Part shown: in pieces, positions 1-64,000 of the stretch | How the letters are laid out: each line of letters starts with the position of its first letter | Position numbering within the stretch: the first letter of the stretch is position 1 | NCBI GenBank assembly: GCA_947472765.1 | Contig: CANJCM010000004.1 | Span: 1 to 64,000, forward strand | DNA: 64,000 nucleotides | Direction: 5' to 3' | Source of the DNA: Opitutia bacterium | Lineage (GTDB): Bacteria > Verrucomicrobiota > Verrucomicrobiia > Opitutales > Opitutaceae | The notes under the pieces: generated by a model | What the model was told of the DNA's origin: nothing | Databases searched by the model: none | Seen by the model: the letters and a program-made list of their open reading frames with translations, nothing else | Translations under genes and position numbers: made by a program

Positions 1-14
1 AGGGATGACGACGG

Positions 15-1121
15 CTATTCATGGGTCAGCAGCATGGCGGCGTGCGCGCCCCCGAAGGCATTGCTCGTGAGCACCGCGGCATCGAATTCACCGGCGGCGA
101 ACGGGGACGTCGCCACCGTATCCGTGAAACAAGGTCCGCTCGTGCCGACCGTGCCGGGAATCGTGCCGTCGCGCAGGGCCGCGAGGGTGAGAGCCAGTTC
201 CACGAGCCCGCAGCTCCCGAGCGTGTGGCCCAGCGATCCTTTCCACGAAACCATCGGCGCGCCGGGAAACGCGCGCGCCAGGGCCTCCGCCTCGAGCCTT
301 CCGGCCTCGAGCGTGCCCGTGCCGTGCCCCTTGATCCACACGCGCCGGCCGCGCGCCGCCGCGGCCATCCCATCCGCACAGACCGCGAAGCCCGCTCCAT
401 CCGGCCGGTTCGAGGTGAAATGATACATCTCGTTGTGCAGGCAGTGCGCGCGGATCGCAAAGCCGGACACCTCGCGCTCCAGCACGGCGAACGCCGCCCC
501 GTCCCCCAGCCCGATCGCCCCCGCGGCCCGAACGGCATACGGCGCGGGCATCTGGCCATTGAGAATCTTCAGGCTGTGGAATCCGCCCGTGACGAACGGA
601 CTCACAAAGTCGAACGACAGCACCAGCGCGCGCTCGGCCAGTCCGGCCTGCAGCAACCGCGCCGCGTGCAACAGCCCGAGGTGGGCGGTCACGCAGGCAT
701 GGGAAAACACCTGGACATTTCCGCTCCAGCCGAGCTCTCGCTGCAGCAACTCCACCGCCACCGCGGGCGAACCGTGCTGCAGGTGGCGCGGATCGTGATC
801 GCGGGTGAACGCATACATGCTGCCGACCCCAAAATTGCTGCTCGTCACGAGGACCGGCCAGCGCGGGGCGCCCCACGGGCCGGGCGGAATCCGGCGCGCC
901 ATTTCCTTCACCGGCGCCAGCCAGCGCGGCGGCAGTGCTTCGTCCATCGCCCCCAGCAACGCCAACGGCACCGGATCACCCCCATCGCGGCCCAGGACGG
1001 GCTGGAGCGAGAGCGCGATGCGGCCCGCGCGCAACGCGGCCGTCGTGGCCGCGGCATCGCCCAACGCCGTCCAGGCGTCGCACGCCACGATCCCCGCAGG
1101 TCGTTGCTCCCCCGCCCTCAT
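15..1121 (-). CDS. Beta-ketoacyl synthase-like condensing enzyme
   Basis: Thiolase-fold ketosynthase that would catalyse decarboxylative condensation of acyl chains on an acyl carrier protein. Start chosen at ATG 1121 (368 aa); the open frame extends upstream but that part overlaps the carrier protein gene and looks non-coding. The Cys-His-His triad is visible: C143 in HACVTAH, His in KGHGTGT, and His in KGSLGHTLGSCG, which also has the usual Lys. Its length is slightly below the ~410 aa of FabF/FabB. It lies 49 bases downstream of an acyl carrier protein gene and behind a methyltransferase gene, all in the same direction. This suggests the end of an aryl-polyene-like, resorcinol-like or other fatty-acid-derived cluster whose remainder lies off the left edge. 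Family call is firm; product is not known. Confidence 0.85.
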   Translation of the reverse strand: MRAGEQRPAGIVACDAWTALGDAAATTAALRAGRIALSLQPVLGRDGGDPVPLALLGAMDEALPPRWLAPVKEMARRIPPGPWGAPRWPVLVTSSNFGVGSMYAFTRDHDPRHLQHGSPAVAVELLQRELGWSGNVQVFSHACVTAHLGLLHAARLLQAGLAERALVLSFDFVSPFVTGGFHSLKILNGQMPAPYAVRAAGAIGLGDGAAFAVLEREVSGFAIRAHCLHNEMYHFTSNRPDGAGFAVCADGMAAAARGRRVWIKGHGTGTLEAGRLEAEALARAFPGAPMVSWKGSLGHTLGSCGLVELALTLAALRDGTIPGTVGTSGPCFTDTVATSPFAAGEFDAAVLTSNAFGGAHAAMLLTHE

Positions 1122-1170
1122 GACGCCACGGCCCGGCTCCCGCCGGCCATTCGGCGCAGGACGGTCGTTC

Positions 1171-1440
1171 TCACGCGGACGCCATCCGCCGCGTCCGGAT
1201 AAAGTCCGCGAGCGCCCCGACGCTGGCCAGCGCCCGGCGCGACTCCTCGGCGTTGCTGATCTTGACCGTGAACTCCTTCTCCAGCCGGACGACCAGCTCG
1301 AGCGCATCAATCGAATCGAGGCCAAAGCGGGGCGACCCAAACAGCGGCTCGTCGTCCGGGATATCCTCCGGGCGCACATCCGTCAGCTTGAGCGTATCGA
1401 CGATGAGCGCTTTCAGTTGGGCGTTGAGCGGGTCAGTCAT
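1171..1440 (-). CDS. Acyl carrier protein
   Basis: Small acidic four-helix carrier, 89 aa from ATG 1440 (an in-frame ATG at 1470 would add ten residues). The phosphopantetheine attachment motif is GLDSIDALEL, with the Ser in the DS pair. It follows the conserved pattern of cluster-specific carriers rather than housekeeping AcpP. It sits between a methyltransferase and a ketosynthase gene, so it probably carries the growing chain for that ketosynthase. No strong Shine-Dalgarno sequence precedes either start. Confidence in the family is high from the motif, the length and the negative charge. Confidence 0.88.
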   Translation of the reverse strand: MTDPLNAQLKALIVDTLKLTDVRPEDIPDDEPLFGSPRFGLDSIDALELVVRLEKEFTVKISNAEESRRALASVGALADFIRTRRMASA

Positions 1441-1496
1441 GGTCGGGGTGCTGGGGTTCTCAGGGGACATGGCAGGGTGCACGTCAGGCGGGCGGT

Positions 1497-2222
1497 TTAC
1501 CTGACCGCACTGTATTCGCTGAAGAGACCGAGCATGGGCAGCCGTTGCACTTCCCGGAAACCCGCGGCCTGCAACGCCTGCAGGACCACTTCGGGCGGAA
1601 CGCACGCGTCCATCGTTTCCCAATAGTATTTCATCATGTCGCGGGCCTCCCGGCTGCGGGTGAAAAGCTGCGTCAACGCCGGATAAATCCGGCCGAAATA
1701 AAGGTGAAAGAGGGCCCGGCCGAGGCGTCCCGAGGGCTTGGTCACCTCCAGGATCAACACCTTGCCGCCCGGGCGGAGCACGCGATGATACTCGCGAAAG
1801 GTTTCCTCGAGACTGGTGACGTGGCGGAGCGCGTAGCCCATGGTGAGAAAGTCGAAACTCTCCGCGGGAAACGGCATCTCTTCCGCGCGACCCAGGACAA
1901 ACGTCGCCGCCAGTTTCTTTCGCGCCTCCGCGAGCATGCCTTCGCTCGGATCGAGGCACGTGATGTTTTCGGCGCCCCCCAGGATTCGCGCCGCCTCGAC
2001 CGCCACGAGCCCGGTGCCGCAGGCGACATCGAGCACGCGCAGGCCCGGCTTCAGGCCGTGACGGCGCTGGACCCAACGGCGGTAATACGAACCGCTGCAG
2101 AGGAAGCCCCAGTCGACCACGCCATCGTAGTGTTTGGCGCCGGCGTCGAAGAGGCGGTTAACAAAGGCCGGTTTCGCCGCGAGCGTGGGGTAGTGCTCGG
2201 TCAGGGGCGGGTGCGGGAGCAT
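1497..2222 (-). CDS. UbiE/MenG-like SAM-dependent methyltransferase
   Basis: Class I methyltransferase of 241 aa. Motif I is VLDVACGTG, followed by the acidic residue in CLDPSEGM, and the UbiE-type segments FLTMGYALRHV and EYHRVLRPGG are present. UbiE/MenG enzymes C-methylate the quinone ring. Here the gene lies 56 bases before a carrier-protein and ketosynthase pair, so a role in tailoring a polyketide-like or aryl-polyene-like product is at least as likely as menaquinone synthesis. No sign of truncation. The family is clear; the substrate is inferred only from context. Confidence 0.82.
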   Translation of the reverse strand: MLPHPPLTEHYPTLAAKPAFVNRLFDAGAKHYDGVVDWGFLCSGSYYRRWVQRRHGLKPGLRVLDVACGTGLVAVEAARILGGAENITCLDPSEGMLAEARKKLAATFVLGRAEEMPFPAESFDFLTMGYALRHVTSLEETFREYHRVLRPGGKVLILEVTKPSGRLGRALFHLYFGRIYPALTQLFTRSREARDMMKYYWETMDACVPPEVVLQALQAAGFREVQRLPMLGLFSEYSAVR

Positions 2223-2405
2223 GCTGATGGAACAGGAATGAGTTGAGAGCTGAGGCAGAGAAACTGACCACTCCCGGCCGGAGCGGTGCCCGCCAAAAAA
2301 TGCGGTGTGCAGGCTTGCAACGTCCGGACCCGCCCCAAGGAAAGAGCGCGTGTTCGCGCCCGCTTCATTTTCCTCCTCGTCTGGCCTTCGCCAAGATGCC
2401 GCCGT

Positions 2406-2454
2406 GGCCCGCGCGCCGCGGGCCGCGGCCTAGTTTTTTTGCGGAGCAAAAAAA
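2406..2454 (+). promoter_or_regulatory. Stem-loops immediately before the hydrolase start
   Basis: Two inverted repeats lie in the leader. The first is an 8-bp GC stem (2406-2413 with 2417-2424, loop CGC). The second is a T7GC/GCA7 stem of 9 bp (2432-2440 region with 2446-2454, loop GGA) that ends one base before the ATG at 2456. A GC stem followed by a T-run resembles a terminator, and the second stem could hide the start codon. It could be the terminator of the opposite-strand cluster, a translational control element, or chance. Confidence 0.4.
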
Positions 2455-2455
2455 C

Positions 2456-3253
2456 ATGCGTTTCTCGATTCTTGGCAGCGGCAGCTCGGGCAACTCCGCC
2501 CTCCTCGTCACCGAACAGGCGCGCGTGCTCGTCGATGCCGGTTTTTCCGGACGCAAGCTCCGCGCCTTGCTCGATGCCGCGGGTTCGTCGCTGGCGGAAA
2601 TCGACGCGGTGTTCCTCACGCACGAGCACGGCGACCATGCCGCCGGCATCGACGCCCTGAAGAAGTTTCCCCGCATCCAGCTCTTCGCCAACGCGCCGAC
2701 CGCGCGCGCCGTGCAGGCCGGCCTCGCGCACCGGCCCGACTGGCAGATTTTCCAGACCGGAACGCGTTTCCGCTATCGCGACCTCGAGGTCGAGAGCTTT
2801 GCCGTCCCGCACGACGCGCAGGAACCGGTCGGCTTCCGTTTCACCAGCGGCCAGGAGGGCGACCTGTTTTCGCCCCGCCGCTCGCTCGCCTGGCTCACCG
2901 ACCTCGGGCACGCGCCGCAGAACGTCCGCGAGTGCATTCGCGACTGTTCCGTGGTCGTCGTGGAGTCCAACCACTGCCCGCAAATGCTGCAGGCGGATCA
3001 TCGCCGCCCGTGGTCGACGAAGCAGCGGATCAGCGGCCGCCACGGCCACCTCTCCAACGAAGCCGTCCGCGAATTGCTCGCCGCCGTCGCCAGCCCGCAG
3101 TGGCGTCGCATCTACCTCACGCACCTCTCACGCGACTGTAATTCCCGCGCCGCCGTCGAACTCGCGCTCGCCGGGCTTCGCGGGGCGCTGCAGGCCTGCG
3201 AATTCTCCGTCGTCGAACCGGGCATGAGCACACCGTTCTACGAATTGGGATAG
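2456..3253 (+). CDS. MBL-fold hydrolase, YycJ/WalJ-like
   Basis: Metallo-beta-lactamase-fold protein of 265 aa, probably cytoplasmic because no signal peptide is seen. The start at ATG 2456 gives the typical family N terminus MRFSILGSGSSGN. The metal-binding motif LTHEHGDH follows near residue 56, and later ligands are likely in VPHDA, LTDLGH, VESNH and YLTHLS. YycJ/WalJ relatives are linked to DNA repair and cell-wall coordination in Firmicutes; the substrate here is unknown. The gene is alone between the minus-strand cluster and pyruvate kinase. The open frame continues upstream of 2456, but that part covers the hairpin leader and is not similar to the family. Confidence 0.85.
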   Translation: MRFSILGSGSSGNSALLVTEQARVLVDAGFSGRKLRALLDAAGSSLAEIDAVFLTHEHGDHAAGIDALKKFPRIQLFANAPTARAVQAGLAHRPDWQIFQTGTRFRYRDLEVESFAVPHDAQEPVGFRFTSGQEGDLFSPRRSLAWLTDLGHAPQNVRECIRDCSVVVVESNHCPQMLQADHRRPWSTKQRISGRHGHLSNEAVRELLAAVASPQWRRIYLTHLSRDCNSRAAVELALAGLRGALQACEFSVVEPGMSTPFYELG

Positions 3254-3280
3254 GCCCAATCGAGCTTCCGGCAGGTGGGC

Positions 3281-3364
3281 TTTGTAGCCCGCTGCGTGAG
3301 CAGCGGGACGACTTTAAGCGGAGCAGTGAAGAAGTCCCTGCCCTCACGGGCAGGGCTACCACAA
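3281..3364. repeat. Dispersed intergenic repeat A, copy 1
   Basis: Two hairpins in tandem: GCCCGCTGCGTGAGCAGCGGG, then about 30 bases later CCCTGCCCTCACGGGCAGGG. The same two-hairpin element recurs at 13984-14064 and 22221-22302, and its second half at 12111-12138. It lies between the MBL hydrolase and pyruvate kinase, where it could act as a transcription terminator. Confidence 0.8.
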
Positions 3365-3444
3365 GGCCCCATGACAGACTCCGCCCCGCTCCCGGGGCTG
3401 CGGCACTTGCGCGGCGGCCCGAATCCTGCAGACAATGATCCTTC

Positions 3445-4884
3445 ATGAGCTCAGCCGATTCGTTTCGCCGGACTAAAATCATCTTCACGCTCGGTCCCGC
3501 GAGCGAGAGCGAGGAGATGCTGGAGAAGCTGATCCGCGCCGGTGGCGACGTCGTCCGGCTCAACATGGCCCACGCTTCCCACGAGTGGACGCGCAAGGTC
3601 ATCCGCCGCATCCGCGCCGTCAGCCAGAAGTGCGGCCGCGAGGTCGCCATCATGATGGACATCAAGGGGCCGGAAATCCGGACCGGCGATGTCGGCGTGC
3701 CGATCGAGCTCAAGGTCGGCGAAATCTTCGACTTCACGGTCAAGCCCGCGTCCGCCAGCGGGGTCGCCGGCGACGAGGAAATCCGCTCCGTCGACGTCAA
3801 CTACAAGGATCTCGTCCGCGACATCAAGGTGGGCGACGAGGTCCTCGTCGACAACGGCCTGCTCCGCCTCGAGGTGCTCGCCAAGGACGAGGCCCGCATC
3901 CGCTGTCGCGTCGTGATCGCGGGCGAGTTGAAATCCCGCCGGCACATCAATCTTCCCGGCGTGAAGGTGAATCTGCCGCCGTTTACCGAAAAGGATCGCG
4001 CGGACACCACCGTCGGCCTCGAGGAGGGCATCGACTACGTCGCGCTTTCATTCGTCCGCACCGCCGCCGACATCGAGGTCCTGCGCACTTTCCTTGCGGA
4101 AAAAAAATCGAAGGTCCGGATCATCGCGAAGATCGAGGACCAGACCGCGATCCTGAATCTCGACCAAATCGTCGCGGCCTGCGACGGCCTGATGGTCGCG
4201 CGCGGCGACCTCGGCATCGAGTGCCCGTTCGAGGAGCTCCCCATCATCCAGCGTCGCGCCGTCCGGAGCTGTCTCGCCCAGGGGCGGCCCGTGATCGTGG
4301 CGACGCACATGCTCGAATCCATGATCTCGCAGCCGGTGCCGACGCGCGCCGAGATCACGGACGTCGCCAACGCCGTTTTTGAATCGGCCGACTGCGTCAT
4401 GCTCTCGGGCGAAACCACGACCGGGAAGTACCCGCTCGAGTGCGTGCAGATGCTCGACATCATCGCCCGCCGCATCGAGCTGGAGGAAACGCCGGAGAAC
4501 AGCTTCCCCGCGGTCTTCACCGGCGAGCGCATGAAAGTGCTGCACTCCGCGGTCGTGCTGGCCAACGAGTTGCCGCGTTCGAAGCTGCTCACGTTCACCC
4601 GGCACGGCTTCATGGCCCAAGGCCTCGCCCTGCTCCGGCCCGCGCGCTCCTCGATTCTCGCTTTCACGCCGTCGCTCGATGTGTTCCGCCACCTGCGGCT
4701 GCTGCGGGCGGTCGAGCCGTACCTCATGCCGCTCGCCTCGGATCCCAACGAGACAATCGAACACGCCATCACCCTGCTCCGCCGCGAAGGAAAGATCTCC
4801 GTCGGGGACAAGCTCGTGGTGGCCACGGACATCGTCGCGATGGACCGGCTGGTCGACAGCGTGCAGCTCCGGACGGTTCGGTAA
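3445..4884 (+). CDS. pyk: Pyruvate kinase
   Basis: Glycolytic enzyme transferring phosphate from phosphoenolpyruvate to ADP; 479 aa, normal length. N-terminal TKIIFTLGPAS, the B-domain boundary MMDIKGPEIRTG, the catalytic Lys in IAKIEDQ, the metal-binding segment MVARGDLGIE, VATHMLESM and LSGETT are all visible in order, followed by the C-terminal allosteric domain. An unusual point is NMAHASHEW where most pyruvate kinases have N-F-S-H-G/D. The gene has no operon partners: a repeat element lies before it and a 600-base repeat-filled spacer after it. Confidence 0.96.
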   Translation: MSSADSFRRTKIIFTLGPASESEEMLEKLIRAGGDVVRLNMAHASHEWTRKVIRRIRAVSQKCGREVAIMMDIKGPEIRTGDVGVPIELKVGEIFDFTVKPASASGVAGDEEIRSVDVNYKDLVRDIKVGDEVLVDNGLLRLEVLAKDEARIRCRVVIAGELKSRRHINLPGVKVNLPPFTEKDRADTTVGLEEGIDYVALSFVRTAADIEVLRTFLAEKKSKVRIIAKIEDQTAILNLDQIVAACDGLMVARGDLGIECPFEELPIIQRRAVRSCLAQGRPVIVATHMLESMISQPVPTRAEITDVANAVFESADCVMLSGETTTGKYPLECVQMLDIIARRIELEETPENSFPAVFTGERMKVLHSAVVLANELPRSKLLTFTRHGFMAQGLALLRPARSSILAFTPSLDVFRHLRLLRAVEPYLMPLASDPNETIEHAITLLRREGKISVGDKLVVATDIVAMDRLVDSVQLRTVR

Positions 4885-5488
4885 GTCGGTTCCGATCGGG
4901 AACGCAGAGGGCGCAGGATGGCAGGCGGGGTTTCGTCCTCCGTGTAGGGGCGCGCCTCGTCCGCGCCCGGCGATGGCCGAGATCGAAAATCGAGACTCGA
5001 AAATCGAAATCGGCCCGACCCACCCCGGCGCTACGCACCACCCCTCTTCGGGCCGGAACCATGCAGTTGAACCACAGATGGACACTGATGCACACAGATG
5101 GGAAAGACCCCGGCCATCGCCCACCAAACGGTGTGCCTGATTTCTAGCCGCCCTGTGTTGGATCGGCGCCTTTGAATCCGTGTCCATTTGTGTCCATCTG
5201 TGGTTGTTTCCACTGCATAGATCGGGTTCGAGAGCGGTGCCCGTCAGGGCGGGGGTGTCGGGTGGATATCTCGCCAACCCGCTCCCGTATCATCTTCGGT
5301 GTAAGACCCTCCCCGTGCGAAGAAGCTCCCGGCCGAGGCCCTGAATCGCCGAAAAAAAATTGAGCATGGTAAAAGGCCCGTTAGCATTGCCGGCTAGGTC
5401 GATCTTTTTCGCCGCCGGGTTACCTTCGGCTAGTGATTGGCGTCTCCGGCTTCACCCTCCGCTATTTTCCTCGTCCACTCCGCGCGGC
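4885..5488. repeat. Repeat-filled spacer after pyruvate kinase
   Basis: About 600 bases without a credible gene. It holds a GTTCC/GGAAC stem just after the pyk stop, a GGGGCGCGCCT...GCGCCC palindrome (4945-4969, family B), an A-rich stutter of the TCGAAAATCGA type (about 4981-5010), and a long inverted repeat built on CCACAGATGGACAC (5066-5100) and its complement (5177-5216, family D). A related copy of the last element is at 34657-34765. The final part is the leader of the DUF1800 gene. Confidence 0.7.
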
Positions 5489-8400
5489 ATGAGCTTATCC
5501 ACCTTTTCTTCCTTCGGCGTGAAAATTCTTCGCTGCCTGCCCGGGTTCCTGCTGCTTCCGGCTTTCGCCCTCGCGCAGACGATCCTCGCCCCGCCCCAGA
5601 GTCAGTCGGTCAGCGTCGGTTCCTCCGCGAGCTTCAGCGTCGCTGCCACCGGCTCCGGTCTCTCGTATCAGTGGCAGTTGAACGGCACGGCCCTGGCCGG
5701 CGCGACTTCCCCGACCCTCCCCCTCACCAATCTTCAGCCCGCGCAGGCCGGCATCTACACGGTGGTGGTAACGAGTGGCGGCAACAGCACGAGTGCCTCG
5801 GCCATCCTGGGACTCACCACCACGAGCAAGTTGGTCGGTCTCGGCACCGAGTATCCGAACATCGCGCATCCGGGCACGGGCTTCACCTACGACCAGATTC
5901 TCGTACAGGGCCCCGCGGTCAGCGCCACGGCGGATTCCGGGCAGATCCTGCGGCTCTCGTTTCTCGATCTCACCGACGACATCGTGCAGGTGGAATTCAG
6001 CGGACCCGGCACGCTCACCCTCGTGCTCGACAACCCCACCGGGCCCGCCCCCGCCACGAAGTACAACCAGCCCACCGTCTCCTACCTCAAGGGCCACGCG
6101 CGGATCGTGCTCGCAGGCACAACGAGCGACACGCACCTCTCGATCTTCAGCATCGGCACCGTCACGTCGGGCAACCCCGGGTTGTTTCCCGCCGGCATGA
6201 CCTACGACGGCCTGGCCGACATGGCGTCCGTCGCGATCGTCAGTTCCGGCTCGAGCTTCGGCAGCCTGCGCGCCGCCAACGCCAGCTTCTTCGCCTCAGC
6301 GGGTCGAACGGGAATCTTTGCCCCGGGCATCGCTTTTTCCGGGCCGGTATTCGTCGGCGAAATCGACGCGTTCGCCTCCGCGAGCCCGGTGCTCGTCCTC
6401 GGCTCCGCCGCTGACGCCCGCATCACAGGGGGAAATCTCCAGCAGACCAATGGCCAGTCGGTCACCGTCGCAGGACTGACCCAGCTCAACTTCGTCGCCG
6501 GCACCAAGTCCAGCGGCACCGCCCTGACCGCCCAGAACAACCAGGGCGTGTTGCTCCAAAACGGCGTGAACGTCACGAGCCAGATCGTTGGCAGCGGTCC
6601 GACCGTCGTTTCCATTTCCACCGGTCCCGGCGTCACGGATGAAACCGGCGCCACCGCGGGCCAGTTCGTGATCAGTCGCACGGGCAGCACGGTCTCGGCC
6701 CTCACGATCGCGTATGGCGTCGGCGGCACGGCGACCAACGGCATCGATTATCCCGCGCTGCTGGGCTCCGTCACGATTCCCGCGGGCGCCGCGAGCGTCA
6801 CGGTGCCAGTGATGCCCTACCCCGACACCACGATCGAGAGCACGGAGACGATTCAGCTCACCCTGGAAACGGGCTCCGGTTTCACGCTCGGCACCGCCAG
6901 TGCCACGCTCTCGGTCAACGACAGCGTCGGCACGCTTTACGTCGCCAATCTACGTCCGTCTTCCGCGGCGGGCAGTTCGTCCGCGTCCGGGCTGGCCACC
7001 CTGGTGCTCAGCGCGAGCGGCACCGTCGCGACCGTTAACGTTTCGTTCTCGAATCTCAGTTCCGGCCAGACCGGGGCCCACCTCTTTCTGGGCAGCGTCA
7101 ATGCGAACGGCGATTACCTGCTGAATCTCCCACTGGGCCAGGTCTCGGGAACGCAATGGACCATCAGCCCGACGGCGACCGCGACGTCCTCCCAAATCCT
7201 GGACGCGCTGCGCCGGGGACTGGTTTTCGTGGGCGTCGACACGTCGAAGTTTCCCGCCGGCGAATTGAGTGGTGCGTTTCTGAGCGCACTTGGCTCGCAA
7301 GTGTTCACGGCGCCCGCCGAGCCGCCCGCCGTTGCCCTCACCGATATCACCACGACCGATGCCGCGCGGCTGCTCACGCAAGCCACCTTCGGCCCGCAGC
7401 GCGCCGAAGTTGATGCGCTCACCGGAGGCAGCATCAACGCGTGGATCGACGCGCAAATGGCGCTGCCCAACACGTCGCACCGGAGCCGCACGCTGGAGGA
7501 ACTCGTTTACACCCCCATCACCGGCAACACGCCGCCCAACCGGCCGATCCCCCTCCACCGCCAGCAGGCCTGGATGTACAACACCCTGCAGGGCCCGGAC
7601 CAGCTCCGGCAGCGCGTCGCCTTTGCCCTGAGCGAGATTCTCGTCGTCTCCGACTCCACCCTGGCCGGCGATCTCTACGCGGAGGCGCTCGCCAACTACT
7701 ACGATCTGCTGGCGGCGCAGGCGTTTGGCAGCTTCCGCACGCTGCTCGAGCAGGTTTCGCTCAGCCCGATCATGGGCGCCTACCTCAGTCATCTGCGGAA
7801 CGCGAAGGCGGACCCGGTCGCCGGCACGCATCCGGATGAGAACTACGCCCGCGAAATCATGCAGTTGTTCACCATCGGGCTCGTGCAGCTCCAGCCCGAC
7901 GGGACGCTCAAGCTCGACGCGCAAGGACAGCCGATTCCCACCTACGACAACACCACGATCACGGAGACGGCGAAGGTGTTCACCGGCTGGGGCTTCTTCT
8001 CGACGGCGACCAACCCGAACTTCCGGAGCGCCACGCAAAACTACATCAACCCGATGATGATCTACCCCGCGGTTCACGAGACCGGGGCCAAGACGATCAT
8101 CGGCGGCGTCACCCTGCCGGCGAACCTGGGCGGCACCGAGGATCTGCGGCGCACGCTCGATGCCCTGGTGGCGCATCCGAACACGGCCCCGTTCATCGCC
8201 CGTCAACTCATCCAGCGTCTCGTCACCGCCAACCCCAGCCCCGCCTACGTCTATCGGGTGGCGGGCAAGTTCGGCTCGAACGGCGACCTCGGTGCCATGG
8301 TGCGCGCGATCCTCACCGACTACGAAGCGCGCTCGCCGGTCGTCGCTGCCAGCCCCGGCTTCGGCAAACTGCGCGAACCGCTGCTGCGGCTGACCGGTTT

Positions 8401-8890
8401 CCTCCGCTCCTTCCGCGCCGCCGCCCAAAGCGGGCACTACGCGGTGAACTTCAACAACCCGGAGAACAACCTGGCGCAGGCGGCTTTGCGGTCGCCGACG
8501 GTGTTCAACTTCTTCGAGCCCGGTTACGTCTACCCCGGAACCCTCGCCGCCGCCGGACTCGTCGCCCCCGAGTTCCAGATCACCAACGACACCACCGCCA
8601 TCAGCACGCCCAATTTCCTTCGCGACACGATCTTTCGCGCGGCGACCGGCACGAATGCCAGTAACACCGCGACCCTGAATCTCACCACCGAGCAGTCCCT
8701 CGTGTCGAACCCGCCCGCGCTGCTCGATCATCTCAACCTCCTCCTCTGCGGCGGCCAGATGTCGACCGCCACTCGCAACCGCATCCTCCTCGCTCTGGCC
8801 GCCCTCGGGTCAACGACGACCCCGCTCGAACGCGCCCAGACCGCCATCCTGCTCACCGTCACCAGTCCCGACGGGGCCACCCAGCGATAA
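5489..8890 (+). CDS. Secreted multidomain DUF1800 protein
   Basis: 1133 aa from ATG 5489, chosen because it starts a clear Sec signal peptide (cleavage after ALAQ). Domains in order: Ig-like (about 28-115), a region of unclear fold, Calx-beta-like (about 380-475, with GTATNGIDY), CHRD-like (about 483-605), then DUF1800 (about 620 to the end, beginning AARLLTQATFGP and containing DENYAREIMQLFTIG). DUF1800 proteins are widespread in Planctomycetes and Verrucomicrobia, of unknown function, and almost always precede a DUF1501 gene, as here with a 19-base gap. The added adhesion-type modules suggest a surface or exported role. Confidence 0.88.
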   Translation: MSLSTFSSFGVKILRCLPGFLLLPAFALAQTILAPPQSQSVSVGSSASFSVAATGSGLSYQWQLNGTALAGATSPTLPLTNLQPAQAGIYTVVVTSGGNSTSASAILGLTTTSKLVGLGTEYPNIAHPGTGFTYDQILVQGPAVSATADSGQILRLSFLDLTDDIVQVEFSGPGTLTLVLDNPTGPAPATKYNQPTVSYLKGHARIVLAGTTSDTHLSIFSIGTVTSGNPGLFPAGMTYDGLADMASVAIVSSGSSFGSLRAANASFFASAGRTGIFAPGIAFSGPVFVGEIDAFASASPVLVLGSAADARITGGNLQQTNGQSVTVAGLTQLNFVAGTKSSGTALTAQNNQGVLLQNGVNVTSQIVGSGPTVVSISTGPGVTDETGATAGQFVISRTGSTVSALTIAYGVGGTATNGIDYPALLGSVTIPAGAASVTVPVMPYPDTTIESTETIQLTLETGSGFTLGTASATLSVNDSVGTLYVANLRPSSAAGSSSASGLATLVLSASGTVATVNVSFSNLSSGQTGAHLFLGSVNANGDYLLNLPLGQVSGTQWTISPTATATSSQILDALRRGLVFVGVDTSKFPAGELSGAFLSALGSQVFTAPAEPPAVALTDITTTDAARLLTQATFGPQRAEVDALTGGSINAWIDAQMALPNTSHRSRTLEELVYTPITGNTPPNRPIPLHRQQAWMYNTLQGPDQLRQRVAFALSEILVVSDSTLAGDLYAEALANYYDLLAAQAFGSFRTLLEQVSLSPIMGAYLSHLRNAKADPVAGTHPDENYAREIMQLFTIGLVQLQPDGTLKLDAQGQPIPTYDNTTITETAKVFTGWGFFSTATNPNFRSATQNYINPMMIYPAVHETGAKTIIGGVTLPANLGGTEDLRRTLDALVAHPNTAPFIARQLIQRLVTANPSPAYVYRVAGKFGSNGDLGAMVRAILTDYEARSPVVAASPGFGKLREPLLRLTGFLRSFRAAAQSGHYAVNFNNPENNLAQAALRSPTVFNFFEPGYVYPGTLAAAGLVAPEFQITNDTTAISTPNFLRDTIFRAATGTNASNTATLNLTTEQSLVSNPPALLDHLNLLLCGGQMSTATRNRILLALAALGSTTTPLERAQTAILLTVTSPDGATQR

Positions 8891-8909
8891 CCCGCAACCC
8901 TTTTTCCGC

Positions 8910-10328
8910 ATGAATTCACGCCGCCGCTTCATCGGTCAGTCCTGCGCCGCCGTCGGCCTGACCGGCATGGCTTCGACCCTCGCAAGTCTGCGGGCCACGG
9001 TGGCCGCGGCCGACATCCCCTCGGGCAACTCCACGCCCTCGACCGCGGGAGCCGTGCCGTCGGACTACAAGGCCCTCGTCTGCATTTTTCTCAGCGGCGG
9101 CAATGACGCTTCCAACCTGATCATCCCGCGCGATTCAGGCTACGCCGCCTATCAATCGGCGCGTTCCGCGCTCGCCTTGCCGCAGGCTTCGCTCCTGCCG
9201 CTCACGCCGCGCACGACTGACGGCCGCGCCTGGGGACTCCATCCGAGTCTGGCCGAAGTCCACCAGTTATTCGGCACGGGCCGCGTCGCGCTCCTCGCCA
9301 ACGTCGGCACGTTGGTCGAGCCGACGACGAAGTCCCAGTACAACGCCCGGACCGTCCGGCTTCCGCCGCAACTCTTCTCGCACAACGATCAGCAAGTCCA
9401 GTGGCAGAGTTCCGTCCCGGACCAGCCGTTCCGCTCCGGCTGGGGCGGGCGGATGGCCGACCTTGTCGATTCGCTCAACACGAACAGCAAGGCCTCGATG
9501 TCGGTCACGTTAAATGGATTTAACAATCTCCAGGTCGGCACGGACGTGGTGCAGCTCGCCGTCCAGCCCGCTTCGAACAGCAGTCCCAAGGGCGGACCGG
9601 TTGTTTTCACCAACACGACGGGCGGAAACAATGCGGTGCGCTACGCCGCGCAGAAGGACTTGTTCACCGGCGCCAATGCCAACCTGTTCGCCTCCGCTTT
9701 CGGCACCTTGTCCACCGAGGCCATCGGCACGAGCGACATTCTTGGCAGCGTCCTCTCCGCCGCGCCCACGCTCACGACCGCCTTCCCGGCGACCAATCTC
9801 GGCAACCAGCTCAAGTCGATCGCCTACCTCATCAGCGTCGCGAGCAGCCTGAACCTGCGGCGCCAGGTTTTCTTTGCGCGCATTGGAGGGTGGGATACCC
9901 ACGCTGATCAGGTCGCGGCCAGCACCGCGGTCGGGGCGCATGCCGACCTGCTCCAGCAGGTGAGCCAGGCGATGAACGCCTTCTATAACGCCACCACCGA
10001 ACTCGGCTGTGCCGATCGCGTCACGACGTTTACGGCCTCGGACTTCGGCCGCACCTACAGCTCGAACGGCGCCGGCACCGACCACGGCTGGGGCTCGCAC
10101 CATCTGATCATGGGAGGAGCGGTGAACGGCGGTGACATCTACGGCCGGATGCCGACCCTGACGATTGGCGGACCGGACGACACCGCGCAGGGACGGTGGA
10201 TTCCGACGACGAGCGTCGACGAGTACAGCGCGACACTGGCCCGCTGGTTCGGCGTCAGCGCGACCAATCTCGGCGTCGCGTTTCCGAACCTCGGCCGCTT
10301 CGCGAACCCGAATCTCGGCTTCGTCTAG
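8910..10328 (+). CDS. DUF1501 Tat-exported protein
   Basis: 472 aa with a twin-arginine signal (MNSRRRFIGQS followed by a hydrophobic stretch). DUF1501 belongs to the alkaline phosphatase/sulfatase-like fold; FLSGGNDASN and the late HGWGSHHLIMGG are characteristic. It is the usual partner of DUF1800 proteins and likely shares a transcript with the gene before it. Enzymatic activity and substrate of the pair are unknown. No truncation is seen. Confidence 0.88.
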   Translation: MNSRRRFIGQSCAAVGLTGMASTLASLRATVAAADIPSGNSTPSTAGAVPSDYKALVCIFLSGGNDASNLIIPRDSGYAAYQSARSALALPQASLLPLTPRTTDGRAWGLHPSLAEVHQLFGTGRVALLANVGTLVEPTTKSQYNARTVRLPPQLFSHNDQQVQWQSSVPDQPFRSGWGGRMADLVDSLNTNSKASMSVTLNGFNNLQVGTDVVQLAVQPASNSSPKGGPVVFTNTTGGNNAVRYAAQKDLFTGANANLFASAFGTLSTEAIGTSDILGSVLSAAPTLTTAFPATNLGNQLKSIAYLISVASSLNLRRQVFFARIGGWDTHADQVAASTAVGAHADLLQQVSQAMNAFYNATTELGCADRVTTFTASDFGRTYSSNGAGTDHGWGSHHLIMGGAVNGGDIYGRMPTLTIGGPDDTAQGRWIPTTSVDEYSATLARWFGVSATNLGVAFPNLGRFANPNLGFV

Positions 10329-10445
10329 GGGCGCCGCGCTCCGCGCGCCGCCTGGCCCGCTTCGCGGGTCAATCTGCCAAAGAGAGTATATTTGGAAATA
10401 CCCATGCCGCCGGGCGTGGACGTGCCACTTCCCTTCCCGTACTTC

Positions 10446-10472
10446 GTAGGGGCGCGCCTCGTGCGCGCCCGC
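10446..10472. repeat. Palindrome, family B
   Basis: GGGGCGCGCCTCGTGCGCGCCC-type palindrome in the spacer between the DUF1501 gene and the next small exported protein. Related copies are at 4945-4969, 24849-24927 and 31131-31192. Confidence 0.75.
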
Positions 10473-10509
10473 CTCGCATTGCCGCTCCACCTGACGTTAA
10501 ACGGCTCCC

Positions 10510-11019
10510 ATGAAACGCGTGCTCGCATTCACCGCCGTCCTCGCGGCCCTGATTCTCGGATGGTTCCTGTGGCGGAGTCGCGAGAGCGACTCAAGCCACC
10601 TCAGGGCGGACGGGGCGCCGTCCGCCTTCAAATCGAAAATCGAGAGTCCAAAATCCAAAATCCCACCCCCCGTGGACGCGACCGAGGTGGCAAAGGATCT
10701 CCACGCGCCCGGCGGCACCGCGAAGGCCGACCTCCAGATCGTCGCCGACCTGCTTGCCACCTATCGGAGCAATTTCCTCCGCGAGGGAAATCCCGTCGGC
10801 AACAATGCCGAGATCACCGCCGCGCTCCGCGGTGAAAACCGTCTGCGGCTCGTGTTCATCCCGGATCGCCATCCCGCGCTGAATGCCGCGGGCGAACTCT
10901 GTGATCGCTGGGGCACGCCCTATTTCTTCCACGCCGCGAGCGGCACCGAGATGGAAATCCGCAGCGCCGGCCCCGACCGAAAGCCTCACACCGCGGACGA
11001 CCTCGTGCTGGGCCCGTAA
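10510..11019 (+). CDS. Small membrane-anchored protein, unknown function
   Basis: 169 aa with an N-terminal hydrophobic anchor (ending WFLWR) and a soluble C-terminal domain, including RLRLVFIPDRHPALN and DRWGTPYFFHAASG. The C-terminal part resembles the exported end of type II secretion-like pilin proteins (ending in a pattern like GPDRKPHTADDLV), but I cannot name a family with certainty. Residues about 32-52 (SAFKSKIESPKSKI) are encoded by a copy of a dispersed intergenic repeat (10605-10663), so the linker seems to be an insertion. The gene may follow the DUF1800/DUF1501 pair functionally or be independent. Confidence 0.6.
   Translation: MKRVLAFTAVLAALILGWFLWRSRESDSSHLRADGAPSAFKSKIESPKSKIPPPVDATEVAKDLHAPGGTAKADLQIVADLLATYRSNFLREGNPVGNNAEITAALRGENRLRLVFIPDRHPALNAAGELCDRWGTPYFFHAASGTEMEIRSAGPDRKPHTADDLVLGP
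10605..10663. repeat. Intergenic-type repeat inside a coding sequence
   Basis: A GGCGGAC/GTCCGCC hairpin followed by the A-rich stutter of the AAATCGAAAATCGAGAG and CCAAAATCCAAAATC types. The same stutter occurs between genes near 4981-5010, 29701-29740 and 34868-34905. Here it lies in frame within the gene at 10510, in the linker after the membrane anchor. Confidence 0.65.
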
Positions 11020-11630
11020 TGCCCGATCGGGGAGAGCCGGTCTCCGACCGGCGAAGACCAGGTCGCCCGTCGGAACAAATTCCGCCGGTCCAGGACGCGG
11101 CGCGTCCCGCCCCCCGAGCCACTTTGTCATCTATTAGATGACAACCCCGCCTCGGGTATCAATTCAGGGAACCTCCTCCCGATCGAGGCGCTGCCCCGAA
11201 GTCCCCTCTCGAGCCGGAATGATGCAGTCAAAGGCAGGGCCGACGCCCTTCGACTAGCTTTGAGCCTTTATTCTTAGCGAACGGCAGGCCGTGGACGGTG
11301 GGGGCACCGTCCCTCCATAAATTGCTCTTGGAGAGGAGAGCGAACTGAAGCCTGGACGATCCGCCTACCCTGGAGGGCGGGTGCCCACACCCGCCGATTT
11401 CGTTCCACGGCATCGTTCCGGCGCGAGCGGGGTGGAGCGCGAGCGCCGGAGTGTGTTTACCCGCCGCGGTTGAGTCGCCGAAGCCACATACCGCCTCGAG
11501 AACTTTCCTCCGACATCCCGCCCATCCTGTCCGGTTCGCCCCGAGCCCTGCCCGCGCTGTGCGCCCTCTGCGTTCCCGATCAATCCACCCCGGGATTTGA
11601 TCCGCAAACGCGACCCGCTACGTTCCGCGC
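11020..11630. repeat. Repeat-filled spacer, includes family C element
   Basis: 611 bases without a credible gene. It holds a composite of GTGGACGGTGGGGGCACCGTCC and GGAGGGCGGGTGCCCACACCCGCC hairpins at 11291-11407. This composite is repeated in inverse orientation, nearly base for base over about 115 bases, at 27865-27980. A segment near 11554-11585 is the complement of one just after pyk (about 4893-4925). No promoter was identified with confidence. Confidence 0.7.
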
Positions 11631-12083
11631 ATGAAGATCTCCGCTCTCTTTCGGATTCTATTCGTTGCGACCTTCGTAGGCACGGCCGTCGCGCTGTCTG
11701 CCGCCACTTCCGAACCCGCGCCCAAGTACGGCTGCGAGTTGCTCACGGCCTACGTGCCGATGGCGAAGGCGCTTGCCGCCGATGATCTCGCGACGGCCAG
11801 GCGGGCCTCCAATGAACTCGCGCGTCTCGCGGAGGCGGATGGCATGACTGGCATCGTGGCGCTCGCCCGGGAATTCGCCGGCGCCGCGGACCTCACCGGA
11901 GCCCGCACCGTGTTCCGCGGGCTGAGCGAGGAGATCGAACCGCTGACCGTGACCGAGAAAAAGGTGACGGTGATGTATTGCCCGATGGCCCGCGCCGTGT
12001 GGGTGCAGCCGACCGGCCCGGTCGAGAATCCGTATTTCGGTGCCGCCATGCTTCGCTGCGGCGCGCCGAAATCGGAAAAGTGA
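11631..12083 (+). CDS. Exported DUF3347-like protein
   Basis: 150 aa with a signal peptide (cleavage near ALSAAT). The C-terminal end shows the DUF3347 signature: MYCPMARAVWVQ, NPYFG, then MLRCG. DUF3347 domains occur in periplasmic copper-handling proteins and at the C terminus of some CusB-like adaptors; Cys, Met and His residues around the signature suggest metal binding. Two more copies occur in this window (20660 and the C terminus of the protein at 14091). It lies just upstream of, and convergent with, the minus-strand sigma operon. Confidence 0.78.
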   Translation: MKISALFRILFVATFVGTAVALSAATSEPAPKYGCELLTAYVPMAKALAADDLATARRASNELARLAEADGMTGIVALAREFAGAADLTGARTVFRGLSEEIEPLTVTEKKVTVMYCPMARAVWVQPTGPVENPYFGAAMLRCGAPKSEK

Positions 12084-12110
12084 TTGGATGGCTCAAGGCG
12101 CAGGGATGAA

Positions 12111-12138
12111 GACGTCCCTGTCCTCACGGACAGGGCCA
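12111..12138. repeat. Half of repeat A between convergent genes
   Basis: TCCCTGTCCTCACGGACAGGG hairpin between the convergent DUF3347 and sigma-factor genes. It is the second half of family A and probably a bidirectional terminator. Confidence 0.6.
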
Positions 12139-12171
12139 CGCCGAACCCCGTGACGAACAGGCCAACCCCGC

Positions 12172-12771
12172 TCACATCCAGCGCTGCAGCGCCGTCCGCA
12201 ATTTTTCCCGGGCGCGGTGGATGCGGGTCTCGACGGCCTTCGGCGTCGCCCCGACGGCCGCGGCGATTTCCGCCTGCGACATCTCCTCGTACTCGAAGAG
12301 CACCAGCGCCTCGCGCAGATCGACCGGCAGCGCGGCAATCGCATCGCGCACGGCCGCGGCCCGCTCCTGGCCTTCCAGCTCCGCAGACCCGTGGCGCGGC
12401 GAACCCGCCGCACCGGGCGCGGCCTGGGCCTCGCTCCACTCATCCAATTCGACCTCGGGACGCCGCCGCCACCAGCGCAGGCGGTTGCGCGCCAGGTTGA
12501 CGGCGATGGAAAAAATCCAGGGCCGAACCACCGCGTCCGGACGGAACCGCGCCCGCTGCTGCCAGACGCGCACAAACGTTTCCTGCGCGAGATCCTCTGC
12601 CTCCGTCGCGTTGAACACCATCCGGCCGATCACGCGCTTCACCGGATCTTCCCACCGCTCCATTAATTTTCCCAACGCCGCCCCGTCGTCGGCCTGCAGC
12701 CGCAGCATGAGTTCACGATCCACCAACGCGGCGGCCGCCGCTGAGGAATCGGGGGACACGGCCTCGCTCAC
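12172..12771 (-). CDS. ECF sigma factor, CnrH-like position
   Basis: 199 aa extracytoplasmic-function sigma-70 factor. Region 2 contains TEAEDLAQETFVRVWQ and the promoter-melting part RPWIFSIAVNLARNRLR. Region 4 contains ALPVDLREALVLFEYEEMS and the helix-turn-helix ending KAVETRIHRAREKLR. It is the third gene of a tight minus-strand operon: 4 bases follow the sensor gene, and the anti-sigma candidate is first. That order (Y, X, H) matches the cnrYXH nickel/cobalt regulon of Cupriavidus. The likely target is the divergent metal-efflux operon starting at 13607. Confidence 0.9.
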   Translation of the reverse strand: MSEAVSPDSSAAAAALVDRELMLRLQADDGAALGKLMERWEDPVKRVIGRMVFNATEAEDLAQETFVRVWQQRARFRPDAVVRPWIFSIAVNLARNRLRWWRRRPEVELDEWSEAQAAPGAAGSPRHGSAELEGQERAAAVRDAIAALPVDLREALVLFEYEEMSQAEIAAAVGATPKAVETRIHRAREKLRTALQRWM

Positions 12772-12775
12772 CGGC

Positions 12776-13204
12776 TCAATGCGTCATCTGCACGCTCGGC
12801 GCGCCGGCGTGCGGATATTGGGCCACGCGAGGCAGCACCATGCGCAGATAGCGTTCTCCCTGCGTCGCGGGCATCAGGCCGGCCACCTGTCGGAAGTGCG
12901 TCGTCATGGCATCGACACAGGCCTGCTCGAGTTGGCCGAGCTCCGCGGCGGGCGCGGCGGCGCGGCGGGCATTCGTAATCCGCGTGCAGTGCTCGGCGCA
13001 CAGCGTGCCGTAGTCCTCGTGTAACTTCCGAATGGAGGCCATCCGCGCGGCATCGAGGTGAAACTCCGCCTCGAGCCAGGCCATGGCGTCGTTGTCGCGC
13101 GCGGCCCGGCGCAGGGCGGCGTTGTCGTTGAGCGAATAAAAAACGCCGAACGCCACGCCGCAGGCCACGATCGCCAATCCGAGGGTGAGCAGGAAATTCC
13201 TCAT
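12776..13204 (-). CDS. Periplasmic heavy-metal sensor, CnrX-like
   Basis: 142 aa with one N-terminal membrane segment (residues 4-24) and a helical periplasmic domain rich in His, Met and Cys (EFHLDAARMASIRKLHEDY, LCAEHC, TTHFRQVAGLMP, RYLRMVLPRV). This fits the CnrX/CpxP/ZraP group of metal-sensing helical-hairpin proteins. It is separated from the upstream gene by one base and from the sigma gene by four, so translation is probably coupled. The role inferred from order: senses periplasmic metal and controls release of the sigma factor from the membrane anti-sigma protein. Sequence similarity to CnrX is at the level of pattern only. Confidence 0.75.
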   Translation of the reverse strand: MRNFLLTLGLAIVACGVAFGVFYSLNDNAALRRAARDNDAMAWLEAEFHLDAARMASIRKLHEDYGTLCAEHCTRITNARRAAAPAAELGQLEQACVDAMTTHFRQVAGLMPATQGERYLRMVLPRVAQYPHAGAPSVQMTH

Positions 13205-13205
13205 G

Positions 13206-13505
13206 TCAGGGAAGCGTCATCGTGCGGGCGTCGAGCGACTGCACGTAGGCGGCGGCGAGCCGGCTGCTCTCCGTGGCCGCGTGCGCCCGCGCCTGCTCCC
13301 GCCCGGTCCATGCTCCGACCACCAAAGCGGCACCGAGGGCGCCGGAAACCAGGGCCGGGTGCGCCCGGGCAAACCGCGCCCAGTTCACCGGTTGTCCCGC
13401 CACGGCGATCCGCTGCCAGACTGCCGCGCGAAACTGATGCTGGGAGGACGGTTGGACCCGCCACTTCGCCAGCAGGGAGTCGAGGGGATCGGGGGAGGTA
13501 TTCAT
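13206..13505 (-). CDS. Putative membrane anti-sigma factor, CnrY-like
   Basis: 99 aa from ATG 13505 (an upstream in-frame start at 13532 is less likely). A short cytoplasmic part (DPLDSLLAKWRVQPSSQHQFRAAVWQRI) is followed by one membrane segment (about 51-68) and a short periplasmic tail. The DxLLxxW-x-V-x(n)-F-x-VW pattern is typical of short ECF anti-sigma domains in Verrucomicrobia. It is first in the operon with the CnrX-like sensor and the sigma factor. CnrY is also a small membrane protein that holds CnrH. No name is assigned because sequence identity to CnrY cannot be judged here. Confidence 0.7.
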   Translation of the reverse strand: MNTSPDPLDSLLAKWRVQPSSQHQFRAAVWQRIAVAGQPVNWARFARAHPALVSGALGAALVVGAWTGREQARAHAATESSRLAAAYVQSLDARTMTLP

Positions 13506-13606
13506 GGTGGCTTCGTGAGCTATAAACCGCATCCGGGCAAATCCCGCAAAAAATCTTCAAGGGGTTTTGCTGACTCCGGGTTAATGCCCGGTGTAATCTT
13601 TCCGCG
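13506..13606. promoter_or_regulatory. Divergent promoter region of the metal regulon
   Basis: 101 bases between the minus-strand anti-sigma gene and the plus-strand Cys-rich gene. A short CCGGG/CCCGG inverted repeat (13576-13580 and 13587-13591) lies about 16 bases before the plus-strand ATG. Both transcripts must start here, so the sigma factor's own promoters are expected in it, but no consensus is known to me for this factor. Confidence 0.45.
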
Positions 13607-13939
13607 ATGAAAATCTCCCTCATCCCCCTCCTCCTCGTTTCCTCCCTCGCGGCGTTCGCCGCCGAAAAAGGCCAAGGCGACAAGGCCGATGCCGTGCCCA
13701 AGGACTATCCGCTGATGACCTGCGTCGTCAGCGGCGAATCGCTCACGGAAATGGGCAAGCCCGTCGAGTACGTGCACCACGAGGCCGGCAAGCCCGACCG
13801 CAAGATCATGCTCTGCTGCGAGCGCTGCATCCCGGACGTGAAGGCCGATCCGGCGAAGTTCCTGAAGAAGATCGACGAGGCCGCGAAGAACCCGGACAAG
13901 CGCGACCCGAAGAAGGATTTCACCGAGGAACATCATTGA
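13607..13939 (+). CDS. Small exported Cys-rich protein, YHS/TRASH-like
   Basis: 110 aa with a signal peptide (cleavage after FAAEK or AFAA). The body has TCVVSGESLTEMGKPVEY, then KIMLCCERCIPDVKADPAKFL. Cysteines C39, C70, C71 and C74 are arranged as in YHS/TRASH-like metal-binding domains (a Cys on the first strand, CCxxC later, then FxxxPxxF/Y). It is the first gene of the divergent metal operon, followed 151 bases later by the RND adaptor. Its likely role is periplasmic metal binding, possibly copper. Family assignment is by pattern. Confidence 0.65.
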   Translation: MKISLIPLLLVSSLAAFAAEKGQGDKADAVPKDYPLMTCVVSGESLTEMGKPVEYVHHEAGKPDRKIMLCCERCIPDVKADPAKFLKKIDEAAKNPDKRDPKKDFTEEHH

Positions 13940-13983
13940 GAAATTCCGGCCCGCTTCGCTTGGCGCCGGAATTTCGAGTTCGG

Positions 13984-14064
13984 CTTTGCGGCCCGCGGCG
14001 TAAGCGGCGGAAGACATCAAGCGACACGGAAAGCAGTCCCTGCCCTCACGGGCAGGGCTACATC
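13984..14064. repeat. Dispersed intergenic repeat A, copy 2
   Basis: The same two-hairpin element as at 3281-3364, somewhat degenerate in the first hairpin, lying between the Cys-rich gene and the RND adaptor gene. Confidence 0.75.
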
Positions 14065-14090
14065 AAGCTTCCCACTCCGGGATCCACGTC

Positions 14091-15758
14091 ATGAACTCCC
14101 TGCTCCGGGTACTCTCCCTTCTCGCGGTCGGCGCGCTGCTGGTCGCGCCAGCGGGAACGGCAGCGGCAGCCGCCGGTGCTCCGGCGGCCTACCAGTGTCC
14201 GATGCATCCGTGGATCAAGTCGGACAAGCCCGCCAACTGCACGATCTGCGGCATGAAGCTCGTCCTAGCCGTAGCCGGCAAGGCGAACGCACCGGGCACG
14301 GTGACGTTCATGCCCTCGATGATTACGACCATCGGCCTCGAGACGTCGCGCGTCACGCGCCAGGCGCTGAGCCGCACACTGCGGGTCAACGGCCGCATCG
14401 ACGATGACGATACCCGGCACCGGATCATCTCCGCCCGCGTGCCCGGCCGGATTGAGCGCCTCGACATCACCTACCTCGGACAGAAGGTGGAAGCTGGCGC
14501 GCCGCTCGCCACGATCTACAGCCCGGAAATTCTCTCCGCCCAACGCGTGTATCTCGAACGGCTCCGCGCCGGCGAGGGCGCCTTCCCCGTCGCCGAACGC
14601 GCCGCCGCCCGCGAGCGGCTGCTCGAGCTCGGCCTGACCGAGGCCGACTTGGTCGCGGTGGAAAAGAGCCTCAAGCCTTCCGCCGTCGTGCCGATTCGCG
14701 CGCCCGTCGGCGGCACCGTGGTCAGCAAGTCGGTTTACGAGGGCCAGTACGTCCAGACCAGCGATCGCCTGTTCGAAATCGCCGACTTCTCCTCGATGTG
14801 GTTCGTCTTCGAAATCTACGAGCAGGACATCCCGTGGGTCCGCGTCGGGCAGACCGTCGAGATCACCACCCGCGCCGTCCCCGGCGAAATCATCACCGGT
14901 CCGGTTGCCTTCATCGATCCGAACTTCGACGAGACGACGCGCACCACCCGGGCCCGCGTGGTGATCAACAATCCGCATCCCGCCTCGCTCACCGGTCAGG
15001 ACCACGTGCTGCCCCATCGCGTCCCCGCCCAGGGCCGGGTGCTGCTGGAATCCCCCGCCGTGCTCGCCGCGCCCCGCTCCGCCATTCTCGATGCCGGCCG
15101 GGGCCCCGTGGCTTATGTCGATGTGGGCAACGGCAATTTTGAAGCGCGGCAGTTGCGCGTCGGACGCCGCGGCGACGCCCTCGTGGAAATTCTCGAAGGC
15201 CTGCACGAGGGTGAGAACGTCGTGACCACGGGCGCACTGCTCGTCGATGCGCAGGCCCAGTTGCAAAGCGAGGCGGCGGGCCACGTTCCCGGCGGACCGG
15301 TGCCGGTGGCACCGGCGGCGTCCCCCACCGAAGTCACGGTCCGCGATCCATTGCCGGCAGCCGAGGCTCCTTCCGCGACCGCCAGCCGCGACGCCGACGA
15401 CTCTGATCTCGCGGCCCTGGCGCGCGTGGCGATCGAAGGCGCGAACGCCCTCGCCGCCGACGATTACGCGGCGTACCGGAAATCATTCCCGGCCCTCGCC
15501 CAGGTTGCCGCGAATTATCCCGCGCTCCCAAAGCTCGTGGCCGGCGACAACCTCCGGTCCGCCCGGCTCTCCTTTGAGTCCTGGAGCACCGCCGTCGCCG
15601 ACCTGCTCAAGCCACACCGCGAGCATCTCGGTTTGAAAATCTTTCAGTGTCCCATGACGCCCGTCCTCGGCAAAGGGCGCTGGGTCCAGCGCAGCCAACC
15701 GGCCCGAAACCCGTTTTTCGGATCGTCGATGGCCGACTGCGGCACGGAGCTGCCGTGA
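14091..15758 (+). CDS. cusB: CusB-like RND adaptor with HMBD and C-terminal DUF3347
   Basis: 555 aa periplasmic membrane-fusion protein. Signal peptide (1 to about 29), then a heavy-metal-binding domain (C36-P-M-H ... C50-TIC53-GM), then a CusB-type barrel and lipoyl-like region (RVPGRIERLDITYLGQKV, EIYEQDIPWVRVGQ, VINNPHP). The C terminus (about 440-553) is an extra DUF3347 domain (KIFQCPMTPV, NPFFGSSM, DCG). This is longer than the ~410 aa E. coli CusB because of the two metal domains. It would carry Cu(I)/Ag(I) to the pump encoded next. No outer-membrane factor gene is seen in the operon. Confidence 0.88.
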   Translation: MNSLLRVLSLLAVGALLVAPAGTAAAAAGAPAAYQCPMHPWIKSDKPANCTICGMKLVLAVAGKANAPGTVTFMPSMITTIGLETSRVTRQALSRTLRVNGRIDDDDTRHRIISARVPGRIERLDITYLGQKVEAGAPLATIYSPEILSAQRVYLERLRAGEGAFPVAERAAARERLLELGLTEADLVAVEKSLKPSAVVPIRAPVGGTVVSKSVYEGQYVQTSDRLFEIADFSSMWFVFEIYEQDIPWVRVGQTVEITTRAVPGEIITGPVAFIDPNFDETTRTTRARVVINNPHPASLTGQDHVLPHRVPAQGRVLLESPAVLAAPRSAILDAGRGPVAYVDVGNGNFEARQLRVGRRGDALVEILEGLHEGENVVTTGALLVDAQAQLQSEAAGHVPGGPVPVAPAASPTEVTVRDPLPAAEAPSATASRDADDSDLAALARVAIEGANALAADDYAAYRKSFPALAQVAANYPALPKLVAGDNLRSARLSFESWSTAVADLLKPHREHLGLKIFQCPMTPVLGKGRWVQRSQPARNPFFGSSMADCGTELP

Positions 15759-15769
15759 GGGGAATGCCG

Positions 15770-15857
15770 ATTGCCGAATGGCGAGTGCCGAATTTCCCGG
15801 CCGGTCGCGGACGCATGACCGGCTTCCCCGAGAACTCGGCACTCGCCATTTGGCAAT
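15770..15857. repeat. 22-bp arm inverted repeat between cusB and cusA
   Basis: Arms 15770-15791 and 15836-15857 are complementary with one mismatch; the core is GGCGAGTGCCGA / TCGGCACTCGCC. The same core occurs in frame inside the cusA gene at 17589-17617. The element could form a strong hairpin between the two genes. Confidence 0.8.
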
Positions 15858-15890
15858 TGGCAATCAGCCCGCCCGTCAGGAGGCGCCAGC

Positions 15891-18800
15891 ATGATTAACG
15901 GTCTTATCAAATGGTCGCTCGAGAACCGGTTTCTCGTCCTCTGCGGCACGATCATGCTGCTGGCCTGGGGCGCGTTCGCGGTGCGTCAGGTGCCGATCGA
16001 TGCCATTCCCGATCTGAGCGAGAATCAGATCATCGTCTACGCTGACTGGGACGGCCGCAGTCCGCGCGAGGTCGAGGACCAGGTCACCTACCCGCTCTCC
16101 GTCAATCTCCAGGGCCTCGCGGGCGTCCGCACCGTGCGGGCCACATCCATGTTCGGTTTCTCGCTGATCACCGTCATCTTCGAGGACAAAATCGACAACT
16201 ACTTCGCCCGCACCCGGGTGCTCGAGCGGCTCAATTATCTGGGCAACGTGCTCCCGCCGGGCGTGACCGCGCGACTCGGACCCGACGCGACCGGGCTCGG
16301 CTGGGTCTATCAATACTACCTCAAGATCGATCCCACGGGCGCCAAGTACGATCTCGGTCAGTTGAGGGCGCTGCAGGATTACTTCGTCCGCTACCAGCTC
16401 GCCGCGGTCCCCGGCGTCGCCGAGGTCGCGAGCATCGGCGGCTTCGTCCGCCAGTGGCAGGTGGAGGTCTCGTCGCTGCGGATGCGCCAGGCCGGCGTGT
16501 CGCTCGATGAAGTTTTTGCCGCGATCGCGAAGAACAACCTCAACGTCGGCGGCCGCACCGTCGAGGAGAACGGGCTCGAGTTCGTCGTCCGCGGTCGCGG
16601 CCTGATTAGTTCCGCCGCGGACCTCGAGGAAATCGCGATCACGATGCGGAACGACGTTCCCGTCTACCTGCGCGATGTCGCCGCGGTCCAGATCGGCGGC
16701 GACTACCGGCGCGGAACCCTCGACCTCGACGGTCACGAGGTCGTCGGCGGCACGGTCGTGATGCGCACCGGCGAGAACGCCTATCGGGTCATTCAGGACG
16801 TGAAGGCCCGCATCGCCGAGATTGGCCGCGGGCTGCCCCCGGGGGTGACGATCGAGCCGTTCTACGATCGCAGCGACTTGATCGAGCGCGCGATCAACAC
16901 CCTGGAGCACACGCTGTGGGAGGCGGTGCTGCTGGTGACGCTGATGCACGCGATCTTCCTGTTCCACTTCCGCAGCATCCTGATCGTCACCGTCCCGCTG
17001 CCCGCCTCGATCCTGATCGCGTTCATCCTGATGAAGGAATTCGGGATCCAGTCGCACATCATGTCGCTCACCGGGATCGCGATCGCCATCGGCGTGCTCG
17101 TGGACGCCGGCATCGTGATGGTCGAAAACGTCATCCGGCACTGCGAACTCGCCGAGGCCGAAAACCGCCGCGCGAACCCCGGCGCCAAGCTGACGGCCCG
17201 CGACTACTACCGCATCACCCTCGAGGCCTCGCAGCAGGTTGGCCGGCCCATCTTCTTCGCGATGGGGATCATCATCCTCGCGTTCGTCCCGATCTTCACG
17301 CTCACGGGCCAGGAGGGTAAACTCTTCCACCCGCTGGCGTGGACGAAGTCCTTCGCGATGCTCGGCGCGACGGTGCTCGCCGTCACGCTGGTGCCCGTGA
17401 TGTGCACCTTCCTGGTGCGCGGCCCGTTTCACGCCGAGGATCGAAATTGGGTGATGCGCGGTCTCCTCGCGATCTACGACCCGGTCCTCGAATGGGCGCT
17501 CCGCTGCCGGAAGACCGTCCTCGCCCTCGCCGCCACGCTCCTCGCGTTCTGCCTCGTCATCGCTTTCGGCATTCCAGAGTCCTTCCACTCGGCACTCGCC
17601 AGTCGCCATTCGGCACTGGCCGCCAAGCTGCCCCGCGGTTTCGGCAGCGAGTTCATGCCGACGCTCGAGGAGGGCTCGCTGCTCTTCATGCCCGTGCTCC
17701 TGCCGAGCACTTCGCTCACCGAGATCAAGCGGATCATGTCGTGGCAGGATCGCGTCATTCGCGAAACGCCCGAGGTCGCGAGCGTGGCCGGAAAACTGGG
17801 ACGCTTCGACACCGCCACCGACCCCGCGCCCGTCGAAATGATCGAGACCACGATCATGCTGCGCCCGCCCGCCACCTGGCGGCCCGGCCTCACGAAGGCC
17901 CAGCTCATCGAGGAACTCACCGGCAAGCTGACCCAGGTCCCGGGCTACGTTCCCGGTTTCCTCCAGCCGATCGAGAACCGCGTGCTCATGCTTTCCACCG
18001 GCATCCGCGCCCAGCTCGGCGTCAAAATCTTCGGCAACGATCTCGAGGCGCTCCAGCAAAAGGCCTTCGCCGTCGAACAGGTCGTAAACAAGATCCCCGG
18101 CGCCACCGGCGTCGCGCCTTCGCGGGTCCAGGGCAAACCCTACCTCGAAATCACCGCCGACCGCACGGCCCTCGCCCGCTATGGCCTGAGCGTCGAGGAC
18201 GTGCTCGCCGTCGCCGAAACCGGCCTCGGCGGCCGCACGGCCACGACCTCCCTGCAGGGCCGCGAACGCTGGCCGGTCCAGGTCCGCTATGATCGGGCCG
18301 ACCGCGAGGATCTCGATCGTCTCGGCGCTCTGCCGATCGCGCTGCCACCCCGGACCGCGAAGCCGGGCGGCGCGAACGAGACGGCGATGATGCGCTATAT
18401 TCCGCTCGGCCAGGTCGCCACGATCGAGCGCGTGATCGGCCCGAACGAAATCGCGAGCGAGAACGGCCGGCTGCGCGTGTTCGTCCAGGCCAACGTCGTC
18501 GGCCGCGACCTCGGTGGCTTCGTCGCCGACGTGAAGCGCGAGATCGGCCGGCAGGTCACGCTGGATCCCGGCATGACCGTCGAGTACGCCGGCCAGTACG
18601 AGAATCAGCTTCGCGCCCGGCGGACGCTGCAGTGGATCATGCCGGCGGTGCTGCTGATCATCTTCCTGGCACTCACGATCACCTTCCACTCCGCCATCGA
18701 GGCGGCGCATGTGATCCTCGCCGTGCCGTTTGCCCTCACCGGCGGCGTGCTGCTGCAATGGCTGCTCGGCTACAACTTCAGCGTCGCCGTCTGGGTCGGC

Positions 18801-19169
18801 TACGTCGCGCTCTTCGGCACCGCGATCCAGACGGGCGTCGTCATGGTCATCTATCTCGAGGAAGCCGTAAAACGAAAGCTGGCGGAGAAGAGTGGCGCTA
18901 CGCTTTCGCGAGCCGAGCTGCTCGCCGCGATCAAGGAGGGTGCGCGGCTGCGGCTGCGGCCGAAAGTCATGACCGTGGCGACCACCATCGCGGGACTCGT
19001 GCCAATCTTCTGGAGCACACGCCCTGGCGTGGAGATCATGCGGCCCCTTGCCGCACCGGTTGTCGGCGGGATGATTTCGTCGCTCGTCCACATCCTGATC
19101 GTCACACCCGTGATATTTGCGTGGCTCCGGGAGCGGAAGCACGCGAGGTCGGAGGTCGACTCCGCATGA
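15891..19169 (+). CDS. cusA: CusA-like heavy-metal RND efflux pump
   Basis: 1092 aa inner-membrane proton-driven exporter. An AGGAGG sequence sits 7 bases before the ATG. N-terminal membrane helix, large periplasmic loops and the TM4 motif GVLVDAGIVMVEN are present; the second half has TAIQTGVVMVIYLEEAV, as in HME-4 pumps. Three methionines that line the Cu(I)/Ag(I) path of E. coli CusA (M573, M623, M672) have counterparts M600 (LLFMP), M650 (VEMIETT) and M700 (LMLSTGI) at the same 50-residue spacing. Residues about 563-580 (ESFHSALASRHSALA) look like an inserted palindromic element. It overlaps the next gene by 4 bases. Confidence 0.94.
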   Translation: MINGLIKWSLENRFLVLCGTIMLLAWGAFAVRQVPIDAIPDLSENQIIVYADWDGRSPREVEDQVTYPLSVNLQGLAGVRTVRATSMFGFSLITVIFEDKIDNYFARTRVLERLNYLGNVLPPGVTARLGPDATGLGWVYQYYLKIDPTGAKYDLGQLRALQDYFVRYQLAAVPGVAEVASIGGFVRQWQVEVSSLRMRQAGVSLDEVFAAIAKNNLNVGGRTVEENGLEFVVRGRGLISSAADLEEIAITMRNDVPVYLRDVAAVQIGGDYRRGTLDLDGHEVVGGTVVMRTGENAYRVIQDVKARIAEIGRGLPPGVTIEPFYDRSDLIERAINTLEHTLWEAVLLVTLMHAIFLFHFRSILIVTVPLPASILIAFILMKEFGIQSHIMSLTGIAIAIGVLVDAGIVMVENVIRHCELAEAENRRANPGAKLTARDYYRITLEASQQVGRPIFFAMGIIILAFVPIFTLTGQEGKLFHPLAWTKSFAMLGATVLAVTLVPVMCTFLVRGPFHAEDRNWVMRGLLAIYDPVLEWALRCRKTVLALAATLLAFCLVIAFGIPESFHSALASRHSALAAKLPRGFGSEFMPTLEEGSLLFMPVLLPSTSLTEIKRIMSWQDRVIRETPEVASVAGKLGRFDTATDPAPVEMIETTIMLRPPATWRPGLTKAQLIEELTGKLTQVPGYVPGFLQPIENRVLMLSTGIRAQLGVKIFGNDLEALQQKAFAVEQVVNKIPGATGVAPSRVQGKPYLEITADRTALARYGLSVEDVLAVAETGLGGRTATTSLQGRERWPVQVRYDRADREDLDRLGALPIALPPRTAKPGGANETAMMRYIPLGQVATIERVIGPNEIASENGRLRVFVQANVVGRDLGGFVADVKREIGRQVTLDPGMTVEYAGQYENQLRARRTLQWIMPAVLLIIFLALTITFHSAIEAAHVILAVPFALTGGVLLQWLLGYNFSVAVWVGYVALFGTAIQTGVVMVIYLEEAVKRKLAEKSGATLSRAELLAAIKEGARLRLRPKVMTVATTIAGLVPIFWSTRPGVEIMRPLAAPVVGGMISSLVHILIVTPVIFAWLRERKHARSEVDSA
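17589..17617. repeat. Palindromic element in frame within cusA
   Basis: Contains TCGGCACTCGCCA followed by TCGCCATTCGGCA, the core of the intergenic inverted repeat found 1.7 kb upstream at 15770-15857. It adds about 15-18 residues between a membrane helix and the conserved FGSEFMPTLEEGS segment, where other CusA proteins have a shorter linker. Confidence 0.65.
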
Positions 19170-19780
19170 CCTCCGTCCGTCTCTGGACCCGCGATCTCCA
19201 CCTTTACGTCGGCCTCTTTCTGTCGCCATTCCTGCTGGTCTTCGCCGTCAGCACCTGGGTGCTGAATCATCCGCCGGCCGAAAGAAAGATCCCGGTACCT
19301 TCCCCAGTCGAGTCGCGGACGCTCACGCTGGCCGATGACGCCAAGGTCGGATCGCTCGCCCAGGCTCGCGGGATTCTCGACCAGCTCCAGCTCACCGGTG
19401 AAATCGACAACGTCCGTCATAACACCAAGGCCGGGCGGCTCGTCATCCCCGTCTCTCGGCCGGGCGAACTCACGACGGTCGAGGTCGATTTGAAGTCGAG
19501 CACTGCGACTCTGAGCCATCAGGCCGAGGGCATGGCCGCCGCACTCGTGTACCTCCACAAGCGGCCCGGTCCGCACCTCATCCAATTTCGCGGCAACTGG
19601 ATCTACATGGCCATCTGGGGGTGGCTCACCGACGCCGTGGTCTACGCCACCGTGTTCGTGACCGCCACCGGACTTTACCTCTGGTGGGCGTACAAGTCAG
19701 AGCGCACGACCGGCTGGGTGATGTTGATCACCGGATTGCTGACCGTCGGTGGACTCGTGGGCGCGATGGTCAGTGCATGA
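19166..19780 (+). CDS. PepSY-associated membrane protein I
   Basis: 204 aa. An N-terminal helix follows RDLHLYVGLFLSPFLLVFAVSTWVLNH-type sequence (the H-x-Y/W-xGL signature), then a periplasmic PepSY-like domain and a second pair of C-terminal helices (TDAVVYATVFVTATGLYLWW). PepSY-TM proteins are often found with TonB receptors or metal uptake and efflux genes; some reduce ferric ions. The ATG overlaps the cusA stop (ATGA), so it is translationally coupled. A similar half-size protein follows four bases later. Confidence 0.75.
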   Translation: MTSVRLWTRDLHLYVGLFLSPFLLVFAVSTWVLNHPPAERKIPVPSPVESRTLTLADDAKVGSLAQARGILDQLQLTGEIDNVRHNTKAGRLVIPVSRPGELTTVEVDLKSSTATLSHQAEGMAAALVYLHKRPGPHLIQFRGNWIYMAIWGWLTDAVVYATVFVTATGLYLWWAYKSERTTGWVMLITGLLTVGGLVGAMVSA

Positions 19781-19784
19781 CGCC

Positions 19785-20396
19785 ATGAAATCCTGGCTCC
19801 TGAAAATCCATCTCTGGCTCGGGCTGTATTTCCTGATCTTCCTCTGGCTGTTTTCCGCCTCGGGGTTGCTGCTGAATCATCACTGGGATTTCGCCGAATT
19901 CTGGACCAATCGCCGGCAAACGACCGCCCAGCACGCGCTGAAGCCACTCAACACCCAGTCGGATCTCGACCGCGCGAACGAGGTGATGAGGCAGCTCAAT
20001 CTGGCCGGCGAAGTGGAATGGACCGCGAGCCGCCCCACCGACCAGCGCCTCGATTTCCGCGTCGCGCGGCCGGGGCGCAACGTGGAGGTCAAAGTGGATC
20101 TCACCGCGATGTCCGCCTCCGTGCAGGACGTGCAGCTCAACGGCTGGGGCAGCCTCCGCGCGCTGCACACCTTCAACGGTGTCGGGGCCAACGCGACCCG
20201 CGCGGAGCGCGATTGGAACCTGACCAAGCTCTGGACTTTCGCCATGGACGCCCTCGCCGCCGGGCTCGTCGCCCTCGTCGTGACCAGTGTCCTCCTCGCC
20301 TGGGAACGCCGCGATCGCCGCCGCGGGGCCGTGCTGGCCTTTGCGGCCGGGTGCCTCGTGTGTGGCTTCTTCGTCGTCGGCCTTGGGTGGCTTTGA
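19785..20396 (+). CDS. PepSY-associated membrane protein II
   Basis: 203 aa from ATG 19785. KIHLWLGLYFLIFLWLFSASG and LLLNHHW form the first helix with conserved His residues, then a PepSY-like domain, then C-terminal helices ending at residue 203. It is a diverged sibling of the previous gene and together they may form a heterodimer matching one full-length PepSY-TM protein. It is fourth in the efflux operon after cusB, cusA and PepSY I. Role in metal reduction or signal to the pump is inferred from position only. Confidence 0.72.
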   Translation: MKSWLLKIHLWLGLYFLIFLWLFSASGLLLNHHWDFAEFWTNRRQTTAQHALKPLNTQSDLDRANEVMRQLNLAGEVEWTASRPTDQRLDFRVARPGRNVEVKVDLTAMSASVQDVQLNGWGSLRALHTFNGVGANATRAERDWNLTKLWTFAMDALAAGLVALVVTSVLLAWERRDRRRGAVLAFAAGCLVCGFFVVGLGWL

Positions 20397-20398
20397 CG

Positions 20399-20568
20399 GT
20401 TCTGGGTTTTGGGTTCCGGGTTCTGGGTTCCGGGCAAATAGTCCGCGTTCGGGGTTTGGGGGTTGAGACTCGAAGAAATCTCGCAGGGTTTCCCGCCGGC
20501 CGGTGTATAGTGGGTGGAGTTCAGCGTTCAGCGTTCTGAGTTCTGAGTTCTGAGTTCTGAGTTCTGAG
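20399..20568. repeat. Stuttering spacer repeats
   Basis: The 263-base spacer contains an interrupted GTTCTGGGTTCCGG-type stutter (20399-20435) and five perfect tandem copies of TTCTGAG (20534-20568). Such low-complexity tracts recur in other spacers of the window. No promoter was recognised with confidence. Confidence 0.8.
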
Positions 20569-20659
20569 TTTAAGTCTGTCATTCGCCGTCCGATGTCCGT
20601 CCTCCGCCTCTCCGCTCGTCTTTTCTCCTTCCCCCTTCCATCCTAACTCCTCAAAGAAA

Positions 20660-21076
20660 ATGAAACTCCTCACCCTGCTCCGTCTTCTGTCCGCTGCTCC
20701 CGTTGTCGCCACCGCGTTTGCCCAGCAGGCGGCTGCGCCGCTGACCGCCGAACATCAAACTTTCCTGTCCCAATATGAGGGCGTCCGCGCCGCGCTGGCG
20801 TCTGACGATCTCGATGCCGCCAAGAAGGCGGCTTCGTCGCTGACGGGCGACACCGCCAAGGCGATTGCCGGAGCCGATTCGCTGAAGACTGCCCGCGAGG
20901 CCTTCAAGTCGCTCAGCAAGGAAGCGCTCAAGATCGCCAAGGGCCAGCCGGGCTATTTCCACGCGCACTGCCCGATGGTGCCGGGAAAGCAGGGCGACTG
21001 GGTCCAGACGAAAAAGACGATCAACAATCCCTACTTCGGCAAATCGATGCTGAAGTGCGGCGAGATCCAGAACTGA
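20660..21076 (+). CDS. Exported DUF3347 protein
   Basis: 138 aa with a signal peptide (cleavage after TAFAQ). The C terminus carries the full DUF3347 signature: HCPMVPGKQGDWVQ, NNPYFGKSMLKCGE. The middle is helical (KKAASSLTGDTAKAIAGAD). A secreted copper-binding or chaperone role is inferred from the family and from the neighbouring copper genes. The next gene begins six bases after the stop, so the two are probably co-transcribed. The third DUF3347 copy in this window, and the closest to the Bacteroidetes-type consensus. Confidence 0.85.
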   Translation: MKLLTLLRLLSAAPVVATAFAQQAAAPLTAEHQTFLSQYEGVRAALASDDLDAAKKAASSLTGDTAKAIAGADSLKTAREAFKSLSKEALKIAKGQPGYFHAHCPMVPGKQGDWVQTKKTINNPYFGKSMLKCGEIQN

Positions 21077-21082
21077 TCGGCC

Positions 21083-22156
21083 ATGCCAATCGGGTCATCG
21101 GTCCGCCACGCCGCGGCCGCGCTGCTCGTGTTCGGCATCGCTTCGGGCCTGACCGCCCGGACGGAAATTGCCGCCGCCGCCCAGCCGCAGCTTGCCGTGG
21201 CCGCCGACGGCCAGGTCTGGCTCGTCTACGGCCATGGCAGTGAGATTTTCGTCGCGCGCTCGACCGACGACGGCGCCACCTTTACGCCCGCCGTTAGAGC
21301 CGTCACTGCCCCGAAGCTGATGCTCGGCATGCGCCGCGGCCCGCGCATCGCCGCCACCGGCGCCCGGGTGACGGTGACTTATGTGACGGACGAATTGCGG
21401 GCCGTGCATTCGAAGGACGGCGGCCGCACTTGGAGCGATCCCGTCGTGGTCAACGACGTACCCGGTTGCGCGCGGGAAGGGCTGCACGATCTCGCTTTGG
21501 GGCCCGACGGACGTTGCTTCGTCACCTGGCTCGATCACCGCAATGCGGGCATGGAACTCTGGTTCGCCGAATCCACCGACAGCGGGGCAACCTGGAGCCG
21601 GAACGCACAGATCTATCAATCATCCGATCGCACGATCTGTGAGTGCTGCCACCCGACCGCGCTCTTTGACGCTGCGGGCAATCTCGCCGTCATGTGGCGC
21701 AACGCGATCGCCGGCGATCGCGACATGTGGATCGCCACCCGCCCTGCCGGAGCCTCGAAGTTTTCCCCCGCACGCAAGTCCGGCGAGGGCTCATGGCAGC
21801 TCGCCGCGTGTCCCATGGACGGCGGCCGGCTCATCGCCCTCGGCAACGGCGACTTTGCGGGCATCTGGCAACGGGCCGGCACGGTGTTCTACGCCCCGCC
21901 GCGCGGACCGGAAAAACCGCTCGGCCCCGGCAAGCAACCCGTCGCGCTCGTCCAAGCCGACGGTACCCGCATCGTCTGGCAGCAGGGGACCGATCTCGTA
22001 ACGGCCAAACTTCCGAGTGCAGCTCAACCGACGAAGGTCGCGCCCGAAGCGCGTTTCCCGGTGCTCGCGGCGCTCCCCGCGAATCGCGGCGCCGTCCTCG
22101 CCTACGAGCAGGGCGCGACCAAGGACCCGCACCTCGTCATCGAGCGCCTCCCCTGA
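21083..22156 (+). CDS. Exported beta-propeller with CxCC motif, copy 1
   Basis: 357 aa, signal peptide, then BNR/sialidase-like repeats (VARSTDDGATF, VHSKDGGRTWSD, FAESTDSGATWS). No sialidase FRIP or catalytic Arg triad was recognised, so it is not called an enzyme. Conspicuous cysteines: C186, C188, C189 in ICECCHPT and C243 in AACPMDG. The same C-x-C-C plus C-P pattern occurs in two other proteins here (44236 and 51670), with spacing of 54, 54 and 53 residues. This suggests a conserved metal site in the propeller. It lies between DUF3347 and the Cu-ATPase gene. Confidence 0.78.
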   Translation: MPIGSSVRHAAAALLVFGIASGLTARTEIAAAAQPQLAVAADGQVWLVYGHGSEIFVARSTDDGATFTPAVRAVTAPKLMLGMRRGPRIAATGARVTVTYVTDELRAVHSKDGGRTWSDPVVVNDVPGCAREGLHDLALGPDGRCFVTWLDHRNAGMELWFAESTDSGATWSRNAQIYQSSDRTICECCHPTALFDAAGNLAVMWRNAIAGDRDMWIATRPAGASKFSPARKSGEGSWQLAACPMDGGRLIALGNGDFAGIWQRAGTVFYAPPRGPEKPLGPGKQPVALVQADGTRIVWQQGTDLVTAKLPSAAQPTKVAPEARFPVLAALPANRGAVLAYEQGATKDPHLVIERLP

Positions 22157-22220
22157 CCGCCCACTCTCCCGTCCCGGCCCAAACCTTGCCCGTCACGTAA
22201 TACCTGGAGTCCGAAGTTGG

Positions 22221-22302
22221 CTTCGTAGCCCGCTGCGTGAGCAGCGGGACGACTAGATGCAGAAGCGGGCGAGAAATCCCTGCCCTCACGGGCAGGGCCA
22301 CG
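22221..22302. repeat. Dispersed intergenic repeat A, copy 3
   Basis: Two hairpins CCCGCTGCGTGAGCAGCGGG and CCCTGCCCTCACGGGCAGGG, nearly identical to 3281-3364, between the propeller and ATPase genes. Confidence 0.8.
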
Positions 22303-22400
22303 CCCAACCGTTCGACTTCGGAATCCAAGTAAGACGTGACGAACAAGGTCGGAGCGGAGCGGTGAAGTTGCCGCGGGTAACAACGCTGCTAGCTTAACCC

Positions 22401-24764
22401 ATGCATCCGGATCACCGACCCGAACCAAGCGTCCCCTCCGATTCCGGGCGCGATGCTGCCGCTGGTACCGACCCTGCCGCCAAAGAGGGTCATTGCTGCC
22501 ACGGCCACGGCGGCGCGGACGTGACGCCACCCAAGGGCGCCGCCTACTTCTGCCCGATGTGTGAGGGCGTGGAGAGTGACCAGCCGGGCGATTGCCCGAT
22601 GTGCGGCATGGCTCTTGAGCGCAACCCGGCGTTCGCCGCGCCGGCGCGGACATTATGGACGTGTCCGATGCATCCGGAGATCGAGCAGGACCATTCGGGA
22701 GACTGTCCGATTTGTGGCATGGCACTCGAGTCGAAGACGGTGAGCGCGGCGCCGGAGCAGAATCACGAACTCATCGACATGACGCGGCGCTTCTGGATCG
22801 GCGGAGCGCTCGCACTGCCGGTTTTCGTGCTGGGCATGCTGCACCTCGTGCCGTCGTTGATGCACGTCGCCACCGCCCCGTGGAGCCGCTGGCTGCAACT
22901 CGTGTTGTCGACCCCGGTCGTCCTGTGGGCGGGATGGCCCTTCTTCGTCCGCGGCGCCAAGTCCCTCCGCTCGGGTCACTGGAACATGTTCACGTTGATC
23001 GCCATCGGCGTGTCGGCGGCGTGGCTCTACAGCATCGCGGCGTTCTTCTTCCCGAATTTTTTCCCGGCCAACATGCGGCCACACGGCGTGGTCGACGTCT
23101 ACTTCGAGGCCGCTGCGGTCATCATCGTCCTCGTGCTGCTCGGTCAGGTGCTTGAACTCCGCGCCCGGGCCCGCACCTCCAGCGCGATGCAGGCCTTGCT
23201 GCATCTCGCACCGCCGACCGCGCTGCGCGTCACGGCGGCGGGCGATGAGGAAGTCGCCCTCGCGCTCGTCCAGCCCGGCGAACGGCTCCGCGTGCGCCCC
23301 GGCGGGAAGGTGCCCGTGGACGGCGTCATCGAGGAAGGCGAGTCCGCGATCGACGAGTCGATGCTGACCGGCGAACCGATGCCGGTCGAAAAGAAGGCGG
23401 GCGACCGCGTCACAGGAGGCACCGTCAACGCGACCGGCAGTTTCGTTTTTCGCGCCGAGAAGGTCGGCGCCGACACGATGCTCGCGCGCATCGTTGCCCT
23501 GGTCGCAGAGGCCCAGCGCAGCCGCGCGCCGATTCAGGGGCTCGCCGATCGCGTGGCGGGTTACTTCGTGCCGACGGTGGTCTCGATCGCGATCCTCACC
23601 GCCGCACTCTGGTACTTCTTCGGTCCCGAGCCGCGGCTGGCCCATGCGATCGTGAATGCGGTCGCCGTGTTGATCATCGCCTGCCCGTGCGCCCTCGGAC
23701 TCGCCACACCGATGTCGATCATGGTCGGCGTCGGCCGCGGCGCGCAGTCCGGTGTGCTGTTCCGCCATGCCGAAGCGCTCGAGTTGCTCGGACAGGTGAA
23801 CTGGCTCGTGGTCGACAAGACCGGAACGCTGACCGAAGGCCGGCCCGCGCTCGTCGCCGCGGCGCCCGCCGGCCCGGTGGACGAAGTGTCGCTCATTCGT
23901 TTGGCCGCGTCACTCGAACGCTCCTCGGAGCATCCGCTCGCCGCGGCCCTCGTGCGCGGTGCGCTCGCGAGAAAAATTTCCCTCGTCGGCGTCACCGGCT
24001 TTCGATCCGTCACGGGCGGCGGCGTCGCCGGGTTCGTCGCGGGACAAAGGGTGGTCGTGGGCAAGCCGTCGTTCCTCGCGAGCGAGAACGTCACCGTCCC
24101 CGCCGACGCCGGGGAGCAGGCCGCCGCCTGGCAGGCGGAGGGCCAGACCGTGCTCTTCGTGGGCGCGGGTGGTCAATTTGCAGGGCTGCTGGCCGTGGCC
24201 GATCCGATCAAGGCCACGACCCGCGAGGCGATCGCCCAGCTGCATGCCCTCGGCCTGAAGATCGTCATGGCCACGGGCGACAACCGGCGGACGGCCGCCG
24301 CGGTGGCGAAGGAACTCGGGATCGATCGTTTCGAGGCCGAGGTCGATCCGGCGGGCAAGATCCGGCTCGTCGAGGCGCTGAAGCGCGACGGCGGCCGCGT
24401 GGCCATGGCCGGCGACGGCATCAACGATGCGCCGGCCCTGGCAGCGGCTGACGTCGGGATCGCGATGGGCACGGGCACCGATGTCGCGATGGAAAGCGCC
24501 GGGGTCACTCTCGTGCGCGGTGACCTCCGCGGGATTGCGCAGGCCGCGGGGCTCTCCCGCGCGACGATGCGAAACATCCGCCAGAACCTCTTTTTCGCCT
24601 TCGTGTACAACGCGGTCGGCGTGCCGATTGCGGCCGGCGCCCTCTATCCGATCTTCGGCTGGCTGCTCAGCCCAATCCTCGCCGGCGCCGCGATGAGCCT
24701 GAGTTCCGTCAGCGTGATTGGAAACGCGCTACGCCTGCGCCAGGGAAAGTTAGCGACCCGTTAG
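22401..24764 (+). CDS. copA: CopA-like Cu(I)-exporting P-type ATPase with two HMBDs
   Basis: 787 aa. N-terminal His/Cys-rich tail (HCCHGHGG), then two heavy-metal-binding domains (about 49-72 and 87-109, each CPM...C-P-x-C-G-M) in place of HMA domains. Eight helices follow, with C428-P-C430 in the sixth, actuator TGEPMPVEK, phosphorylation site D472-KTGT, SSEHPLA, and GDGINDAP. The C-terminal [13 protein letters not shown] and MSLSSVSV match the YN...MxxSS signature of Cu(I) transporters (P1B-1). The reaction is ATP-driven export of Cu(I), perhaps Ag(I). It stands alone after repeat A, without the regulator usually seen with copA. Confidence 0.93.
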
Positions 24765-24835
24765 TGAACGTGAGTGGTTCAAAGGACCGGAGCTTGGAAA
24801 CCACTCACTGTCGCTAACCGGCCACTAACGCTCAG
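24764..24835. repeat. Repeat family F, copy 1
   Basis: GTGAGTGGTTC...GAAACCACTCAC inverted repeat followed by GCTAACCGGCCACTAACG, immediately after the copA stop. Related to longer copies at 26224-26319 and 26336-26434. Confidence 0.55.
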
Positions 24836-24848
24836 GCCTTAGCCATCC

Positions 24849-24927
24849 GGGCGTGGACGAGCCCCGCCCCTACCTGCCTTTCGTGCCCGCTGCACTTCGT
24901 GGGGGCGTGCCTCGTGCGCGCCCACCG
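24849..24927. repeat. Palindrome pair, family B composite
   Basis: GGGCGTGGACGAGCCCCGCCCC followed by GGGGGCGTGCCTCGTGCGCGCCC. The same composite is found at 31131-31192. Confidence 0.75.
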
Positions 24928-25000
24928 CTTCGTGTCGGCTAAACTTTATTCCGGTCGGAGTTTTGCTCGTCGCATGGTCCGGTGCGGCTACGCTCTCGCC

Positions 25001-25480
25001 ATGAAGATGCGCCCGGGTTTCCTGCTCGTCTGCCTCGCCGGCCTGCTCGGCGTCGGCGGCTGCGCGAAACCGGCGCGCAAGGCGGATCCGGCCCCCCAGC
25101 ACCCCTACCGCGCCCCGCATCAGGGAACGATCGTCGTGCTCGGCCGGGACGAATTTCACGTCGAGTTCGTCCGGGACCCTCAGACCGGAACGCTGACCGC
25201 CTACCTGTTCGATAGCACTGTGAAGATTCCGGTCCGGAGCAAATCATCGGGCTTCGAAGTCGTCGCGACGGTCGGAGGCGAAAAGCGTCCGCTTGCGTTT
25301 ACTCCGCAGCCGGACACCGCGCGCAACGAGGCGCCGGGCGACACCGCGCGTTTCACGGCACAAGCGGACTGGTTGAAATCGACGTCGAAGTTCGAGGCCG
25401 AGCTGAGTTCGATCAAATTGCTCAACACGACGTTTCTCCGGGTGAAGTTCCCGTTTCCCGCCGGCAACGAGAAGCATTGA
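25001..25480 (+). CDS. Exported lipoprotein, paralogue of the one at 27308
   Basis: 159 aa from ATG 25001. A lipoprotein signal ends GVGGC (C21 lipidated). The mature part begins HPYRAPHQGTIVVLGRDEFHVE and continues LTAYLFDSTVKIPVRS and FTAQADWLKSTSKFEAEL. It aligns with the gene at 27308 (HVAPHGGTLVAIGEHTYNLE, LTVYVLDGHAENFVRI, FEAQADWIKKAKTFPGEI), so the two are paralogues flanking an SRPBCC and a cupin gene. The HxxPHxG motif could bind metal. I do not know a family name. The envelope location and the copper-rich neighbourhood suggest metal handling. Confidence 0.65.
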   Translation: MKMRPGFLLVCLAGLLGVGGCAKPARKADPAPQHPYRAPHQGTIVVLGRDEFHVEFVRDPQTGTLTAYLFDSTVKIPVRSKSSGFEVVATVGGEKRPLAFTPQPDTARNEAPGDTARFTAQADWLKSTSKFEAELSSIKLLNTTFLRVKFPFPAGNEKH

Positions 25481-25754
25481 CGGAGGCCGTGCCCTTTGTA
25501 GGGCCGCCGCTCGTCGGCGGGCCGCGAAGCAAGAACGAATATCGTCAAGCACCGGCCCGGCGGTAAACGCCGGCCCTACAAAGGATCGCCGGCTCAGGCA
25601 AAAATAAGTGGTTCAAATCGGGACCGGGATCCTATTCCTGGCTTCCGGCTCCATCCCGGTTTGAATCCGTAAAATTGATTTCCGATCTGTCCGGCGACAC
25701 CGGGCTGGTTCGTTGAGGAATTGTCCGCCAACTTCCACCGCCGCCAAAACGCCC
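25481..25754. repeat. Spacer with repeat G and H elements
   Basis: Inverted repeats: TTTGTAGGGCCGCCGCTCGTCGG with CCCGGCGGTAAACGCCGGCCCTACAAA at about 25494-25583, and a shorter ...GGGACCGGGATCC...GGCTTCCGGCTCCATCCCGG element at 25608-25672. The first is related to 28010-28095 and 35996-36026. No gene is seen. Confidence 0.65.
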
Positions 25755-26201
25755 ATGTCCACCAATACAATTCGCCTGCACCGCGTCCTGCGCTCCAGCC
25801 CCGACAAAATCTATCGCGCGTTCGTTGACGCGGACGCGAAGTGCAAATGGATCCCGCCGTTCGGATTCACGGGCAAGGTGCACCACATCGATGTCCGGGT
25901 CGGCGGCGGCTACAAAATGTCGTTCACGAATTTCGGCACCGGGCAGTCGCACTCTTTCGGCGGCACCTATCTCGAGTTGGTGCCCGGCGAGCGGCTCGTT
26001 TACACGGACAAGTTCGACGACCCGAACCTCCCCGGCGAGATGCGCGTCACGATCACGTTCAAGAAGGTCCTCGGCGGCACCGAGCTGAACATCGTGCAGG
26101 AGGGTGTACCCGCCGTCATCCCACCGGAGATGTGCTACCTCGGGTGGCAGGAGTCGCTCGTGCAACTCGCGCAGCTCGTCGAGCCCGAGATCCCGAATTG
26201 A
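25755..26201 (+). CDS. SRPBCC/AHSA1-like protein
   Basis: 148 aa from ATG 25755, no signal peptide. START-like fold features: IRLHRVLRSSPDKIYRAFVDADAKCKWIPP at the N terminus, GGTYLELVPGERLVYTDKFDDP in the centre, and MRVTITFKKVLGGTELNIVQEGVP near the C terminus. The protein is complete in one ATG-to-stop frame and follows the AHSA1 (Hsp90 activator homologue 1-like) pattern. Ligand unknown; these proteins often bind hydrophobic molecules. It is not obviously related to metal handling and might have been inserted between the two lipoprotein paralogues. Confidence 0.82.
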   Translation: MSTNTIRLHRVLRSSPDKIYRAFVDADAKCKWIPPFGFTGKVHHIDVRVGGGYKMSFTNFGTGQSHSFGGTYLELVPGERLVYTDKFDDPNLPGEMRVTITFKKVLGGTELNIVQEGVPAVIPPEMCYLGWQESLVQLAQLVEPEIPN

Positions 26202-26223
26202 GCGAACACTTCGAACCGGGGAG

Positions 26224-26434
26224 GCGAACCACTAATTTTCACTAATCGGACACTCATTCTGACGCACCCCACCCTGGCTCGGATTAGTGAGCTATTAGTG
26301 CCAATGAGTGGTTCCAAAAGTCCGGGGCTCGGAGTTTGAACCGCTAATTTTCGCTAATTGGACGCTAATCAAAACATGCCCGCACCGTGGCTCGGATCAG
26401 CGACCGATTAGCGTCAATTAGCGGCGCCCAAATC
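26224..26434. repeat. Two copies of repeat family F
   Basis: Copy at 26224-26319 (ACCACTAATTTTCACTAAT ... ATTAGTGCCAATGAGTGGTT) and a related copy at 26336-26434 (CCGCTAATTTTCGCTAATTG ... TTAGCGTCAATTAGCGG). Each is an imperfect inverted repeat of about 95 bases whose arms contain CTAATTTTC/CACTAATC-type words. Both fill the spacer between the SRPBCC gene and the convergent cupin gene. A shorter relative is at 24764-24835. Confidence 0.7.
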
Positions 26435-26443
26435 AGCGGTCCG

Positions 26444-27187
26444 CTAGACCGGTTTGTGCACTTCCACGAGGTACTCCATGTCCTCGGACCGGCCGAAGAA
26501 ATCCATCCAGAGGTAATTCACCACGTCCCCCGGCGCGGCCTCGATGCCGTGCTCGCTGCCGAGGGGAACGTGCAGCAGGCAGTTCCCGCCGAACGCATGA
26601 CGCGCGCCATCCACGAGCAGCGTGCAGTGATTGTCCGCGAAGCTGAAGAAATGTTGATCCAGCATCGCATGCGCGTGCGGCTCGATCCGGTCCGGTCCCG
26701 TCGTCTCGACTGAACCCATCGCGAATCGCGGCAGCGAGAAGGGCGGCACGAGCGTCCGGCTCACGGTCTTCGGCGTCTTGAAATAGTCGCGGTATTTCTC
26801 GCAGTCCGCGTACCGGCTGAAGAACGGATAGACCCCCGGCTTCACCGCCTCGCTTTCACCCGGCCGAAGTTCCATCGCGAGGACCAGCAGCGTCGCGGCC
26901 GTGGCGGCGGTGAAGGTGGCCGGCACGCCCGGCTGCGGCGCGATGAGGTCCTTCGCGATGAGATCACGGGCCAGTGGCCCCGACGAGAAACGACCCGTTC
27001 CCTCGATCACGAAAGCAATGTGCTGCCGCCGGCCCGGCGAACCGAGTTCGACCCGTTCCCCGGCGGGCACCCACGTGAACGAGGGCTCCACCCCCGGAAT
27101 TTCACCGGGCAGGATCGCTTTCGTTTCCACGCCGCTGGCGTGGCGGCGGAGGTCGACGCTCGCCTGGGCTGGTGGGGTTCCGTGCAC
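26444..27187 (-). CDS. Cupin-domain protein, unknown role
   Basis: 247 aa with a GTG start at 27187. It shows two cupin-like segments: LGSPGRRQHIAFVIEGTGRFSSG in the first half, and the second containing DRIEPHAHAMLDQHFFSFADNHC with His and Glu/Asp residues suited to metal binding. It is encoded on the minus strand, opposite to the surrounding genes. Possibly an oxygenase or a sugar-binding protein; no family could be named. It ends beside the repeat F pair. Confidence 0.68.
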   Translation of the reverse strand: MHGTPPAQASVDLRRHASGVETKAILPGEIPGVEPSFTWVPAGERVELGSPGRRQHIAFVIEGTGRFSSGPLARDLIAKDLIAPQPGVPATFTAATAATLLVLAMELRPGESEAVKPGVYPFFSRYADCEKYRDYFKTPKTVSRTLVPPFSLPRFAMGSVETTGPDRIEPHAHAMLDQHFFSFADNHCTLLVDGARHAFGGNCLLHVPLGSEHGIEAAPGDVVNYLWMDFFGRSEDMEYLVEVHKPV

Positions 27188-27307
27188 GGGGAAAGGCTAG
27201 GCGCGGGCAGGGCGGCGAGGGAAGTTTTTGTCGGAGCGGGAAACAGACTCCCTTTTCCCGGCGCTTTCGTCTTCCGCAGCACCGCCGCGGGTGCAAAGTT
27301 TTGGACC

Positions 27308-27772
27308 ATGAAGACACCGTCCCTTTTTCCGCTCCTCACCGCCCTCGTCGCATTCCTGGCCGGGTGCGCGAAACCTGCCGACCACGCCCTGCCCACCACC
27401 GCATCCGGCCACGCGCACGTCGCCCCGCATGGCGGCACGCTCGTCGCGATCGGGGAGCACACCTACAATCTGGAACTGGTGCGCGACGATGACGCCGGCA
27501 AGCTGACCGTCTACGTGCTCGACGGCCACGCGGAGAATTTCGTGCGCATCGCCGCGCCTGCGATCGAACTCTCCGCCATCGCCGGAGGAGAGCGCCGCAC
27601 CCTCACCCTGCGCGCCGTAGCGAATCCGGCCACCGGCGAAACCGTCGGCGACACCTCGCAATTCGAGGCTCAGGCCGACTGGATCAAGAAGGCCAAGACC
27701 TTCCCCGGGGAAATCACCGGCCTCGATATCCGCGGCAACAAGTTCGAACGCGTGGCGTATTATCTGCGCTGA
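27308..27772 (+). CDS. Exported lipoprotein, paralogue of the one at 25001
   Basis: 154 aa, lipobox FLAGC (C20). Mature start rich in His: HALPTTASGHAHVAPHGG, then the shared pattern TLVAIGEHTYNLELVRDDDAGKL. The H-x-H-x3-PHGG motif is found in several periplasmic metal-efflux accessory proteins, so metal binding is plausible. The gene follows a divergent cupin gene and precedes a 490-base repeat spacer. Its similarity to the protein at 25001 is clear in three blocks. No family name is known to me. Confidence 0.68.
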   Translation: MKTPSLFPLLTALVAFLAGCAKPADHALPTTASGHAHVAPHGGTLVAIGEHTYNLELVRDDDAGKLTVYVLDGHAENFVRIAAPAIELSAIAGGERRTLTLRAVANPATGETVGDTSQFEAQADWIKKAKTFPGEITGLDIRGNKFERVAYYLR

Positions 27773-28265
27773 AATGGGCCGCGGTGCCGGCACGAAATAG
27801 GCGCCGGCTATCAAGCCACACACCACCCTGCGGGCACCCCACTCGAACCGGAACGAGGCAGTGGAATGAAATCGGCGGGTGTGGGCACCCGCCCTCCAGG
27901 GTAGGCGGATCGTTCAGACTTCCGCTCGCTCTCCTCTCAAAGAGCAATCCATGGAGGGACGGTGCCCCCACCGTCCAAGGCTGCCTAACGTGTAACGGAA
28001 CGTCCACGGATCGGTGTAGCCGGCGCTAGTCGCCGGGCCACGGCTTTCATTCGCGAAACGGCCCGGCGGCAAGCGCCGGCCCGACATTCCACTGCATGTT
28101 TCCGGCTCGAGAGGGGTGGCGCACAGCGCCGGGGGGTGTCGGGCGAGCCAACTTCGCCCGCATTCCACGCCCGGTTTGCAATCCGACCTTCCGCCCGCAC
28201 GCTTCCGTCCCCGCCGGTGACGCCGGCTCGGCCTCCTCCTCTCCCTCCCCTCCACCTTCCCTTTA
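27773..28265. repeat. Repeat-filled spacer, inverse family C and G
   Basis: 493 bases without a credible gene. The family C composite (27865-27980) is an inverted, nearly base-for-base copy of 11291-11407. A family G palindrome (28010-28095: CGCCGGGCCACG ... CCCGGCGGCAAGCGCCGGCC) follows. Further along are CTCGAGAGGGGTGGCGCACAGC and similar words seen also near 5020-5060 and 34610-34660. No promoter was recognised. Confidence 0.7.
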
Positions 28266-29699
28266 ATGATCCCTGTCACCGTCCTCACCGGCTTCCTTGG
28301 CGCCGGCAAAACGACCCTCCTGAATCGCATCCTCACCGAACATCACGGCAAAAAGCTCGCGGTGATTGAGAACGAGTTCGGCGAGGTCGGGGTGGATCAC
28401 CAGCTCGTGATCACGAGCGACGAGGAACTCTTCGAGATGAACAACGGCTGCATCTGCTGCAGCGTGCGCGGCGATCTCATTCGCATCCTCGGCCGGCTGC
28501 TCAAGCGCAAGGACAAGCTCGACGGCATCCTGATCGAAACCACCGGGCTCGCGAATCCGGCGCCCGTTGCGCAGACGTTCTTCACCGACGACGAGATGAA
28601 GCAGAGCTTCCAGCTCGATGCGATCGTGACGGTCGTCGACGCCAAGCACGTGCTCCAGCACCTCGAGAAGGACGACGAGTCCGTGAAGCAGATCGCGTTC
28701 GCGGACGTCATTCTGCTCAACAAGACCGACCTCGTCTCTCCCGCCGAGCTCGACGCGCTCGAACTGCGGATCAAGGACATCAACGCGGTCGCGAAGATTT
28801 ATCGTACGAAAAACTCCGACGTCCCGCTTGATCGCGTGCTCGACGTCGGCGGCTTCAACCTCAGCCGCGCCAGCGAACTCGATCCCAAGTTCCTCGAGCC
28901 GGAATATCCCTTCGAGTGGGCCGGCGCCTATCCGCTCCCCGCCGGCACGCACGACCTGGTGATCGGCCATGACGACGACGGGCATGGGCACGGGCACGAT
29001 CATGAGCATGACCACGGTCATGGCCACGATCACGGCGCCGACGGGCATCATCACCACCACGGCAATCCCAATGAACTCGACGTCATCGTGATGCCGCTGC
29101 CGCGCGGGACGGACCTCTCAAGTGAGGCCCGGCCGGCCGCGGTCACCTCGGCCATCGAAGTCGCGGCGAAGGCGTTTTCCGATTGGGAATCGCGAACGAA
29201 GGAAGGCGAAGCGGTGACGCCCGGCACCACGCTGCACCGCCTGCTGCTGAAGGACGGACACGGTCACTTCAAACTGCCGATCAAGGAAGCGGGCCACTAC
29301 CTCGTCTTCGAGCAGTGCGGTCACGATCCGCTGCACATCCACGTCGCCGGCGACACCGTGAAGCCGGTCTGGCAGGAGGACTATCACGCCGCGCATGAAC
29401 ACGCCGAAGGCGTGACGTCCGTGGGCATCAGCACGCCGGGCGATCTCGACGGCAAGAAACTCAACGACTGGATCAGCACGTTGCTGCGCGTGAAGGGCGG
29501 CGACATCTACCGGATGAAGGGCGTGCTCTCCGTGAAGGGATCGACCAAGCGCCTCGTGTTCCAGGGCGTGCACATGCTGTTCGACGCCAAGTTCGATCGC
29601 GAATGGGGTGACCAGCCGCGGACCAACACGCTCGTGTTCATCGGCAAGAACCTTGATCGCACCGCGCTGACCGAGGCGTTCAAGGCGTGTCTGGCCTGA
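28266..29699 (+). CDS. G3E-family GTPase, CobW/ZNG1-like, with His-rich loop
   Basis: 477 aa cytoplasmic metallochaperone-type GTPase. Walker A at residues 9-17 (GFLGAGKTT), then [11 protein letters not shown], the metal-binding C62-I-C64-C65, [10 protein letters not shown] and LLNKTDL. A long His/Asp-rich segment follows (about 235-267), then a CobW C-terminal domain ([26 protein letters not shown]). COG0523 proteins deliver Zn, Co or Fe-type metals; the His loop suggests zinc or nickel buffering. It sits at the right end of the metal region, transcribed away from the cupin gene. Length is larger than the usual 320-400 aa because of the His-rich insertion. Confidence 0.9.
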
Positions 29700-29700
29700 G

Positions 29701-29770
29701 GCCGATTTTGGATTTTGGATTCTCGATTTTGGATTGGCGGGGAGGACACCGTCCCTCCAGGGATTGCTTT
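29701..29770. repeat. Stutter and family C partial copy
   Basis: GATTTTGGATTTTGGATTC with TCGATTTTGGATTG, followed by GGGAGGACACCGTCCCTCC. The A/T-rich stutter equals the one in the gene at 10510 (in the other orientation), and the second part equals half of family C. Confidence 0.7.
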
Positions 29771-29861
29771 TCGGTTGGGTGGGAGCGTTTGATCGGGTGC
29801 ACTGTCCTTCGTCGGCCGAATGTGCGTCGGTCTGAGAATCGAAATTTCCCACCCCCACCCC

Positions 29862-31097
29862 ATGTCCTCCCGCCGGCGCTTTCTGACTTCCTCCGCGGCC
29901 GCACTGCTCGCCTCGTCCGCGCTGCCCCTGCCCACGCTGGCCGCGGCGGCCACGACGTCGCGTTCTGATCGGTTGACGAAGCTTGAACTCGTGCCGCTCC
30001 GCGCGACGGAGCGCACCGCATGGCTGTTCGTCCGGGTGCACACGGAGTCCGGCCTGACGGGACTCGGCGAGGCCTCCGACGCCTTCGGTTTCGCGCAGAC
30101 CACGAAGGCCGACGCCACGCGGATGACCGGGCAGCTCGACGCGTTCTTCGGGCTCATCGTCGGCCGCTCGCCGCTCGACATCGCATTCTATCGTCAGGCC
30201 GGCCTCGCCCGCGCCACCGCCGGCGGACTGCTCGCAGCCACGGCCTATAGCGCAATTGAGCAGGCGCTCTGGGATCTCGCGGGCAAGATCCTCGGACAAC
30301 CCACTTACCAGCTCCTCGGCGGCAAGCTGCGCGACACGCTGCCGGTGTATGCGAACATCAACCGCGCGACGCAGCCCCGGACGCCGGCGGGTTTCGCCGC
30401 CGCGGCGAAGCGGGCAGTGGCGGACGGGTTTCGCGCGCTGAAGCTCGCGCCCTTCGACGGATTCAAGCGGACGGATTTCCCGAATCCCGCACAGGCGAAG
30501 CCGGTGCTCGATGGCATCGCCGCGATCGCCGCGGTGCGCGAGGCCGTCGGAGCCGAGGTGCAGGTGATGGTCGATGCGCACAGCCTCTTCGACGTGCCGC
30601 TCTCGATCGAGGTCGCGCAGCGCCTCGAACCCTACCGGCTCACCTGGTACGAGGAGCCCGTGGCCCCGGAACGCATCGAGGAAACTGTGACCATCCGCCG
30701 CGCCATCAAGCAGGACATGGCCGGAGGCGAAACGCTCTTTCAAGTAAAAGGCTTTGCCGGACTCTGCCGGAACAATGCGGTCGAAGTCATCATGCCCGAC
30801 GTGAAGCATTGCGGCGGCGTCCTCGAACTCACGCATATCGCGGGCATGGCCGCGGCCGATGGCGTCGTCGTGGCGCCGCACAACCCCAGCGGTCCCGTGT
30901 CCACCGCGGCCTCGATCCAGGTCTGCGCGACGATCGCGAACTTCCGCATCATGGAATTGCAGTGGGGCGAAGTGCCGTGGCGCGGCGACGTGCTCGCACC
31001 CGCGGAACGGTTCGTGAACGGCCACATTGCCGTTCCCACCAAGCCCGGCTTCGGCGTCACGCTGAACGAGGAACTGGTTCGCCGGTATACGATGTAG
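29862..31097 (+). CDS. Exported enolase-superfamily dehydratase-like enzyme
   Basis: 411 aa from ATG 29862, which starts a Tat signal (SSRRRFLTSSAAALL). Mandelate racemase/muconate lactonising enzyme type: Lys in LKLAPFDGFK, metal ligands D in VMVDAHSLF, E in WYEEPVAP and E in AGGETLF, and a C-terminal His in VAPHNPSGPV. The closest named families are galactonate or other sugar-acid dehydratases; export makes an unusual setting for these. A function in sugar-acid catabolism is inferred from the superfamily. It is followed by a ThuA-like gene. Confidence 0.8.
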   Translation: MSSRRRFLTSSAAALLASSALPLPTLAAAATTSRSDRLTKLELVPLRATERTAWLFVRVHTESGLTGLGEASDAFGFAQTTKADATRMTGQLDAFFGLIVGRSPLDIAFYRQAGLARATAGGLLAATAYSAIEQALWDLAGKILGQPTYQLLGGKLRDTLPVYANINRATQPRTPAGFAAAAKRAVADGFRALKLAPFDGFKRTDFPNPAQAKPVLDGIAAIAAVREAVGAEVQVMVDAHSLFDVPLSIEVAQRLEPYRLTWYEEPVAPERIEETVTIRRAIKQDMAGGETLFQVKGFAGLCRNNAVEVIMPDVKHCGGVLELTHIAGMAAADGVVVAPHNPSGPVSTAASIQVCATIANFRIMELQWGEVPWRGDVLAPAERFVNGHIAVPTKPGFGVTLNEELVRRYTM

Positions 31098-31130
31098 CGG
31101 GTGGCCCGGTTCGCGGGGTCGCCGTCAATC

Positions 31131-31192
31131 GGGCGTGGACGAGCCCCGCCCCTACGACGGATTTCGGAGGGGCGCGCCTCGTGCGCGCCCGA
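31131..31192. repeat. Palindrome pair, family B composite
   Basis: GGGCGTGGACGAGCCCCGCCCC then GGGGCGCGCCTCGTGCGCGCCC, as at 24849-24927, in the spacer between the enolase-like and ThuA genes. Confidence 0.78.
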
Positions 31193-31250
31193 CGCTTTTT
31201 CGGCGACACTTTGGATTTAATCGAACTAACGTCCCCCGCCCCAACTCCCC

Positions 31251-32195
31251 ATGACTGATCTTCGCCGCTTCAAAATCATTCCCTTCCTGCTCGTCGCCCT
31301 GCTCGCCGCCTCAGCGGTGTTCGGCGCCGCCCCGCGGATCAAAGTCATGCTGCTCACCGGGCAATCGAATCAGTATCACGACTGGACGAAGAGCAGCCCG
31401 ATCGTGAAGGCCCACCTTGAGCAAGCGGGCCTCTTCGAGGTCACGGTCGTCACAGCGCCCGCGAAGAACGTGGAGACCTCCGACTTCAATCCGAAGTTCA
31501 CCGACTACGCGGTCGTCGTGATGGACTACGAGACGCGCGACTGGCCGGCGGTCACGAAGCAGGCCTTCGAAGCCTACATGAAGAACGGTGGCGGGCTCGT
31601 GACGATTCACGCCGCGGACAACGCGTTTCCCCACTGGCCCGAGTTCAACGAGATGATCGGCATCGGCGGCTGGGGCATGACGCCCGAGGGCGGGGTCAAC
31701 GCCCGTAAACCCGACGTCGGCCTCCGCCTGAAGTGGCGCGACGGCCACGCGGCGACGGATGAGGTCGCCGTCAAGGCCGGCAGCCATCCCCCGCCCCACG
31801 ATTATGTCCTCACCACCCGCGCGCCCGATCATCCGATCATGAAGGGACTGCCGGCCGCCTGGCTGCATCCCATGGATGAAATCTACAGCAATCTCCGCGG
31901 GCCGGCGAAGAACGTGACCATCCTCGCGACCGCCGTGCCTGACGCCGCCAAATTTCCCGGCGCCACCGGTGAAAACGAGCCCATCCTGATGGCGATCACT
32001 TACGGCAAGGGCCGGGTTTTTCACTCGACCCTCGGCCATGTGGCGCCGGCCAATCAACCGCCGTTCCGCGATCTCAACTGCGTGGGCTTCATCGCCACCC
32101 TGCAGCGCGGCACGGAATGGGCCGCCACCGGCAAGGTGACGCAGCCGGTGCCATCGGACTTCCCGACCGCGGACCGGATCTCGATCCGGAACTGA
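31251..32195 (+). CDS. Exported ThuA-like protein
   Basis: 314 aa with a Sec signal peptide (cleavage after VFGAA). KVMLLTGQSNQYHDWTKSSP, YAVVVMDYE, GGGLVTIHAADNAF, and GRVFHSTLGHVAP are the ThuA signature; the fold is a type-1 glutamine-amidotransferase-like domain. ThuA proteins are linked to trehalose or other sugar utilisation. Here it follows a sugar-acid-dehydratase-like gene, consistent with polysaccharide or sugar catabolism in the periplasm. Length is typical. Confidence 0.85.
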   Translation: MTDLRRFKIIPFLLVALLAASAVFGAAPRIKVMLLTGQSNQYHDWTKSSPIVKAHLEQAGLFEVTVVTAPAKNVETSDFNPKFTDYAVVVMDYETRDWPAVTKQAFEAYMKNGGGLVTIHAADNAFPHWPEFNEMIGIGGWGMTPEGGVNARKPDVGLRLKWRDGHAATDEVAVKAGSHPPPHDYVLTTRAPDHPIMKGLPAAWLHPMDEIYSNLRGPAKNVTILATAVPDAAKFPGATGENEPILMAITYGKGRVFHSTLGHVAPANQPPFRDLNCVGFIATLQRGTEWAATGKVTQPVPSDFPTADRISIRN

Positions 32196-32216
32196 CCGCG
32201 CCGCCGCCGGCGGAAA

Positions 32217-32618
32217 TCACGCGCCGCAGACCTCGTCCATAATCTGGATGAGTTCCTGCCGCACCTGCGCCGCCACCACCTCGGCCCCCGCCGGCGCGGG
32301 CCCGAACAGTCCCATCAGCGCCGCCGGCTCAATCGTGGCGAGCACGGTGCGGTTGCCGTCAGGGTAAACACTGATCCGGCACGGCAACGCGGCGGAGACC
32401 GTGATGTTGCCGCTCAGGATGAGTTGGGCCTGCTGCGGATTGCAGACCTCGAACACGCGACACTCGCGATCGAACGGCACGCCCTTGCTGTTCATCTTCT
32501 CCTTGAGGTCGTGCACCCCGAGGACGCCGAATTTGTGTGCCTTGGCGATGTCGGGCAGCCGGGCCACCACAGTTTCAAAGGGTGCCGCCGCGGTTCGGGT
32601 AATGATGGATGAGTTCAT
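32217..32618 (-). CDS. DUF302 protein
   Basis: 133 aa from ATG 32618. DUF302 features: IITRTAAAPFETVVARLPDIAKAHKFGVLGVHDL and FEVCNPQQAQLIL, LPCRISVYPDGNRTVLATIEP. No signal peptide. This family has been seen near sulfur and envelope genes but its role is unknown. The gene is convergent with the ThuA gene, 21 bases away. The longer open frame begins with repeat sequence and is not used. Confidence 0.82.
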   Translation of the reverse strand: MNSSIITRTAAAPFETVVARLPDIAKAHKFGVLGVHDLKEKMNSKGVPFDRECRVFEVCNPQQAQLILSGNITVSAALPCRISVYPDGNRTVLATIEPAALMGLFGPAPAGAEVVAAQVRQELIQIMDEVCGA

Positions 32619-32689
32619 GGATTTGCCGGAAGCTGACACAGCCCGTCGCTTTGCGCCACCCCGCTCAGAGAAGGGATCTCCAGCAACGA

Positions 32690-32770
32690 ACTTGGACGGT
32701 GGGGACACCATCCCCCATCGATCTGAGGATCCGCCCCATGGAGGGCGGGTGCCCTCACCCGCCGGCTTCG
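32690..32770. repeat. Family C-like hairpins
   Basis: GACGGTGGGGACACCATCCCC and GGAGGGCGGGTGCCCTCACCCGCC between the divergent DUF302 and VOC genes. It is the same two-hairpin logic as 11291-11407 but with a different spacer. Confidence 0.6.
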
Positions 32771-32852
32771 AACCGCGCTGGATCGCGCCGGCTTTATCCT
32801 CATGCTGCCCGTCACGCCGCATTTTTTCCCGCGCACCCTCCCCCTCACTCCC

Positions 32853-33752
32853 ATGCTCCGCCAGCTCCGTCTGCTGTTCGCCTTCGCCTTTCTCGCCAGC
32901 TGCCAGCTTTTCGCCGCCGAAACGCCGCCGGCGTTCAAGCTGCCGTCACTCTACCACGCGGGCTTCTGGGTTCGCGACGTGGCGAAATCCCGCGCGTTCT
33001 ACCACGACCTGCTCGGCTACGAGGAGCCTTACAACCTCAGCCGCGATGGAAAATTGCAGATGGCGGTGCTGAAGGTGAACGAGCGCCAGGTGATTTATCT
33101 TTTTCCGGATGCGTCGAAGATTTTGCCCAACGGCGACAATCTCGACCACCTGGGCCTCGAGACCGACAACCTCGAGGCGGTCCGCCGGCACCTCCTCGCG
33201 ACCGGGGTCAAGGTCGGCGAGATCCGCCATGCCCGGGTTGGCGACCTCACCCTCGGTGTGCATGATCCCGACGGGCACTACTACGAAATTACCCAGCTCG
33301 AGCCGCAGGGACAATTGCGCCAGCATCAGGGACGGAGCCTCGCGCCCGAACGCGTTTCCGATCGGCTGCTGTCCGCCACGATCATGGTCGCGGACCTCAA
33401 GGCCGCGCTGCACTTCTACCGCGACATCCTCGGCTTCGTGCAGATCGACACTGACAACCGCCAGCTCGCCGCGTCGGGTGTCATCCGGCTCCGCGTCCCG
33501 CACGGCGACGACTATCTGGATTTGATGCCGTACTTCCGCAACCCGGGCACCCCTGCGCTCCGCGGTGTGCCCGATTACTGCCTCGAAGTTCCCGACGTTC
33601 GGAAGACGTTCGGCACCCTGACAACTCGCGCCAAGACCCTCGGCGTTCCGGGCCCCACGGCGATTGCGGAATCAGTCGAGGGCCGCCTGACCACGAGCCT
33701 CACGGATCCGGACGGGACGGTCGTCATCTTCAAGGAATTGAAGCGGCGGTAA
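32853..33752 (+). CDS. Exported double VOC (glyoxalase-fold) protein
   Basis: 299 aa from ATG 32853, signal peptide (cleavage near LFAAE). Two vicinal-oxygen-chelate domains: first LYHAGFWVRDVAKSRAFYHDLLGYEE, with His in DHLGLETD and Glu in HYYEITQL; the second begins ATIMVADLKAALHFYRDILGFVQ. Such proteins include dioxygenases and antibiotic-resistance proteins; the substrate cannot be given. The export signal is unusual for the family. It follows the ThuA and DUF302 genes but with no obvious operon. Confidence 0.82.
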   Translation: MLRQLRLLFAFAFLASCQLFAAETPPAFKLPSLYHAGFWVRDVAKSRAFYHDLLGYEEPYNLSRDGKLQMAVLKVNERQVIYLFPDASKILPNGDNLDHLGLETDNLEAVRRHLLATGVKVGEIRHARVGDLTLGVHDPDGHYYEITQLEPQGQLRQHQGRSLAPERVSDRLLSATIMVADLKAALHFYRDILGFVQIDTDNRQLAASGVIRLRVPHGDDYLDLMPYFRNPGTPALRGVPDYCLEVPDVRKTFGTLTTRAKTLGVPGPTAIAESVEGRLTTSLTDPDGTVVIFKELKRR

Positions 33753-33762
33753 CGGGGAACTG

Positions 33763-33853
33763 GGGCTTGAGCCTGAAGCCAGGAAACCCGGAATCGAGCC
33801 GGCCCGGATTCTGCCTTACTCCTGAATTCCTGGCTTCAGGCTCCACCCGGATT
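33763..33853. repeat. Repeat family H
   Basis: GAGCCTGAAGCCAGGAA (arms near 33768-33785) complementary to TTCCTGGCTTCAGGCTC (near 33829-33848). A related smaller element is at 25608-25672. It lies after the VOC gene, and before the toxin-antitoxin operator. Confidence 0.7.
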
Positions 33854-33904
33854 GAATTGGTTCGGCGGGAGCTAAGTTTTCGGCTTGGGCTGCCTCCAGC
33901 TTGA

Positions 33905-33935
33905 CAAGCAGACCAGACTTGGTCTGGTTTGCTTG
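33905..33935. promoter_or_regulatory. Palindromic operator before the antitoxin gene
   Basis: CAAGCAGACCAGAC / GTCTGGTTTGCTTG, 14-bp arms with one mismatch around a 3-base centre, ending four bases before the antitoxin ATG. A TTGACA word lies at its left end. Type II antitoxins with a Phd/YefM fold usually bind such palindromes to autoregulate; the binding itself is inferred. Confidence 0.65.
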
Positions 33936-33939
33936 TAGG

Positions 33940-34212
33940 ATGAAGATCATCAACATCCAAGCGGCCAAGACTCACCTCTCCCGGATCGTCGACAACGTCG
34001 TCGACGGCGAGGAAATCGTGCTGGCAAAATCCGGCAAACCACTCGTCAAACTGGTGCCGTACGATACCCCGCGGAAGCCGCGCACCCCCGGCCTGTTGGC
34101 GGGCCAGGGCTGGGAGTCCCCCGATGCCTGGGACGCAGAAGCGGACCCGCTGATGATCGACAAACCCATGTTTCACGGCGCCGTCGAGGAACCGCCACCC
34201 GCGGCACCGTGA
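33940..34212 (+). CDS. Phd/YefM-like antitoxin
   Basis: 90 aa from ATG 33940; an in-frame TTG further upstream would run through the operator. N-terminal MKIINIQAAKTHLSRIVDNVVDGEEIVLAKSGKPLVKLVPY is the Phd/YefM DNA-binding fold. The C-terminal tail (PGLLAGQGW ... PMFHGAVEEPPP) would wrap the toxin. The PIN toxin gene begins four bases after the stop, as in typical type II toxin-antitoxin operons. Confidence 0.88.
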   Translation: MKIINIQAAKTHLSRIVDNVVDGEEIVLAKSGKPLVKLVPYDTPRKPRTPGLLAGQGWESPDAWDAEADPLMIDKPMFHGAVEEPPPAAP

Positions 34213-34216
34213 TCGC

Positions 34217-34597
34217 ATGCGCCTGCTCCTTGATTCACACGTCGTGGTCTGGTGGTCGCTCTATCCCTCCCGACTGCGGAATTCGACCCGCGATGCGATC
34301 GCGTCGGCGGACAACGAAGTATTTCTCAGCGCCGCCAGCGTGTGGGAACTCAACTTGAAGATCGCCCGGCAAAAGCTCGCCCTGCCCGCCGACTATGCAG
34401 CGCGATTGATCGCGGACGGACTCGAGGAATTGCCGGTCACCATCGACCACGCGACACGCACCGCCGCTCTGCCCGCGCTGCACGGTGATCCCTTCGACCG
34501 GTTGCTGATTGCCCAGGCGCTCGCGGAAGGACTGATGCTCGTCACCAGCGATCGCGAAATTTGCCGTTACGACGTCCCGGTGCTCGACGCGTCGTAG
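34217..34597 (+). CDS. PIN-domain toxin, VapC-like
   Basis: 126 aa ribonuclease-fold protein. Likely Mg ligands: D6, E44, D94 and D112, in LLLDSHVV, SVWELNLK, GDPFDRLLIAQA and TSDREI. Paired with the Phd/YefM-like antitoxin upstream. PIN toxins cleave tRNA or rRNA; the target is unknown. It is complete and has no frameshift. It precedes a repeat spacer and a WD40/TIR gene pair. Confidence 0.88.
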   Translation: MRLLLDSHVVVWWSLYPSRLRNSTRDAIASADNEVFLSAASVWELNLKIARQKLALPADYAARLIADGLEELPVTIDHATRTAALPALHGDPFDRLLIAQALAEGLMLVTSDREICRYDVPVLDAS

Positions 34598-34945
34598 TTA
34601 CGCCGACGGTCCCGCCCCCCGGCGCTGCGCGCCACCCCGCTCGAGCCGGAACCGTCCAGTTGAACCACAGATGAACACGGATGGGCACTGGCCGCGTTTG
34701 ATTCCGTGCCTTCCGTGGTCCAGACCTCCGGAGTTTAACCACGGACTGCACTGGGTGCACGGAGTGAAAGTGGAGCTGGAACTTGGAAATAGAAGCTCTG
34801 CTTCCCGATCTCCCCGTCCTTCCTGTTCCGAGCTCGAAACCCAGCCGGCCAGCGCTCGCGCCGGGCCCCAATCGCAAATCGAGATTCCAAAATCGAAAAT
34901 CTCAAAGCCTTGCCCGCTTTGCCGTGGCGCCCAATCTGCGGCGCG
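34598..34945. repeat. Repeat-filled spacer with family D copy
   Basis: 348 bases with no credible gene. It includes CCACAGATGAACACGGATG (34665-34685) and TTAACCACGGACTGCACTGGG (34735-34756), related to the inverted repeat at 5066-5216, and the stutter AAATCGAGATTCCAAAATCG (34868-34905). Upstream of it is the CTCGAGCCGGAA word also seen in other spacers. Confidence 0.65.
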
Positions 34946-35998
34946 ATGCAACTTACGAAGCACTGGGCCGCAACCCTCGACGACTACGTCATCGATCTGG
35001 CGTGGTCCCCCGATGGCAGCGTCCTCGGCGCCGTGTCCGCCGCCGGCCCGATCTCGCTGCTCGCGACTGCGGATGGCGCGCGTCGCGCGGAACTGCCGGG
35101 ACATGAAAACGGCAGCAACTGCGTCGCGTGGATGCCGGCCGCGCGGGGAGCAGCGACGCCCTCCTCCGTCCTCGCGACCGGCGGCCAGGATGGCGCCGTA
35201 AAATTCTGGGATGCGATTGCCGGTCAGCACACCGGCACGGCCGCGCTCGGCTCGAGTTGGGTCGAGCATCTCGCGTGGCGGGCCCAGCCCGCCGTCGCAC
35301 CAGAGACGCCGCTCTCCTCGCTTCTGTTCGCCGCCGCTGGCAAGGCGCTCGCCGCGGTCCGCGCGGACGCGTCGATTGCGCATACCTTCAAGCCGGCGCC
35401 AAAGACGATTACCGCGCTCGCCGCCGAACCGCGCGGCGGCGCGATGGCCGTGGCGTATTTCGGTGGCGTCGTGCTCTGGGACGCGGACGACTTCATCGCG
35501 CAGAAGGAATTCGTCTACGCCAACGGCATCCACGCCCTCGTCTGGTCGCCGGACGGACGCTGGCTCGTCTCGGGTAACCAGGATCCCTCGGTGCATCTCT
35601 GGATTCCGGAGCAGGACATCGAACTCCACATGAGCGGCTACGAGACGAAGGTGAAATACCTGTCCTTCGATCACGGATCGCGCTGGCTCGCCACCAGCGG
35701 CGGCCGCGATGCATGCCTCTGGGATTGTACCGGTGCCGGACCCGAGGGCCGCGAGCCCATGATGCTTCCGCACGAGGCTCCCGTGTGCGCGGTGGCCTTT
35801 CAGAACACTCACGGCCTGCTCGCGACCGCCTCGCAGGACGGCGTCGTGCAACTCTGGAGTCCCGAGCGGCGCCAGCCCTTGCGCGCCACGGTCCGGATGC
35901 CGGTGCCCGCGACGAAACTCGTGTGGTCCACCGACGACCGCTTCCTCGCCATCGGCACCGAGAAGGGCGTGGTCTACGTCTTGAAGTCCGAAGGCTAG
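34946..35998 (+). CDS. WD40-repeat protein
   Basis: 350 aa from ATG 34946, no signal peptide, so probably cytoplasmic. At least six WD40-type blades: IDLAWSPDG, NCVAWMPAARG, GGQDGAVKFWD, ALVWSPDGRWLVSGNQDPSVHLW, WLATSGGRDACLWD, LLATASQDGVVQLW. It acts as a protein-interaction scaffold. A TIR-domain gene begins 73 bases downstream in the same direction, so the two may work together. It could also be a stand-alone regulator. Confidence 0.82.
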   Translation: MQLTKHWAATLDDYVIDLAWSPDGSVLGAVSAAGPISLLATADGARRAELPGHENGSNCVAWMPAARGAATPSSVLATGGQDGAVKFWDAIAGQHTGTAALGSSWVEHLAWRAQPAVAPETPLSSLLFAAAGKALAAVRADASIAHTFKPAPKTITALAAEPRGGAMAVAYFGGVVLWDADDFIAQKEFVYANGIHALVWSPDGRWLVSGNQDPSVHLWIPEQDIELHMSGYETKVKYLSFDHGSRWLATSGGRDACLWDCTGAGPEGREPMMLPHEAPVCAVAFQNTHGLLATASQDGVVQLWSPERRQPLRATVRMPVPATKLVWSTDDRFLAIGTEKGVVYVLKSEG

Positions 35999-36026
35999 GG
36001 CCGGCGGCAGCCGCCGGCCCGAGAGG
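35996..36026. repeat. Short family G palindrome
   Basis: GGGCCGGCGGCAGCCGCCGGCCC palindrome immediately after the WD40 stop codon. It is likely to form a strong hairpin, possibly a terminator. Confidence 0.65.
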
Positions 36027-36071
36027 CCGCTTGACCCATCCCGACGCCCTCGCGAGCTTCGCCACCCGAGC

Positions 36072-37331
36072 ATGTCGAGCGACGTCCACCAGTCCGAGCC
36101 GCGCCGGCCCTCGGTCTTCCTCAGCTACGCGTCCGAGGACCGCGTCGCGGCGCGTGCGCTGCGGGACACGTTGATCGCCGCCGGACTCGATGTCTGGTAC
36201 GACGAGAGCAAGCTCGGCGGCGGCGACGCGTGGGATCAGAAAATTCGCCGGCAGATCCGCGACTGCGAGTACTTCATGCCGGTGATCTCGGCGTCGACCG
36301 AACGACGCAGCGAGGGCTACTTTCGGCGCGAGTGGCGGCTGGCGGCCGAGCGCACGCTCGATATGGCCGATGACGTCCTGTTTCTCCTGCCGGTCGTGCT
36401 CGATGACACGAGCGATGGCGGAGCGCGCGTGCCGGATAAATTTCTCTCCGTGCAATGGCTCCGGTTGCCCGACGGTCAATCGACCCCGGAACTCGAGGCC
36501 CTGGTGCACCGGCTTCTGCGTGGCGACCATCAGGGGCCCGTCGCGGCAACACCTCCGGCCAAGCCGAGCCGCACCCGGCCCGCCGCTGTAAAGCCCGCGC
36601 CGACATCGCCTCCTCCCGCCGCCGCGCCGCCGCCGCTGCCGCCGCCGATGCCGCCATTCCCGCATCTCGCGAGCAACGGCATCGGCCCGCTGGTGAAATT
36701 TGCCGCGGAAGTCTGCTGGTGGGTCCTGAGCGCAGGCTGGATGCTCTTCAATCGATCCCCGCGTTTCGTCCGGATCTTCCTCACGATCTGGGTGGCCGCG
36801 TTTCTCATCGCGCGCTGCAGCCGGGACCGCGAGCCGACTCCGCGCCCCACTTCGCCGGCGTCGTCCGAGGAAATTCGCACCACGATCAAGACCGTCGCCG
36901 AAAAGCTCGCGGGCGCCCCGGGCGTCACGGTGACAGGCACCATGGCGCCCCCCACCGGCGCGAAGGCCGTCGTGCTGACGCGGTTCGGCAATGGCGACGA
37001 CAACACCCCCGCGGGTCGCTATGCCACCGCCGTGTTCACCGCATGCTACGGCCGGCTGCTCACGGCCCGTCCCAGCGACGCGGGAATGCTCGAATGGCCG
37101 GGCCAGGCCAGCGCCACCGAATTCGCGGCCGCCGCCCGGCAGGCGAGTGCGGCCTTCGGGCTGCGCGGCGTGTACCGGCCGGACGACGACAAACTCGTCG
37201 TTACACTCGTGCGCGCGAGCGACGGGGCGGAAGCGTGGACCAAGTCGTTTCTCATCGACGACGCGGAGCCGACCGACGCGGCGGCCGAGATCGCCACCGA
37301 AGTGCTCGCTCTCCTGCCGGCCAGGCCGTGA
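36072..37331 (+). CDS. TIR-domain membrane protein with TolB/FlgO-like C terminus
   Basis: 419 aa. N-terminal TIR domain (about 12-145): PSVFLSYASEDRVAARALRDTL, AGLDVWYDESKLGGGDAWDQKI, EYFMPVISAST, and YFRREWRLAAE with E87 where NAD-cleaving TIRs have the catalytic Glu. Then a proline-rich linker (about 155-205), one membrane helix (about 233-250), and a periplasmic or cytoplasmic C-terminal domain whose end (LVVTLVRASDGAEAWTKSFLIDD) resembles the TolB-like/FlgO domain of predicted regulatory proteins. Bacterial TIR proteins are often antiphage effectors. This arrangement is not typical of the named systems I know; role unknown. Confidence 0.78.
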   Translation: MSSDVHQSEPRRPSVFLSYASEDRVAARALRDTLIAAGLDVWYDESKLGGGDAWDQKIRRQIRDCEYFMPVISASTERRSEGYFRREWRLAAERTLDMADDVLFLLPVVLDDTSDGGARVPDKFLSVQWLRLPDGQSTPELEALVHRLLRGDHQGPVAATPPAKPSRTRPAAVKPAPTSPPPAAAPPPLPPPMPPFPHLASNGIGPLVKFAAEVCWWVLSAGWMLFNRSPRFVRIFLTIWVAAFLIARCSRDREPTPRPTSPASSEEIRTTIKTVAEKLAGAPGVTVTGTMAPPTGAKAVVLTRFGNGDDNTPAGRYATAVFTACYGRLLTARPSDAGMLEWPGQASATEFAAAARQASAAFGLRGVYRPDDDKLVVTLVRASDGAEAWTKSFLIDDAEPTDAAAEIATEVLALLPARP

Positions 37332-37365
37332 GCCGAAACGGTAGCGTTGAACGAAGCCGGGCGGT

Positions 37366-37450
37366 GCGGACCTGGAGGGCCGGTGTCCTCACCGGCCATT
37401 GGGCAAACGTTCAGCCACCGCGGCGGGTGAGGACATCCGCCCTCCATGGG
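37366..37450. repeat. Family C-like hairpins
   Basis: GGAGGGCCGGTGTCCTCACCGGCC followed by GCGGGTGAGGACATCCGCCCTCC, after the TIR gene. Possible terminators. Confidence 0.6.
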
Positions 37451-37563
37451 ACAGATCGCAGTGTCGATTCGACTTTGTCGTGAACGTTAGCACGGTGGCG
37501 GTTCCGTCTCGCGGCGGGCCGTGTCGCCCGATTCGAGTCCTTCCACCTCAACCCAAAGTACCC

Positions 37564-38514
37564 ATGTCCCAGAAGAAAATCATCGCGGTCCTCGGAGCGA
37601 CCGGCGCGCAGGGCGGCGGCCTCGTCCGCGCCATCATGAACGATCCCAGCGGCGGCTTCACCGCCCGGGCCATCACCCGCGACATTAACTCGGACAAAGC
37701 CAGGGCGCTGCAGGCGCTCGGCGCCGAGGTCGTGGCCGGTGACGTCGATGACGAGGCGAGTCTGGCCCGCGCGTTTTCCGGAGCCTATGGCGCCTACTGC
37801 GTGACGTTTTTCTGGGCGCACTTTTCGCCGGACCGCGAGCGAGCGGAAGTCGCCGCGATGGCGCGCGCCGCGAAGACCGCGGGCCTGAAGCATGTCATCT
37901 GGTCCACACTCGAGGACACCCGGAAGTACATTCCGATTTCCGATCCGCGGATGCCCACGCTGCAGGGCAAGTACAAGGTGCCGCACTTCGACGCGAAGGG
38001 TGAGGCGAACATCGAGTTCACCAACGCCGGCGTGCCGACGACCTTCCTGCATACCTCGTTTTACTGGGACAACCTGATCTACTTCGGCATGGGTCCGCGC
38101 AAGGGGCCGGACGGCAACCTCGTCTTCGCGCTGCCGATGGGTGACAAGAAAATGCCGGGCATCGCCGCCGAAGACATCGGCCGCTGCGCCTATGGCGTTT
38201 TTCAGCGCGGCACGGAATTCATCGGCAAGTCGATCGGCATCGCCGGCGATCACCCGACGGGTGCGCAGATGGCGGCGGGACTCGGCCAGGCGCTCGACAA
38301 GCCGGTCGGATACTACGCGATGCCGTTCGACGATTACCGGAAGCTCGGCTTTCCGGGCGCGGACGACCTCGGCAACATGTTCCAGTTCTACCACGACTTC
38401 GAAAAAGAGTTCTGTGGCCTCCGCAGCGTCGAATTCTCGCGCTCGCTCAATCCGAAGCTCCAGAGCTTCACACAGTGGCTCGCGGCGAACAAGGACCGCA
38501 TTCCGATCCAATAA
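37564..38514 (+). CDS. NmrA-like NAD(P)-binding protein
   Basis: 316 aa from ATG 37564. Rossmann motif AVLGATGAQGGGLVRAI, then ARAITRD, GDVDDEASLARAF, IWSTLED, FYWDNLIYFGMGP. NmrA-like proteins are atypical short-chain dehydrogenases, some act as redox sensors or oxidoreductases. It stands alone between repeat-filled spacers and two minus-strand M16 genes. No cysteine motif. The extended frame upstream begins inside a repeat and was not used. Confidence 0.85.
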   Translation: MSQKKIIAVLGATGAQGGGLVRAIMNDPSGGFTARAITRDINSDKARALQALGAEVVAGDVDDEASLARAFSGAYGAYCVTFFWAHFSPDRERAEVAAMARAAKTAGLKHVIWSTLEDTRKYIPISDPRMPTLQGKYKVPHFDAKGEANIEFTNAGVPTTFLHTSFYWDNLIYFGMGPRKGPDGNLVFALPMGDKKMPGIAAEDIGRCAYGVFQRGTEFIGKSIGIAGDHPTGAQMAAGLGQALDKPVGYYAMPFDDYRKLGFPGADDLGNMFQFYHDFEKEFCGLRSVEFSRSLNPKLQSFTQWLAANKDRIPIQ

Positions 38515-38570
38515 GGTTTCCGCTCGGTTTCCGCTGCGCGGAAACCGTTGTTCGCGCTCTGCGCGATGTT

Positions 38571-38638
38571 TTGGAGGGCGGGTGCCCTCACCCGCCGTGA
38601 TCTTTCGCCGCGGCCGGTGGGGGCACCGGCCCTCCATC
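38571..38638. repeat. Family C-like hairpins
   Basis: TGGAGGGCGGGTGCCCTCACCCGCC followed by GCGGCCGGTGGGGGCACCGGCCC in the spacer between convergent genes; a likely bidirectional terminator. Confidence 0.65.
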
Positions 38639-38642
38639 GCAC

Positions 38643-39998
38643 CTAAGGTAGAGTGCCGGCCTGGATTAAGACCATCTTCGCCGGGTCGAGGTGGGTGCGG
38701 ATCGCGCGGTTCACCTGCTCCAAGGTCAGCGCGTTGATGCGCGCGGGATATTCGTCGAGCCACGTGAGCTCGAGGCCGCGCTGCACCGTGGTGAGCAACG
38801 CCTGCGCCAGCCCGGACGTCGTCGCGAGGTTCACCTGAAAGTTGCCGACAAGTTCGCGCTGCCGCTGCGCGAGTTCCGCCGCCGTGATGCCCTGGTCGTG
38901 CCAGAGCGTGAGCTGGCGGCGAGTTGACTCGATGCCCTTCGCGAGAAGAGCGGGAGCGAACGTGGCGGTAATCCGCCAGTCACCGTCGGTCACGCTGTCG
39001 TTCGTCACATAAGAATAGATACCGTAGGTGAGGCCGTCCTTGTCGCGGACATTGGACATCAATCGACCCGTGAAACCGCTCCCGAACACCGCGGTGCCCA
39101 CCCGCAGCGCCAGAGCGTCCGGGTCGCGATATTTCAGCCCCGTGGCCATGCCCCACGCGACGTCGACGCTCGTCTTGCCGGGCACCACCACCGTTTGCTC
39201 GCGGGCCACGTCGCCCGCCGCACCGGCCGCCGGGCCGGAGAGTGGCGGCGGATTGCCGCCGGTCCATCCGGCGAAGCCGCGCTCCACCTCAGCCTGAAGT
39301 TCTGCGGGGAGATCGCCCACCGCCACGAGCGCCATCTGCGCCGGTCCAAAATGCGCGGCGTGAAACGCCCGGAGGTCCTCGACCTTTGCCGCCTCGACAC
39401 CCGCGATGAGTTCCTCGAAGCCCGCCTGGCGATTGGAATGACCGACCGGATAAATCGCCTGACTGAATGCCACGTCCGCCCGCGCCCCGGTGTTCTCGAG
39501 CTGGCGCCGCAGCGAGCCAATGAGCTGGCGTTGATACTTCGCGAACTCGTCCGCGGCGAACGCCGGCGTCCGCAGTTCTTCCGCAAGCAGCCCGAGCACG
39601 AGCGGCAAATCCTCGCGGAGGCAGCGCACGCTGAAGGTCAGATCGTGATTCCCCGCGTTGAAGGTGATCGAAGCGCCGACCCGCTCGAGCTGCTCCGCGA
39701 TCGCAAATTTGCCCTGCCGCGTCGTTCCCTTGTCGAGCATGCCCGCCACCAGCGTGGCGATCGCGGGATTGTCCGGCGGACAGAACGCATCCCCAGCCGG
39801 GAGCGATCCGCGCAGCGTGACGATCTGCTCGACGGAGGTGCGATAGGCGACGAGGTCGATGCCGGCCACGCGGGAGCGAACGACCTTCGCCGCGATCTGG
39901 GCCGAGACGACCGCTGGCACCACCAGCGCCAGGGCGGCAAGAAGGAGACATCCGCGGTGGAGGAAGCGGACGAAGCCGGGACGGAGGGACGCGTTCAT
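38643..39998 (-). CDS. M16 peptidase-like protein lacking the zinc motif
   Basis: 451 aa with a signal peptide (cleavage near VSAQIA). It has the two-domain M16 fold (LAEELRTPAFAADEFAKYQRQLIGSL, and AVGDLPAELQAEVERGF, GLTYGIYSYV), but no HxxEH is present where the first block should hold it. It is therefore probably the inactive partner of the active peptidase encoded 13 bases upstream. M16 pairs of active and inactive subunits are common in bacteria (for example in Sphingomonas-like organisms). The two genes probably share a transcript. Confidence 0.85.
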   Translation of the reverse strand: MNASLRPGFVRFLHRGCLLLAALALVVPAVVSAQIAAKVVRSRVAGIDLVAYRTSVEQIVTLRGSLPAGDAFCPPDNPAIATLVAGMLDKGTTRQGKFAIAEQLERVGASITFNAGNHDLTFSVRCLREDLPLVLGLLAEELRTPAFAADEFAKYQRQLIGSLRRQLENTGARADVAFSQAIYPVGHSNRQAGFEELIAGVEAAKVEDLRAFHAAHFGPAQMALVAVGDLPAELQAEVERGFAGWTGGNPPPLSGPAAGAAGDVAREQTVVVPGKTSVDVAWGMATGLKYRDPDALALRVGTAVFGSGFTGRLMSNVRDKDGLTYGIYSYVTNDSVTDGDWRITATFAPALLAKGIESTRRQLTLWHDQGITAAELAQRQRELVGNFQVNLATTSGLAQALLTTVQRGLELTWLDEYPARINALTLEQVNRAIRTHLDPAKMVLIQAGTLP

Positions 39999-40011
39999 CG
40001 GCAGAGTGGGA

Positions 40012-41403
40012 TTAACGTTTCGCGTTCGGGCGTCCGCCGCCGGCGGGAACCTGCGGCACGAACCAACCCGTCGTGGACAAATCGGCGGCGAGGTAAGTGC
40101 GGGCCACGCGTTGCACGTCGGCCGGCGTCACCTGCGCCAGCTTGTCGTCGAAGTTCACGTAAAGCGTCCAGTCGCCGACCGCGATCCACTGGTTGAGCGA
40201 AGACGCGACCCCGGCGGTGCCATCGCGCCGGAACAAGGCCGCCGTCCGGTGCCGCCGCACGGCCGCGGTGATTTCAGCCGTGGTCACGCCTTCTTCCCGG
40301 ACCCGCTCGATCTCTTTCAGCGCGGCCGCCTCGGCGTCCTCGTGCTTCGCGTTCGGCGCCAGAGCGACAATCACCTCGTGCAGGCCGCCATCGCGGGCCA
40401 CGTCGGCGCTCGCATAGGCATTCGTCGCCAGTCCGGTGTCCACGAGCGCGCGGTAGAGCCGGCTGCCCTTGCCTTCGCCGAGGATGCCTTCGAGGACGGT
40501 GAGCGCGGGGAAGTCCGCGTGAACCGAGGGACAAATCTTGTGGGCGATGATGATCGCGCCGAGCTGGCCGGGGCGCTTGACGATCACGCGCCGCGGTCCG
40601 GTTTGCGCCGGCTCCTCCGTGTAAACCTCGGGGATCGGCTTCGGCGCGCGCGGATAGACGCCGTAGTATTTCTTGATCAACCCGAGGGCGGTCGCCGGCT
40701 CGATGTCGCCGACGACCGTGACGGTCGCGTTGTCGGGCCAGTAGAAGGTGTCGTAGAACTCCCGCAACTTTTCGATCGGCACGTGCTCGATGTCGCTGCG
40801 CCAGCCGATGGTCGAGTGGTGGTACGGGTGGGCTTGGAACGCCGTCGCGTAGATCTCCTTGTCGAGCGCCCCGATGGGATTGTTCTCCCCGCGCTCGTAT
40901 TCGTTGCGCACCACGGTCATCTCGGACTGCCGGTCGGTCTCGCGCAGCCAGATGCCGCGCATTCGATCCGACTCGATGGCGAGGAAGCCCTCGAAGTTGG
41001 CGCGGCCGACGGTGGCAAAGTAGTTCGTGCGGTCGATCGAGGTCGTCGCGTTGTAGTCACCGCCCACGGACTCGAGGTACTGCTTCACGCTGTTTCCCTT
41101 CGCATCGTTGAACGCCTCGCTGCCCTTGAACATCAAGTGCTCCAGCAAGTGCGTCGCGCCGGTCGTACCCGTGACCTCGTTGCGCGAACCAACGCGGTAG
41201 GTGACCATCAGGGTCGTCACGGGCACGGAGTGGTCGGGCCGCAGCAACACCTGGAGCCCGTTCGCCTCGAGCCGGTATTCGTCGATCCCGCCGAGCGCCC
41301 GCACGGCCGTGAAGCCCTCGACGTTCACCGGCGCCGCGGCCCGCATTTCGGCGACCGTCACCGCGACTGCCAGCCCGGCAGCGAAAAACACGAATTTGTG
41401 CAT
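40012..41403 (-). CDS. Exported M16 zinc peptidase
   Basis: 463 aa from ATG 41403, selected because it starts a signal peptide (MHKFVFFAAGLAVAVT). The zinc motif is H85-L-L-E88-H89, in ATHLLEHLMF, with a later Glu expected in YERGENNPIGALDKE. FYWPDNATVTVVGDIEPA is a characteristic segment. It hydrolyses peptides in the periplasm or at the surface; substrate unknown. It lies 13 bases before the inactive paralogue and 81 bases after a DUF481-like gene. Confidence 0.92.
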   Translation of the reverse strand: MHKFVFFAAGLAVAVTVAEMRAAAPVNVEGFTAVRALGGIDEYRLEANGLQVLLRPDHSVPVTTLMVTYRVGSRNEVTGTTGATHLLEHLMFKGSEAFNDAKGNSVKQYLESVGGDYNATTSIDRTNYFATVGRANFEGFLAIESDRMRGIWLRETDRQSEMTVVRNEYERGENNPIGALDKEIYATAFQAHPYHHSTIGWRSDIEHVPIEKLREFYDTFYWPDNATVTVVGDIEPATALGLIKKYYGVYPRAPKPIPEVYTEEPAQTGPRRVIVKRPGQLGAIIIAHKICPSVHADFPALTVLEGILGEGKGSRLYRALVDTGLATNAYASADVARDGGLHEVIVALAPNAKHEDAEAAALKEIERVREEGVTTAEITAAVRRHRTAALFRRDGTAGVASSLNQWIAVGDWTLYVNFDDKLAQVTPADVQRVARTYLAADLSTTGWFVPQVPAGGGRPNAKR

Positions 41404-41484
41404 GGTGCGGATGCGAGGTGGTGTGTCTGCGAAGTGCCGTCCGAAGACGACCAAAAACTCGGGTTTCCGCGCGGCGCGGAAACC

Positions 41485-42525
41485 CTAGAAGTCGAAACCG
41501 AGGAGGATCTTCAATCGCGTGTAGTCCTGCGCGCTGCCGTCGGGGTTGTCGCGGCGGATTTCGTGGCGGAGCGAGGTGCTGAGCGTCTCGGTCAGTTTCT
41601 TGTTCAACTCCACGCGGTTCTCCCAGCCATCAGACTCCCGGCTGACGGGATACCACACGCCGCGCTGAGTGAAGCCCATCTGCCACGGCAACCGCAGTTC
41701 CAGCTCCTCGAACGCTGACGGCACGCCGCGGGACGAATGGGCAAAGGTCGGCTCGAGATTCCACAAATCGAAAAGATTGTGCGACACCCCGAGGCGAACC
41801 TTGCGCGCGGGGGTCGACCAGATCCCATAGCCCACGCCGAACTCCTGCTGCATGAGCAGGTATTCGGTCGGGCCGCCCTTTTTGCGGCTCGCCCGGTCCC
41901 ATTCCGCGCTGGGCCGGTACTGCGCGAACCGTCGGTCGTCGAAATCGTGCCGCCACGACCCCGAGGCCTTGAGCATATCGGTCGTCAGGACGTCATTGGC
42001 CCGGGCGTAGTCATAGCGGGCGTTCACCTGAACCTCGTCGTGCTCCCATTTGCGGATGAGTTTGCCCTCGACCGAGTGATTGATCCGGTCGGCGCTGTCG
42101 GAAACCACCTCATTCGCAAACGCCATCCGTCCATGCCACGGGCCAAAGAAGTCGCGCACCTTCGCCGTCAGCTCTCCGGCGGAAAATTGATCCCACAGCG
42201 TCACCCGGTCTTTCTCGCGCTGCACCGCCTTCTCGGCGGCGGACTTCGGCGCGGTCACCGCAGCAACGGGCTTCGCCAGGGAGGCGGGCACCTTGTCCGA
42301 TTTGATCACCACGGCATCCGCCACGGGCACCCGCAATTCACCGAAGCGGTCCGACTTGAAGACCAGCACGCCATTCGTCGTCGCCTCGAGCGTGCCCTGC
42401 ACGCGATCGCCGTCCTTGTAGACCAGCGTGTCCTTCGCGGCGGTCCCCGCTTCCGATCCCCACGCCAGCCCGCCGATCGTCGCGCCCGCCATACAGATCA
42501 ATGTCCGCGCAAATCGAAAAAGCAT
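41485..42525 (-). CDS. Exported DUF481-like outer-membrane protein
   Basis: 346 aa from ATG 42525 (a GTG at 42540 would add five residues). Signal peptide, then a short N-terminal domain (DTLVYKDGDRVQGTLEATTNG, reminiscent of a small beta-domain), then an antiparallel barrel-like part (GYGIWSTPARKVRLGVSHNLFDLW, LLGFDF at the end). The pattern matches DUF481/YdiY, whose role is unknown. The last residue is Phe, as usual in outer-membrane barrels. It lies upstream of the M16 pair on the minus strand. Confidence 0.72.
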   Translation of the reverse strand: MLFRFARTLICMAGATIGGLAWGSEAGTAAKDTLVYKDGDRVQGTLEATTNGVLVFKSDRFGELRVPVADAVVIKSDKVPASLAKPVAAVTAPKSAAEKAVQREKDRVTLWDQFSAGELTAKVRDFFGPWHGRMAFANEVVSDSADRINHSVEGKLIRKWEHDEVQVNARYDYARANDVLTTDMLKASGSWRHDFDDRRFAQYRPSAEWDRASRKKGGPTEYLLMQQEFGVGYGIWSTPARKVRLGVSHNLFDLWNLEPTFAHSSRGVPSAFEELELRLPWQMGFTQRGVWYPVSRESDGWENRVELNKKLTETLSTSLRHEIRRDNPDGSAQDYTRLKILLGFDF

Positions 42526-42590
42526 GCCTCTTCGACGCACTCATCGCGCGACGGTTTCAATAATTTTCGCCGGGAATTCTTCCCTCGCCC

Positions 42591-42653
42591 GGGATGCGCT
42601 GCGTCGGTCCGTGTTTACCTCTCGAAAAAATTAACACGTAGCGCCCTGACCCC
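42591..42653. repeat. Direct repeat left of the RAYT gene
   Basis: 63 bases nearly identical to 43627-43690, which contains the 3' end of the transposase gene including its stop. It shares GTCCGTGTTTAC and TCTCGAA words and TAGCGCCCTGACCCC. It reads as a remnant of a second copy of the gene end, so the locus may have been built by tandem duplication or by targeting one element into another. Confidence 0.85.
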
Positions 42654-42691
42654 GTTACCGGGCCCGATGGGGTCAGGGCGCTACAAGTTAA
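42631..42691. repeat. REP hairpin before the transposase gene
   Basis: TTAACACGTAGCGCCCTGACCCC (42631-42653) and its complement (42669-42691) form a 23-base inverted repeat around a 15-base loop. The same unit occurs after the transposase gene and three times at 50755-50879. Confidence 0.85.
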
Positions 42692-42760
42692 TTCCAGACC
42701 TCAAATTTCGGGTTTCGATGAGATGGAGTTGAGCGTGGATTGGTCCGTGCTTGAGCGGAG

Positions 42761-43678
42761 ATGGCACGACCCCTCCGAGTCCAATTTGCAGGCGCGCGGT
42801 ATCACGTAATTGACCGCGGCAACTATCGACAACCGCTCTTCGCCACCAGCGGAGCGGCTCACGCGTTTGCCAAGGTACTGGACGAGGCAGCGTTGCGCTA
42901 CGGCTGGCGGCTTCACGCTCACGCGCTGATTCCGAACCACTTCCATCTCGCGCTCGAAACGCCCGACCCAAATCTCGCTGAAGGCATGCACTGGATGCTC
43001 GGGACCTTTGCCAGTCGGTTCAATCGCTTCAGACAGGAACAGGGCCACCTCTTCCAAGGGCGCTACCAGGCGCGACCCGTGGAAGACGACGGTCATCTCG
43101 TCCGACTGATCGATTACATCCACTTGAATCCGGTCCGCGCTGGCTTGGTCACGGTGGAGCGCCTGGCGGATTTTCGCTGGAGCAGCTTTCGCTCGTTCGT
43201 AAGAGGGCCCCGGCCAGTGTGGCTCACGGCGACGACGCTGCTCGAGCACCTCGGCCTGGCTGACAGTGTCGCGGGCTGGTCACGATATCACGCCGGTTTA
43301 GCCGAACTCGTCGCAGATCCGCTTCGCCTCGCCAGCGGGGACGAGTTGGTCACTCACGGGTGGGCGATTGGCAGCCCGACGTGGAGGGCTAAGCTGGCCG
43401 CCGAATTTCTGCTGCTTGATGACCCTGGCATCGCAGGCAAGGAGCGACGCGCCGCCAAAGAAGCGCGGTGGCAAAGCGAACTTCGGTTCGCTTTGGAAGA
43501 AGCCGGCAAAGCGGCACGTGATATTGCAGCAGACCCCAGAGGCGCCGCGTGGAAAGTCGCTGTCGCAGAGCACCTTCGTCGGCAGGCAGGTGCGCCTTAT
43601 CGGTGGATCGCCGACGTGCTGAACATGGGGTGCGCCTCGTCAGTCCGTGTTTACGTCTCGAAGAAAATTAACATGTAG
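42761..43678 (+). CDS. REP-associated tyrosine transposase (RAYT, Y1_Tnp)
   Basis: 305 aa. IS200-like Y1 transposase: N-terminal VQFAGARYHVIDRGN, metal-binding H60-F61-H62 in PNHFHLALE, and catalytic Y119 in DYIHLNPVRAGLV. RAYT proteins cut and rejoin single-stranded REP hairpins and are usually single-copy domesticated genes. Here the C terminus (CASSVRVYVSKKINM) and stop codon lie in the direct repeat that also occurs at 42591-42653. REP hairpins flank the gene and lie 7 kb away. It is intact and may be active. Confidence 0.93.
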   Translation: MARPLRVQFAGARYHVIDRGNYRQPLFATSGAAHAFAKVLDEAALRYGWRLHAHALIPNHFHLALETPDPNLAEGMHWMLGTFASRFNRFRQEQGHLFQGRYQARPVEDDGHLVRLIDYIHLNPVRAGLVTVERLADFRWSSFRSFVRGPRPVWLTATTLLEHLGLADSVAGWSRYHAGLAELVADPLRLASGDELVTHGWAIGSPTWRAKLAAEFLLLDDPGIAGKERRAAKEARWQSELRFALEEAGKAARDIAADPRGAAWKVAVAEHLRRQAGAPYRWIADVLNMGCASSVRVYVSKKINM

Positions 43679-43690
43679 CGCCCTGACCCC
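43627..43690. repeat. Direct repeat right of the RAYT gene, includes its stop
   Basis: 64 bases with few differences from 42591-42653. It encodes the last 15-17 residues of the transposase, including the TAG stop in TGTAGCGCCCTG. It also carries the TTAACATGTAGCGCCCTGA half of the REP hairpin. Confidence 0.85.
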
Positions 43691-43714
43691 ATATCGCGGC
43701 GGCCGATCGGGCAA

Positions 43715-44239
43715 TTATCTCGGTGGCGACTTCGAACGCGTCACGCGAACGAGCCACGCGTCGAGTTCCGCTGGATCAAGAACCCCGCTCCGGCCCGCAG
43801 CCTGATGGTCCGCCTCGAAGAAGTAGGCCCGCGGCAATTCCCCGCGCCACTCCGGATCGACGCTGTACCGGATGCGCTCCGCGAAATCGTCCGCAAACGC
43901 CCATGACTCGATCGCGCCGAGGCGCAACGGCGCGAGGGAACGCGCCACCTTGGCGTGCTCGTTCGGGCCGTCCGCGGCCACAAGGGCGATCGGGACCTGC
44001 GGATAGCGCGCGTGGATCGCGGTCAGGAGCACGATGTCTTCCTTGCAGGGCGCGCAGTGCAGCGACCAAAAAGCCAGGATGAAAGGCCGTCCGCGATTGG
44101 CTTCGCGAATCACCGCGAGACTGCCCGGTCCAAACGGCTTGAGCGTCGGACGCGGCGCAGTCGCCGCTCCAAGCCCGGCGAGCATCGCGACGAGCAGCAG
44201 CGGGATCCAACGAAGACAGATTCGCCGGATGCGTTTCAT
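43715..44239 (-). CDS. TlpA-like exported thioredoxin-fold protein
   Basis: 174 aa, membrane-anchored or signal peptide (RIRRICLRWIPLLLVAMLAGLG), thioredoxin motif C62-A-P-C65 in FWSLHCAPCKED, VPIALVAAD after it. It probably reduces or oxidises cysteine pairs in the periplasm or delivers electrons to metal-site proteins. The ATG overlaps the stop of the CxCC propeller gene by four bases, so it is translationally coupled to it. It is the last gene of the operon that begins with a small Cys protein and a TonB receptor; a role in maintaining the propeller's CxCC cysteines is an inference. Confidence 0.85.
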   Translation of the reverse strand: MKRIRRICLRWIPLLLVAMLAGLGAATAPRPTLKPFGPGSLAVIREANRGRPFILAFWSLHCAPCKEDIVLLTAIHARYPQVPIALVAADGPNEHAKVARSLAPLRLGAIESWAFADDFAERIRYSVDPEWRGELPRAYFFEADHQAAGRSGVLDPAELDAWLVRVTRSKSPPR

Positions 44240-45441
44240 GGGAAGGGGGTCACCGACAGCGGCCGCAGTCGCGTATTCCAGAACACATGGAATCGGCCTT
44301 TCCAGATCAGCAGCCGAGGATGATCCGAGGCCCCGTCGGCCGCCGTCAGCGCGACCTCCTGCCAGGTTTCCCCGCCGTCGGGCGACCGCAGCCCGCGCAA
44401 CTGCGAGCGGGTGCCATCGAATTCCTTCCAGACGACAGCCACCTCGCGGCCGAGGACGGCGACATCGGGACGCTCGGCCGTCTTGCCGCCAATCTTGCGC
44501 AGGCCCTCGACCCGTCCCTCACGCGGCCGGCCGTAGAAAACCCCAGGGGCTGCCGGCGAGGCCGTGAACCACACCGCATGACGGGTCCCATCGTCCGCGA
44601 CGGCGAGGGCCGGCCCTTGGTGCGGACACGCATCGATCGCCCAGCCATCGAAGGAGGCACGCTCCATCGGACCGGCCCGACCGTCCGGAGTGATCACACC
44701 GATCGCATGGTCGCGCAGGTTCGGCTCGAAGATGTGCCGCCAGAGCGCGACGACGCTTCCGTCCGGCCGCGGCACAAGTCCGATCCGGCAGCACTCGCAA
44801 CTATGGTCCGCGAGTTTGGTGTCGGTGCCGAAGCTCTTCCCGCGATTGTCCGAGATGGCGAAGTAGATGGCCGCCCCGCGATACGCGCCGGGACCGGCTG
44901 CCGGCGCCGCCACCTGATCCCGCTTGTCCACCCATGCCACCACCACGCGACCGCGCACATCGACCGTCAGCGCATCGAAGCGGTGCGTAATCACCTGGCG
45001 ATCGTGATGCACCGTCTGCGGTGCCTCGAAAGTCAGGCCCCCGTCGAGCGAACGCGTGAAGCGAATCTCCCCGGTGTAGGGCTTCGCCATCGGACGGGTC
45101 CACGTGACGTAGATCTCGCCCTGCGGCCCGAGCGCGATCTTGGGGCGGGCATCCGCGCCGGCGTCGGTCGGCTCGCTCTCGCGGCTCACGGCGACGGGAG
45201 CGGACCACGATTTTCCCAGGTCGCGCGAACGGCTGACGGAAACACCCGCCGCGGTCTTGTGCGCGGCCCAGAGCGTGCCCTGCGCATCGAAGGCGGCCGT
45301 CGCGCCGAGATCGACGAGGCCCGGCGAACCGGGCGTCGGATCGCCGTGTCCGGCGTGTTGCATCGCGCCGGGCTCGGCCGCGGACACGGAACGCGCGAGG
45401 AGCAGGAGCGACGTGAGTGCTGCAAGGGTCGTGAGTCTCAT
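44236..45441 (-). CDS. Exported beta-propeller with CxCC motif, copy 2
   Basis: 401 aa, signal peptide, then a His-rich start (MQHAGHGDPTP), BNR-type blades (SRSRDLGKSWS, TRSLDGGLTFEA) and a propeller core (GRVVVAWVDKRD, DNRGKSFGT). Cysteines C215, C217, C218 (HSCECCR) and C272 (DACPHQG) match the pattern in the other two copies. No sialidase active-site set is obvious. It follows the TonB receptor by about 20 bases and overlaps the thioredoxin-like gene. Possible function: periplasmic or surface metal binding, or electron transfer; unproven. Confidence 0.8.
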   Translation of the reverse strand: MRLTTLAALTSLLLLARSVSAAEPGAMQHAGHGDPTPGSPGLVDLGATAAFDAQGTLWAAHKTAAGVSVSRSRDLGKSWSAPVAVSRESEPTDAGADARPKIALGPQGEIYVTWTRPMAKPYTGEIRFTRSLDGGLTFEAPQTVHHDRQVITHRFDALTVDVRGRVVVAWVDKRDQVAAPAAGPGAYRGAAIYFAISDNRGKSFGTDTKLADHSCECCRIGLVPRPDGSVVALWRHIFEPNLRDHAIGVITPDGRAGPMERASFDGWAIDACPHQGPALAVADDGTRHAVWFTASPAAPGVFYGRPREGRVEGLRKIGGKTAERPDVAVLGREVAVVWKEFDGTRSQLRGLRSPDGGETWQEVALTAADGASDHPRLLIWKGRFHVFWNTRLRPLSVTPFP

Positions 45442-45461
45442 GGACGGAGTCGTGGTGAGGC

Positions 45462-47648
45462 TTACCAGCGCGTTTCCACCCCGGCGTAGAAGGCCCGGGG
45501 AAGGCCCGGGCTGAAGACGGGCGTGTTGGAGGAGACCGACGCGCTGTCAGCAAAGCGCCGGTCCAGCGCATTGATGACGCGGCCGAAGGCGGACCAGTGG
45601 CGGGAGAAGGCAAAACTCGCCCGCAGGTTGAGCAAGTCGTGTCCCGGATATTTGCCGAACACCGCCGAGTTGCCCGCCTCGAGCCAGTAGGAGCCGATGC
45701 GAATCCACTCCACCTGCGCCATCGTTCGCCCATTCGGGACCCACGTCAGCCGCGTGTTGGCCAGCACGCGGGGCGCCGACTCGATCTCGCGACCGCTGAA
45801 GTTCGCTGTCGCCGTCACCCAGTTGAGGTAACGGTGCCGGGCGTACGAGAGTGCGGTGTCGAGCCGGAGCTGCCGCCCGAGCGCGACACCCAGGCCCGCT
45901 TCGAAACCGCGGTGGCCGGTCTTGCCGGCGTTGACGTTGGTGCTGATGTTGGTGGCGAGGTCGCGCTGGCTCACGAGGTCGTCGCGCTTCACGAGATCGT
46001 ACGCGACGAAGTCATACGACCAGTTCGCCACGGTACCGCGCAAACCCACCTCCATCTGCTCGGCCTTGATCGGCCGGAGCCCGAGGAGCAGGCCCGCCTT
46101 GGCCACGGCGTTGACCGCCGAGGCATCGTTGCCGGCGCGATAGAGCTGACCCTCGGAAGGGGCGCGGAAGCCCTGGTTGTACGACGCGAACAAGTGCGCG
46201 CCGCCGCCCAGCGCATACGTGGCGCCCAGCTTGGGACTCAGCCGCGCGAAGTCGGAGGAGTCCTGCGCCACCTGTCCGTAGTAGCGCGTGGCCCCGAGGA
46301 CGCTGGCCTGCACCGGGCCCGCCGGCAGGTGATTCCTCATCTCATAGGAGAGCGAATCGTAGCGCAGTCCGGCCGTCACGCGCAGCGCGCGCGTCGGGGA
46401 GAATTCCAGGTGGCCATAGGGCGAGGCGCTCTGGAACGTGACATGATAGTCGTAGATCCGGGTGCCGCGCGTGAAGGCACTGTAGACGGTATTCGCGCCC
46501 GATCCGGAGCGGGTCACGAGCAGGTTGTCCTCGCGCCGCGAACCGGGGCTGTGATCGAAATCCACGCCGGTGATGAAGCGCGTGCGGAAGGCGGGAAGAT
46601 CCTTCCGCCACTTCGCCAGCACGCCGTACGAGACGTTGTGGCCAACCTCGATCCGCGGGTCCGAGCTCAGGTTGAACGTGCCGTTCAGCTCCATGCTGTT
46701 GTCGCGAAAATACGGCGTGAACGAGAGCAAGCCCGTGCCAAGAGTCTGCGCGTACTCGACCGAGATCCGCGCCGCGCTGACCTTGCGGTAGGCGATCGAG
46801 AGATTATTCCGCGTCGGATGGTCGCGGTAATCGGCGAACGGCAGCGCGGAGTTGGCGCCGGTCTCCTGATCGATTTTGGAGACGCCGACGATCGCCTTGA
46901 CCGTACCGTTCGCACCGACGCGGCGATCGAGCCGGAAATTTCCGCTCTGGCGATCGTAACCGGTGCGATCGCGCCAGCCGTCGGTGTGGGTGACGTTGAG
47001 GTCGGCGCGAAATGCACCTTCAGAGACGGCATGTCCTCCGCTCAGCATGAGGCGGCGCGTGCCGAACGCGCCGAGTTCCCCGGAGAGCGCGAGCTCCGAC
47101 TGTCCGCTCGGCGCACGGGAGAGGATGTTTACGATCCCGCCGATCGCATCGGAACCGTACAACGCGGTGCCGGGTCCGCGGACGACCTCGATGCCACCCG
47201 CCATGGGAATATTCACCTCGTAAAGCGCGTTGTGGTTGAAGAAGCCCGTCGCGCGGATCGGGATCCCGTCCTCAAGGAAGAGATACACCGGGCTCGTGGT
47301 GAACGGCTGGCGGATGGCGGTGGTGTGGCCCTCGCCGTTGGTGACGGCGACGGCGACGCCGGGCACCTGGCCGAGCAACTGACCCGGATGGAGCGGGGCC
47401 GTCTGCCGGATCGAGTCCGGGCTGATGGCGCCAATCGAGGCGGGCGTTTCGACCAGCAACGCGCGCTCGCGCGTGCCGGTGACGGTGATGGGATCGAGGG
47501 AAATAGCGCCGGAGGTCGCGCCCGCAGGCGGCGCGGCACCCTGGCCGAGAGTGGCGCCCGGCGAGCCGAGCGCAAACACGGTCGCGAGGCCAAGGGTCCG
47601 CGACGAATTGAGAAGAAGGGCAGGAAACGAAATATTGAGACTTTTCAT
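45462..47648 (-). CDS. TonB-dependent receptor, metal-type candidate 1
   Basis: 728 aa, signal peptide, a TonB-box-like region (LDPITVTGTRE), plug (PASIGAISPDSIRQTAPLHPGQLLGQVPGV, FLEDGIPIRATGFFNHNALYEV, VVRGPGTALYGSDAIGGIVN), then a 22-strand-type barrel ending in VETRW. It imports a ligand across the outer membrane with TonB energy. It resembles the OprC/PfeA-type group only in overall length and plug; a copper or siderophore ligand is inferred from context. It is the second gene of a four-gene minus-strand operon: small Cys protein, receptor, CxCC propeller, thioredoxin-like. Confidence 0.85.
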   Translation of the reverse strand: MKSLNISFPALLLNSSRTLGLATVFALGSPGATLGQGAAPPAGATSGAISLDPITVTGTRERALLVETPASIGAISPDSIRQTAPLHPGQLLGQVPGVAVAVTNGEGHTTAIRQPFTTSPVYLFLEDGIPIRATGFFNHNALYEVNIPMAGGIEVVRGPGTALYGSDAIGGIVNILSRAPSGQSELALSGELGAFGTRRLMLSGGHAVSEGAFRADLNVTHTDGWRDRTGYDRQSGNFRLDRRVGANGTVKAIVGVSKIDQETGANSALPFADYRDHPTRNNLSIAYRKVSAARISVEYAQTLGTGLLSFTPYFRDNSMELNGTFNLSSDPRIEVGHNVSYGVLAKWRKDLPAFRTRFITGVDFDHSPGSRREDNLLVTRSGSGANTVYSAFTRGTRIYDYHVTFQSASPYGHLEFSPTRALRVTAGLRYDSLSYEMRNHLPAGPVQASVLGATRYYGQVAQDSSDFARLSPKLGATYALGGGAHLFASYNQGFRAPSEGQLYRAGNDASAVNAVAKAGLLLGLRPIKAEQMEVGLRGTVANWSYDFVAYDLVKRDDLVSQRDLATNISTNVNAGKTGHRGFEAGLGVALGRQLRLDTALSYARHRYLNWVTATANFSGREIESAPRVLANTRLTWVPNGRTMAQVEWIRIGSYWLEAGNSAVFGKYPGHDLLNLRASFAFSRHWSAFGRVINALDRRFADSASVSSNTPVFSPGLPRAFYAGVETRW

Positions 47649-47649
47649 G

Positions 47650-47680
47650 GCTGGAGGGCCGGTGATTGCACCGGCCGGGC
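47650..47680. repeat. Hairpin just before the receptor gene
   Basis: TGGAGGGCCGGTGATTGCACCGGCC, a family C-type hairpin in the short spacer before the receptor start. It may be part of the leader. Confidence 0.45.
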
Positions 47681-47769
47681 GCGCCGATCGGCGCGAATAG
47701 TCCGAGTCGGGTCGGACCGGGGATGGGAAAGCGTCACCCGGACGGGAGACGCGCTGAACAGCGAACGCG

Positions 47770-48153
47770 TTAAACGCGCGGCGGTGTCAGCAGCGGAGCC
47801 GAGGGCTCCACACCATGAAACGTGAATTCCCCGAGGGCAAAAGTGACACTGGCGGGCTTCGCGATGACGACCGGCGAAGCAGGCAGGTACACGAGCACCG
47901 TCTTGCCCGGCAGGCGCGCCTCCGTGGCCTGACCCGTTTCATCGTGCTGCTGCTTGGCGGCGGAGATCGCCTCACACAGGGTGCAGCGTCCCTCGGGGCT
48001 GAAGGTCTGCGCCAACGCGTCCGCGACGGACATCGTCTCGACATTCGTCGCCATCATCCGAGCCCAGGCGAACGCCTGCACCAAATCCCATTGGCTCCCC
48101 GTGGCGAAGAGCCAGGCGGCCAGCGTCAGGACGATGGGAAGTTTTCGATGCAC
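47770..48153 (-). CDS. Small exported CxxC protein
   Basis: 127 aa with a GTG start at 48153. Signal-like N terminus (VLTLAAWLFATGSQ), then a helix (FAWARMMATNVETMSVADALAQTF) and CTLCEAISAAKQQHDE with a CxxC pair, then a low-complexity tail. Similar small proteins occur in Verrucomicrobia next to metal receptors, but I do not know a family name. It lies 121 bases before the receptor gene, in the same direction. A metal-sensing or periplasmic chaperone role is inferred only from the CxxC and position. Confidence 0.6.
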   Translation of the reverse strand: MHRKLPIVLTLAAWLFATGSQWDLVQAFAWARMMATNVETMSVADALAQTFSPEGRCTLCEAISAAKQQHDETGQATEARLPGKTVLVYLPASPVVIAKPASVTFALGEFTFHGVEPSAPLLTPPRV

Positions 48154-48228
48154 GACCGCGCACGAATGAGCCGCCGTCGGCCGGAAGGCAAGGCGCGGAA
48201 CGGATCCTAGCGGAAAGTCGTCAACGCC

Positions 48229-49203
48229 TCATGCCTTCGTGGCGTGCTCGTGATCATGCGTCGGCGGCACGACCGCGGCCTGCGCATCCAAGGCCGACTT
48301 CAATTTGCGCGTCAGCGCATCGACGGCGCCGCGGCCCCAGTAATGCAGAAACAGCATCCGCGGCTCCTCGTGCGTCATGTGGGAATGGATCGCGACGATG
48401 TTGATGCCCGAACCGCGCAGCGATTTCAGGACGGGCTGCAATTCGTCTTCGAGCACGGCAAAGTCGCCGTCGACGACGGCGTTGTCGTCCGTGCCCGCGT
48501 AGGCGGCCCAGGTGTTCACGCCCATTTCCTTCGTCATGAGACAGCCGCACGGCATCTTCACTTCACGGCCGAGCACGACCTTGAACATGCCGTTGTTGGC
48601 CTGGCCCTTCGTGCCGAGAATCTGATCGACGGCGGTGCCGGTGATCGCGTTTTTCGCCGGCGCGAAGCCCGTGCCGAAAATCTTCCCCGGCTGCGGCTGT
48701 ACCGTGCGAATGGCCTTCTGCTGCGCCAGCGCGGCCTTCACGCCGGCCGCCATCTTGTCGAGCGTGCCCTCGCCGCCGAGGTGCATGAAGTACACGCGGG
48801 GTTGATCGAAGAAGAAATGGTTGTGCAGCGCTGTCACACTGAGTCCGGCGTCGAGGGCCGCGGACATCACGGGATTCACCTCATCCTCGAACAACACCAA
48901 GTCACCCGCGATCATCACCTCGGACGTGCCGCCCGCGCTGAACGCGGCCCAGCTCGTGAGCCCCATGAACGGCGGCATGGTCCAGCCGTCGACAGCGATC
49001 GGCAGATCGTTGCGCGGCTGGGTGACTTTGAACACGCCCTCCGCCTCGGTCCACGTGCCCTTCAATCCGGTGTCGGCTTCAATCTTGGCGGTATCAAGCG
49101 CAGCGCGAACATTCGCGGCGCTGAGTGCGACGGCCGCCAGCACCGCGATGGAAACGGAGCGGAGGCGGACGCCGGCAAACGGGAGTTTCAGGTTCATCGT
49201 CAT
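48229..49203 (-). CDS. Exported DUF1259 (LppY/LpqO) protein
   Basis: 324 aa with a signal peptide (SAANVRAAL). Two repeated DUF1259 units: FMGLTSWAAFSAGG, ALHNHFFFDQPRVYFMHLGGEG in the first; VNTWAAYAGTDDNA, AIHSHMTHEEPRMLFLHYWGRG in the second. The paired His residues suggest metal binding. The C terminus is HDHEHATKA. The gene is 75 bases upstream of the small CxxC gene on the same strand, so it may belong to the same operon. Function unknown; the family is common in actinobacteria and environmental bacteria. Confidence 0.85.
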   Translation of the reverse strand: MTMNLKLPFAGVRLRSVSIAVLAAVALSAANVRAALDTAKIEADTGLKGTWTEAEGVFKVTQPRNDLPIAVDGWTMPPFMGLTSWAAFSAGGTSEVMIAGDLVLFEDEVNPVMSAALDAGLSVTALHNHFFFDQPRVYFMHLGGEGTLDKMAAGVKAALAQQKAIRTVQPQPGKIFGTGFAPAKNAITGTAVDQILGTKGQANNGMFKVVLGREVKMPCGCLMTKEMGVNTWAAYAGTDDNAVVDGDFAVLEDELQPVLKSLRGSGINIVAIHSHMTHEEPRMLFLHYWGRGAVDALTRKLKSALDAQAAVVPPTHDHEHATKA

Positions 49204-49368
49204 ACCCTGGCCGCGGCCCCCGACGGAGCAACTGGTTCCCGCCGGACGAGGCCGCCGCGATCGTCCAACGTTTTCCCCTGACTGGCGCGCAGCGGCCTGC
49301 CATTAACCTAGGATGCCCCGACCCGATCTGACACTGCCACCGCCGGCGGCCACCCGGCGGTCGCGCCG

Positions 49369-50709
49369 ATGAGCCGGTTCCTCGGCGCCCGTTCCGCGCT
49401 CTCGTGTCTGGGCGCCGCCGTCGCCTGCGTCGCCACGGTCACAGCGGGGGCGCAAGGCCAGCCGGACTATGAGCGATCGCCCATCAACTACTCCCGGTCC
49501 GCCCCTCATGACGAAGTGGCGCAACTGCTTTCGCGGCTCTCCCGCCATGAAGTCACCCTGACCGGATCGGACCGCGACATCCTTCGCACCCTCTTGCGGG
49601 AACTGCGGATTCCGATCGCCAGCCAAATCGTGGTTTTCTCGCAAACCAGCCTCCAGGCGCGCCTCATCCATCCGCAGAACCCACGCGCGATTTATTTTTC
49701 CGACACCGTCTATGTCGGCTGGGTGCCGGGCGGAGTGATTGAGGTGGCCGCGATCGATCCGGAGCTGGGCCCGGTTTTCTACGGCTTCAATCCGGCCGAA
49801 GCGCGAACCGGACGCCGGACCTTCGTGCGCGAGTCGTCCTGTCTGCGCTGCCACGGGGGTAATCAGTCCGGCGACATCCCAAGTCTCCTCGCCCGCAGCG
49901 TCTACGCCCAGGCAAATGGCCGGCCGATGGACCGATATGGATCGGTGGCGATGGATGATCGGACTCCTTTCGACCAGCGTTGGGGTGGATGGTACGTCTC
50001 GGGTTACATCGGCCAGACGGCGCATCGGGGCAATGCGTTCGGGCGCGAACGTGGCGATCAACTCATCTTCAATCCGAGTGAGCGGCGGCCCGCGGACCTG
50101 ACGGAGTTCTTCGACCCGTCGCCGTACCTCGCGGCGACGAGCGACGTCGTGGCTCTGGCCGTTTTCCAACACCAAGTCGCCCTGCACAATGTCCTGACCC
50201 GGGCGGCCCATGGATTTCGTCGCGCGCTAGCGAGCCAGCAATCCCTGCAGCGGGCGCTCCATGAGCCGGAGACCGCGGAAGCCACCTACACGAGCACCCA
50301 GAGCGCCCTTGCCGCTGCCGCCGAGGACGTGCTCGACGGATTGCTCTTTCGTAATGCGGCGCCGCTGCCGGCCGGCGTACACGGCAGTGCCGCGTTTCGG
50401 GAGGCGTTCGCCTCCGGTGCCCGACGAAGCCAGGAGGGCCAATACCTCAAGGATCTCGCGCCGCAGGGACGACTGTTCGCCAACCGGTGCAGCTTTCTGA
50501 TTTACTCCGACTCATTCGCGACTCTGCCGCTGACATTGAAAAATCGCGTCCTCGATCGCCTCGGAACGATCCTCCGAGACGGCGATACCTCCGGGCGTTA
50601 CGCCTACCTCGACGCCGACGAACGTCACCGGATTCTGGCCGTGCTGCTGGAGACGCTCCCGGGGTTTCGAGGGACGCTCGACGCGAGTGTCCGGTCACCA
50701 AACCGGTAA
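49369..50709 (+). CDS. Exported one-haem (CxxCH) protein, unknown function
   Basis: 446 aa with a signal peptide (ALSCLGAAVACVATVTAGAQG). One haem c motif C158-L-R-C161-H162. Surrounding segments (EVAAIDPELGPVFYGFNPAEA, and YAQANGRPMDRYGSVAMDDRTPFDQRWGGWYVSGY) are typical of a planctomycete/verrucomicrobial protein family whose role is not known. It is divergent from the DUF1259 gene. An electron-transfer role is likely from the haem site, but the partner is unknown. Confidence 0.75.
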   Translation: MSRFLGARSALSCLGAAVACVATVTAGAQGQPDYERSPINYSRSAPHDEVAQLLSRLSRHEVTLTGSDRDILRTLLRELRIPIASQIVVFSQTSLQARLIHPQNPRAIYFSDTVYVGWVPGGVIEVAAIDPELGPVFYGFNPAEARTGRRTFVRESSCLRCHGGNQSGDIPSLLARSVYAQANGRPMDRYGSVAMDDRTPFDQRWGGWYVSGYIGQTAHRGNAFGRERGDQLIFNPSERRPADLTEFFDPSPYLAATSDVVALAVFQHQVALHNVLTRAAHGFRRALASQQSLQRALHEPETAEATYTSTQSALAAAAEDVLDGLLFRNAAPLPAGVHGSAAFREAFASGARRSQEGQYLKDLAPQGRLFANRCSFLIYSDSFATLPLTLKNRVLDRLGTILRDGDTSGRYAYLDADERHRILAVLLETLPGFRGTLDASVRSPNR

Positions 50710-50754
50710 ACGTCTCGACCACCGCCTGGAATGCCGAACTCCACGCAGGCAGAC

Positions 50755-50879
50755 GGGGTCAGGGCGCTAGATGTTAATTCACAACCTCGGTCAGGGTCTA
50801 TGCCCTGAGGAATTAACATGTAGCGCCCTGACCCCCTGCCGCCCGTGCCCGAGGAATTAACAAGTAGCGCCCTGACCCC
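50755..50879. repeat. Cluster of three REP units
   Basis: GGGGTCAGGGCGCTAGATGTT (from 50755), AATTAACATGTAGCGCCCTGA (from 50811) and AATTAACAAGTAGCGCCCTGA (from 50855); the first faces the opposite way from the other two. They match the REP hairpin next to the transposase gene 7 kb upstream. They fill the space between the haem-protein gene and modB. Confidence 0.88.
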
Positions 50880-50959
50880 GTCCCGCCCGGCCCCCGTCCC
50901 GCCCGGCGCGGAAAAGTTCTTCCTCGGAACCTCGGTCAACCGCTACAAATCTCCCTGCC

Positions 50960-51664
50960 TTGTCCGACCCCGCTTCCACCTTCCTCAGCGTGCCCGCGCC
51001 GCTCTGGCAGTCGCTCTGGCTCACGCTGCGGCTCGCGTTCATCACCACTCTCGCGCTCGGCGTGCTGGGCCTGCCGCTGGCCCACTGGCTGAATACCACG
51101 CGCCAGCGCCTGGCGCCGGCCATCGAAACGCTCGTCGCACTGCCCATTGTGCTTCCGCCAACGGTAATCGGTTTCTACCTGCTCGTCGCGTTTTCGCCGC
51201 AGCATCCACCAGGCAGTTGGTGGCGCGACACGGTCGGCACCTCGCTCGCGTTCTCGTTCACCGGTCTCGTGATCGCGTCGGTCTTCTACTCGCTGCCATT
51301 CGCGGTGCAGCCGTTCCAAGCCGCGCTCCGCGGGGTACCGCGCGAGTTGCTCGATGCCGGCGCGACGCTCGGAGCCACACCGATGCGCGTGTTTCTGCGC
51401 CTGCACGCCCCGCTCGCGTGGCGCGGGATCGCCGCCGGCCTGACGCTCGGCTTCGCCCACACCCTCGGCGAATTCGGTGTCGTCCTCATGATCGGCGGCT
51501 CGATCCCCGGCGTCACCAAGGTCGCCAGCATCGCGCTCTACGACGAGGTTCAGGCCCTCGCCTACCCGCAGGCCCACGCGTTCGCCGCGACGCTGCTCGT
51601 CATCTCCTTCATCCTGCTGCTCGGCGTCACGCTGTTGCAGCGCCGGCGACCGCCGATAGTTTGA
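50960..51664 (+). CDS. modB: ModB-like molybdate ABC permease, orphan
   Basis: 234 aa with a TTG start at 50960; no ATG is available upstream in frame. Five to six membrane helices, IVLPPTVIGFYLL and the EAA-type loop LDAGATLGATPMRVFLRLHAPLAWRGI are diagnostic for ModB. LGEFGVVLMIGGSIPG is also typical. Neither modA nor modC is next to it; the CxCC propeller gene starts five bases after its stop. It might work with a binding protein and ATPase coded elsewhere, or with the neighbouring metal genes. Low similarity of the 5' end to other ModB proteins leaves the exact start open. Confidence 0.85.
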   Translation: MSDPASTFLSVPAPLWQSLWLTLRLAFITTLALGVLGLPLAHWLNTTRQRLAPAIETLVALPIVLPPTVIGFYLLVAFSPQHPPGSWWRDTVGTSLAFSFTGLVIASVFYSLPFAVQPFQAALRGVPRELLDAGATLGATPMRVFLRLHAPLAWRGIAAGLTLGFAHTLGEFGVVLMIGGSIPGVTKVASIALYDEVQALAYPQAHAFAATLLVISFILLLGVTLLQRRRPPIV

Positions 51665-51669
51665 GCCCG

Positions 51670-53142
51670 ATGCGACGTTGTCTTGCCTGGTGTCTCGCCC
51701 TCCTGCTCGCGACCGCGTGGGCGGCGGAGCCCGCGCCGAAGCCAGTCATCACCGCGGTGGAAATCAACTCGCCCGCTCCCGCCCGGAGCATCGGCGCCGC
51801 CCTCACCACGGGCAACGACGGCACGGTCTGGCTTTCCTGGGTGGAGCCCGGACGCAACGGTCTCAACACGCTGCGTTGCTCGACGTTTGATTCCTCGACC
51901 CGCAAATGGCGCCCGGCGCGGACCATTGCCACGGGCACCGATGTCGCGGCCAACGCGATGGATTTTCCGCAGCTCGCCCTCGACGCGCACGGCGGCGCCG
52001 TCGCGATTTGGAGCGATGGTCGCGGCGGCGCGCTGTACAGCGAATCACCCGACGGCGTGCAATGGAACGACCGCCTGCCGTGGACGGGCGAGAGCGCCCA
52101 AGTTGAAATGTGCTCGCTGGCCCCGCTGGCCGACGGCCGGGTGCTCGCCGTCTGGCTCGACGGCCGCGAGGTCGCCAAGGGCGGCGCAACCCGCCTTTAC
52201 GCCCGCATCGTCGGAGCCACCGGGCCTGATGTGCTCGTCGACACCTCGGTGTGCGACTGCTGTCCGCCGGCGCTGACCGCGTTTCCCGACGGTTCCGCAC
52301 TCGTCGCCTATCGCGGACGCACCGCCGGGGAAATCCGCGACATCCGGGTCGCGCGTTTCGGCGGCCGGAGCTGGGATGAACCACAGCCGCTGTCGCGCGA
52401 CGACTGGACGATCAAAGGTTGCCCGGTCAACGGCCCCCGGCTCACGAGCGACGGTGGCCGGGTCGCAGTGACCTGGTTCACGGGCGCCGATCAAGATCCG
52501 CGAGTGCTCGCGTCGTATTCGAGCGAGGCGGGCCAGCGTTTTCTCGCGCCGCTGCGAATGGACGATGACAAGCCGGCGGGCCAGCCCGACACGCAACTGC
52601 TCCGCGACGGCACCATGCTGGTCAGTTGGGTCGGAGCGAATGGCGACTTCTGGCTGCGCCGGATTAGTCCAAGTTTTTCGGCCGGGGCCGCAGTGCAGAT
52701 CGGCTCCGGTGCCGGACGGCTCCAGGGCAGCCCGCGCCTCGCGGTGGCGCGGCAGTACACGGGTGGCAACAGCGCGGCGCTGCTCATCGCGGCCTACACG
52801 CCGGCGGACGCGAACATCGGCGTGCGCACCGTGCTCATCACCGTACCAGAAGGGGATTTCCTGGTGGCCGAGAACGACTGCGGCTGCGCACCCACACCGG
52901 AACAACTGCTGGGCTTCGGCCTTCGCGGCACGATTACCGATTCATTGCCCAGCCCCGGCACCCTGCGCGTCCGGCATCAGGAACTGCCCGGCGTGCTGGC
53001 GGCCGGCACGCGTGAGTTCAAGGTCGCCCCGGAAGTCCTCGCCGCGGCCCAACCCGGCCGGCAGTTTCTCGGCCGCGTGCAGCGTCGCGACGGCGAATGG
53101 TGGCTCTTCGATCTCCGGCTGCTCGCCATTCCCAGTCCGTAA
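51670..53142 (+). CDS. Exported beta-propeller with CxCC and CusF-like end, copy 3
   Basis: 490 aa from ATG 51670; the frame is open upstream into modB but that part is not homologous. Signal peptide, BNR-like blades, then C195, C197, C198 (VCDCCPP) and C251 (GCPVNGP), the same four cysteines as in the two other copies. After the propeller come C404-G-C406 and a small domain (about 413-486: LRGTITDSLPSPGTLRVRHQELPGV, then VQRRDGEWWLFDL) that resembles the CusF/copper-binding fold, although the usual methionines are replaced. It sits five bases after modB and about 500 bases before a second TonB receptor. Confidence 0.78.
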   Translation: MRRCLAWCLALLLATAWAAEPAPKPVITAVEINSPAPARSIGAALTTGNDGTVWLSWVEPGRNGLNTLRCSTFDSSTRKWRPARTIATGTDVAANAMDFPQLALDAHGGAVAIWSDGRGGALYSESPDGVQWNDRLPWTGESAQVEMCSLAPLADGRVLAVWLDGREVAKGGATRLYARIVGATGPDVLVDTSVCDCCPPALTAFPDGSALVAYRGRTAGEIRDIRVARFGGRSWDEPQPLSRDDWTIKGCPVNGPRLTSDGGRVAVTWFTGADQDPRVLASYSSEAGQRFLAPLRMDDDKPAGQPDTQLLRDGTMLVSWVGANGDFWLRRISPSFSAGAAVQIGSGAGRLQGSPRLAVARQYTGGNSAALLIAAYTPADANIGVRTVLITVPEGDFLVAENDCGCAPTPEQLLGFGLRGTITDSLPSPGTLRVRHQELPGVLAAGTREFKVAPEVLAAAQPGRQFLGRVQRRDGEWWLFDLRLLAIPSP

Positions 53143-53217
53143 CGGAATTCGCCGGGATCTTACCCCCGCGCCCGTGCCTTCCGCACGACGCTTGACCGGC
53201 CCCGGTCGGTTCACACG

Positions 53218-53553
53218 ATGCGCGCGGTGAAGATGGCGGCGCTCTCCGAACTGGCGAACCGACTCCGGCGCACCTGCGCCGTGGCGGGTGCTCTGCTCGT
53301 GCTGGTGCTCGCCATCCTGTCGGTCAGCCCAGAGCTGCACCACGCACTGCATGACAGCAGCGGCCTCACCGCCGGCGAAGGTTGCGCGGTGGATTGGTTC
53401 GCGCAGGGCGTCGATCTGACGGTCGCGGCAAAGGCCTGCCTGCCCCCCGTGGCTGCGTGGCACGCTCCCGTGCCGCGGCAAGCCGCCGAATTGCGGATCA
53501 CGCCGCCGCGTTACCTGCGGCTGCCGGAGCGCGGTCCACCGATCGAGGTTTGA
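53218..53553 (+). CDS. Small exported protein before the TonB receptor
   Basis: 111 aa with a possible signal peptide (TCAVAGALLVLVLAILSVS) and His and Cys residues (ELHHALHDSS, GCAVDWFAQGVD). It resembles the DUF2946-type small proteins (HHxxH followed later by CAVxxFAQG) that lie next to copper- or zinc-related TonB receptors. It is followed 125 bases later by the receptor. The analogous position in the other module is taken by the CxxC protein at 47770. Role unproven. Confidence 0.6.
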   Translation: MRAVKMAALSELANRLRRTCAVAGALLVLVLAILSVSPELHHALHDSSGLTAGEGCAVDWFAQGVDLTVAAKACLPPVAAWHAPVPRQAAELRITPPRYLRLPERGPPIEV

Positions 53554-53678
53554 AGCAAGTGATCGCGGTGCGCCGGAGTCACCTCCGCGCGGACCGCTTT
53601 TGTTTCAGCCGGTGAGCGGACGACGGATGTCGTCCCGCGCCTATCGCCGGATTCCTCCCGTCGGTTCCTGCCTCTGTC

Positions 53679-55823
53679 ATGTCCTATTTCTCTCGTGCCC
53701 TGCTCGGCGCGTTTTGCGCCAATCTCCTGTCCCCGGCCCCCGGCCACGCTCAAAGCGCCCCGGCCGCGCCTGCGATTACCTCCGCACCTCCATCATCCCA
53801 CGCGGTCGTCCTCGATGCCTACGTAGCCTCGGCTTCGCCGTTCGGCCGCAACCAGGTCGAGGTCGCCCAGTCCACCACAGTCCTCAGCGAACGCTCCCTC
53901 CTGCTCAAACAGCAGCCGACGCTCGGGGAAACGCTCGCCGGCGAACCCGGCATGAGTGCCACATCCTTTGGCCCGGGAGCGAGCCGGCCGATCATTCGCG
54001 GCTTGGGCGGTGATCGGATTCGGCTGCTCGAAAACAGCGTCGGCACACTCGACGCGTCCGTCACGAGCCCGGACCACGCCGTCAGCGTGGAGCCGTTCCT
54101 GATTGAGCGCATCGAGGTGGTGCGAGGGCCCGCCTCGCTGCTGTTCGGCAGCACCGCCGTCGGCGGACTCGTCAACGTCATCACCCACCGAATCGAGACG
54201 GAATTGCCGGACCAACGCGTGCGCGGCGGCGCCGAAGTACGCTACGGCAGTGGCGCGGATGAATTCGCCCGCGGCGGCGTGCTCGACCTCTCACTGCTGC
54301 CCGCGGGCGAACCGGCGCTCGTGATGCACCTCGACGCGTTCCAGCGCACCACCGGCGATCTCCGGATCCCGGGCTTCGCGCAGAGCGCCCCGGCCCGCGC
54401 CGAAGTGGCTGACGCCGCCCGACTCGCCGGCGAACCCGAACCCGTGCCACCGCGGGATCGCCTGCCGAACTCGGCGCTCGAATCCTTTGGTGGAGCCGCC
54501 GGACTCTCGCTCGTCGGCAAGACGTATCATCTGGGCGCGAGCTATTCGGGCTTCGATTCGCTCTACGGGGTGCCGGCGGCCGACCCCGCCGAGGCCGGCG
54601 TGCACATCGATCTCCGGCAGCGCCGGGTCGCGATCGACGGCGAGTGGAAGCGCGACGGGGAATGGCTCAATGCCATCCGGTTGAAGTTCGGCCACGCCAA
54701 CTACCGCCATCAGGAACTCGAGCCCGATGGCGCCATCGGAACGGTTTTCACGAATCGCGGCTACGACGCCCGGTTCGAACTGTTGCACGCTGGCCCGAAG
54801 AATTGGAATGGCGCGCTGGGCGTGCAATCCACGCACAACCGGCTGGCGGCCTTGGGCGACGAGGCTTTCCTGCCGCCCTCGCGCACCGCCGGCACCGCCC
54901 TCTTCGCCTTCGAGGAAGTCGCCCACGGCCCGCTAACCTGGCAGTTCGGCGCCCGGATCGACCACACCGATCTCGAGGCGGACGGCCATCCGACGCGGAA
55001 GGAGAACGATCTCAGCGGTTCGCTCGGAGCCGTCTGGAAACTCGACGAATCGTATTCGCTCGCGTGGTCCGTCGCCCGCACGGCCCGCCCGCCGAACACG
55101 CAGGAGTTGTTCGCCGATGGCCCGCACGCGGGAACCCAGGCGTTCGAAATCGGCGACGCCAATCTCGCGGCGGAGCGGTCGGTCGGACTCGAGTTGAGCC
55201 TGCGGCGGCAGACCGGACTCGTGACGGGGTCGGTGACGCTCTTCTCGAATCGTTTTTCGGGCTATATCAACGAGGACGCGGACGGCACCACCGCTTTCGA
55301 TACCCCGGCCGGCTGGGGCCTGCTCACGCCCGCCCAAGCCAGCGCGGCCGGACTCGCGGATGGCCTGCCAGTGTACCGCTACCGCCAGCAGGACGCCGAA
55401 TTCTGGGGCGCCGAGATTGAAACCCTCTGGCACCTCCACGCTGACGCCGGCGCCGAGTGGGATCTCAAGCTGGCCGCCGACTTCACCCGTGCGCGCGATG
55501 ACCGTGGAAACTTGCCCCGGATTCCTGCCGCCCGCGCCATCGCCGGTCTAAGTTGGGCGAAAGGTCCGTGGAACGCCGGCGTCGAGTCGCAATTCGTCTT
55601 TGATCAAAACCGCGTGGGGCCGAAGGAGCGCCCGACGCCCGGCTACGCCCTGGTCAGCGCTGACCTGGCGTGGACTCACCTCGCCGGTCGCTACACGTAC
55701 GAAGTCTTTGCGCATGGCACCAATCTGGCGAATGAGGAAATCCGCCCGCATCCCTCGTTTCTCAAGGAATTCGCGCCGCTCGGCGGACGTGCCATTACCG
55801 CCGGAATCCGTCTCCGGTTCTGA
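53679..55823 (+). CDS. TonB-dependent receptor, ZnuD-like candidate 2
   Basis: 714 aa, signal peptide, plug with QPTLGETLAGEPGMSATSFGPGASRPIIRGLGGDRIRLLEN and VVRGPASLLFGSTAVGGLVN, then a barrel. Late segments RPPNTQELFADGPHAGTQAFEIGD and LANEEIRPHPSFLKEFAPLGG are typical of ZnuD-like zinc receptors, ending in IRLRF. It would import zinc or another metal complex. It is the last gene of a unit containing modB, the CxCC propeller and a small exported protein. No Fur/Zur box was recognised upstream. Confidence 0.87.
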   Translation: MSYFSRALLGAFCANLLSPAPGHAQSAPAAPAITSAPPSSHAVVLDAYVASASPFGRNQVEVAQSTTVLSERSLLLKQQPTLGETLAGEPGMSATSFGPGASRPIIRGLGGDRIRLLENSVGTLDASVTSPDHAVSVEPFLIERIEVVRGPASLLFGSTAVGGLVNVITHRIETELPDQRVRGGAEVRYGSGADEFARGGVLDLSLLPAGEPALVMHLDAFQRTTGDLRIPGFAQSAPARAEVADAARLAGEPEPVPPRDRLPNSALESFGGAAGLSLVGKTYHLGASYSGFDSLYGVPAADPAEAGVHIDLRQRRVAIDGEWKRDGEWLNAIRLKFGHANYRHQELEPDGAIGTVFTNRGYDARFELLHAGPKNWNGALGVQSTHNRLAALGDEAFLPPSRTAGTALFAFEEVAHGPLTWQFGARIDHTDLEADGHPTRKENDLSGSLGAVWKLDESYSLAWSVARTARPPNTQELFADGPHAGTQAFEIGDANLAAERSVGLELSLRRQTGLVTGSVTLFSNRFSGYINEDADGTTAFDTPAGWGLLTPAQASAAGLADGLPVYRYRQQDAEFWGAEIETLWHLHADAGAEWDLKLAADFTRARDDRGNLPRIPAARAIAGLSWAKGPWNAGVESQFVFDQNRVGPKERPTPGYALVSADLAWTHLAGRYTYEVFAHGTNLANEEIRPHPSFLKEFAPLGGRAITAGIRLRF

Positions 55824-56031
55824 ATCGGCGCCACGGCGCACAAGTGAGTGCGTTCGGACGGAGTCAATCCCGCCGGAACGGGCGTGCCCTCACCGGCACC
55901 CGGAAGGCGGGTAAACTCGGAATTTCTGCGAAGACATTTCTTATAAATTACGTATAAACAGCTATTAAAAACTACTAGGATTCTAGGTATTTATCCCTAA
56001 TCTACGATTGATCCGCGGCGCCGGGCAGATC
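55824..56031. promoter_or_regulatory. AT-rich leader before the giant repeat protein
   Basis: 208 bases. The centre (about 55936-56010) is strikingly AT-rich in a GC-rich region (TTATAAATTACGTATAAACAGC, then ATTAAAAACTACTAGGATTC) and probably holds the promoter. No clear -35/-10 pair was identified. A family C-like hairpin (CGGGCGTGCCCTCACCGGCACCCGG) is at about 55878-55905. Confidence 0.5.
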
Positions 56032-59000
56032 ATGATGAGACGTTGCCCGATCGCAGTCATGAACTCACCCCTTAACGTTCTTTTGGGTCGGACCGGTTTT
56101 ACCGGCGCCAAGCGGACCGATCGGAGCGGGTGGGTGTGCAGGGTTTGGATACCTCTGGCGGTCGCGATGGCCGCGTGGGCTCTGCCGGCCAAAGCGCAGA
56201 TTTTGGTCTGGTCAGGTGGCAATGGCGGCAACGCGAACAACTGGGGTCGCGCGCAGAACTGGACGCCCAACGGCCCGCCTTCGGGCACCGAAACCGCCCA
56301 GTTCGACGATACCGCAGACGTCAGCAATCTCGCGCCCAGCATCGCTGCGGTTTCCCGCAGCGTCGGCGACATCACGTTCTCCAGCGGGACCACGAATGCC
56401 TACAATATCAGCGGCTCGGCGACGCTCACGGTCAACAACAGCGCCGGCATCACGAACGCGAGCGCCACAAGCCAGACTTTCAGCGTATCGACGCTCGCCC
56501 TCGGTGGCAGTCAGACTTGGAGTCCGACGAGCACCGGCAACCTGACTTTCTCCAGCGCCGTTTCACTGGGCGCGAACACGCTTACTTTGGATGGCTCCAA
56601 CACCGGCACGGGCAGCATCTCAGGCGTGGTGAGCGGCACGGGCAGCCTCCTGAAGAGTGGCTCCACCACCTGGACCCTTTCGGGCACGAACACCTACACG
56701 GGAGTCACGACGCTCAACGCCGGCACGCTGTCGGTCGCGACGATCGGGAACGGCGGCGTGGCCGGCAATCTCGGCCAGGCCACCAACGCGGCCGCCAATC
56801 TCGTGCTGGGTGGCGGCACACTGCTCTACACGGGGGCAACGGCGAGCACGGATCGCGCGTTCACGCTGACAAACGCCACCACCAGCACGATCAGCGTGCA
56901 GACCGGCGGGACCAATCTCACCATTTCCGGCGCGGGCGCAGCGACGTCCGGAGGCCTGACGAAAGCCGGAGCCGGAACCCTGACCCTGAGCGGCGCCAAC
57001 GCCTTCACCGGTCTCACCACGGTGTCCGCCGGCACCCTCGCCTACGGCGCCAGCAATGCGCTCAGCACCGGTGATGTGACTGTCGACGGCGCGACTTCCG
57101 TCCTGGCCATGGGCACCTTCAGCGACTCGGTCGGCACCGTCACCCTCTCGAACAGTGGCAGCATCACCGGCAGCACCGGCGTGCTCACCAGCACGGGCAC
57201 GTTTGAACTGCAGAGCGGCACCGTCAGCGCCATCCTCGGTGGCAGCGGCATTGCGCTCAACAAGACGACCAGCGGCACCGTCACGCTCTCCGGCGTCAAC
57301 ACCTTCACCGGTCTCACCACCGTCTCGGCGGGCACCCTGGCCTACGGCGCGAGCAATGTCCTAAGCACCGGTGCCGTCACCGTCGATGGCGGGACCGCGA
57401 TCCTCGATCTAGGCGCCAGCCGCACCGACACCGTCGGCACGGTGACCGTCGCGAATGGCGGCAGCATCACCGGCACGGGTACGTCCGCGCTGACGAGCAC
57501 CGGCACGTTCGAAATGCAGAACGGTTCCGTCACCGCAATCCTCGCCGGCGCCGGCATCGCCCTCAACAAGACCACCAGCGGCACGGTCACACTCTCCGGC
57601 GCCAACACCTTTACGGGTCTCACGACCGTCTCCGCCGGCACGCTCGCCTATGGCGCCAGCAATGTCCTCAGCACCGGTGCCGTCACCGTCGATGGCGCCA
57701 CGGCGATTCTCGATCTCGGCGCCAGCCGCACCGACTCGGTCGGCATCGTCACCGTCGCCAATGGCGGCAGCATCACGGGTACCGGTACGTCGGCGTTGAC
57801 CAGCACCGGCGGCTTCGCCGTGCAGAGCGGCTCCGCGAGCGCCATCCTTTCCGGTGCCGTCGCCCTCACGAAGTCCACCGCCGGCACTTTCACGCTGTCC
57901 GGCGTAAACACCTACACCGGCGGCACGACCCTCTCAGCGGGCACCCTGCAACTCAGCGGCAGCGGCACGCTCGGCGGCACTTCGGGAGTGCTGACGCTCA
58001 GTGGTGGCACGCTCGATCTCAACGGCGTCAATACCAGCGTCGGCAACTTCACCGGTGCCAGCGGCACCGTGCTGAACAACGGCGGCGCCGCCACCCTCAC
58101 GATCGGCACGGGCAACGGGACCGGTGGAAATTTCCAGGGAGTCCTCGCCGACGGGTCGGGCGCCCTGGCGCTGACCAAGATCGGCACCGGGACCATCACG
58201 ATTTCGGGCGCCAACACGTACACCGGCGGCACGATCGTCAACGCCGGCACGCTCACCCTCGGCGCCAGCAATTCCCTCAGCAGCGGGACTGTCACGGTCG
58301 ACGGCGCCACCGCCATTCTCGCCCTGGGCGCCAACTCCGACACCGTCGGCACGGTCACCCTCGCGAACGGCGGCACGATCTCGGGCACCGGAGCGCTTTC
58401 GACGACCGGCACGTTCGAACTGCAAAGCGGCACGGTGAGCGGCGTCCTCGGCGGTTCGGGCAACCTCAACAAGACCACGGCCGGCACGGTCACGCTGACC
58501 GGCACCAACACGTTCACCGGGAGCACGAACGTCAACGGCGGCACGCTTTCCATCAATTCCGACGCCCGGCTCGGCACCGCGCCCGGATCGCCGACGACCG
58601 ACTCGCTCACGTTCAATGGCGGCACGCTCAGCGTCACCGCCACCACGACCCTCAACGCCAACCGCGGGATCACGCTCAACGCCGGTGGCGGCACGATCAG
58701 CCCGACGACCGGGACGACGTCCTACGCCGGAATCATCGCCGGTTCCGGTAATCTGACGAAGACCGGCGCCGGCGCCCTCACGCTCAGCGGAGCGAACACC
58801 TACACCGGTCAGACATTCGTGGCCGGCACGGGCGCGCTCTCGATCAACACGATCGCCAACGTCGGGGGCGGCGCCTCCGCGCTCGGTGCGCCCGTGACCA
58901 TCGCGAATGGCACCATTGCCCTGGGCAGTGGTGCGACGGCTGGCCTGCTCACCTACACGGGAGCCGCCACCTCGACCGATCGCGTCGTCGACCTCGCGGG

Positions 59001-62000
59001 TACGACGGGCGGCGCGACGATTAGCGCCAACGGCAGCGGCGCGCTCACGTTCGCCAGCAATTTCACCGCCACGGGCAATGGCGACAAAACCCTGACGCTT
59101 GGCGGCACCAACACCGGCGCGAACACGATCTCCGGGATCCTTCCCGACAGCGCCGGCGGCACCACTTCGCTCCTCAAGACCGGTGCGGGCCTCTGGGTCC
59201 TTTCCGGCGCCAACACCTACTCCGGCACGACGCAAATCCAGGGCGGCACGCTCAGCATCAATTCCATCGGCAACGTCAGCGGTGGCGCCACTGCGCTCGG
59301 CGCGCCGACAACGATCGGGAACGGCACGATCAAGTTCGGGCTGACGACGACTGGCGCCTCGCTCACCTACACCGGCAGCGGCGCCTCGACCGATCGCGTC
59401 ATCGATCTCGCGGGCACGACGGGCGGCGCGACGATCAACGCCAACCAGACCAACGGCGCCGGTGCGCTGGTGTTCACGAGCAATCTCACCGCCACGGGAT
59501 CCGGCGCGAAGACCCTCGCGCTCGCTGGCACCAACACCGACCTCAACACGATCAGCGGCACGATTGGTAACAGCGCCGGTGGCAACACCGCTGTGAGCAA
59601 GTCCGGGGCCGGCACGTGGCTGCTCTCGGGCACCAACAGCTACTCCGGCAACACCACTCTCACGGTCGGCACGCTCGTCGCCGGAAACGACTCCGCCTTC
59701 GGCAACGGCACGCTCAGCTTTGGCGGCGGCACGCTCCAGGGCGACGGCACGCCGCGGACGCTCACCAACGCCTTGGCCATCACCGCGAACAGCACCATTG
59801 CGGGTAGCTCGAATCTCACGCTGAGCGGCAACTTCAATCTCGGCACCACGACCCGCACCCTGACCGTCACGAACACCGGCAGCACCGTCCTCAGCGGCAT
59901 CCTCAGCAACACGGCCGGACTGACCAAGGCTGGCGCCGGCAGCCTGACCCTTTCCGGCGACAACACCTACACCGGTACCACGACCCTCAGCGCCGGCACG
60001 CTCCGCGCCTCCGGCTTCGCCACCGCGCTCGGCGGCGGCAACCTCGCCCTCAACAGCGGGATCCTCGAACTCGCCAACGACACCGGGCTGACTTTCGGCC
60101 GCAACACGACGATCGGCGGCAATACCACCATCAAGGTCGACACGGTGACGGCGCAAAACGGCGTCACTCACACCCTCGGCACGCTCACGACGGGCGCGTT
60201 CACGTTGTCCGTCGCCGCCGGCGCAAACGTCAACGCCAACACCGCCTACGGTCTCACGTTCGGCTCCACGGTCCTGAGTGGCAATCCGGCGATGACTGTG
60301 AACGTCGCGAACAACGGCAGCGGGCTCGGAACCGTTACCCTCGGCTCACTCTCCAACGCCGCCGCCCGCGGCCTCACGAAGACAGGAGACGGTCTGCTCC
60401 TCCTTAGTGCCGCCTCCGGGACGATCACTTCGACGTCCGCGTTCACCGTCAACAACGGCACGCTGCGACTCGGCGCGGCCGGCGCCCTCGGTGCTTCTGC
60501 CCTCGCCAACGTCACCGTCAATGCCACCACCGCCGGCACCACCGCCCTTTTCGATCTGGCCGGCAACAACCAGTCCATCCTGTCGCTTACCTTCGGCGGC
60601 ACGGGCGCCACTGCCACCTCGACCAACTCGGTCACCACCGGCGCCGGCACGCTGACGCTCGGCGGCAACGTGACCTACACGTCGACCAACAACCCGCTCG
60701 GCGCCACCCTCACTGGCAACCTGAATCTCGGCGCCGCCACGCGCACGTTCACGATCAACGACTCGAACAACGCTGCGGTCGACCTGGCCGTCAGCGCGGA
60801 CATCTCGGCCTCTGCCGCCGGACTGACAAAGCTCGGCTCCGGCACGCTCGAACTCTCCGGCGCGAATGCCTACACCGGCACAACGACGGTGAGCCTCGGC
60901 ACGTTGCGGGCGACGACCTCCGCCTCGGCTCTCGGCGCCGGGGCGCTCACCCTCAATGCCGGGACCCTCCAACTGGTGGACGACACCGGTCTGGCCTTTG
61001 GCCGCAACACCACCGTTGCCGCCTCGAGCACGATCCAATCCGACCGTCTCACCGTCGGCAGCAACGTCAGCAACACACTCGGGACGCTCTCGATTGGCAC
61101 CTTCACGCTCACGGCCAACGCCGGCGGCAATGTGTCGGGCACCGCCACCACCACGTTCGGCGCCACCACGCTGACGGGCAACGCGAGCTTCACCGTCGGC
61201 GCGAATTCCAACCTCGTTCTCGGTGCCCTCACCGACGGCGGCGTCGCCCGCACGCTCACCAAGTCGGGGCTCGGCACGCTGACGCTCGGCAGCGCGGCGG
61301 CGAGTTGGGCGACGGCGAATGACGCCCTCGTGATTGCCACCGGCACGGTTCGCCTCGGCGCGAGCGACGCCTTCGGCACCGGTACCAACACGAACGTCAC
61401 CGTCCGCTCCACCACCGCGGGTGCCACCTCGTTGCTCGATCTCAACGGCAGCAACCAAAGCATCGGCACGCTGACATTTGGCGGCACTGGATCCACCGCC
61501 ACCTCGACGAACAGTGTCTCGACCGGCAGTGGCACGCTGACCCTCGGCGGCAACGTCACTTACTCCGCCACGAGCAACCCGCTCGGCTCCACCCTCTCGG
61601 GCAACCTCAACCTCGGCAGCGCGAACCGGACCTTCACGATCGCGGACTCGACCAACGCGCCCATCGACCTCGACCTCACGGCGAACATCTCCGGCACCGG
61701 CGGCCTGATCAAGGCCGGCGCCGGCACCCTGGCGGTCTCCGGCAACAACACGTTAACCGGCACCACGTCCGTCACCGCGGGCACGCTCCGCGCCACCGCC
61801 AATGCCGCCGCCCTCGGCGCCGGCAACCTCACGCTCGGCGGCGGCACGCTGCAGCTCGCCGACGACACCGGTCTCGCCTTCAACCGCAACACGACCCTCA
61901 CCGCGAATACCACGCTCCAGGCCGATCGGCTCACCGCCGGCAGCAACGTTTCGTACACCTTCGGCACCCTCTCACTCGGCGCCTTCACCCTGACCGCGAA

Positions 62001-64000
62001 CGCCGGCGCGAACGTCAGCGGCACCGCCACCACCATCTTTGGCGCCACCACCCTGACCGGCAACGCGACCCTGGCCGTCGGCAACCTCGCCAACCTGCGA
62101 GTCGGCTCCCTGGATGACGGCGGGGTCGCCCGGACGCTCACCAAGACCGGACTCGGTACGCTCACCCTCACGAGCACGGCCTCCAACTGGAACACCGCGA
62201 GCGACGCCCTCGTCATCAGTAACGGCACCGTGCAGCTCGCCGCCGCAGACGTGTTTGGCAGCACCGGCAACACGGCCGTCACCGTGCGGGCCAACACCGC
62301 AAGCACCACCGCCCTGCTCGATCTCAACGGCAACAGCGCCACCATCGGCTCACTCACTTTTGGCGGGGCCGGATCCACGACGACCTCCACCAACACGGTC
62401 ACCACCGGCGCGGGCACGCTCACCCTGGGTGGCGATGTGACCTATTCGGCCACCAGCAACCCGCTCGGTGCCACTCTGACCGGCAACGTCAACCTGGGTT
62501 CAGCCAACCGCGCGTTCACGATCGGGGATTCCAGCAACGCCAGCACCGATCTCGCGGTCTCGGCGATCATTTCCGGCTCCGGTGTCGGGCTGAACAAAGC
62601 CGGCGCGGGCGTGCTCGAGTTGTCCGGCAATAACACCTTTACCGGTACGACCACCGTTTCCGCCGGCACACTGCGGGCCACGACGAGTGCGGGTGCCCTC
62701 GGCGCGGGTACGCTCGCGCTCGCGGGTGGCACGCTCCAACTCGTCGACGATACCGGGCTGGCGTTCGGGCGGGATACGACCGTGACCGGCAGCGCCACAG
62801 TCACCGCCGATCGCGCCACCGCCGGCTCGGATGTCACGCACACGCTCGGCAACCTGAGCATTGGGGCGTTCACCCTCACCGCCAACGCGGGCGCCAACGT
62901 CAGCGGCACCGGCACGATGATCTTCGGCGGCACGACGCTGACAGGCGATGCCACCTTCGATGTCGGAGCCCTCGCCCAATTGAACCTCGGCACGACAACC
63001 GGCGCCTTCGGCTTCACCAAGAGCGGCGTCGGCACGCTGGTCCTCGGCGGCGGCACCTCGAACACCTACTCCGGCACGACCACAGTGAACGGCGGCACGC
63101 TGGTCCTCGCGAAGTCCGGCGGTGCCATCGCAGTCTCGGGCAATCTCGTCATCGGCGACGGCACCGGCACTGACACCGTGCGGCTGGATGCCGCAAATCA
63201 GATTAGCGACACCTCCGCCGTGACGCTCAACGCCACCGGAGCCCCGGTGCTGAACCTGAACGGCTTCGCCGAGCGGATCGGCTCGCTGTCGTCCGCCAAC
63301 GCCGCCGCCGAAGTCCAGTTCGGTTCGCCGGGTTCGCTCACGAACTTCACCATCGGCGACGCTTCGGACACGACGTACGCGGGCGTCCTCACCTCGGGCA
63401 ACAGCAACACCAGCCTGGTCAAGGAAGGCACTGGCACGCTCACGCTGAGCGGTGCGAACACTTTCACCGGGGCAGTCGCGGTGAACGACGGCACGCTCGC
63501 GGTGCAGAACAACTCCGGTCTCGGCGCCGGCACACTGGGCACCACGGTCAGCTCCGGCGGGACGCTGGCATTGCTCGGCGGCGTGACGGTTGCGAACGGG
63601 ACGTTGTCACTCACCGGAACGGGCGCGAGCAGCGTCGGCGCGCTGACCAACGTCAGCGGCGACAACGTCTGGAATGGCGATGTCACGTTGACGGGTGACG
63701 CCTTCATCACGACTCAGGCCGGCACCCTGATCATCGGTCCGACCAATCCCTACACGTTTACGCCGAGCGGAACCAATCCGGCGACCGAGACCGGCTATGT
63801 CACCATCGGCGGCCGGACGCTGACCTTCGGCGGCGCCGGGACGAACATCCAGGTGTACGACCGCATTCGCGACTTCGTGGGTCAGACCGACAGCACGCGC
63901 TACAGCTACCCCCCGCTCACGCTCGCCCAGGCGCCGGAAACCACGAGTCCGGGCAACGTGATCGTCAACATGACCGGGGGCGGCTCGGTGACCTACTCCG
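56032..64000 (+). CDS. Giant autotransporter-associated beta-strand repeat protein, partial
   Basis: Open for at least 2656 residues, from ATG 56032 (ATG at 56035 or 56059 also possible) past the right edge. A signal peptide ends near AKAQ (about residue 57). The body has the TLSGANTYTGxTTxxxGTL motif of PATR repeats, which fold into a beta-helix passenger. Three nearly identical short units lie around 57003, 57297 and 57602. From 59962 a much longer unit repeats about every 885-903 bases (60865, 61747, 62632). Highly Gly, Thr, Ser and Asn-rich. The autotransporter barrel, if any, lies beyond the window. Likely a surface adhesin or biofilm protein. Confidence 0.92.
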   Translation, partial: MMRRCPIAVMNSPLNVLLGRTGFTGAKRTDRSGWVCRVWIPLAVAMAAWALPAKAQILVWSGGNGGNANNWGRAQNWTPNGPPSGTETAQFDDTADVSNLAPSIAAVSRSVGDITFSSGTTNAYNISGSATLTVNNSAGITNASATSQTFSVSTLALGGSQTWSPTSTGNLTFSSAVSLGANTLTLDGSNTGTGSISGVVSGTGSLLKSGSTTWTLSGTNTYTGVTTLNAGTLSVATIGNGGVAGNLGQATNAAANLVLGGGTLLYTGATASTDRAFTLTNATTSTISVQTGGTNLTISGAGAATSGGLTKAGAGTLTLSGANAFTGLTTVSAGTLAYGASNALSTGDVTVDGATSVLAMGTFSDSVGTVTLSNSGSITGSTGVLTSTGTFELQSGTVSAILGGSGIALNKTTSGTVTLSGVNTFTGLTTVSAGTLAYGASNVLSTGAVTVDGGTAILDLGASRTDTVGTVTVANGGSITGTGTSALTSTGTFEMQNGSVTAILAGAGIALNKTTSGTVTLSGANTFTGLTTVSAGTLAYGASNVLSTGAVTVDGATAILDLGASRTDSVGIVTVANGGSITGTGTSALTSTGGFAVQSGSASAILSGAVALTKSTAGTFTLSGVNTYTGGTTLSAGTLQLSGSGTLGGTSGVLTLSGGTLDLNGVNTSVGNFTGASGTVLNNGGAATLTIGTGNGTGGNFQGVLADGSGALALTKIGTGTITISGANTYTGGTIVNAGTLTLGASNSLSSGTVTVDGATAILALGANSDTVGTVTLANGGTISGTGALSTTGTFELQSGTVSGVLGGSGNLNKTTAGTVTLTGTNTFTGSTNVNGGTLSINSDARLGTAPGSPTTDSLTFNGGTLSVTATTTLNANRGITLNAGGGTISPTTGTTSYAGIIAGSGNLTKTGAGALTLSGANTYTGQTFVAGTGALSINTIANVGGGASALGAPVTIANGTIALGSGATAGLLTYTGAATSTDRVVDLAGTTGGATISANGSGALTFASNFTATGNGDKTLTLGGTNTGANTISGILPDSAGGTTSLLKTGAGLWVLSGANTYSGTTQIQGGTLSINSIGNVSGGATALGAPTTIGNGTIKFGLTTTGASLTYTGSGASTDRVIDLAGTTGGATINANQTNGAGALVFTSNLTATGSGAKTLALAGTNTDLNTISGTIGNSAGGNTAVSKSGAGTWLLSGTNSYSGNTTLTVGTLVAGNDSAFGNGTLSFGGGTLQGDGTPRTLTNALAITANSTIAGSSNLTLSGNFNLGTTTRTLTVTNTGSTVLSGILSNTAGLTKAGAGSLTLSGDNTYTGTTTLSAGTLRASGFATALGGGNLALNSGILELANDTGLTFGRNTTIGGNTTIKVDTVTAQNGVTHTLGTLTTGAFTLSVAAGANVNANTAYGLTFGSTVLSGNPAMTVNVANNGSGLGTVTLGSLSNAAARGLTKTGDGLLLLSAASGTITSTSAFTVNNGTLRLGAAGALGASALANVTVNATTAGTTALFDLAGNNQSILSLTFGGTGATATSTNSVTTGAGTLTLGGNVTYTSTNNPLGATLTGNLNLGAATRTFTINDSNNAAVDLAVSADISASAAGLTKLGSGTLELSGANAYTGTTTVSLGTLRATTSASALGAGALTLNAGTLQLVDDTGLAFGRNTTVAASSTIQSDRLTVGSNVSNTLGTLSIGTFTLTANAGGNVSGTATTTFGATTLTGNASFTVGANSNLVLGALTDGGVARTLTKSGLGTLTLGSAAASWATANDALVIATGTVRLGASDAFGTGTNTNVTVRSTTAGATSLLDLNGSNQSIGTLTFGGTGSTATSTNSVSTGSGTLTLGGNVTYSATSNPLGSTLSGNLNLGSANRTFTIADSTNAPIDLDLTANISGTGGLIKAGAGTLAVSGNNTLTGTTSVTAGTLRATANAAALGAGNLTLGGGTLQLADDTGLAFNRNTTLTANTTLQADRLTAGSNVSYTFGTLSLGAFTLTANAGANVSGTATTIFGATTLTGNATLAVGNLANLRVGSLDDGGVARTLTKTGLGTLTLTSTASNWNTASDALVISNGTVQLAAADVFGSTGNTAVTVRANTASTTALLDLNGNSATIGSLTFGGAGSTTTSTNTVTTGAGTLTLGGDVTYSATSNPLGATLTGNVNLGSANRAFTIGDSSNASTDLAVSAIISGSGVGLNKAGAGVLELSGNNTFTGTTTVSAGTLRATTSAGALGAGTLALAGGTLQLVDDTGLAFGRDTTVTGSATVTADRATAGSDVTHTLGNLSIGAFTLTANAGANVSGTGTMIFGGTTLTGDATFDVGALAQLNLGTTTGAFGFTKSGVGTLVLGGGTSNTYSGTTTVNGGTLVLAKSGGAIAVSGNLVIGDGTGTDTVRLDAANQISDTSAVTLNATGAPVLNLNGFAERIGSLSSANAAAEVQFGSPGSLTNFTIGDASDTTYAGVLTSGNSNTSLVKEGTGTLTLSGANTFTGAVAVNDGTLAVQNNSGLGAGTLGTTVSSGGTLALLGGVTVANGTLSLTGTGASSVGALTNVSGDNVWNGDVTLTGDAFITTQAGTLIIGPTNPYTFTPSGTNPATETGYVTIGGRTLTFGGAGTNIQVYDRIRDFVGQTDSTRYSYPPLTLAQAPETTSPGNVIVNMTGGGSVTYS
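59962..62631. repeat. Three long in-gene repeats of about 295 residues
   Basis: Units 59962-60864, 60865-61746 and 61747-62631 (903, 882 and 885 bases) have the same order of sub-motifs: TLRAxxxAxALGxGxL, DDTGLxFGRNT, LGTLTxGAFTL, TLGSLxxxAARGLTK, AGALGAS, TATSTNSVTTG, NLGAATRTFTI. A fourth begins at 62632. The repeats share enough identity to make recombination likely. Confidence 0.85.

Follow-up and report, generated by a model that had tools for sequence, protein, structure and literature searches.

Exported beta-propellers with four conserved cysteines, probably copper-handling proteins, in an Opitutia bacterium and its relatives

We studied three paralogous genes of an Opitutia bacterium, all located in a 64,000-nucleotide stretch of DNA (the window, analysed here as a whole), whose products are exported beta-propellers with the cysteine motif CxCC...CP. 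They represent a widespread bacterial family that probably handles copper instead of cutting sugars. In this reading the binding of metal is inferred, on the grounds that the four cysteines lie on one predicted face and that the genes belong to operons of copper uptake or export. We give a rough probability of 0.55 to the proposal that an exported seven-bladed propeller handles copper through a four-cysteine site, in uptake (classes II and III, see below) and in efflux (class I). The observations that carry it are the homology of the copies, the conservation of their cysteines, the predicted fold and topology, the gene context and a fusion to CusF.

Three propeller genes in the window and their neighbours

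The sequence-only reading had described in these proteins (copies 1, 2 and 3; Table 1) a sialidase/BNR-like propeller and four cysteines, the one of CP coming 54, 54 and 53 residues after the third one of CxCC, and these spacings were confirmed. Pairwise BLASTP among the copies gave E values of 4e-16, 1e-9 and 4e-12; since the three are thus homologous, a chance origin of the shared motif was rejected. Copies 2 and 3 were 25 and 28% identical to copy 1, roughly in line with the flanking divergence that had been described. The N-termini of all three resembled signal peptides, as judged by eye, and the ATG of copy 3 at 51670 was internal to a longer open frame. A profile of the three copies had 10 matches at E<=0.01 in their own genome (4.97 Mb), of which only copies 1-3 were full-length. 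The motif was absent from the five weaker matches that were retrieved (L004-L008, of seven), and copies 1-3 were the only CxCC...CP propeller genes found in the genome with those five of seven checked.

As had been stated, copy 1 lies beside a DUF3347 gene and a copper-type P-ATPase gene, and copies 2 and 3 beside TonB receptors. The gene order of module 1 is CusB-like, CusA, two PepSY_TM-like, DUF3347, copy 1 and copper-type P-ATPase; that of module 2, CruR-like leader ORF, TonB receptor, copy 2 and thioredoxin/ResA-like protein; and that of module 3, ModB-like permease, copy 3, CruR-like ORF and ZnuD-like TonB receptor. The best match of the module 3 receptor was the ZnuD model NF038289 of NCBIfam, at 325.6 bits, under the 950-bit cut-off. 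Elsewhere in the window, 48232-49203 (negative strand), upstream of the module 2 CruR-like ORF, held two PF07485 (DUF1529/DUF1259) stretches; the ORF at 28266-29699 had an N-terminus similar, by eye only, to CobW-type GTPases, which are frequently linked to zinc supply; and 56167-64000 was a very long open frame (more than 2600 aa by the calls of the script), perhaps encoding an autotransporter-like surface protein.

Table 1 Features of the three modules, with positions in the window
Feature	Position	Strand	Remark
CusB-like adaptor with HMBD, module 1	14091..15758	+	
CusA/CzcA-family RND pump, module 1	15891..19169	+	
PepSY_TM-like protein, module 1	19166..19780	+	
PepSY_TM-like protein, module 1	19785..20396	+	scanned as 19749-20393
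DUF3347 protein, module 1	20660..21076	+	
Copy 1, class I CxCC propeller, exported, 357 aa	21083..22156	+	ORF, motif and model
CxCC of copy 1 (C186, C188, C189)	21638..21649	+	
CP of copy 1 (C243-P244)	21809..21814	+	
Copper-type P-ATPase with HMBD, module 1	22401..24764	+	
Thioredoxin/ResA-like protein, module 2	43715..44239	-	4 nt overlap with end of copy 2
Copy 2, class II CxCC propeller, exported, 401 aa	44236..45441	-	
CP of copy 2 (C272-P273)	44623..44628	-	
CxCC of copy 2 (C215, C217, C218)	44788..44799	-	
TonB-dependent receptor, module 2	45462..47648	-	
CruR-like leader ORF before module 2 receptor	47770..48057	-	CXXC, proline-rich end
ModB-like ABC permease	50960..51664	+	directly upstream of copy 3
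Copy 3, class III CxCC propeller, C-terminal CusF-like domain, exported, 490 aa	51670..53142	+	
CxCC of copy 3 (C195, C197, C198)	52252..52263	+	
CP of copy 3 (C251-P252)	52420..52425	+	
CusF-like C-terminal domain of copy 3	52879-53127	+	methionine ligands lost; wider of two spans, the narrower being 52915..53127
CruR-like leader ORF before module 3 receptor	53218..53553	+	single aligned Cys, PERGPP end
TonB-dependent receptor, closest to ZnuD, module 3	53679..55823	+	

Conservation, subfamilies and predicted fold

All four cysteines were present in 133 of 150 unique domain hits from the fetched loci, a survey that left out the own-genome loci L001-L008. The 17 hits without the full set comprised 10 to secondary blades, two to a non-member protein of archaeal origin, two from separate frames of a single broken gene and only three truly degenerate members (L126, L072 and L142, the last one partial). 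The Thermoplasmatales locus L015 was rejected as a family member. Because the profile used (A4) includes the cysteines, the survey is biased towards members that bear them. The spacing from CxCC to CP was 51-55 residues in 100 of 100 genes, picked by a motif pattern that allowed 49-57. The cysteines had been taken as the part of the sequence that was kept, and kept they are, but not alone: in 12 diverse relatives the invariant columns were G, W-x-D-x-R, C-x-C-C, R, R-D, W, C-P, G and W, and in 38 relatives C, C, C, R, D, W, C, P and G. W-x-D-x-R was looser than the cysteines, with its D in 123 and its R in 120 of the 150 hits.

The context of CP divided the family into classes: CPMDGG in class I (copy 1), CPHHGP or CPHQGP in class II (copy 2), CPVNGP and near variants in class III (copy 3), and a small class IV. 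A tree of 133 domains placed all 29 class I members in a clade of 30 (support 0.945), all 26 of class II in a clade of 27 (0.998) and all 64 of class III in a clade of 66 (0.863), each class being drawn from at least two phyla. The tree alignment contains the class-defining residues and omits copy 2 of the window, and the phylum labels were assigned by us from the searches that retrieved the loci. Since the classes are supported multi-phylum clades, the window genome holds one member per old subfamily, and the three copies did not arise by recent duplication in situ. At least one match was present in each of the 26 genomes searched from the same genus. Members occurred in 15 of 194 genomes from the window's phylum; for the phyla of G245 (a Rhodospirillales genome) and G242 (an Acidobacteria genome) the counts were 13 of 349 and 48 of 199, respectively. 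Each count includes the centre genome, and only 11 to 21 candidates were scored per genome.

AlphaFold2 models of copy 1 (pLDDT 87.2, pTM 0.86) and copy 3 (pLDDT 83.8, pTM 0.76) were read by us, from their strands, as seven blades of four strands each. The description as a sialidase/BNR-like propeller held for the fold, as a prediction, and less well for the sialidase part, for which the matches were moderate to weak: BNR_2 gave E 3e-10 with copy 1, above the cut-off, and 1e-6 and 0.03 with copies 2 and 3, below it, and the Asp-box pattern occurred three times in copy 1, three times in copy 2 and not in copy 3. In the models CxCC lies in the link that leads into blade 4, and CP in the next such link, which leads into blade 5. 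In copy 1, CxCC (186-189) precedes strand A of blade 4 (192-195) and CP (243) precedes strand A of blade 5 (249-252); W149-x-D151-x-R153 is at the end of strand B of blade 3, R206 near the end of strand B and R213-D214 at the start of strand C of blade 4, and W262 near the end of strand B of blade 5. Because the D-A and B-C connections of a propeller share one face, CxCC, CP and the conserved R, D and W should meet between blades 3, 4 and 5. The supposition that the four cysteines cluster in one site thus agrees with the models, which put them in adjacent D-to-A links on one face; it is inferred from topology only, and distances were not measured. The CP loop of copy 1 was of low confidence (mean pLDDT 68-69 over residues 231-250, below 50 at 240-242).

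In structure comparisons copy 1 matched CylK (Z 30.8, rmsd 2.8 over 311 residues) and PLL lectins (Z about 28-30, rmsd 2.5-2.7 over 291-293 residues), and CylK was also the top match of copy 3 by Z (31.4, rmsd 3.1 over 335). Foldseek placed sialidases on top for copy 1 (E 2e-11) and PLL lectins for copy 3. The PDB structures of CylK, PLL lectins, L-Rha-GlcA lyases/PL25 and YncE, all seven-bladed, matched the propeller over most of the model (Z about 25-31) at 7-15% identity; we know of no comparable cysteine site in them. No copper-enzyme fold relative (thiocyanate dehydrogenase, N2O reductase) was present by name among the matches listed, which excludes nothing.

One relative, L018, joins CusF, propeller and a CusF-like domain in a single chain (PF11604 E 6.4e-14, in two stretches). 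The C-terminal domain of copy 3 matched Pfam as a single sequence at E 0.04, under the cut-off; against ten neighbouring CusF proteins it gave hhalign 99.2% (E 1.4e-19), and the profile of those ten matches CusF/SilF structures (best E 2e-8). The MxM methionine ligands of the CusF copper site were replaced in the copy 3 domain, the histidine was kept, and a CxC was added upstream of the lost methionine pair. The domain in this form, with the methionines lost and CxC added, was kept in class III relatives.

Gene neighbourhoods across the family

Neighbouring genes were called by a custom script. Within three genes of 57 non-redundant loci, 300 of 302 neighbours (one was a duplicate and one was dropped) were scanned against Pfam as proteins cut to 330 aa, and the 25 commonest families were tallied. 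The controls were 20 stretches, 18 from the window's phylum and two from the G245 search, with no Bacteroidota, no plasmids and no matching to cysteine-less BNR genes. The per-locus counts used clusters built out of the very neighbours being counted, and the CruR-like class was defined by motif and position. Among the families listed, the 300 neighbours included Plug (26), Cu-oxidase_3 (9), CusF (8), E1-E2_ATPase (6) and PCuAC (4), and single batches held at least six AhpC-TSA, at least four ACR_tran, at least three each of DUF2946 and DUF305 and at least two each of CopB and SCO1. The 133 control genes had four Plug and three E1-E2_ATPase matches and none to copper-specific Pfam families with at least two members (one-member families were mostly unlisted).

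Strict copper genes or CruR-like ORFs occurred within four genes of 30 of the 57 non-redundant loci versus 0 of 20 controls (p 6.6e-6), and strict copper genes without the CruR-like ones at 22 of 57 versus 0 of 20 (p 3.4e-4); for TonB genes the figures were 27 of 57 and 0 of 20 (p 3.2e-5). With CusA, CusB and Cu-ATPase also counted, they became 35 of 57 and 3 of 20 (p 3.2e-4), and P-type ATPases alone are uninformative, because three of the 20 controls have one. None of the named neighbour clusters was present at 12 of the 57 loci (17 of all 100). The expectation that homologues keep the cysteines and lie mainly in metal neighbourhoods was thus met, the neighbourhoods being specifically those of copper. 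Copper is favoured because the neighbours include multicopper oxidase, CusA/B, CusF, PCuAC, CopC and TonB receptors behind CruR-like ORFs; it is better supported than metal in general, and the identity of the metal and its binding are unproven.

By class, over all 100 loci, class I propellers (25 loci) were accompanied by CusA at 11 loci, multicopper oxidase (MCO) at 10, CusB at nine and Cu-ATPase at eight. Small exported YHS/TRASH-like proteins were also seen beside them at 10 of the 25 (e.g., L180:11309-11671). At the 25 class II loci, a TonB receptor occupied position -1 in 23 and PCuAC was present in nine, and the +1 gene was thioredoxin-like in 17 of the 24 that had one, so that the run is TonB receptor, propeller and thioredoxin-like protein; no thioredoxin-like gene was found at +1 in classes I (0/23), III (0/41) and IV (0/7). 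Class III (42 loci) had TonB at 23, CruR-like ORFs at 16, CusF at 15, ModB at 12 and MCO at nine, and class IV (eight loci) TonB at four and CopC at two. The Mod-like permease (12/42) and binding protein (9/42) of class III loci raise the question whether they import copper instead of molybdate.

Copper genes were nearby or in the same run in eight of 11 annotated plasmid stretches examined (Adhaeribacter, Runella, Methylomagnum, Roseovarius, Pseudosulfitobacter, Roseobacter, Roseivivax and Phaeobacter). No copper transporter was next door in those of Spirosoma (two copies) and Marinovum; a DUF326 gene adjoins the Spirosoma copies, and pSLIN02 and Marinovum have a gene for bilirubin oxidase or multicopper oxidase several kb away. 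Some of the family-bearing plasmids were typed as conjugative.

Small CruR-like ORFs, with a cysteine motif and a proline-rich end, immediately preceded TonB genes in 21 of 23 cases, including the two of the window, with gaps of 26-282 nt (121 nt for 47770-48057 and 125 nt for 53218-53553). All 14 aligned members of cluster 5, to which the former belongs, had CXXC and a PPR end; CXXC was absent from cluster 12, that of the latter, which had one aligned cysteine and a PERGPP end. Pfam DUF2946 gave no match at E<=1 with L145:10160-10549, which represents cluster 5, and none at E<=0.01 with the module 3 ORF, scanned as 53218-53550. According to the available part of the source, the nascent CruR chain of Bordetella (DUF2946; CXXC, RAPP) acts as a copper sensor that turns off the downstream TonB gene, 162 nt away (PMC9426467); CutF resembles CruR, again as far as the accessible text goes (PMC9973294). 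Because DUF2946 did not match the ORFs scanned and the module 3 ORF lacks CXXC, the window ORFs may be said to work like CruR/CutF without being members, an analogy of function. They are possibly a Verrucomicrobial kind of copper leader ORF overlooked by Pfam DUF2946.

Proposed role, alternatives and known systems

We propose that CxCC and CP, together with the nearby invariant Arg, Asp and Trp, would form one site on the ligand face, which in its reduced state would hold copper, most likely Cu(I), and that the propeller would relay the metal between a membrane transporter and a soluble partner. In classes II and III (copies 2 and 3) this would be uptake: copper would enter the periplasm through the TonB receptor, be accepted by the propeller and be received from it by PCuAC, CopC or CusF. 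The thioredoxin/ResA-like partner of class II would keep the propeller thiols reduced, which makes sense if they must stay so in the periplasm. Class I (copy 1) may act as a periplasmic copper buffer or delivery protein in an efflux/detoxification module of CusAB, Cu-ATPase and multicopper oxidase. Which metal is held, that it is bound at all, the redox state, the direction of transfer and the partners are our inferences. Little is known of how copper moves from outer-membrane receptors to the chaperones of the periplasm, and if the propeller is a copper acceptor, the sialidase label hides part of copper nutrition and resistance, on conjugative-typed plasmids too.

A bolder possibility, which we advance only tentatively, is that these are an undescribed class of periplasmic copper-acquisition proteins that strip copper from imported chelates. 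The arginines would capture the carboxylates of a Cu(II) chelate, the four-thiol centre would reduce the metal to Cu(I) and extract it for PCuAC or CusF, and the thioredoxin-like partner would recharge the centre by resetting its disulphide. Such a reductase would fit the invariant residues close to the cysteines (Arg, Arg-Asp and Trp), which lie on the face (D-A/B-C links) that binds ligands in propeller enzymes, and the thioredoxin-like gene of class II. It would also fit CrtA, a copper TonB receptor that imports chelated Cu(II) according to the accessible text of PMC12914433. However, the other classes have no such gene at +1, class I sits among efflux genes and no activity of any kind has been reported. 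If the idea were true, the propeller would supply the step now missing between copper TonB receptors and the copper chaperones of the periplasm, and efflux modules would have reused a paralogue. The sequence-only reading had also considered an electron-transfer component; the thiols and the class II partner are compatible with it, and nothing beyond them is.

Four cysteines are also the classic set for zinc, and a Zn(Cys)4-like structural site in a protein serving another purpose would accord with the ZnuD-like receptor of module 3; the copper-protein neighbours, the CusF fusion and the CruR-like leaders make this unlikely. It is also rather doubtful that the cysteines merely pair as disulphides in the oxidising periplasm, stabilising loops of an ordinary binding propeller. 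The protein is exported, its conserved cysteines are even in number, and a DsbA-family gene and a protein-disulphide isomerase gene occur in the Roseobacter and Marinovum plasmid stretches, respectively, but three of the cysteines fall within four residues and all are kept across phyla at about 25% identity, in a copper context. The receptor closest to ZnuD, the Mod-like ABC genes of class III and possible disulphides could nevertheless count against copper. We consider it very improbable that the protein is a genuine glycoside hydrolase or lectin whose place in copper loci is accidental, even with the BNR_2 match, sialidases among the best sequence and Foldseek matches of copy 1 and sugar-binding PLL lectins among the best structural matches. 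The arginine of the RIP motif defines GH33 sialidases, and this motif was absent from copies 1-3 and found, as a loose pattern, in two of 100 relatives; the context is that of copper, with no glycan context. A glycosidase, which the earlier judgement had also disfavoured, was rejected on the missing RIP motif of the three copies, and copper handling remains our preferred reading.

No published name for the family was found in the literature searched (most subscription papers were outside its scope), and neither Pfam nor NCBIfam has a dedicated family for the propeller; relatives are annotated as 'sialidase family protein' in public records. With the GH33 sialidases (Pfam BNR_2, PF13088) the family shares the propeller fold, Asp-boxes in copies 1 and 2 and an above-cut-off match in copy 1 only. 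Unlike them, it has no RIP motif (copies 1-3), four conserved cysteines, copper operons and its highest Z to seven-bladed structures. The periplasmic copper chaperone CusF/SilF (PF11604) is fused to the propeller in L018, recurs as the CusF-like end of copy 3 and is a neighbour at 15 of 42 class III loci, but the propeller itself is unrelated to it.

In the available part of a report on Thioalkalivibrio, the thiocyanate dehydrogenase (TcDH) cluster has, upstream with copCD, a BNR gene and an outer membrane receptor gene whose role is 'currently unknown', and of the TcDH-positive strains AKL 11, which lacks these two genes, proved the most difficult to adapt to thiocyanate (PMC5328954). This BNR gene, possibly related, is the sole published trace that we found, its cysteines being unchecked. 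The words 'propeller', 'sialidase' and 'BNR' have no occurrence in the accessible text of three papers on copper TonB receptors and CruR (PMC12914433, PMC12617631 and PMC9426467). The closest parallel to modules 2 and 3 is in their receptors: as far as the same partial sources go, CrtA (PMC12914433) and TccA (PMC12617631) are copper TonB receptors, and in CrtA/CruR operons the receptor lies behind a leader ORF, with PepSY_TM, PCuAC or AhpC_TSA genes in some of them.
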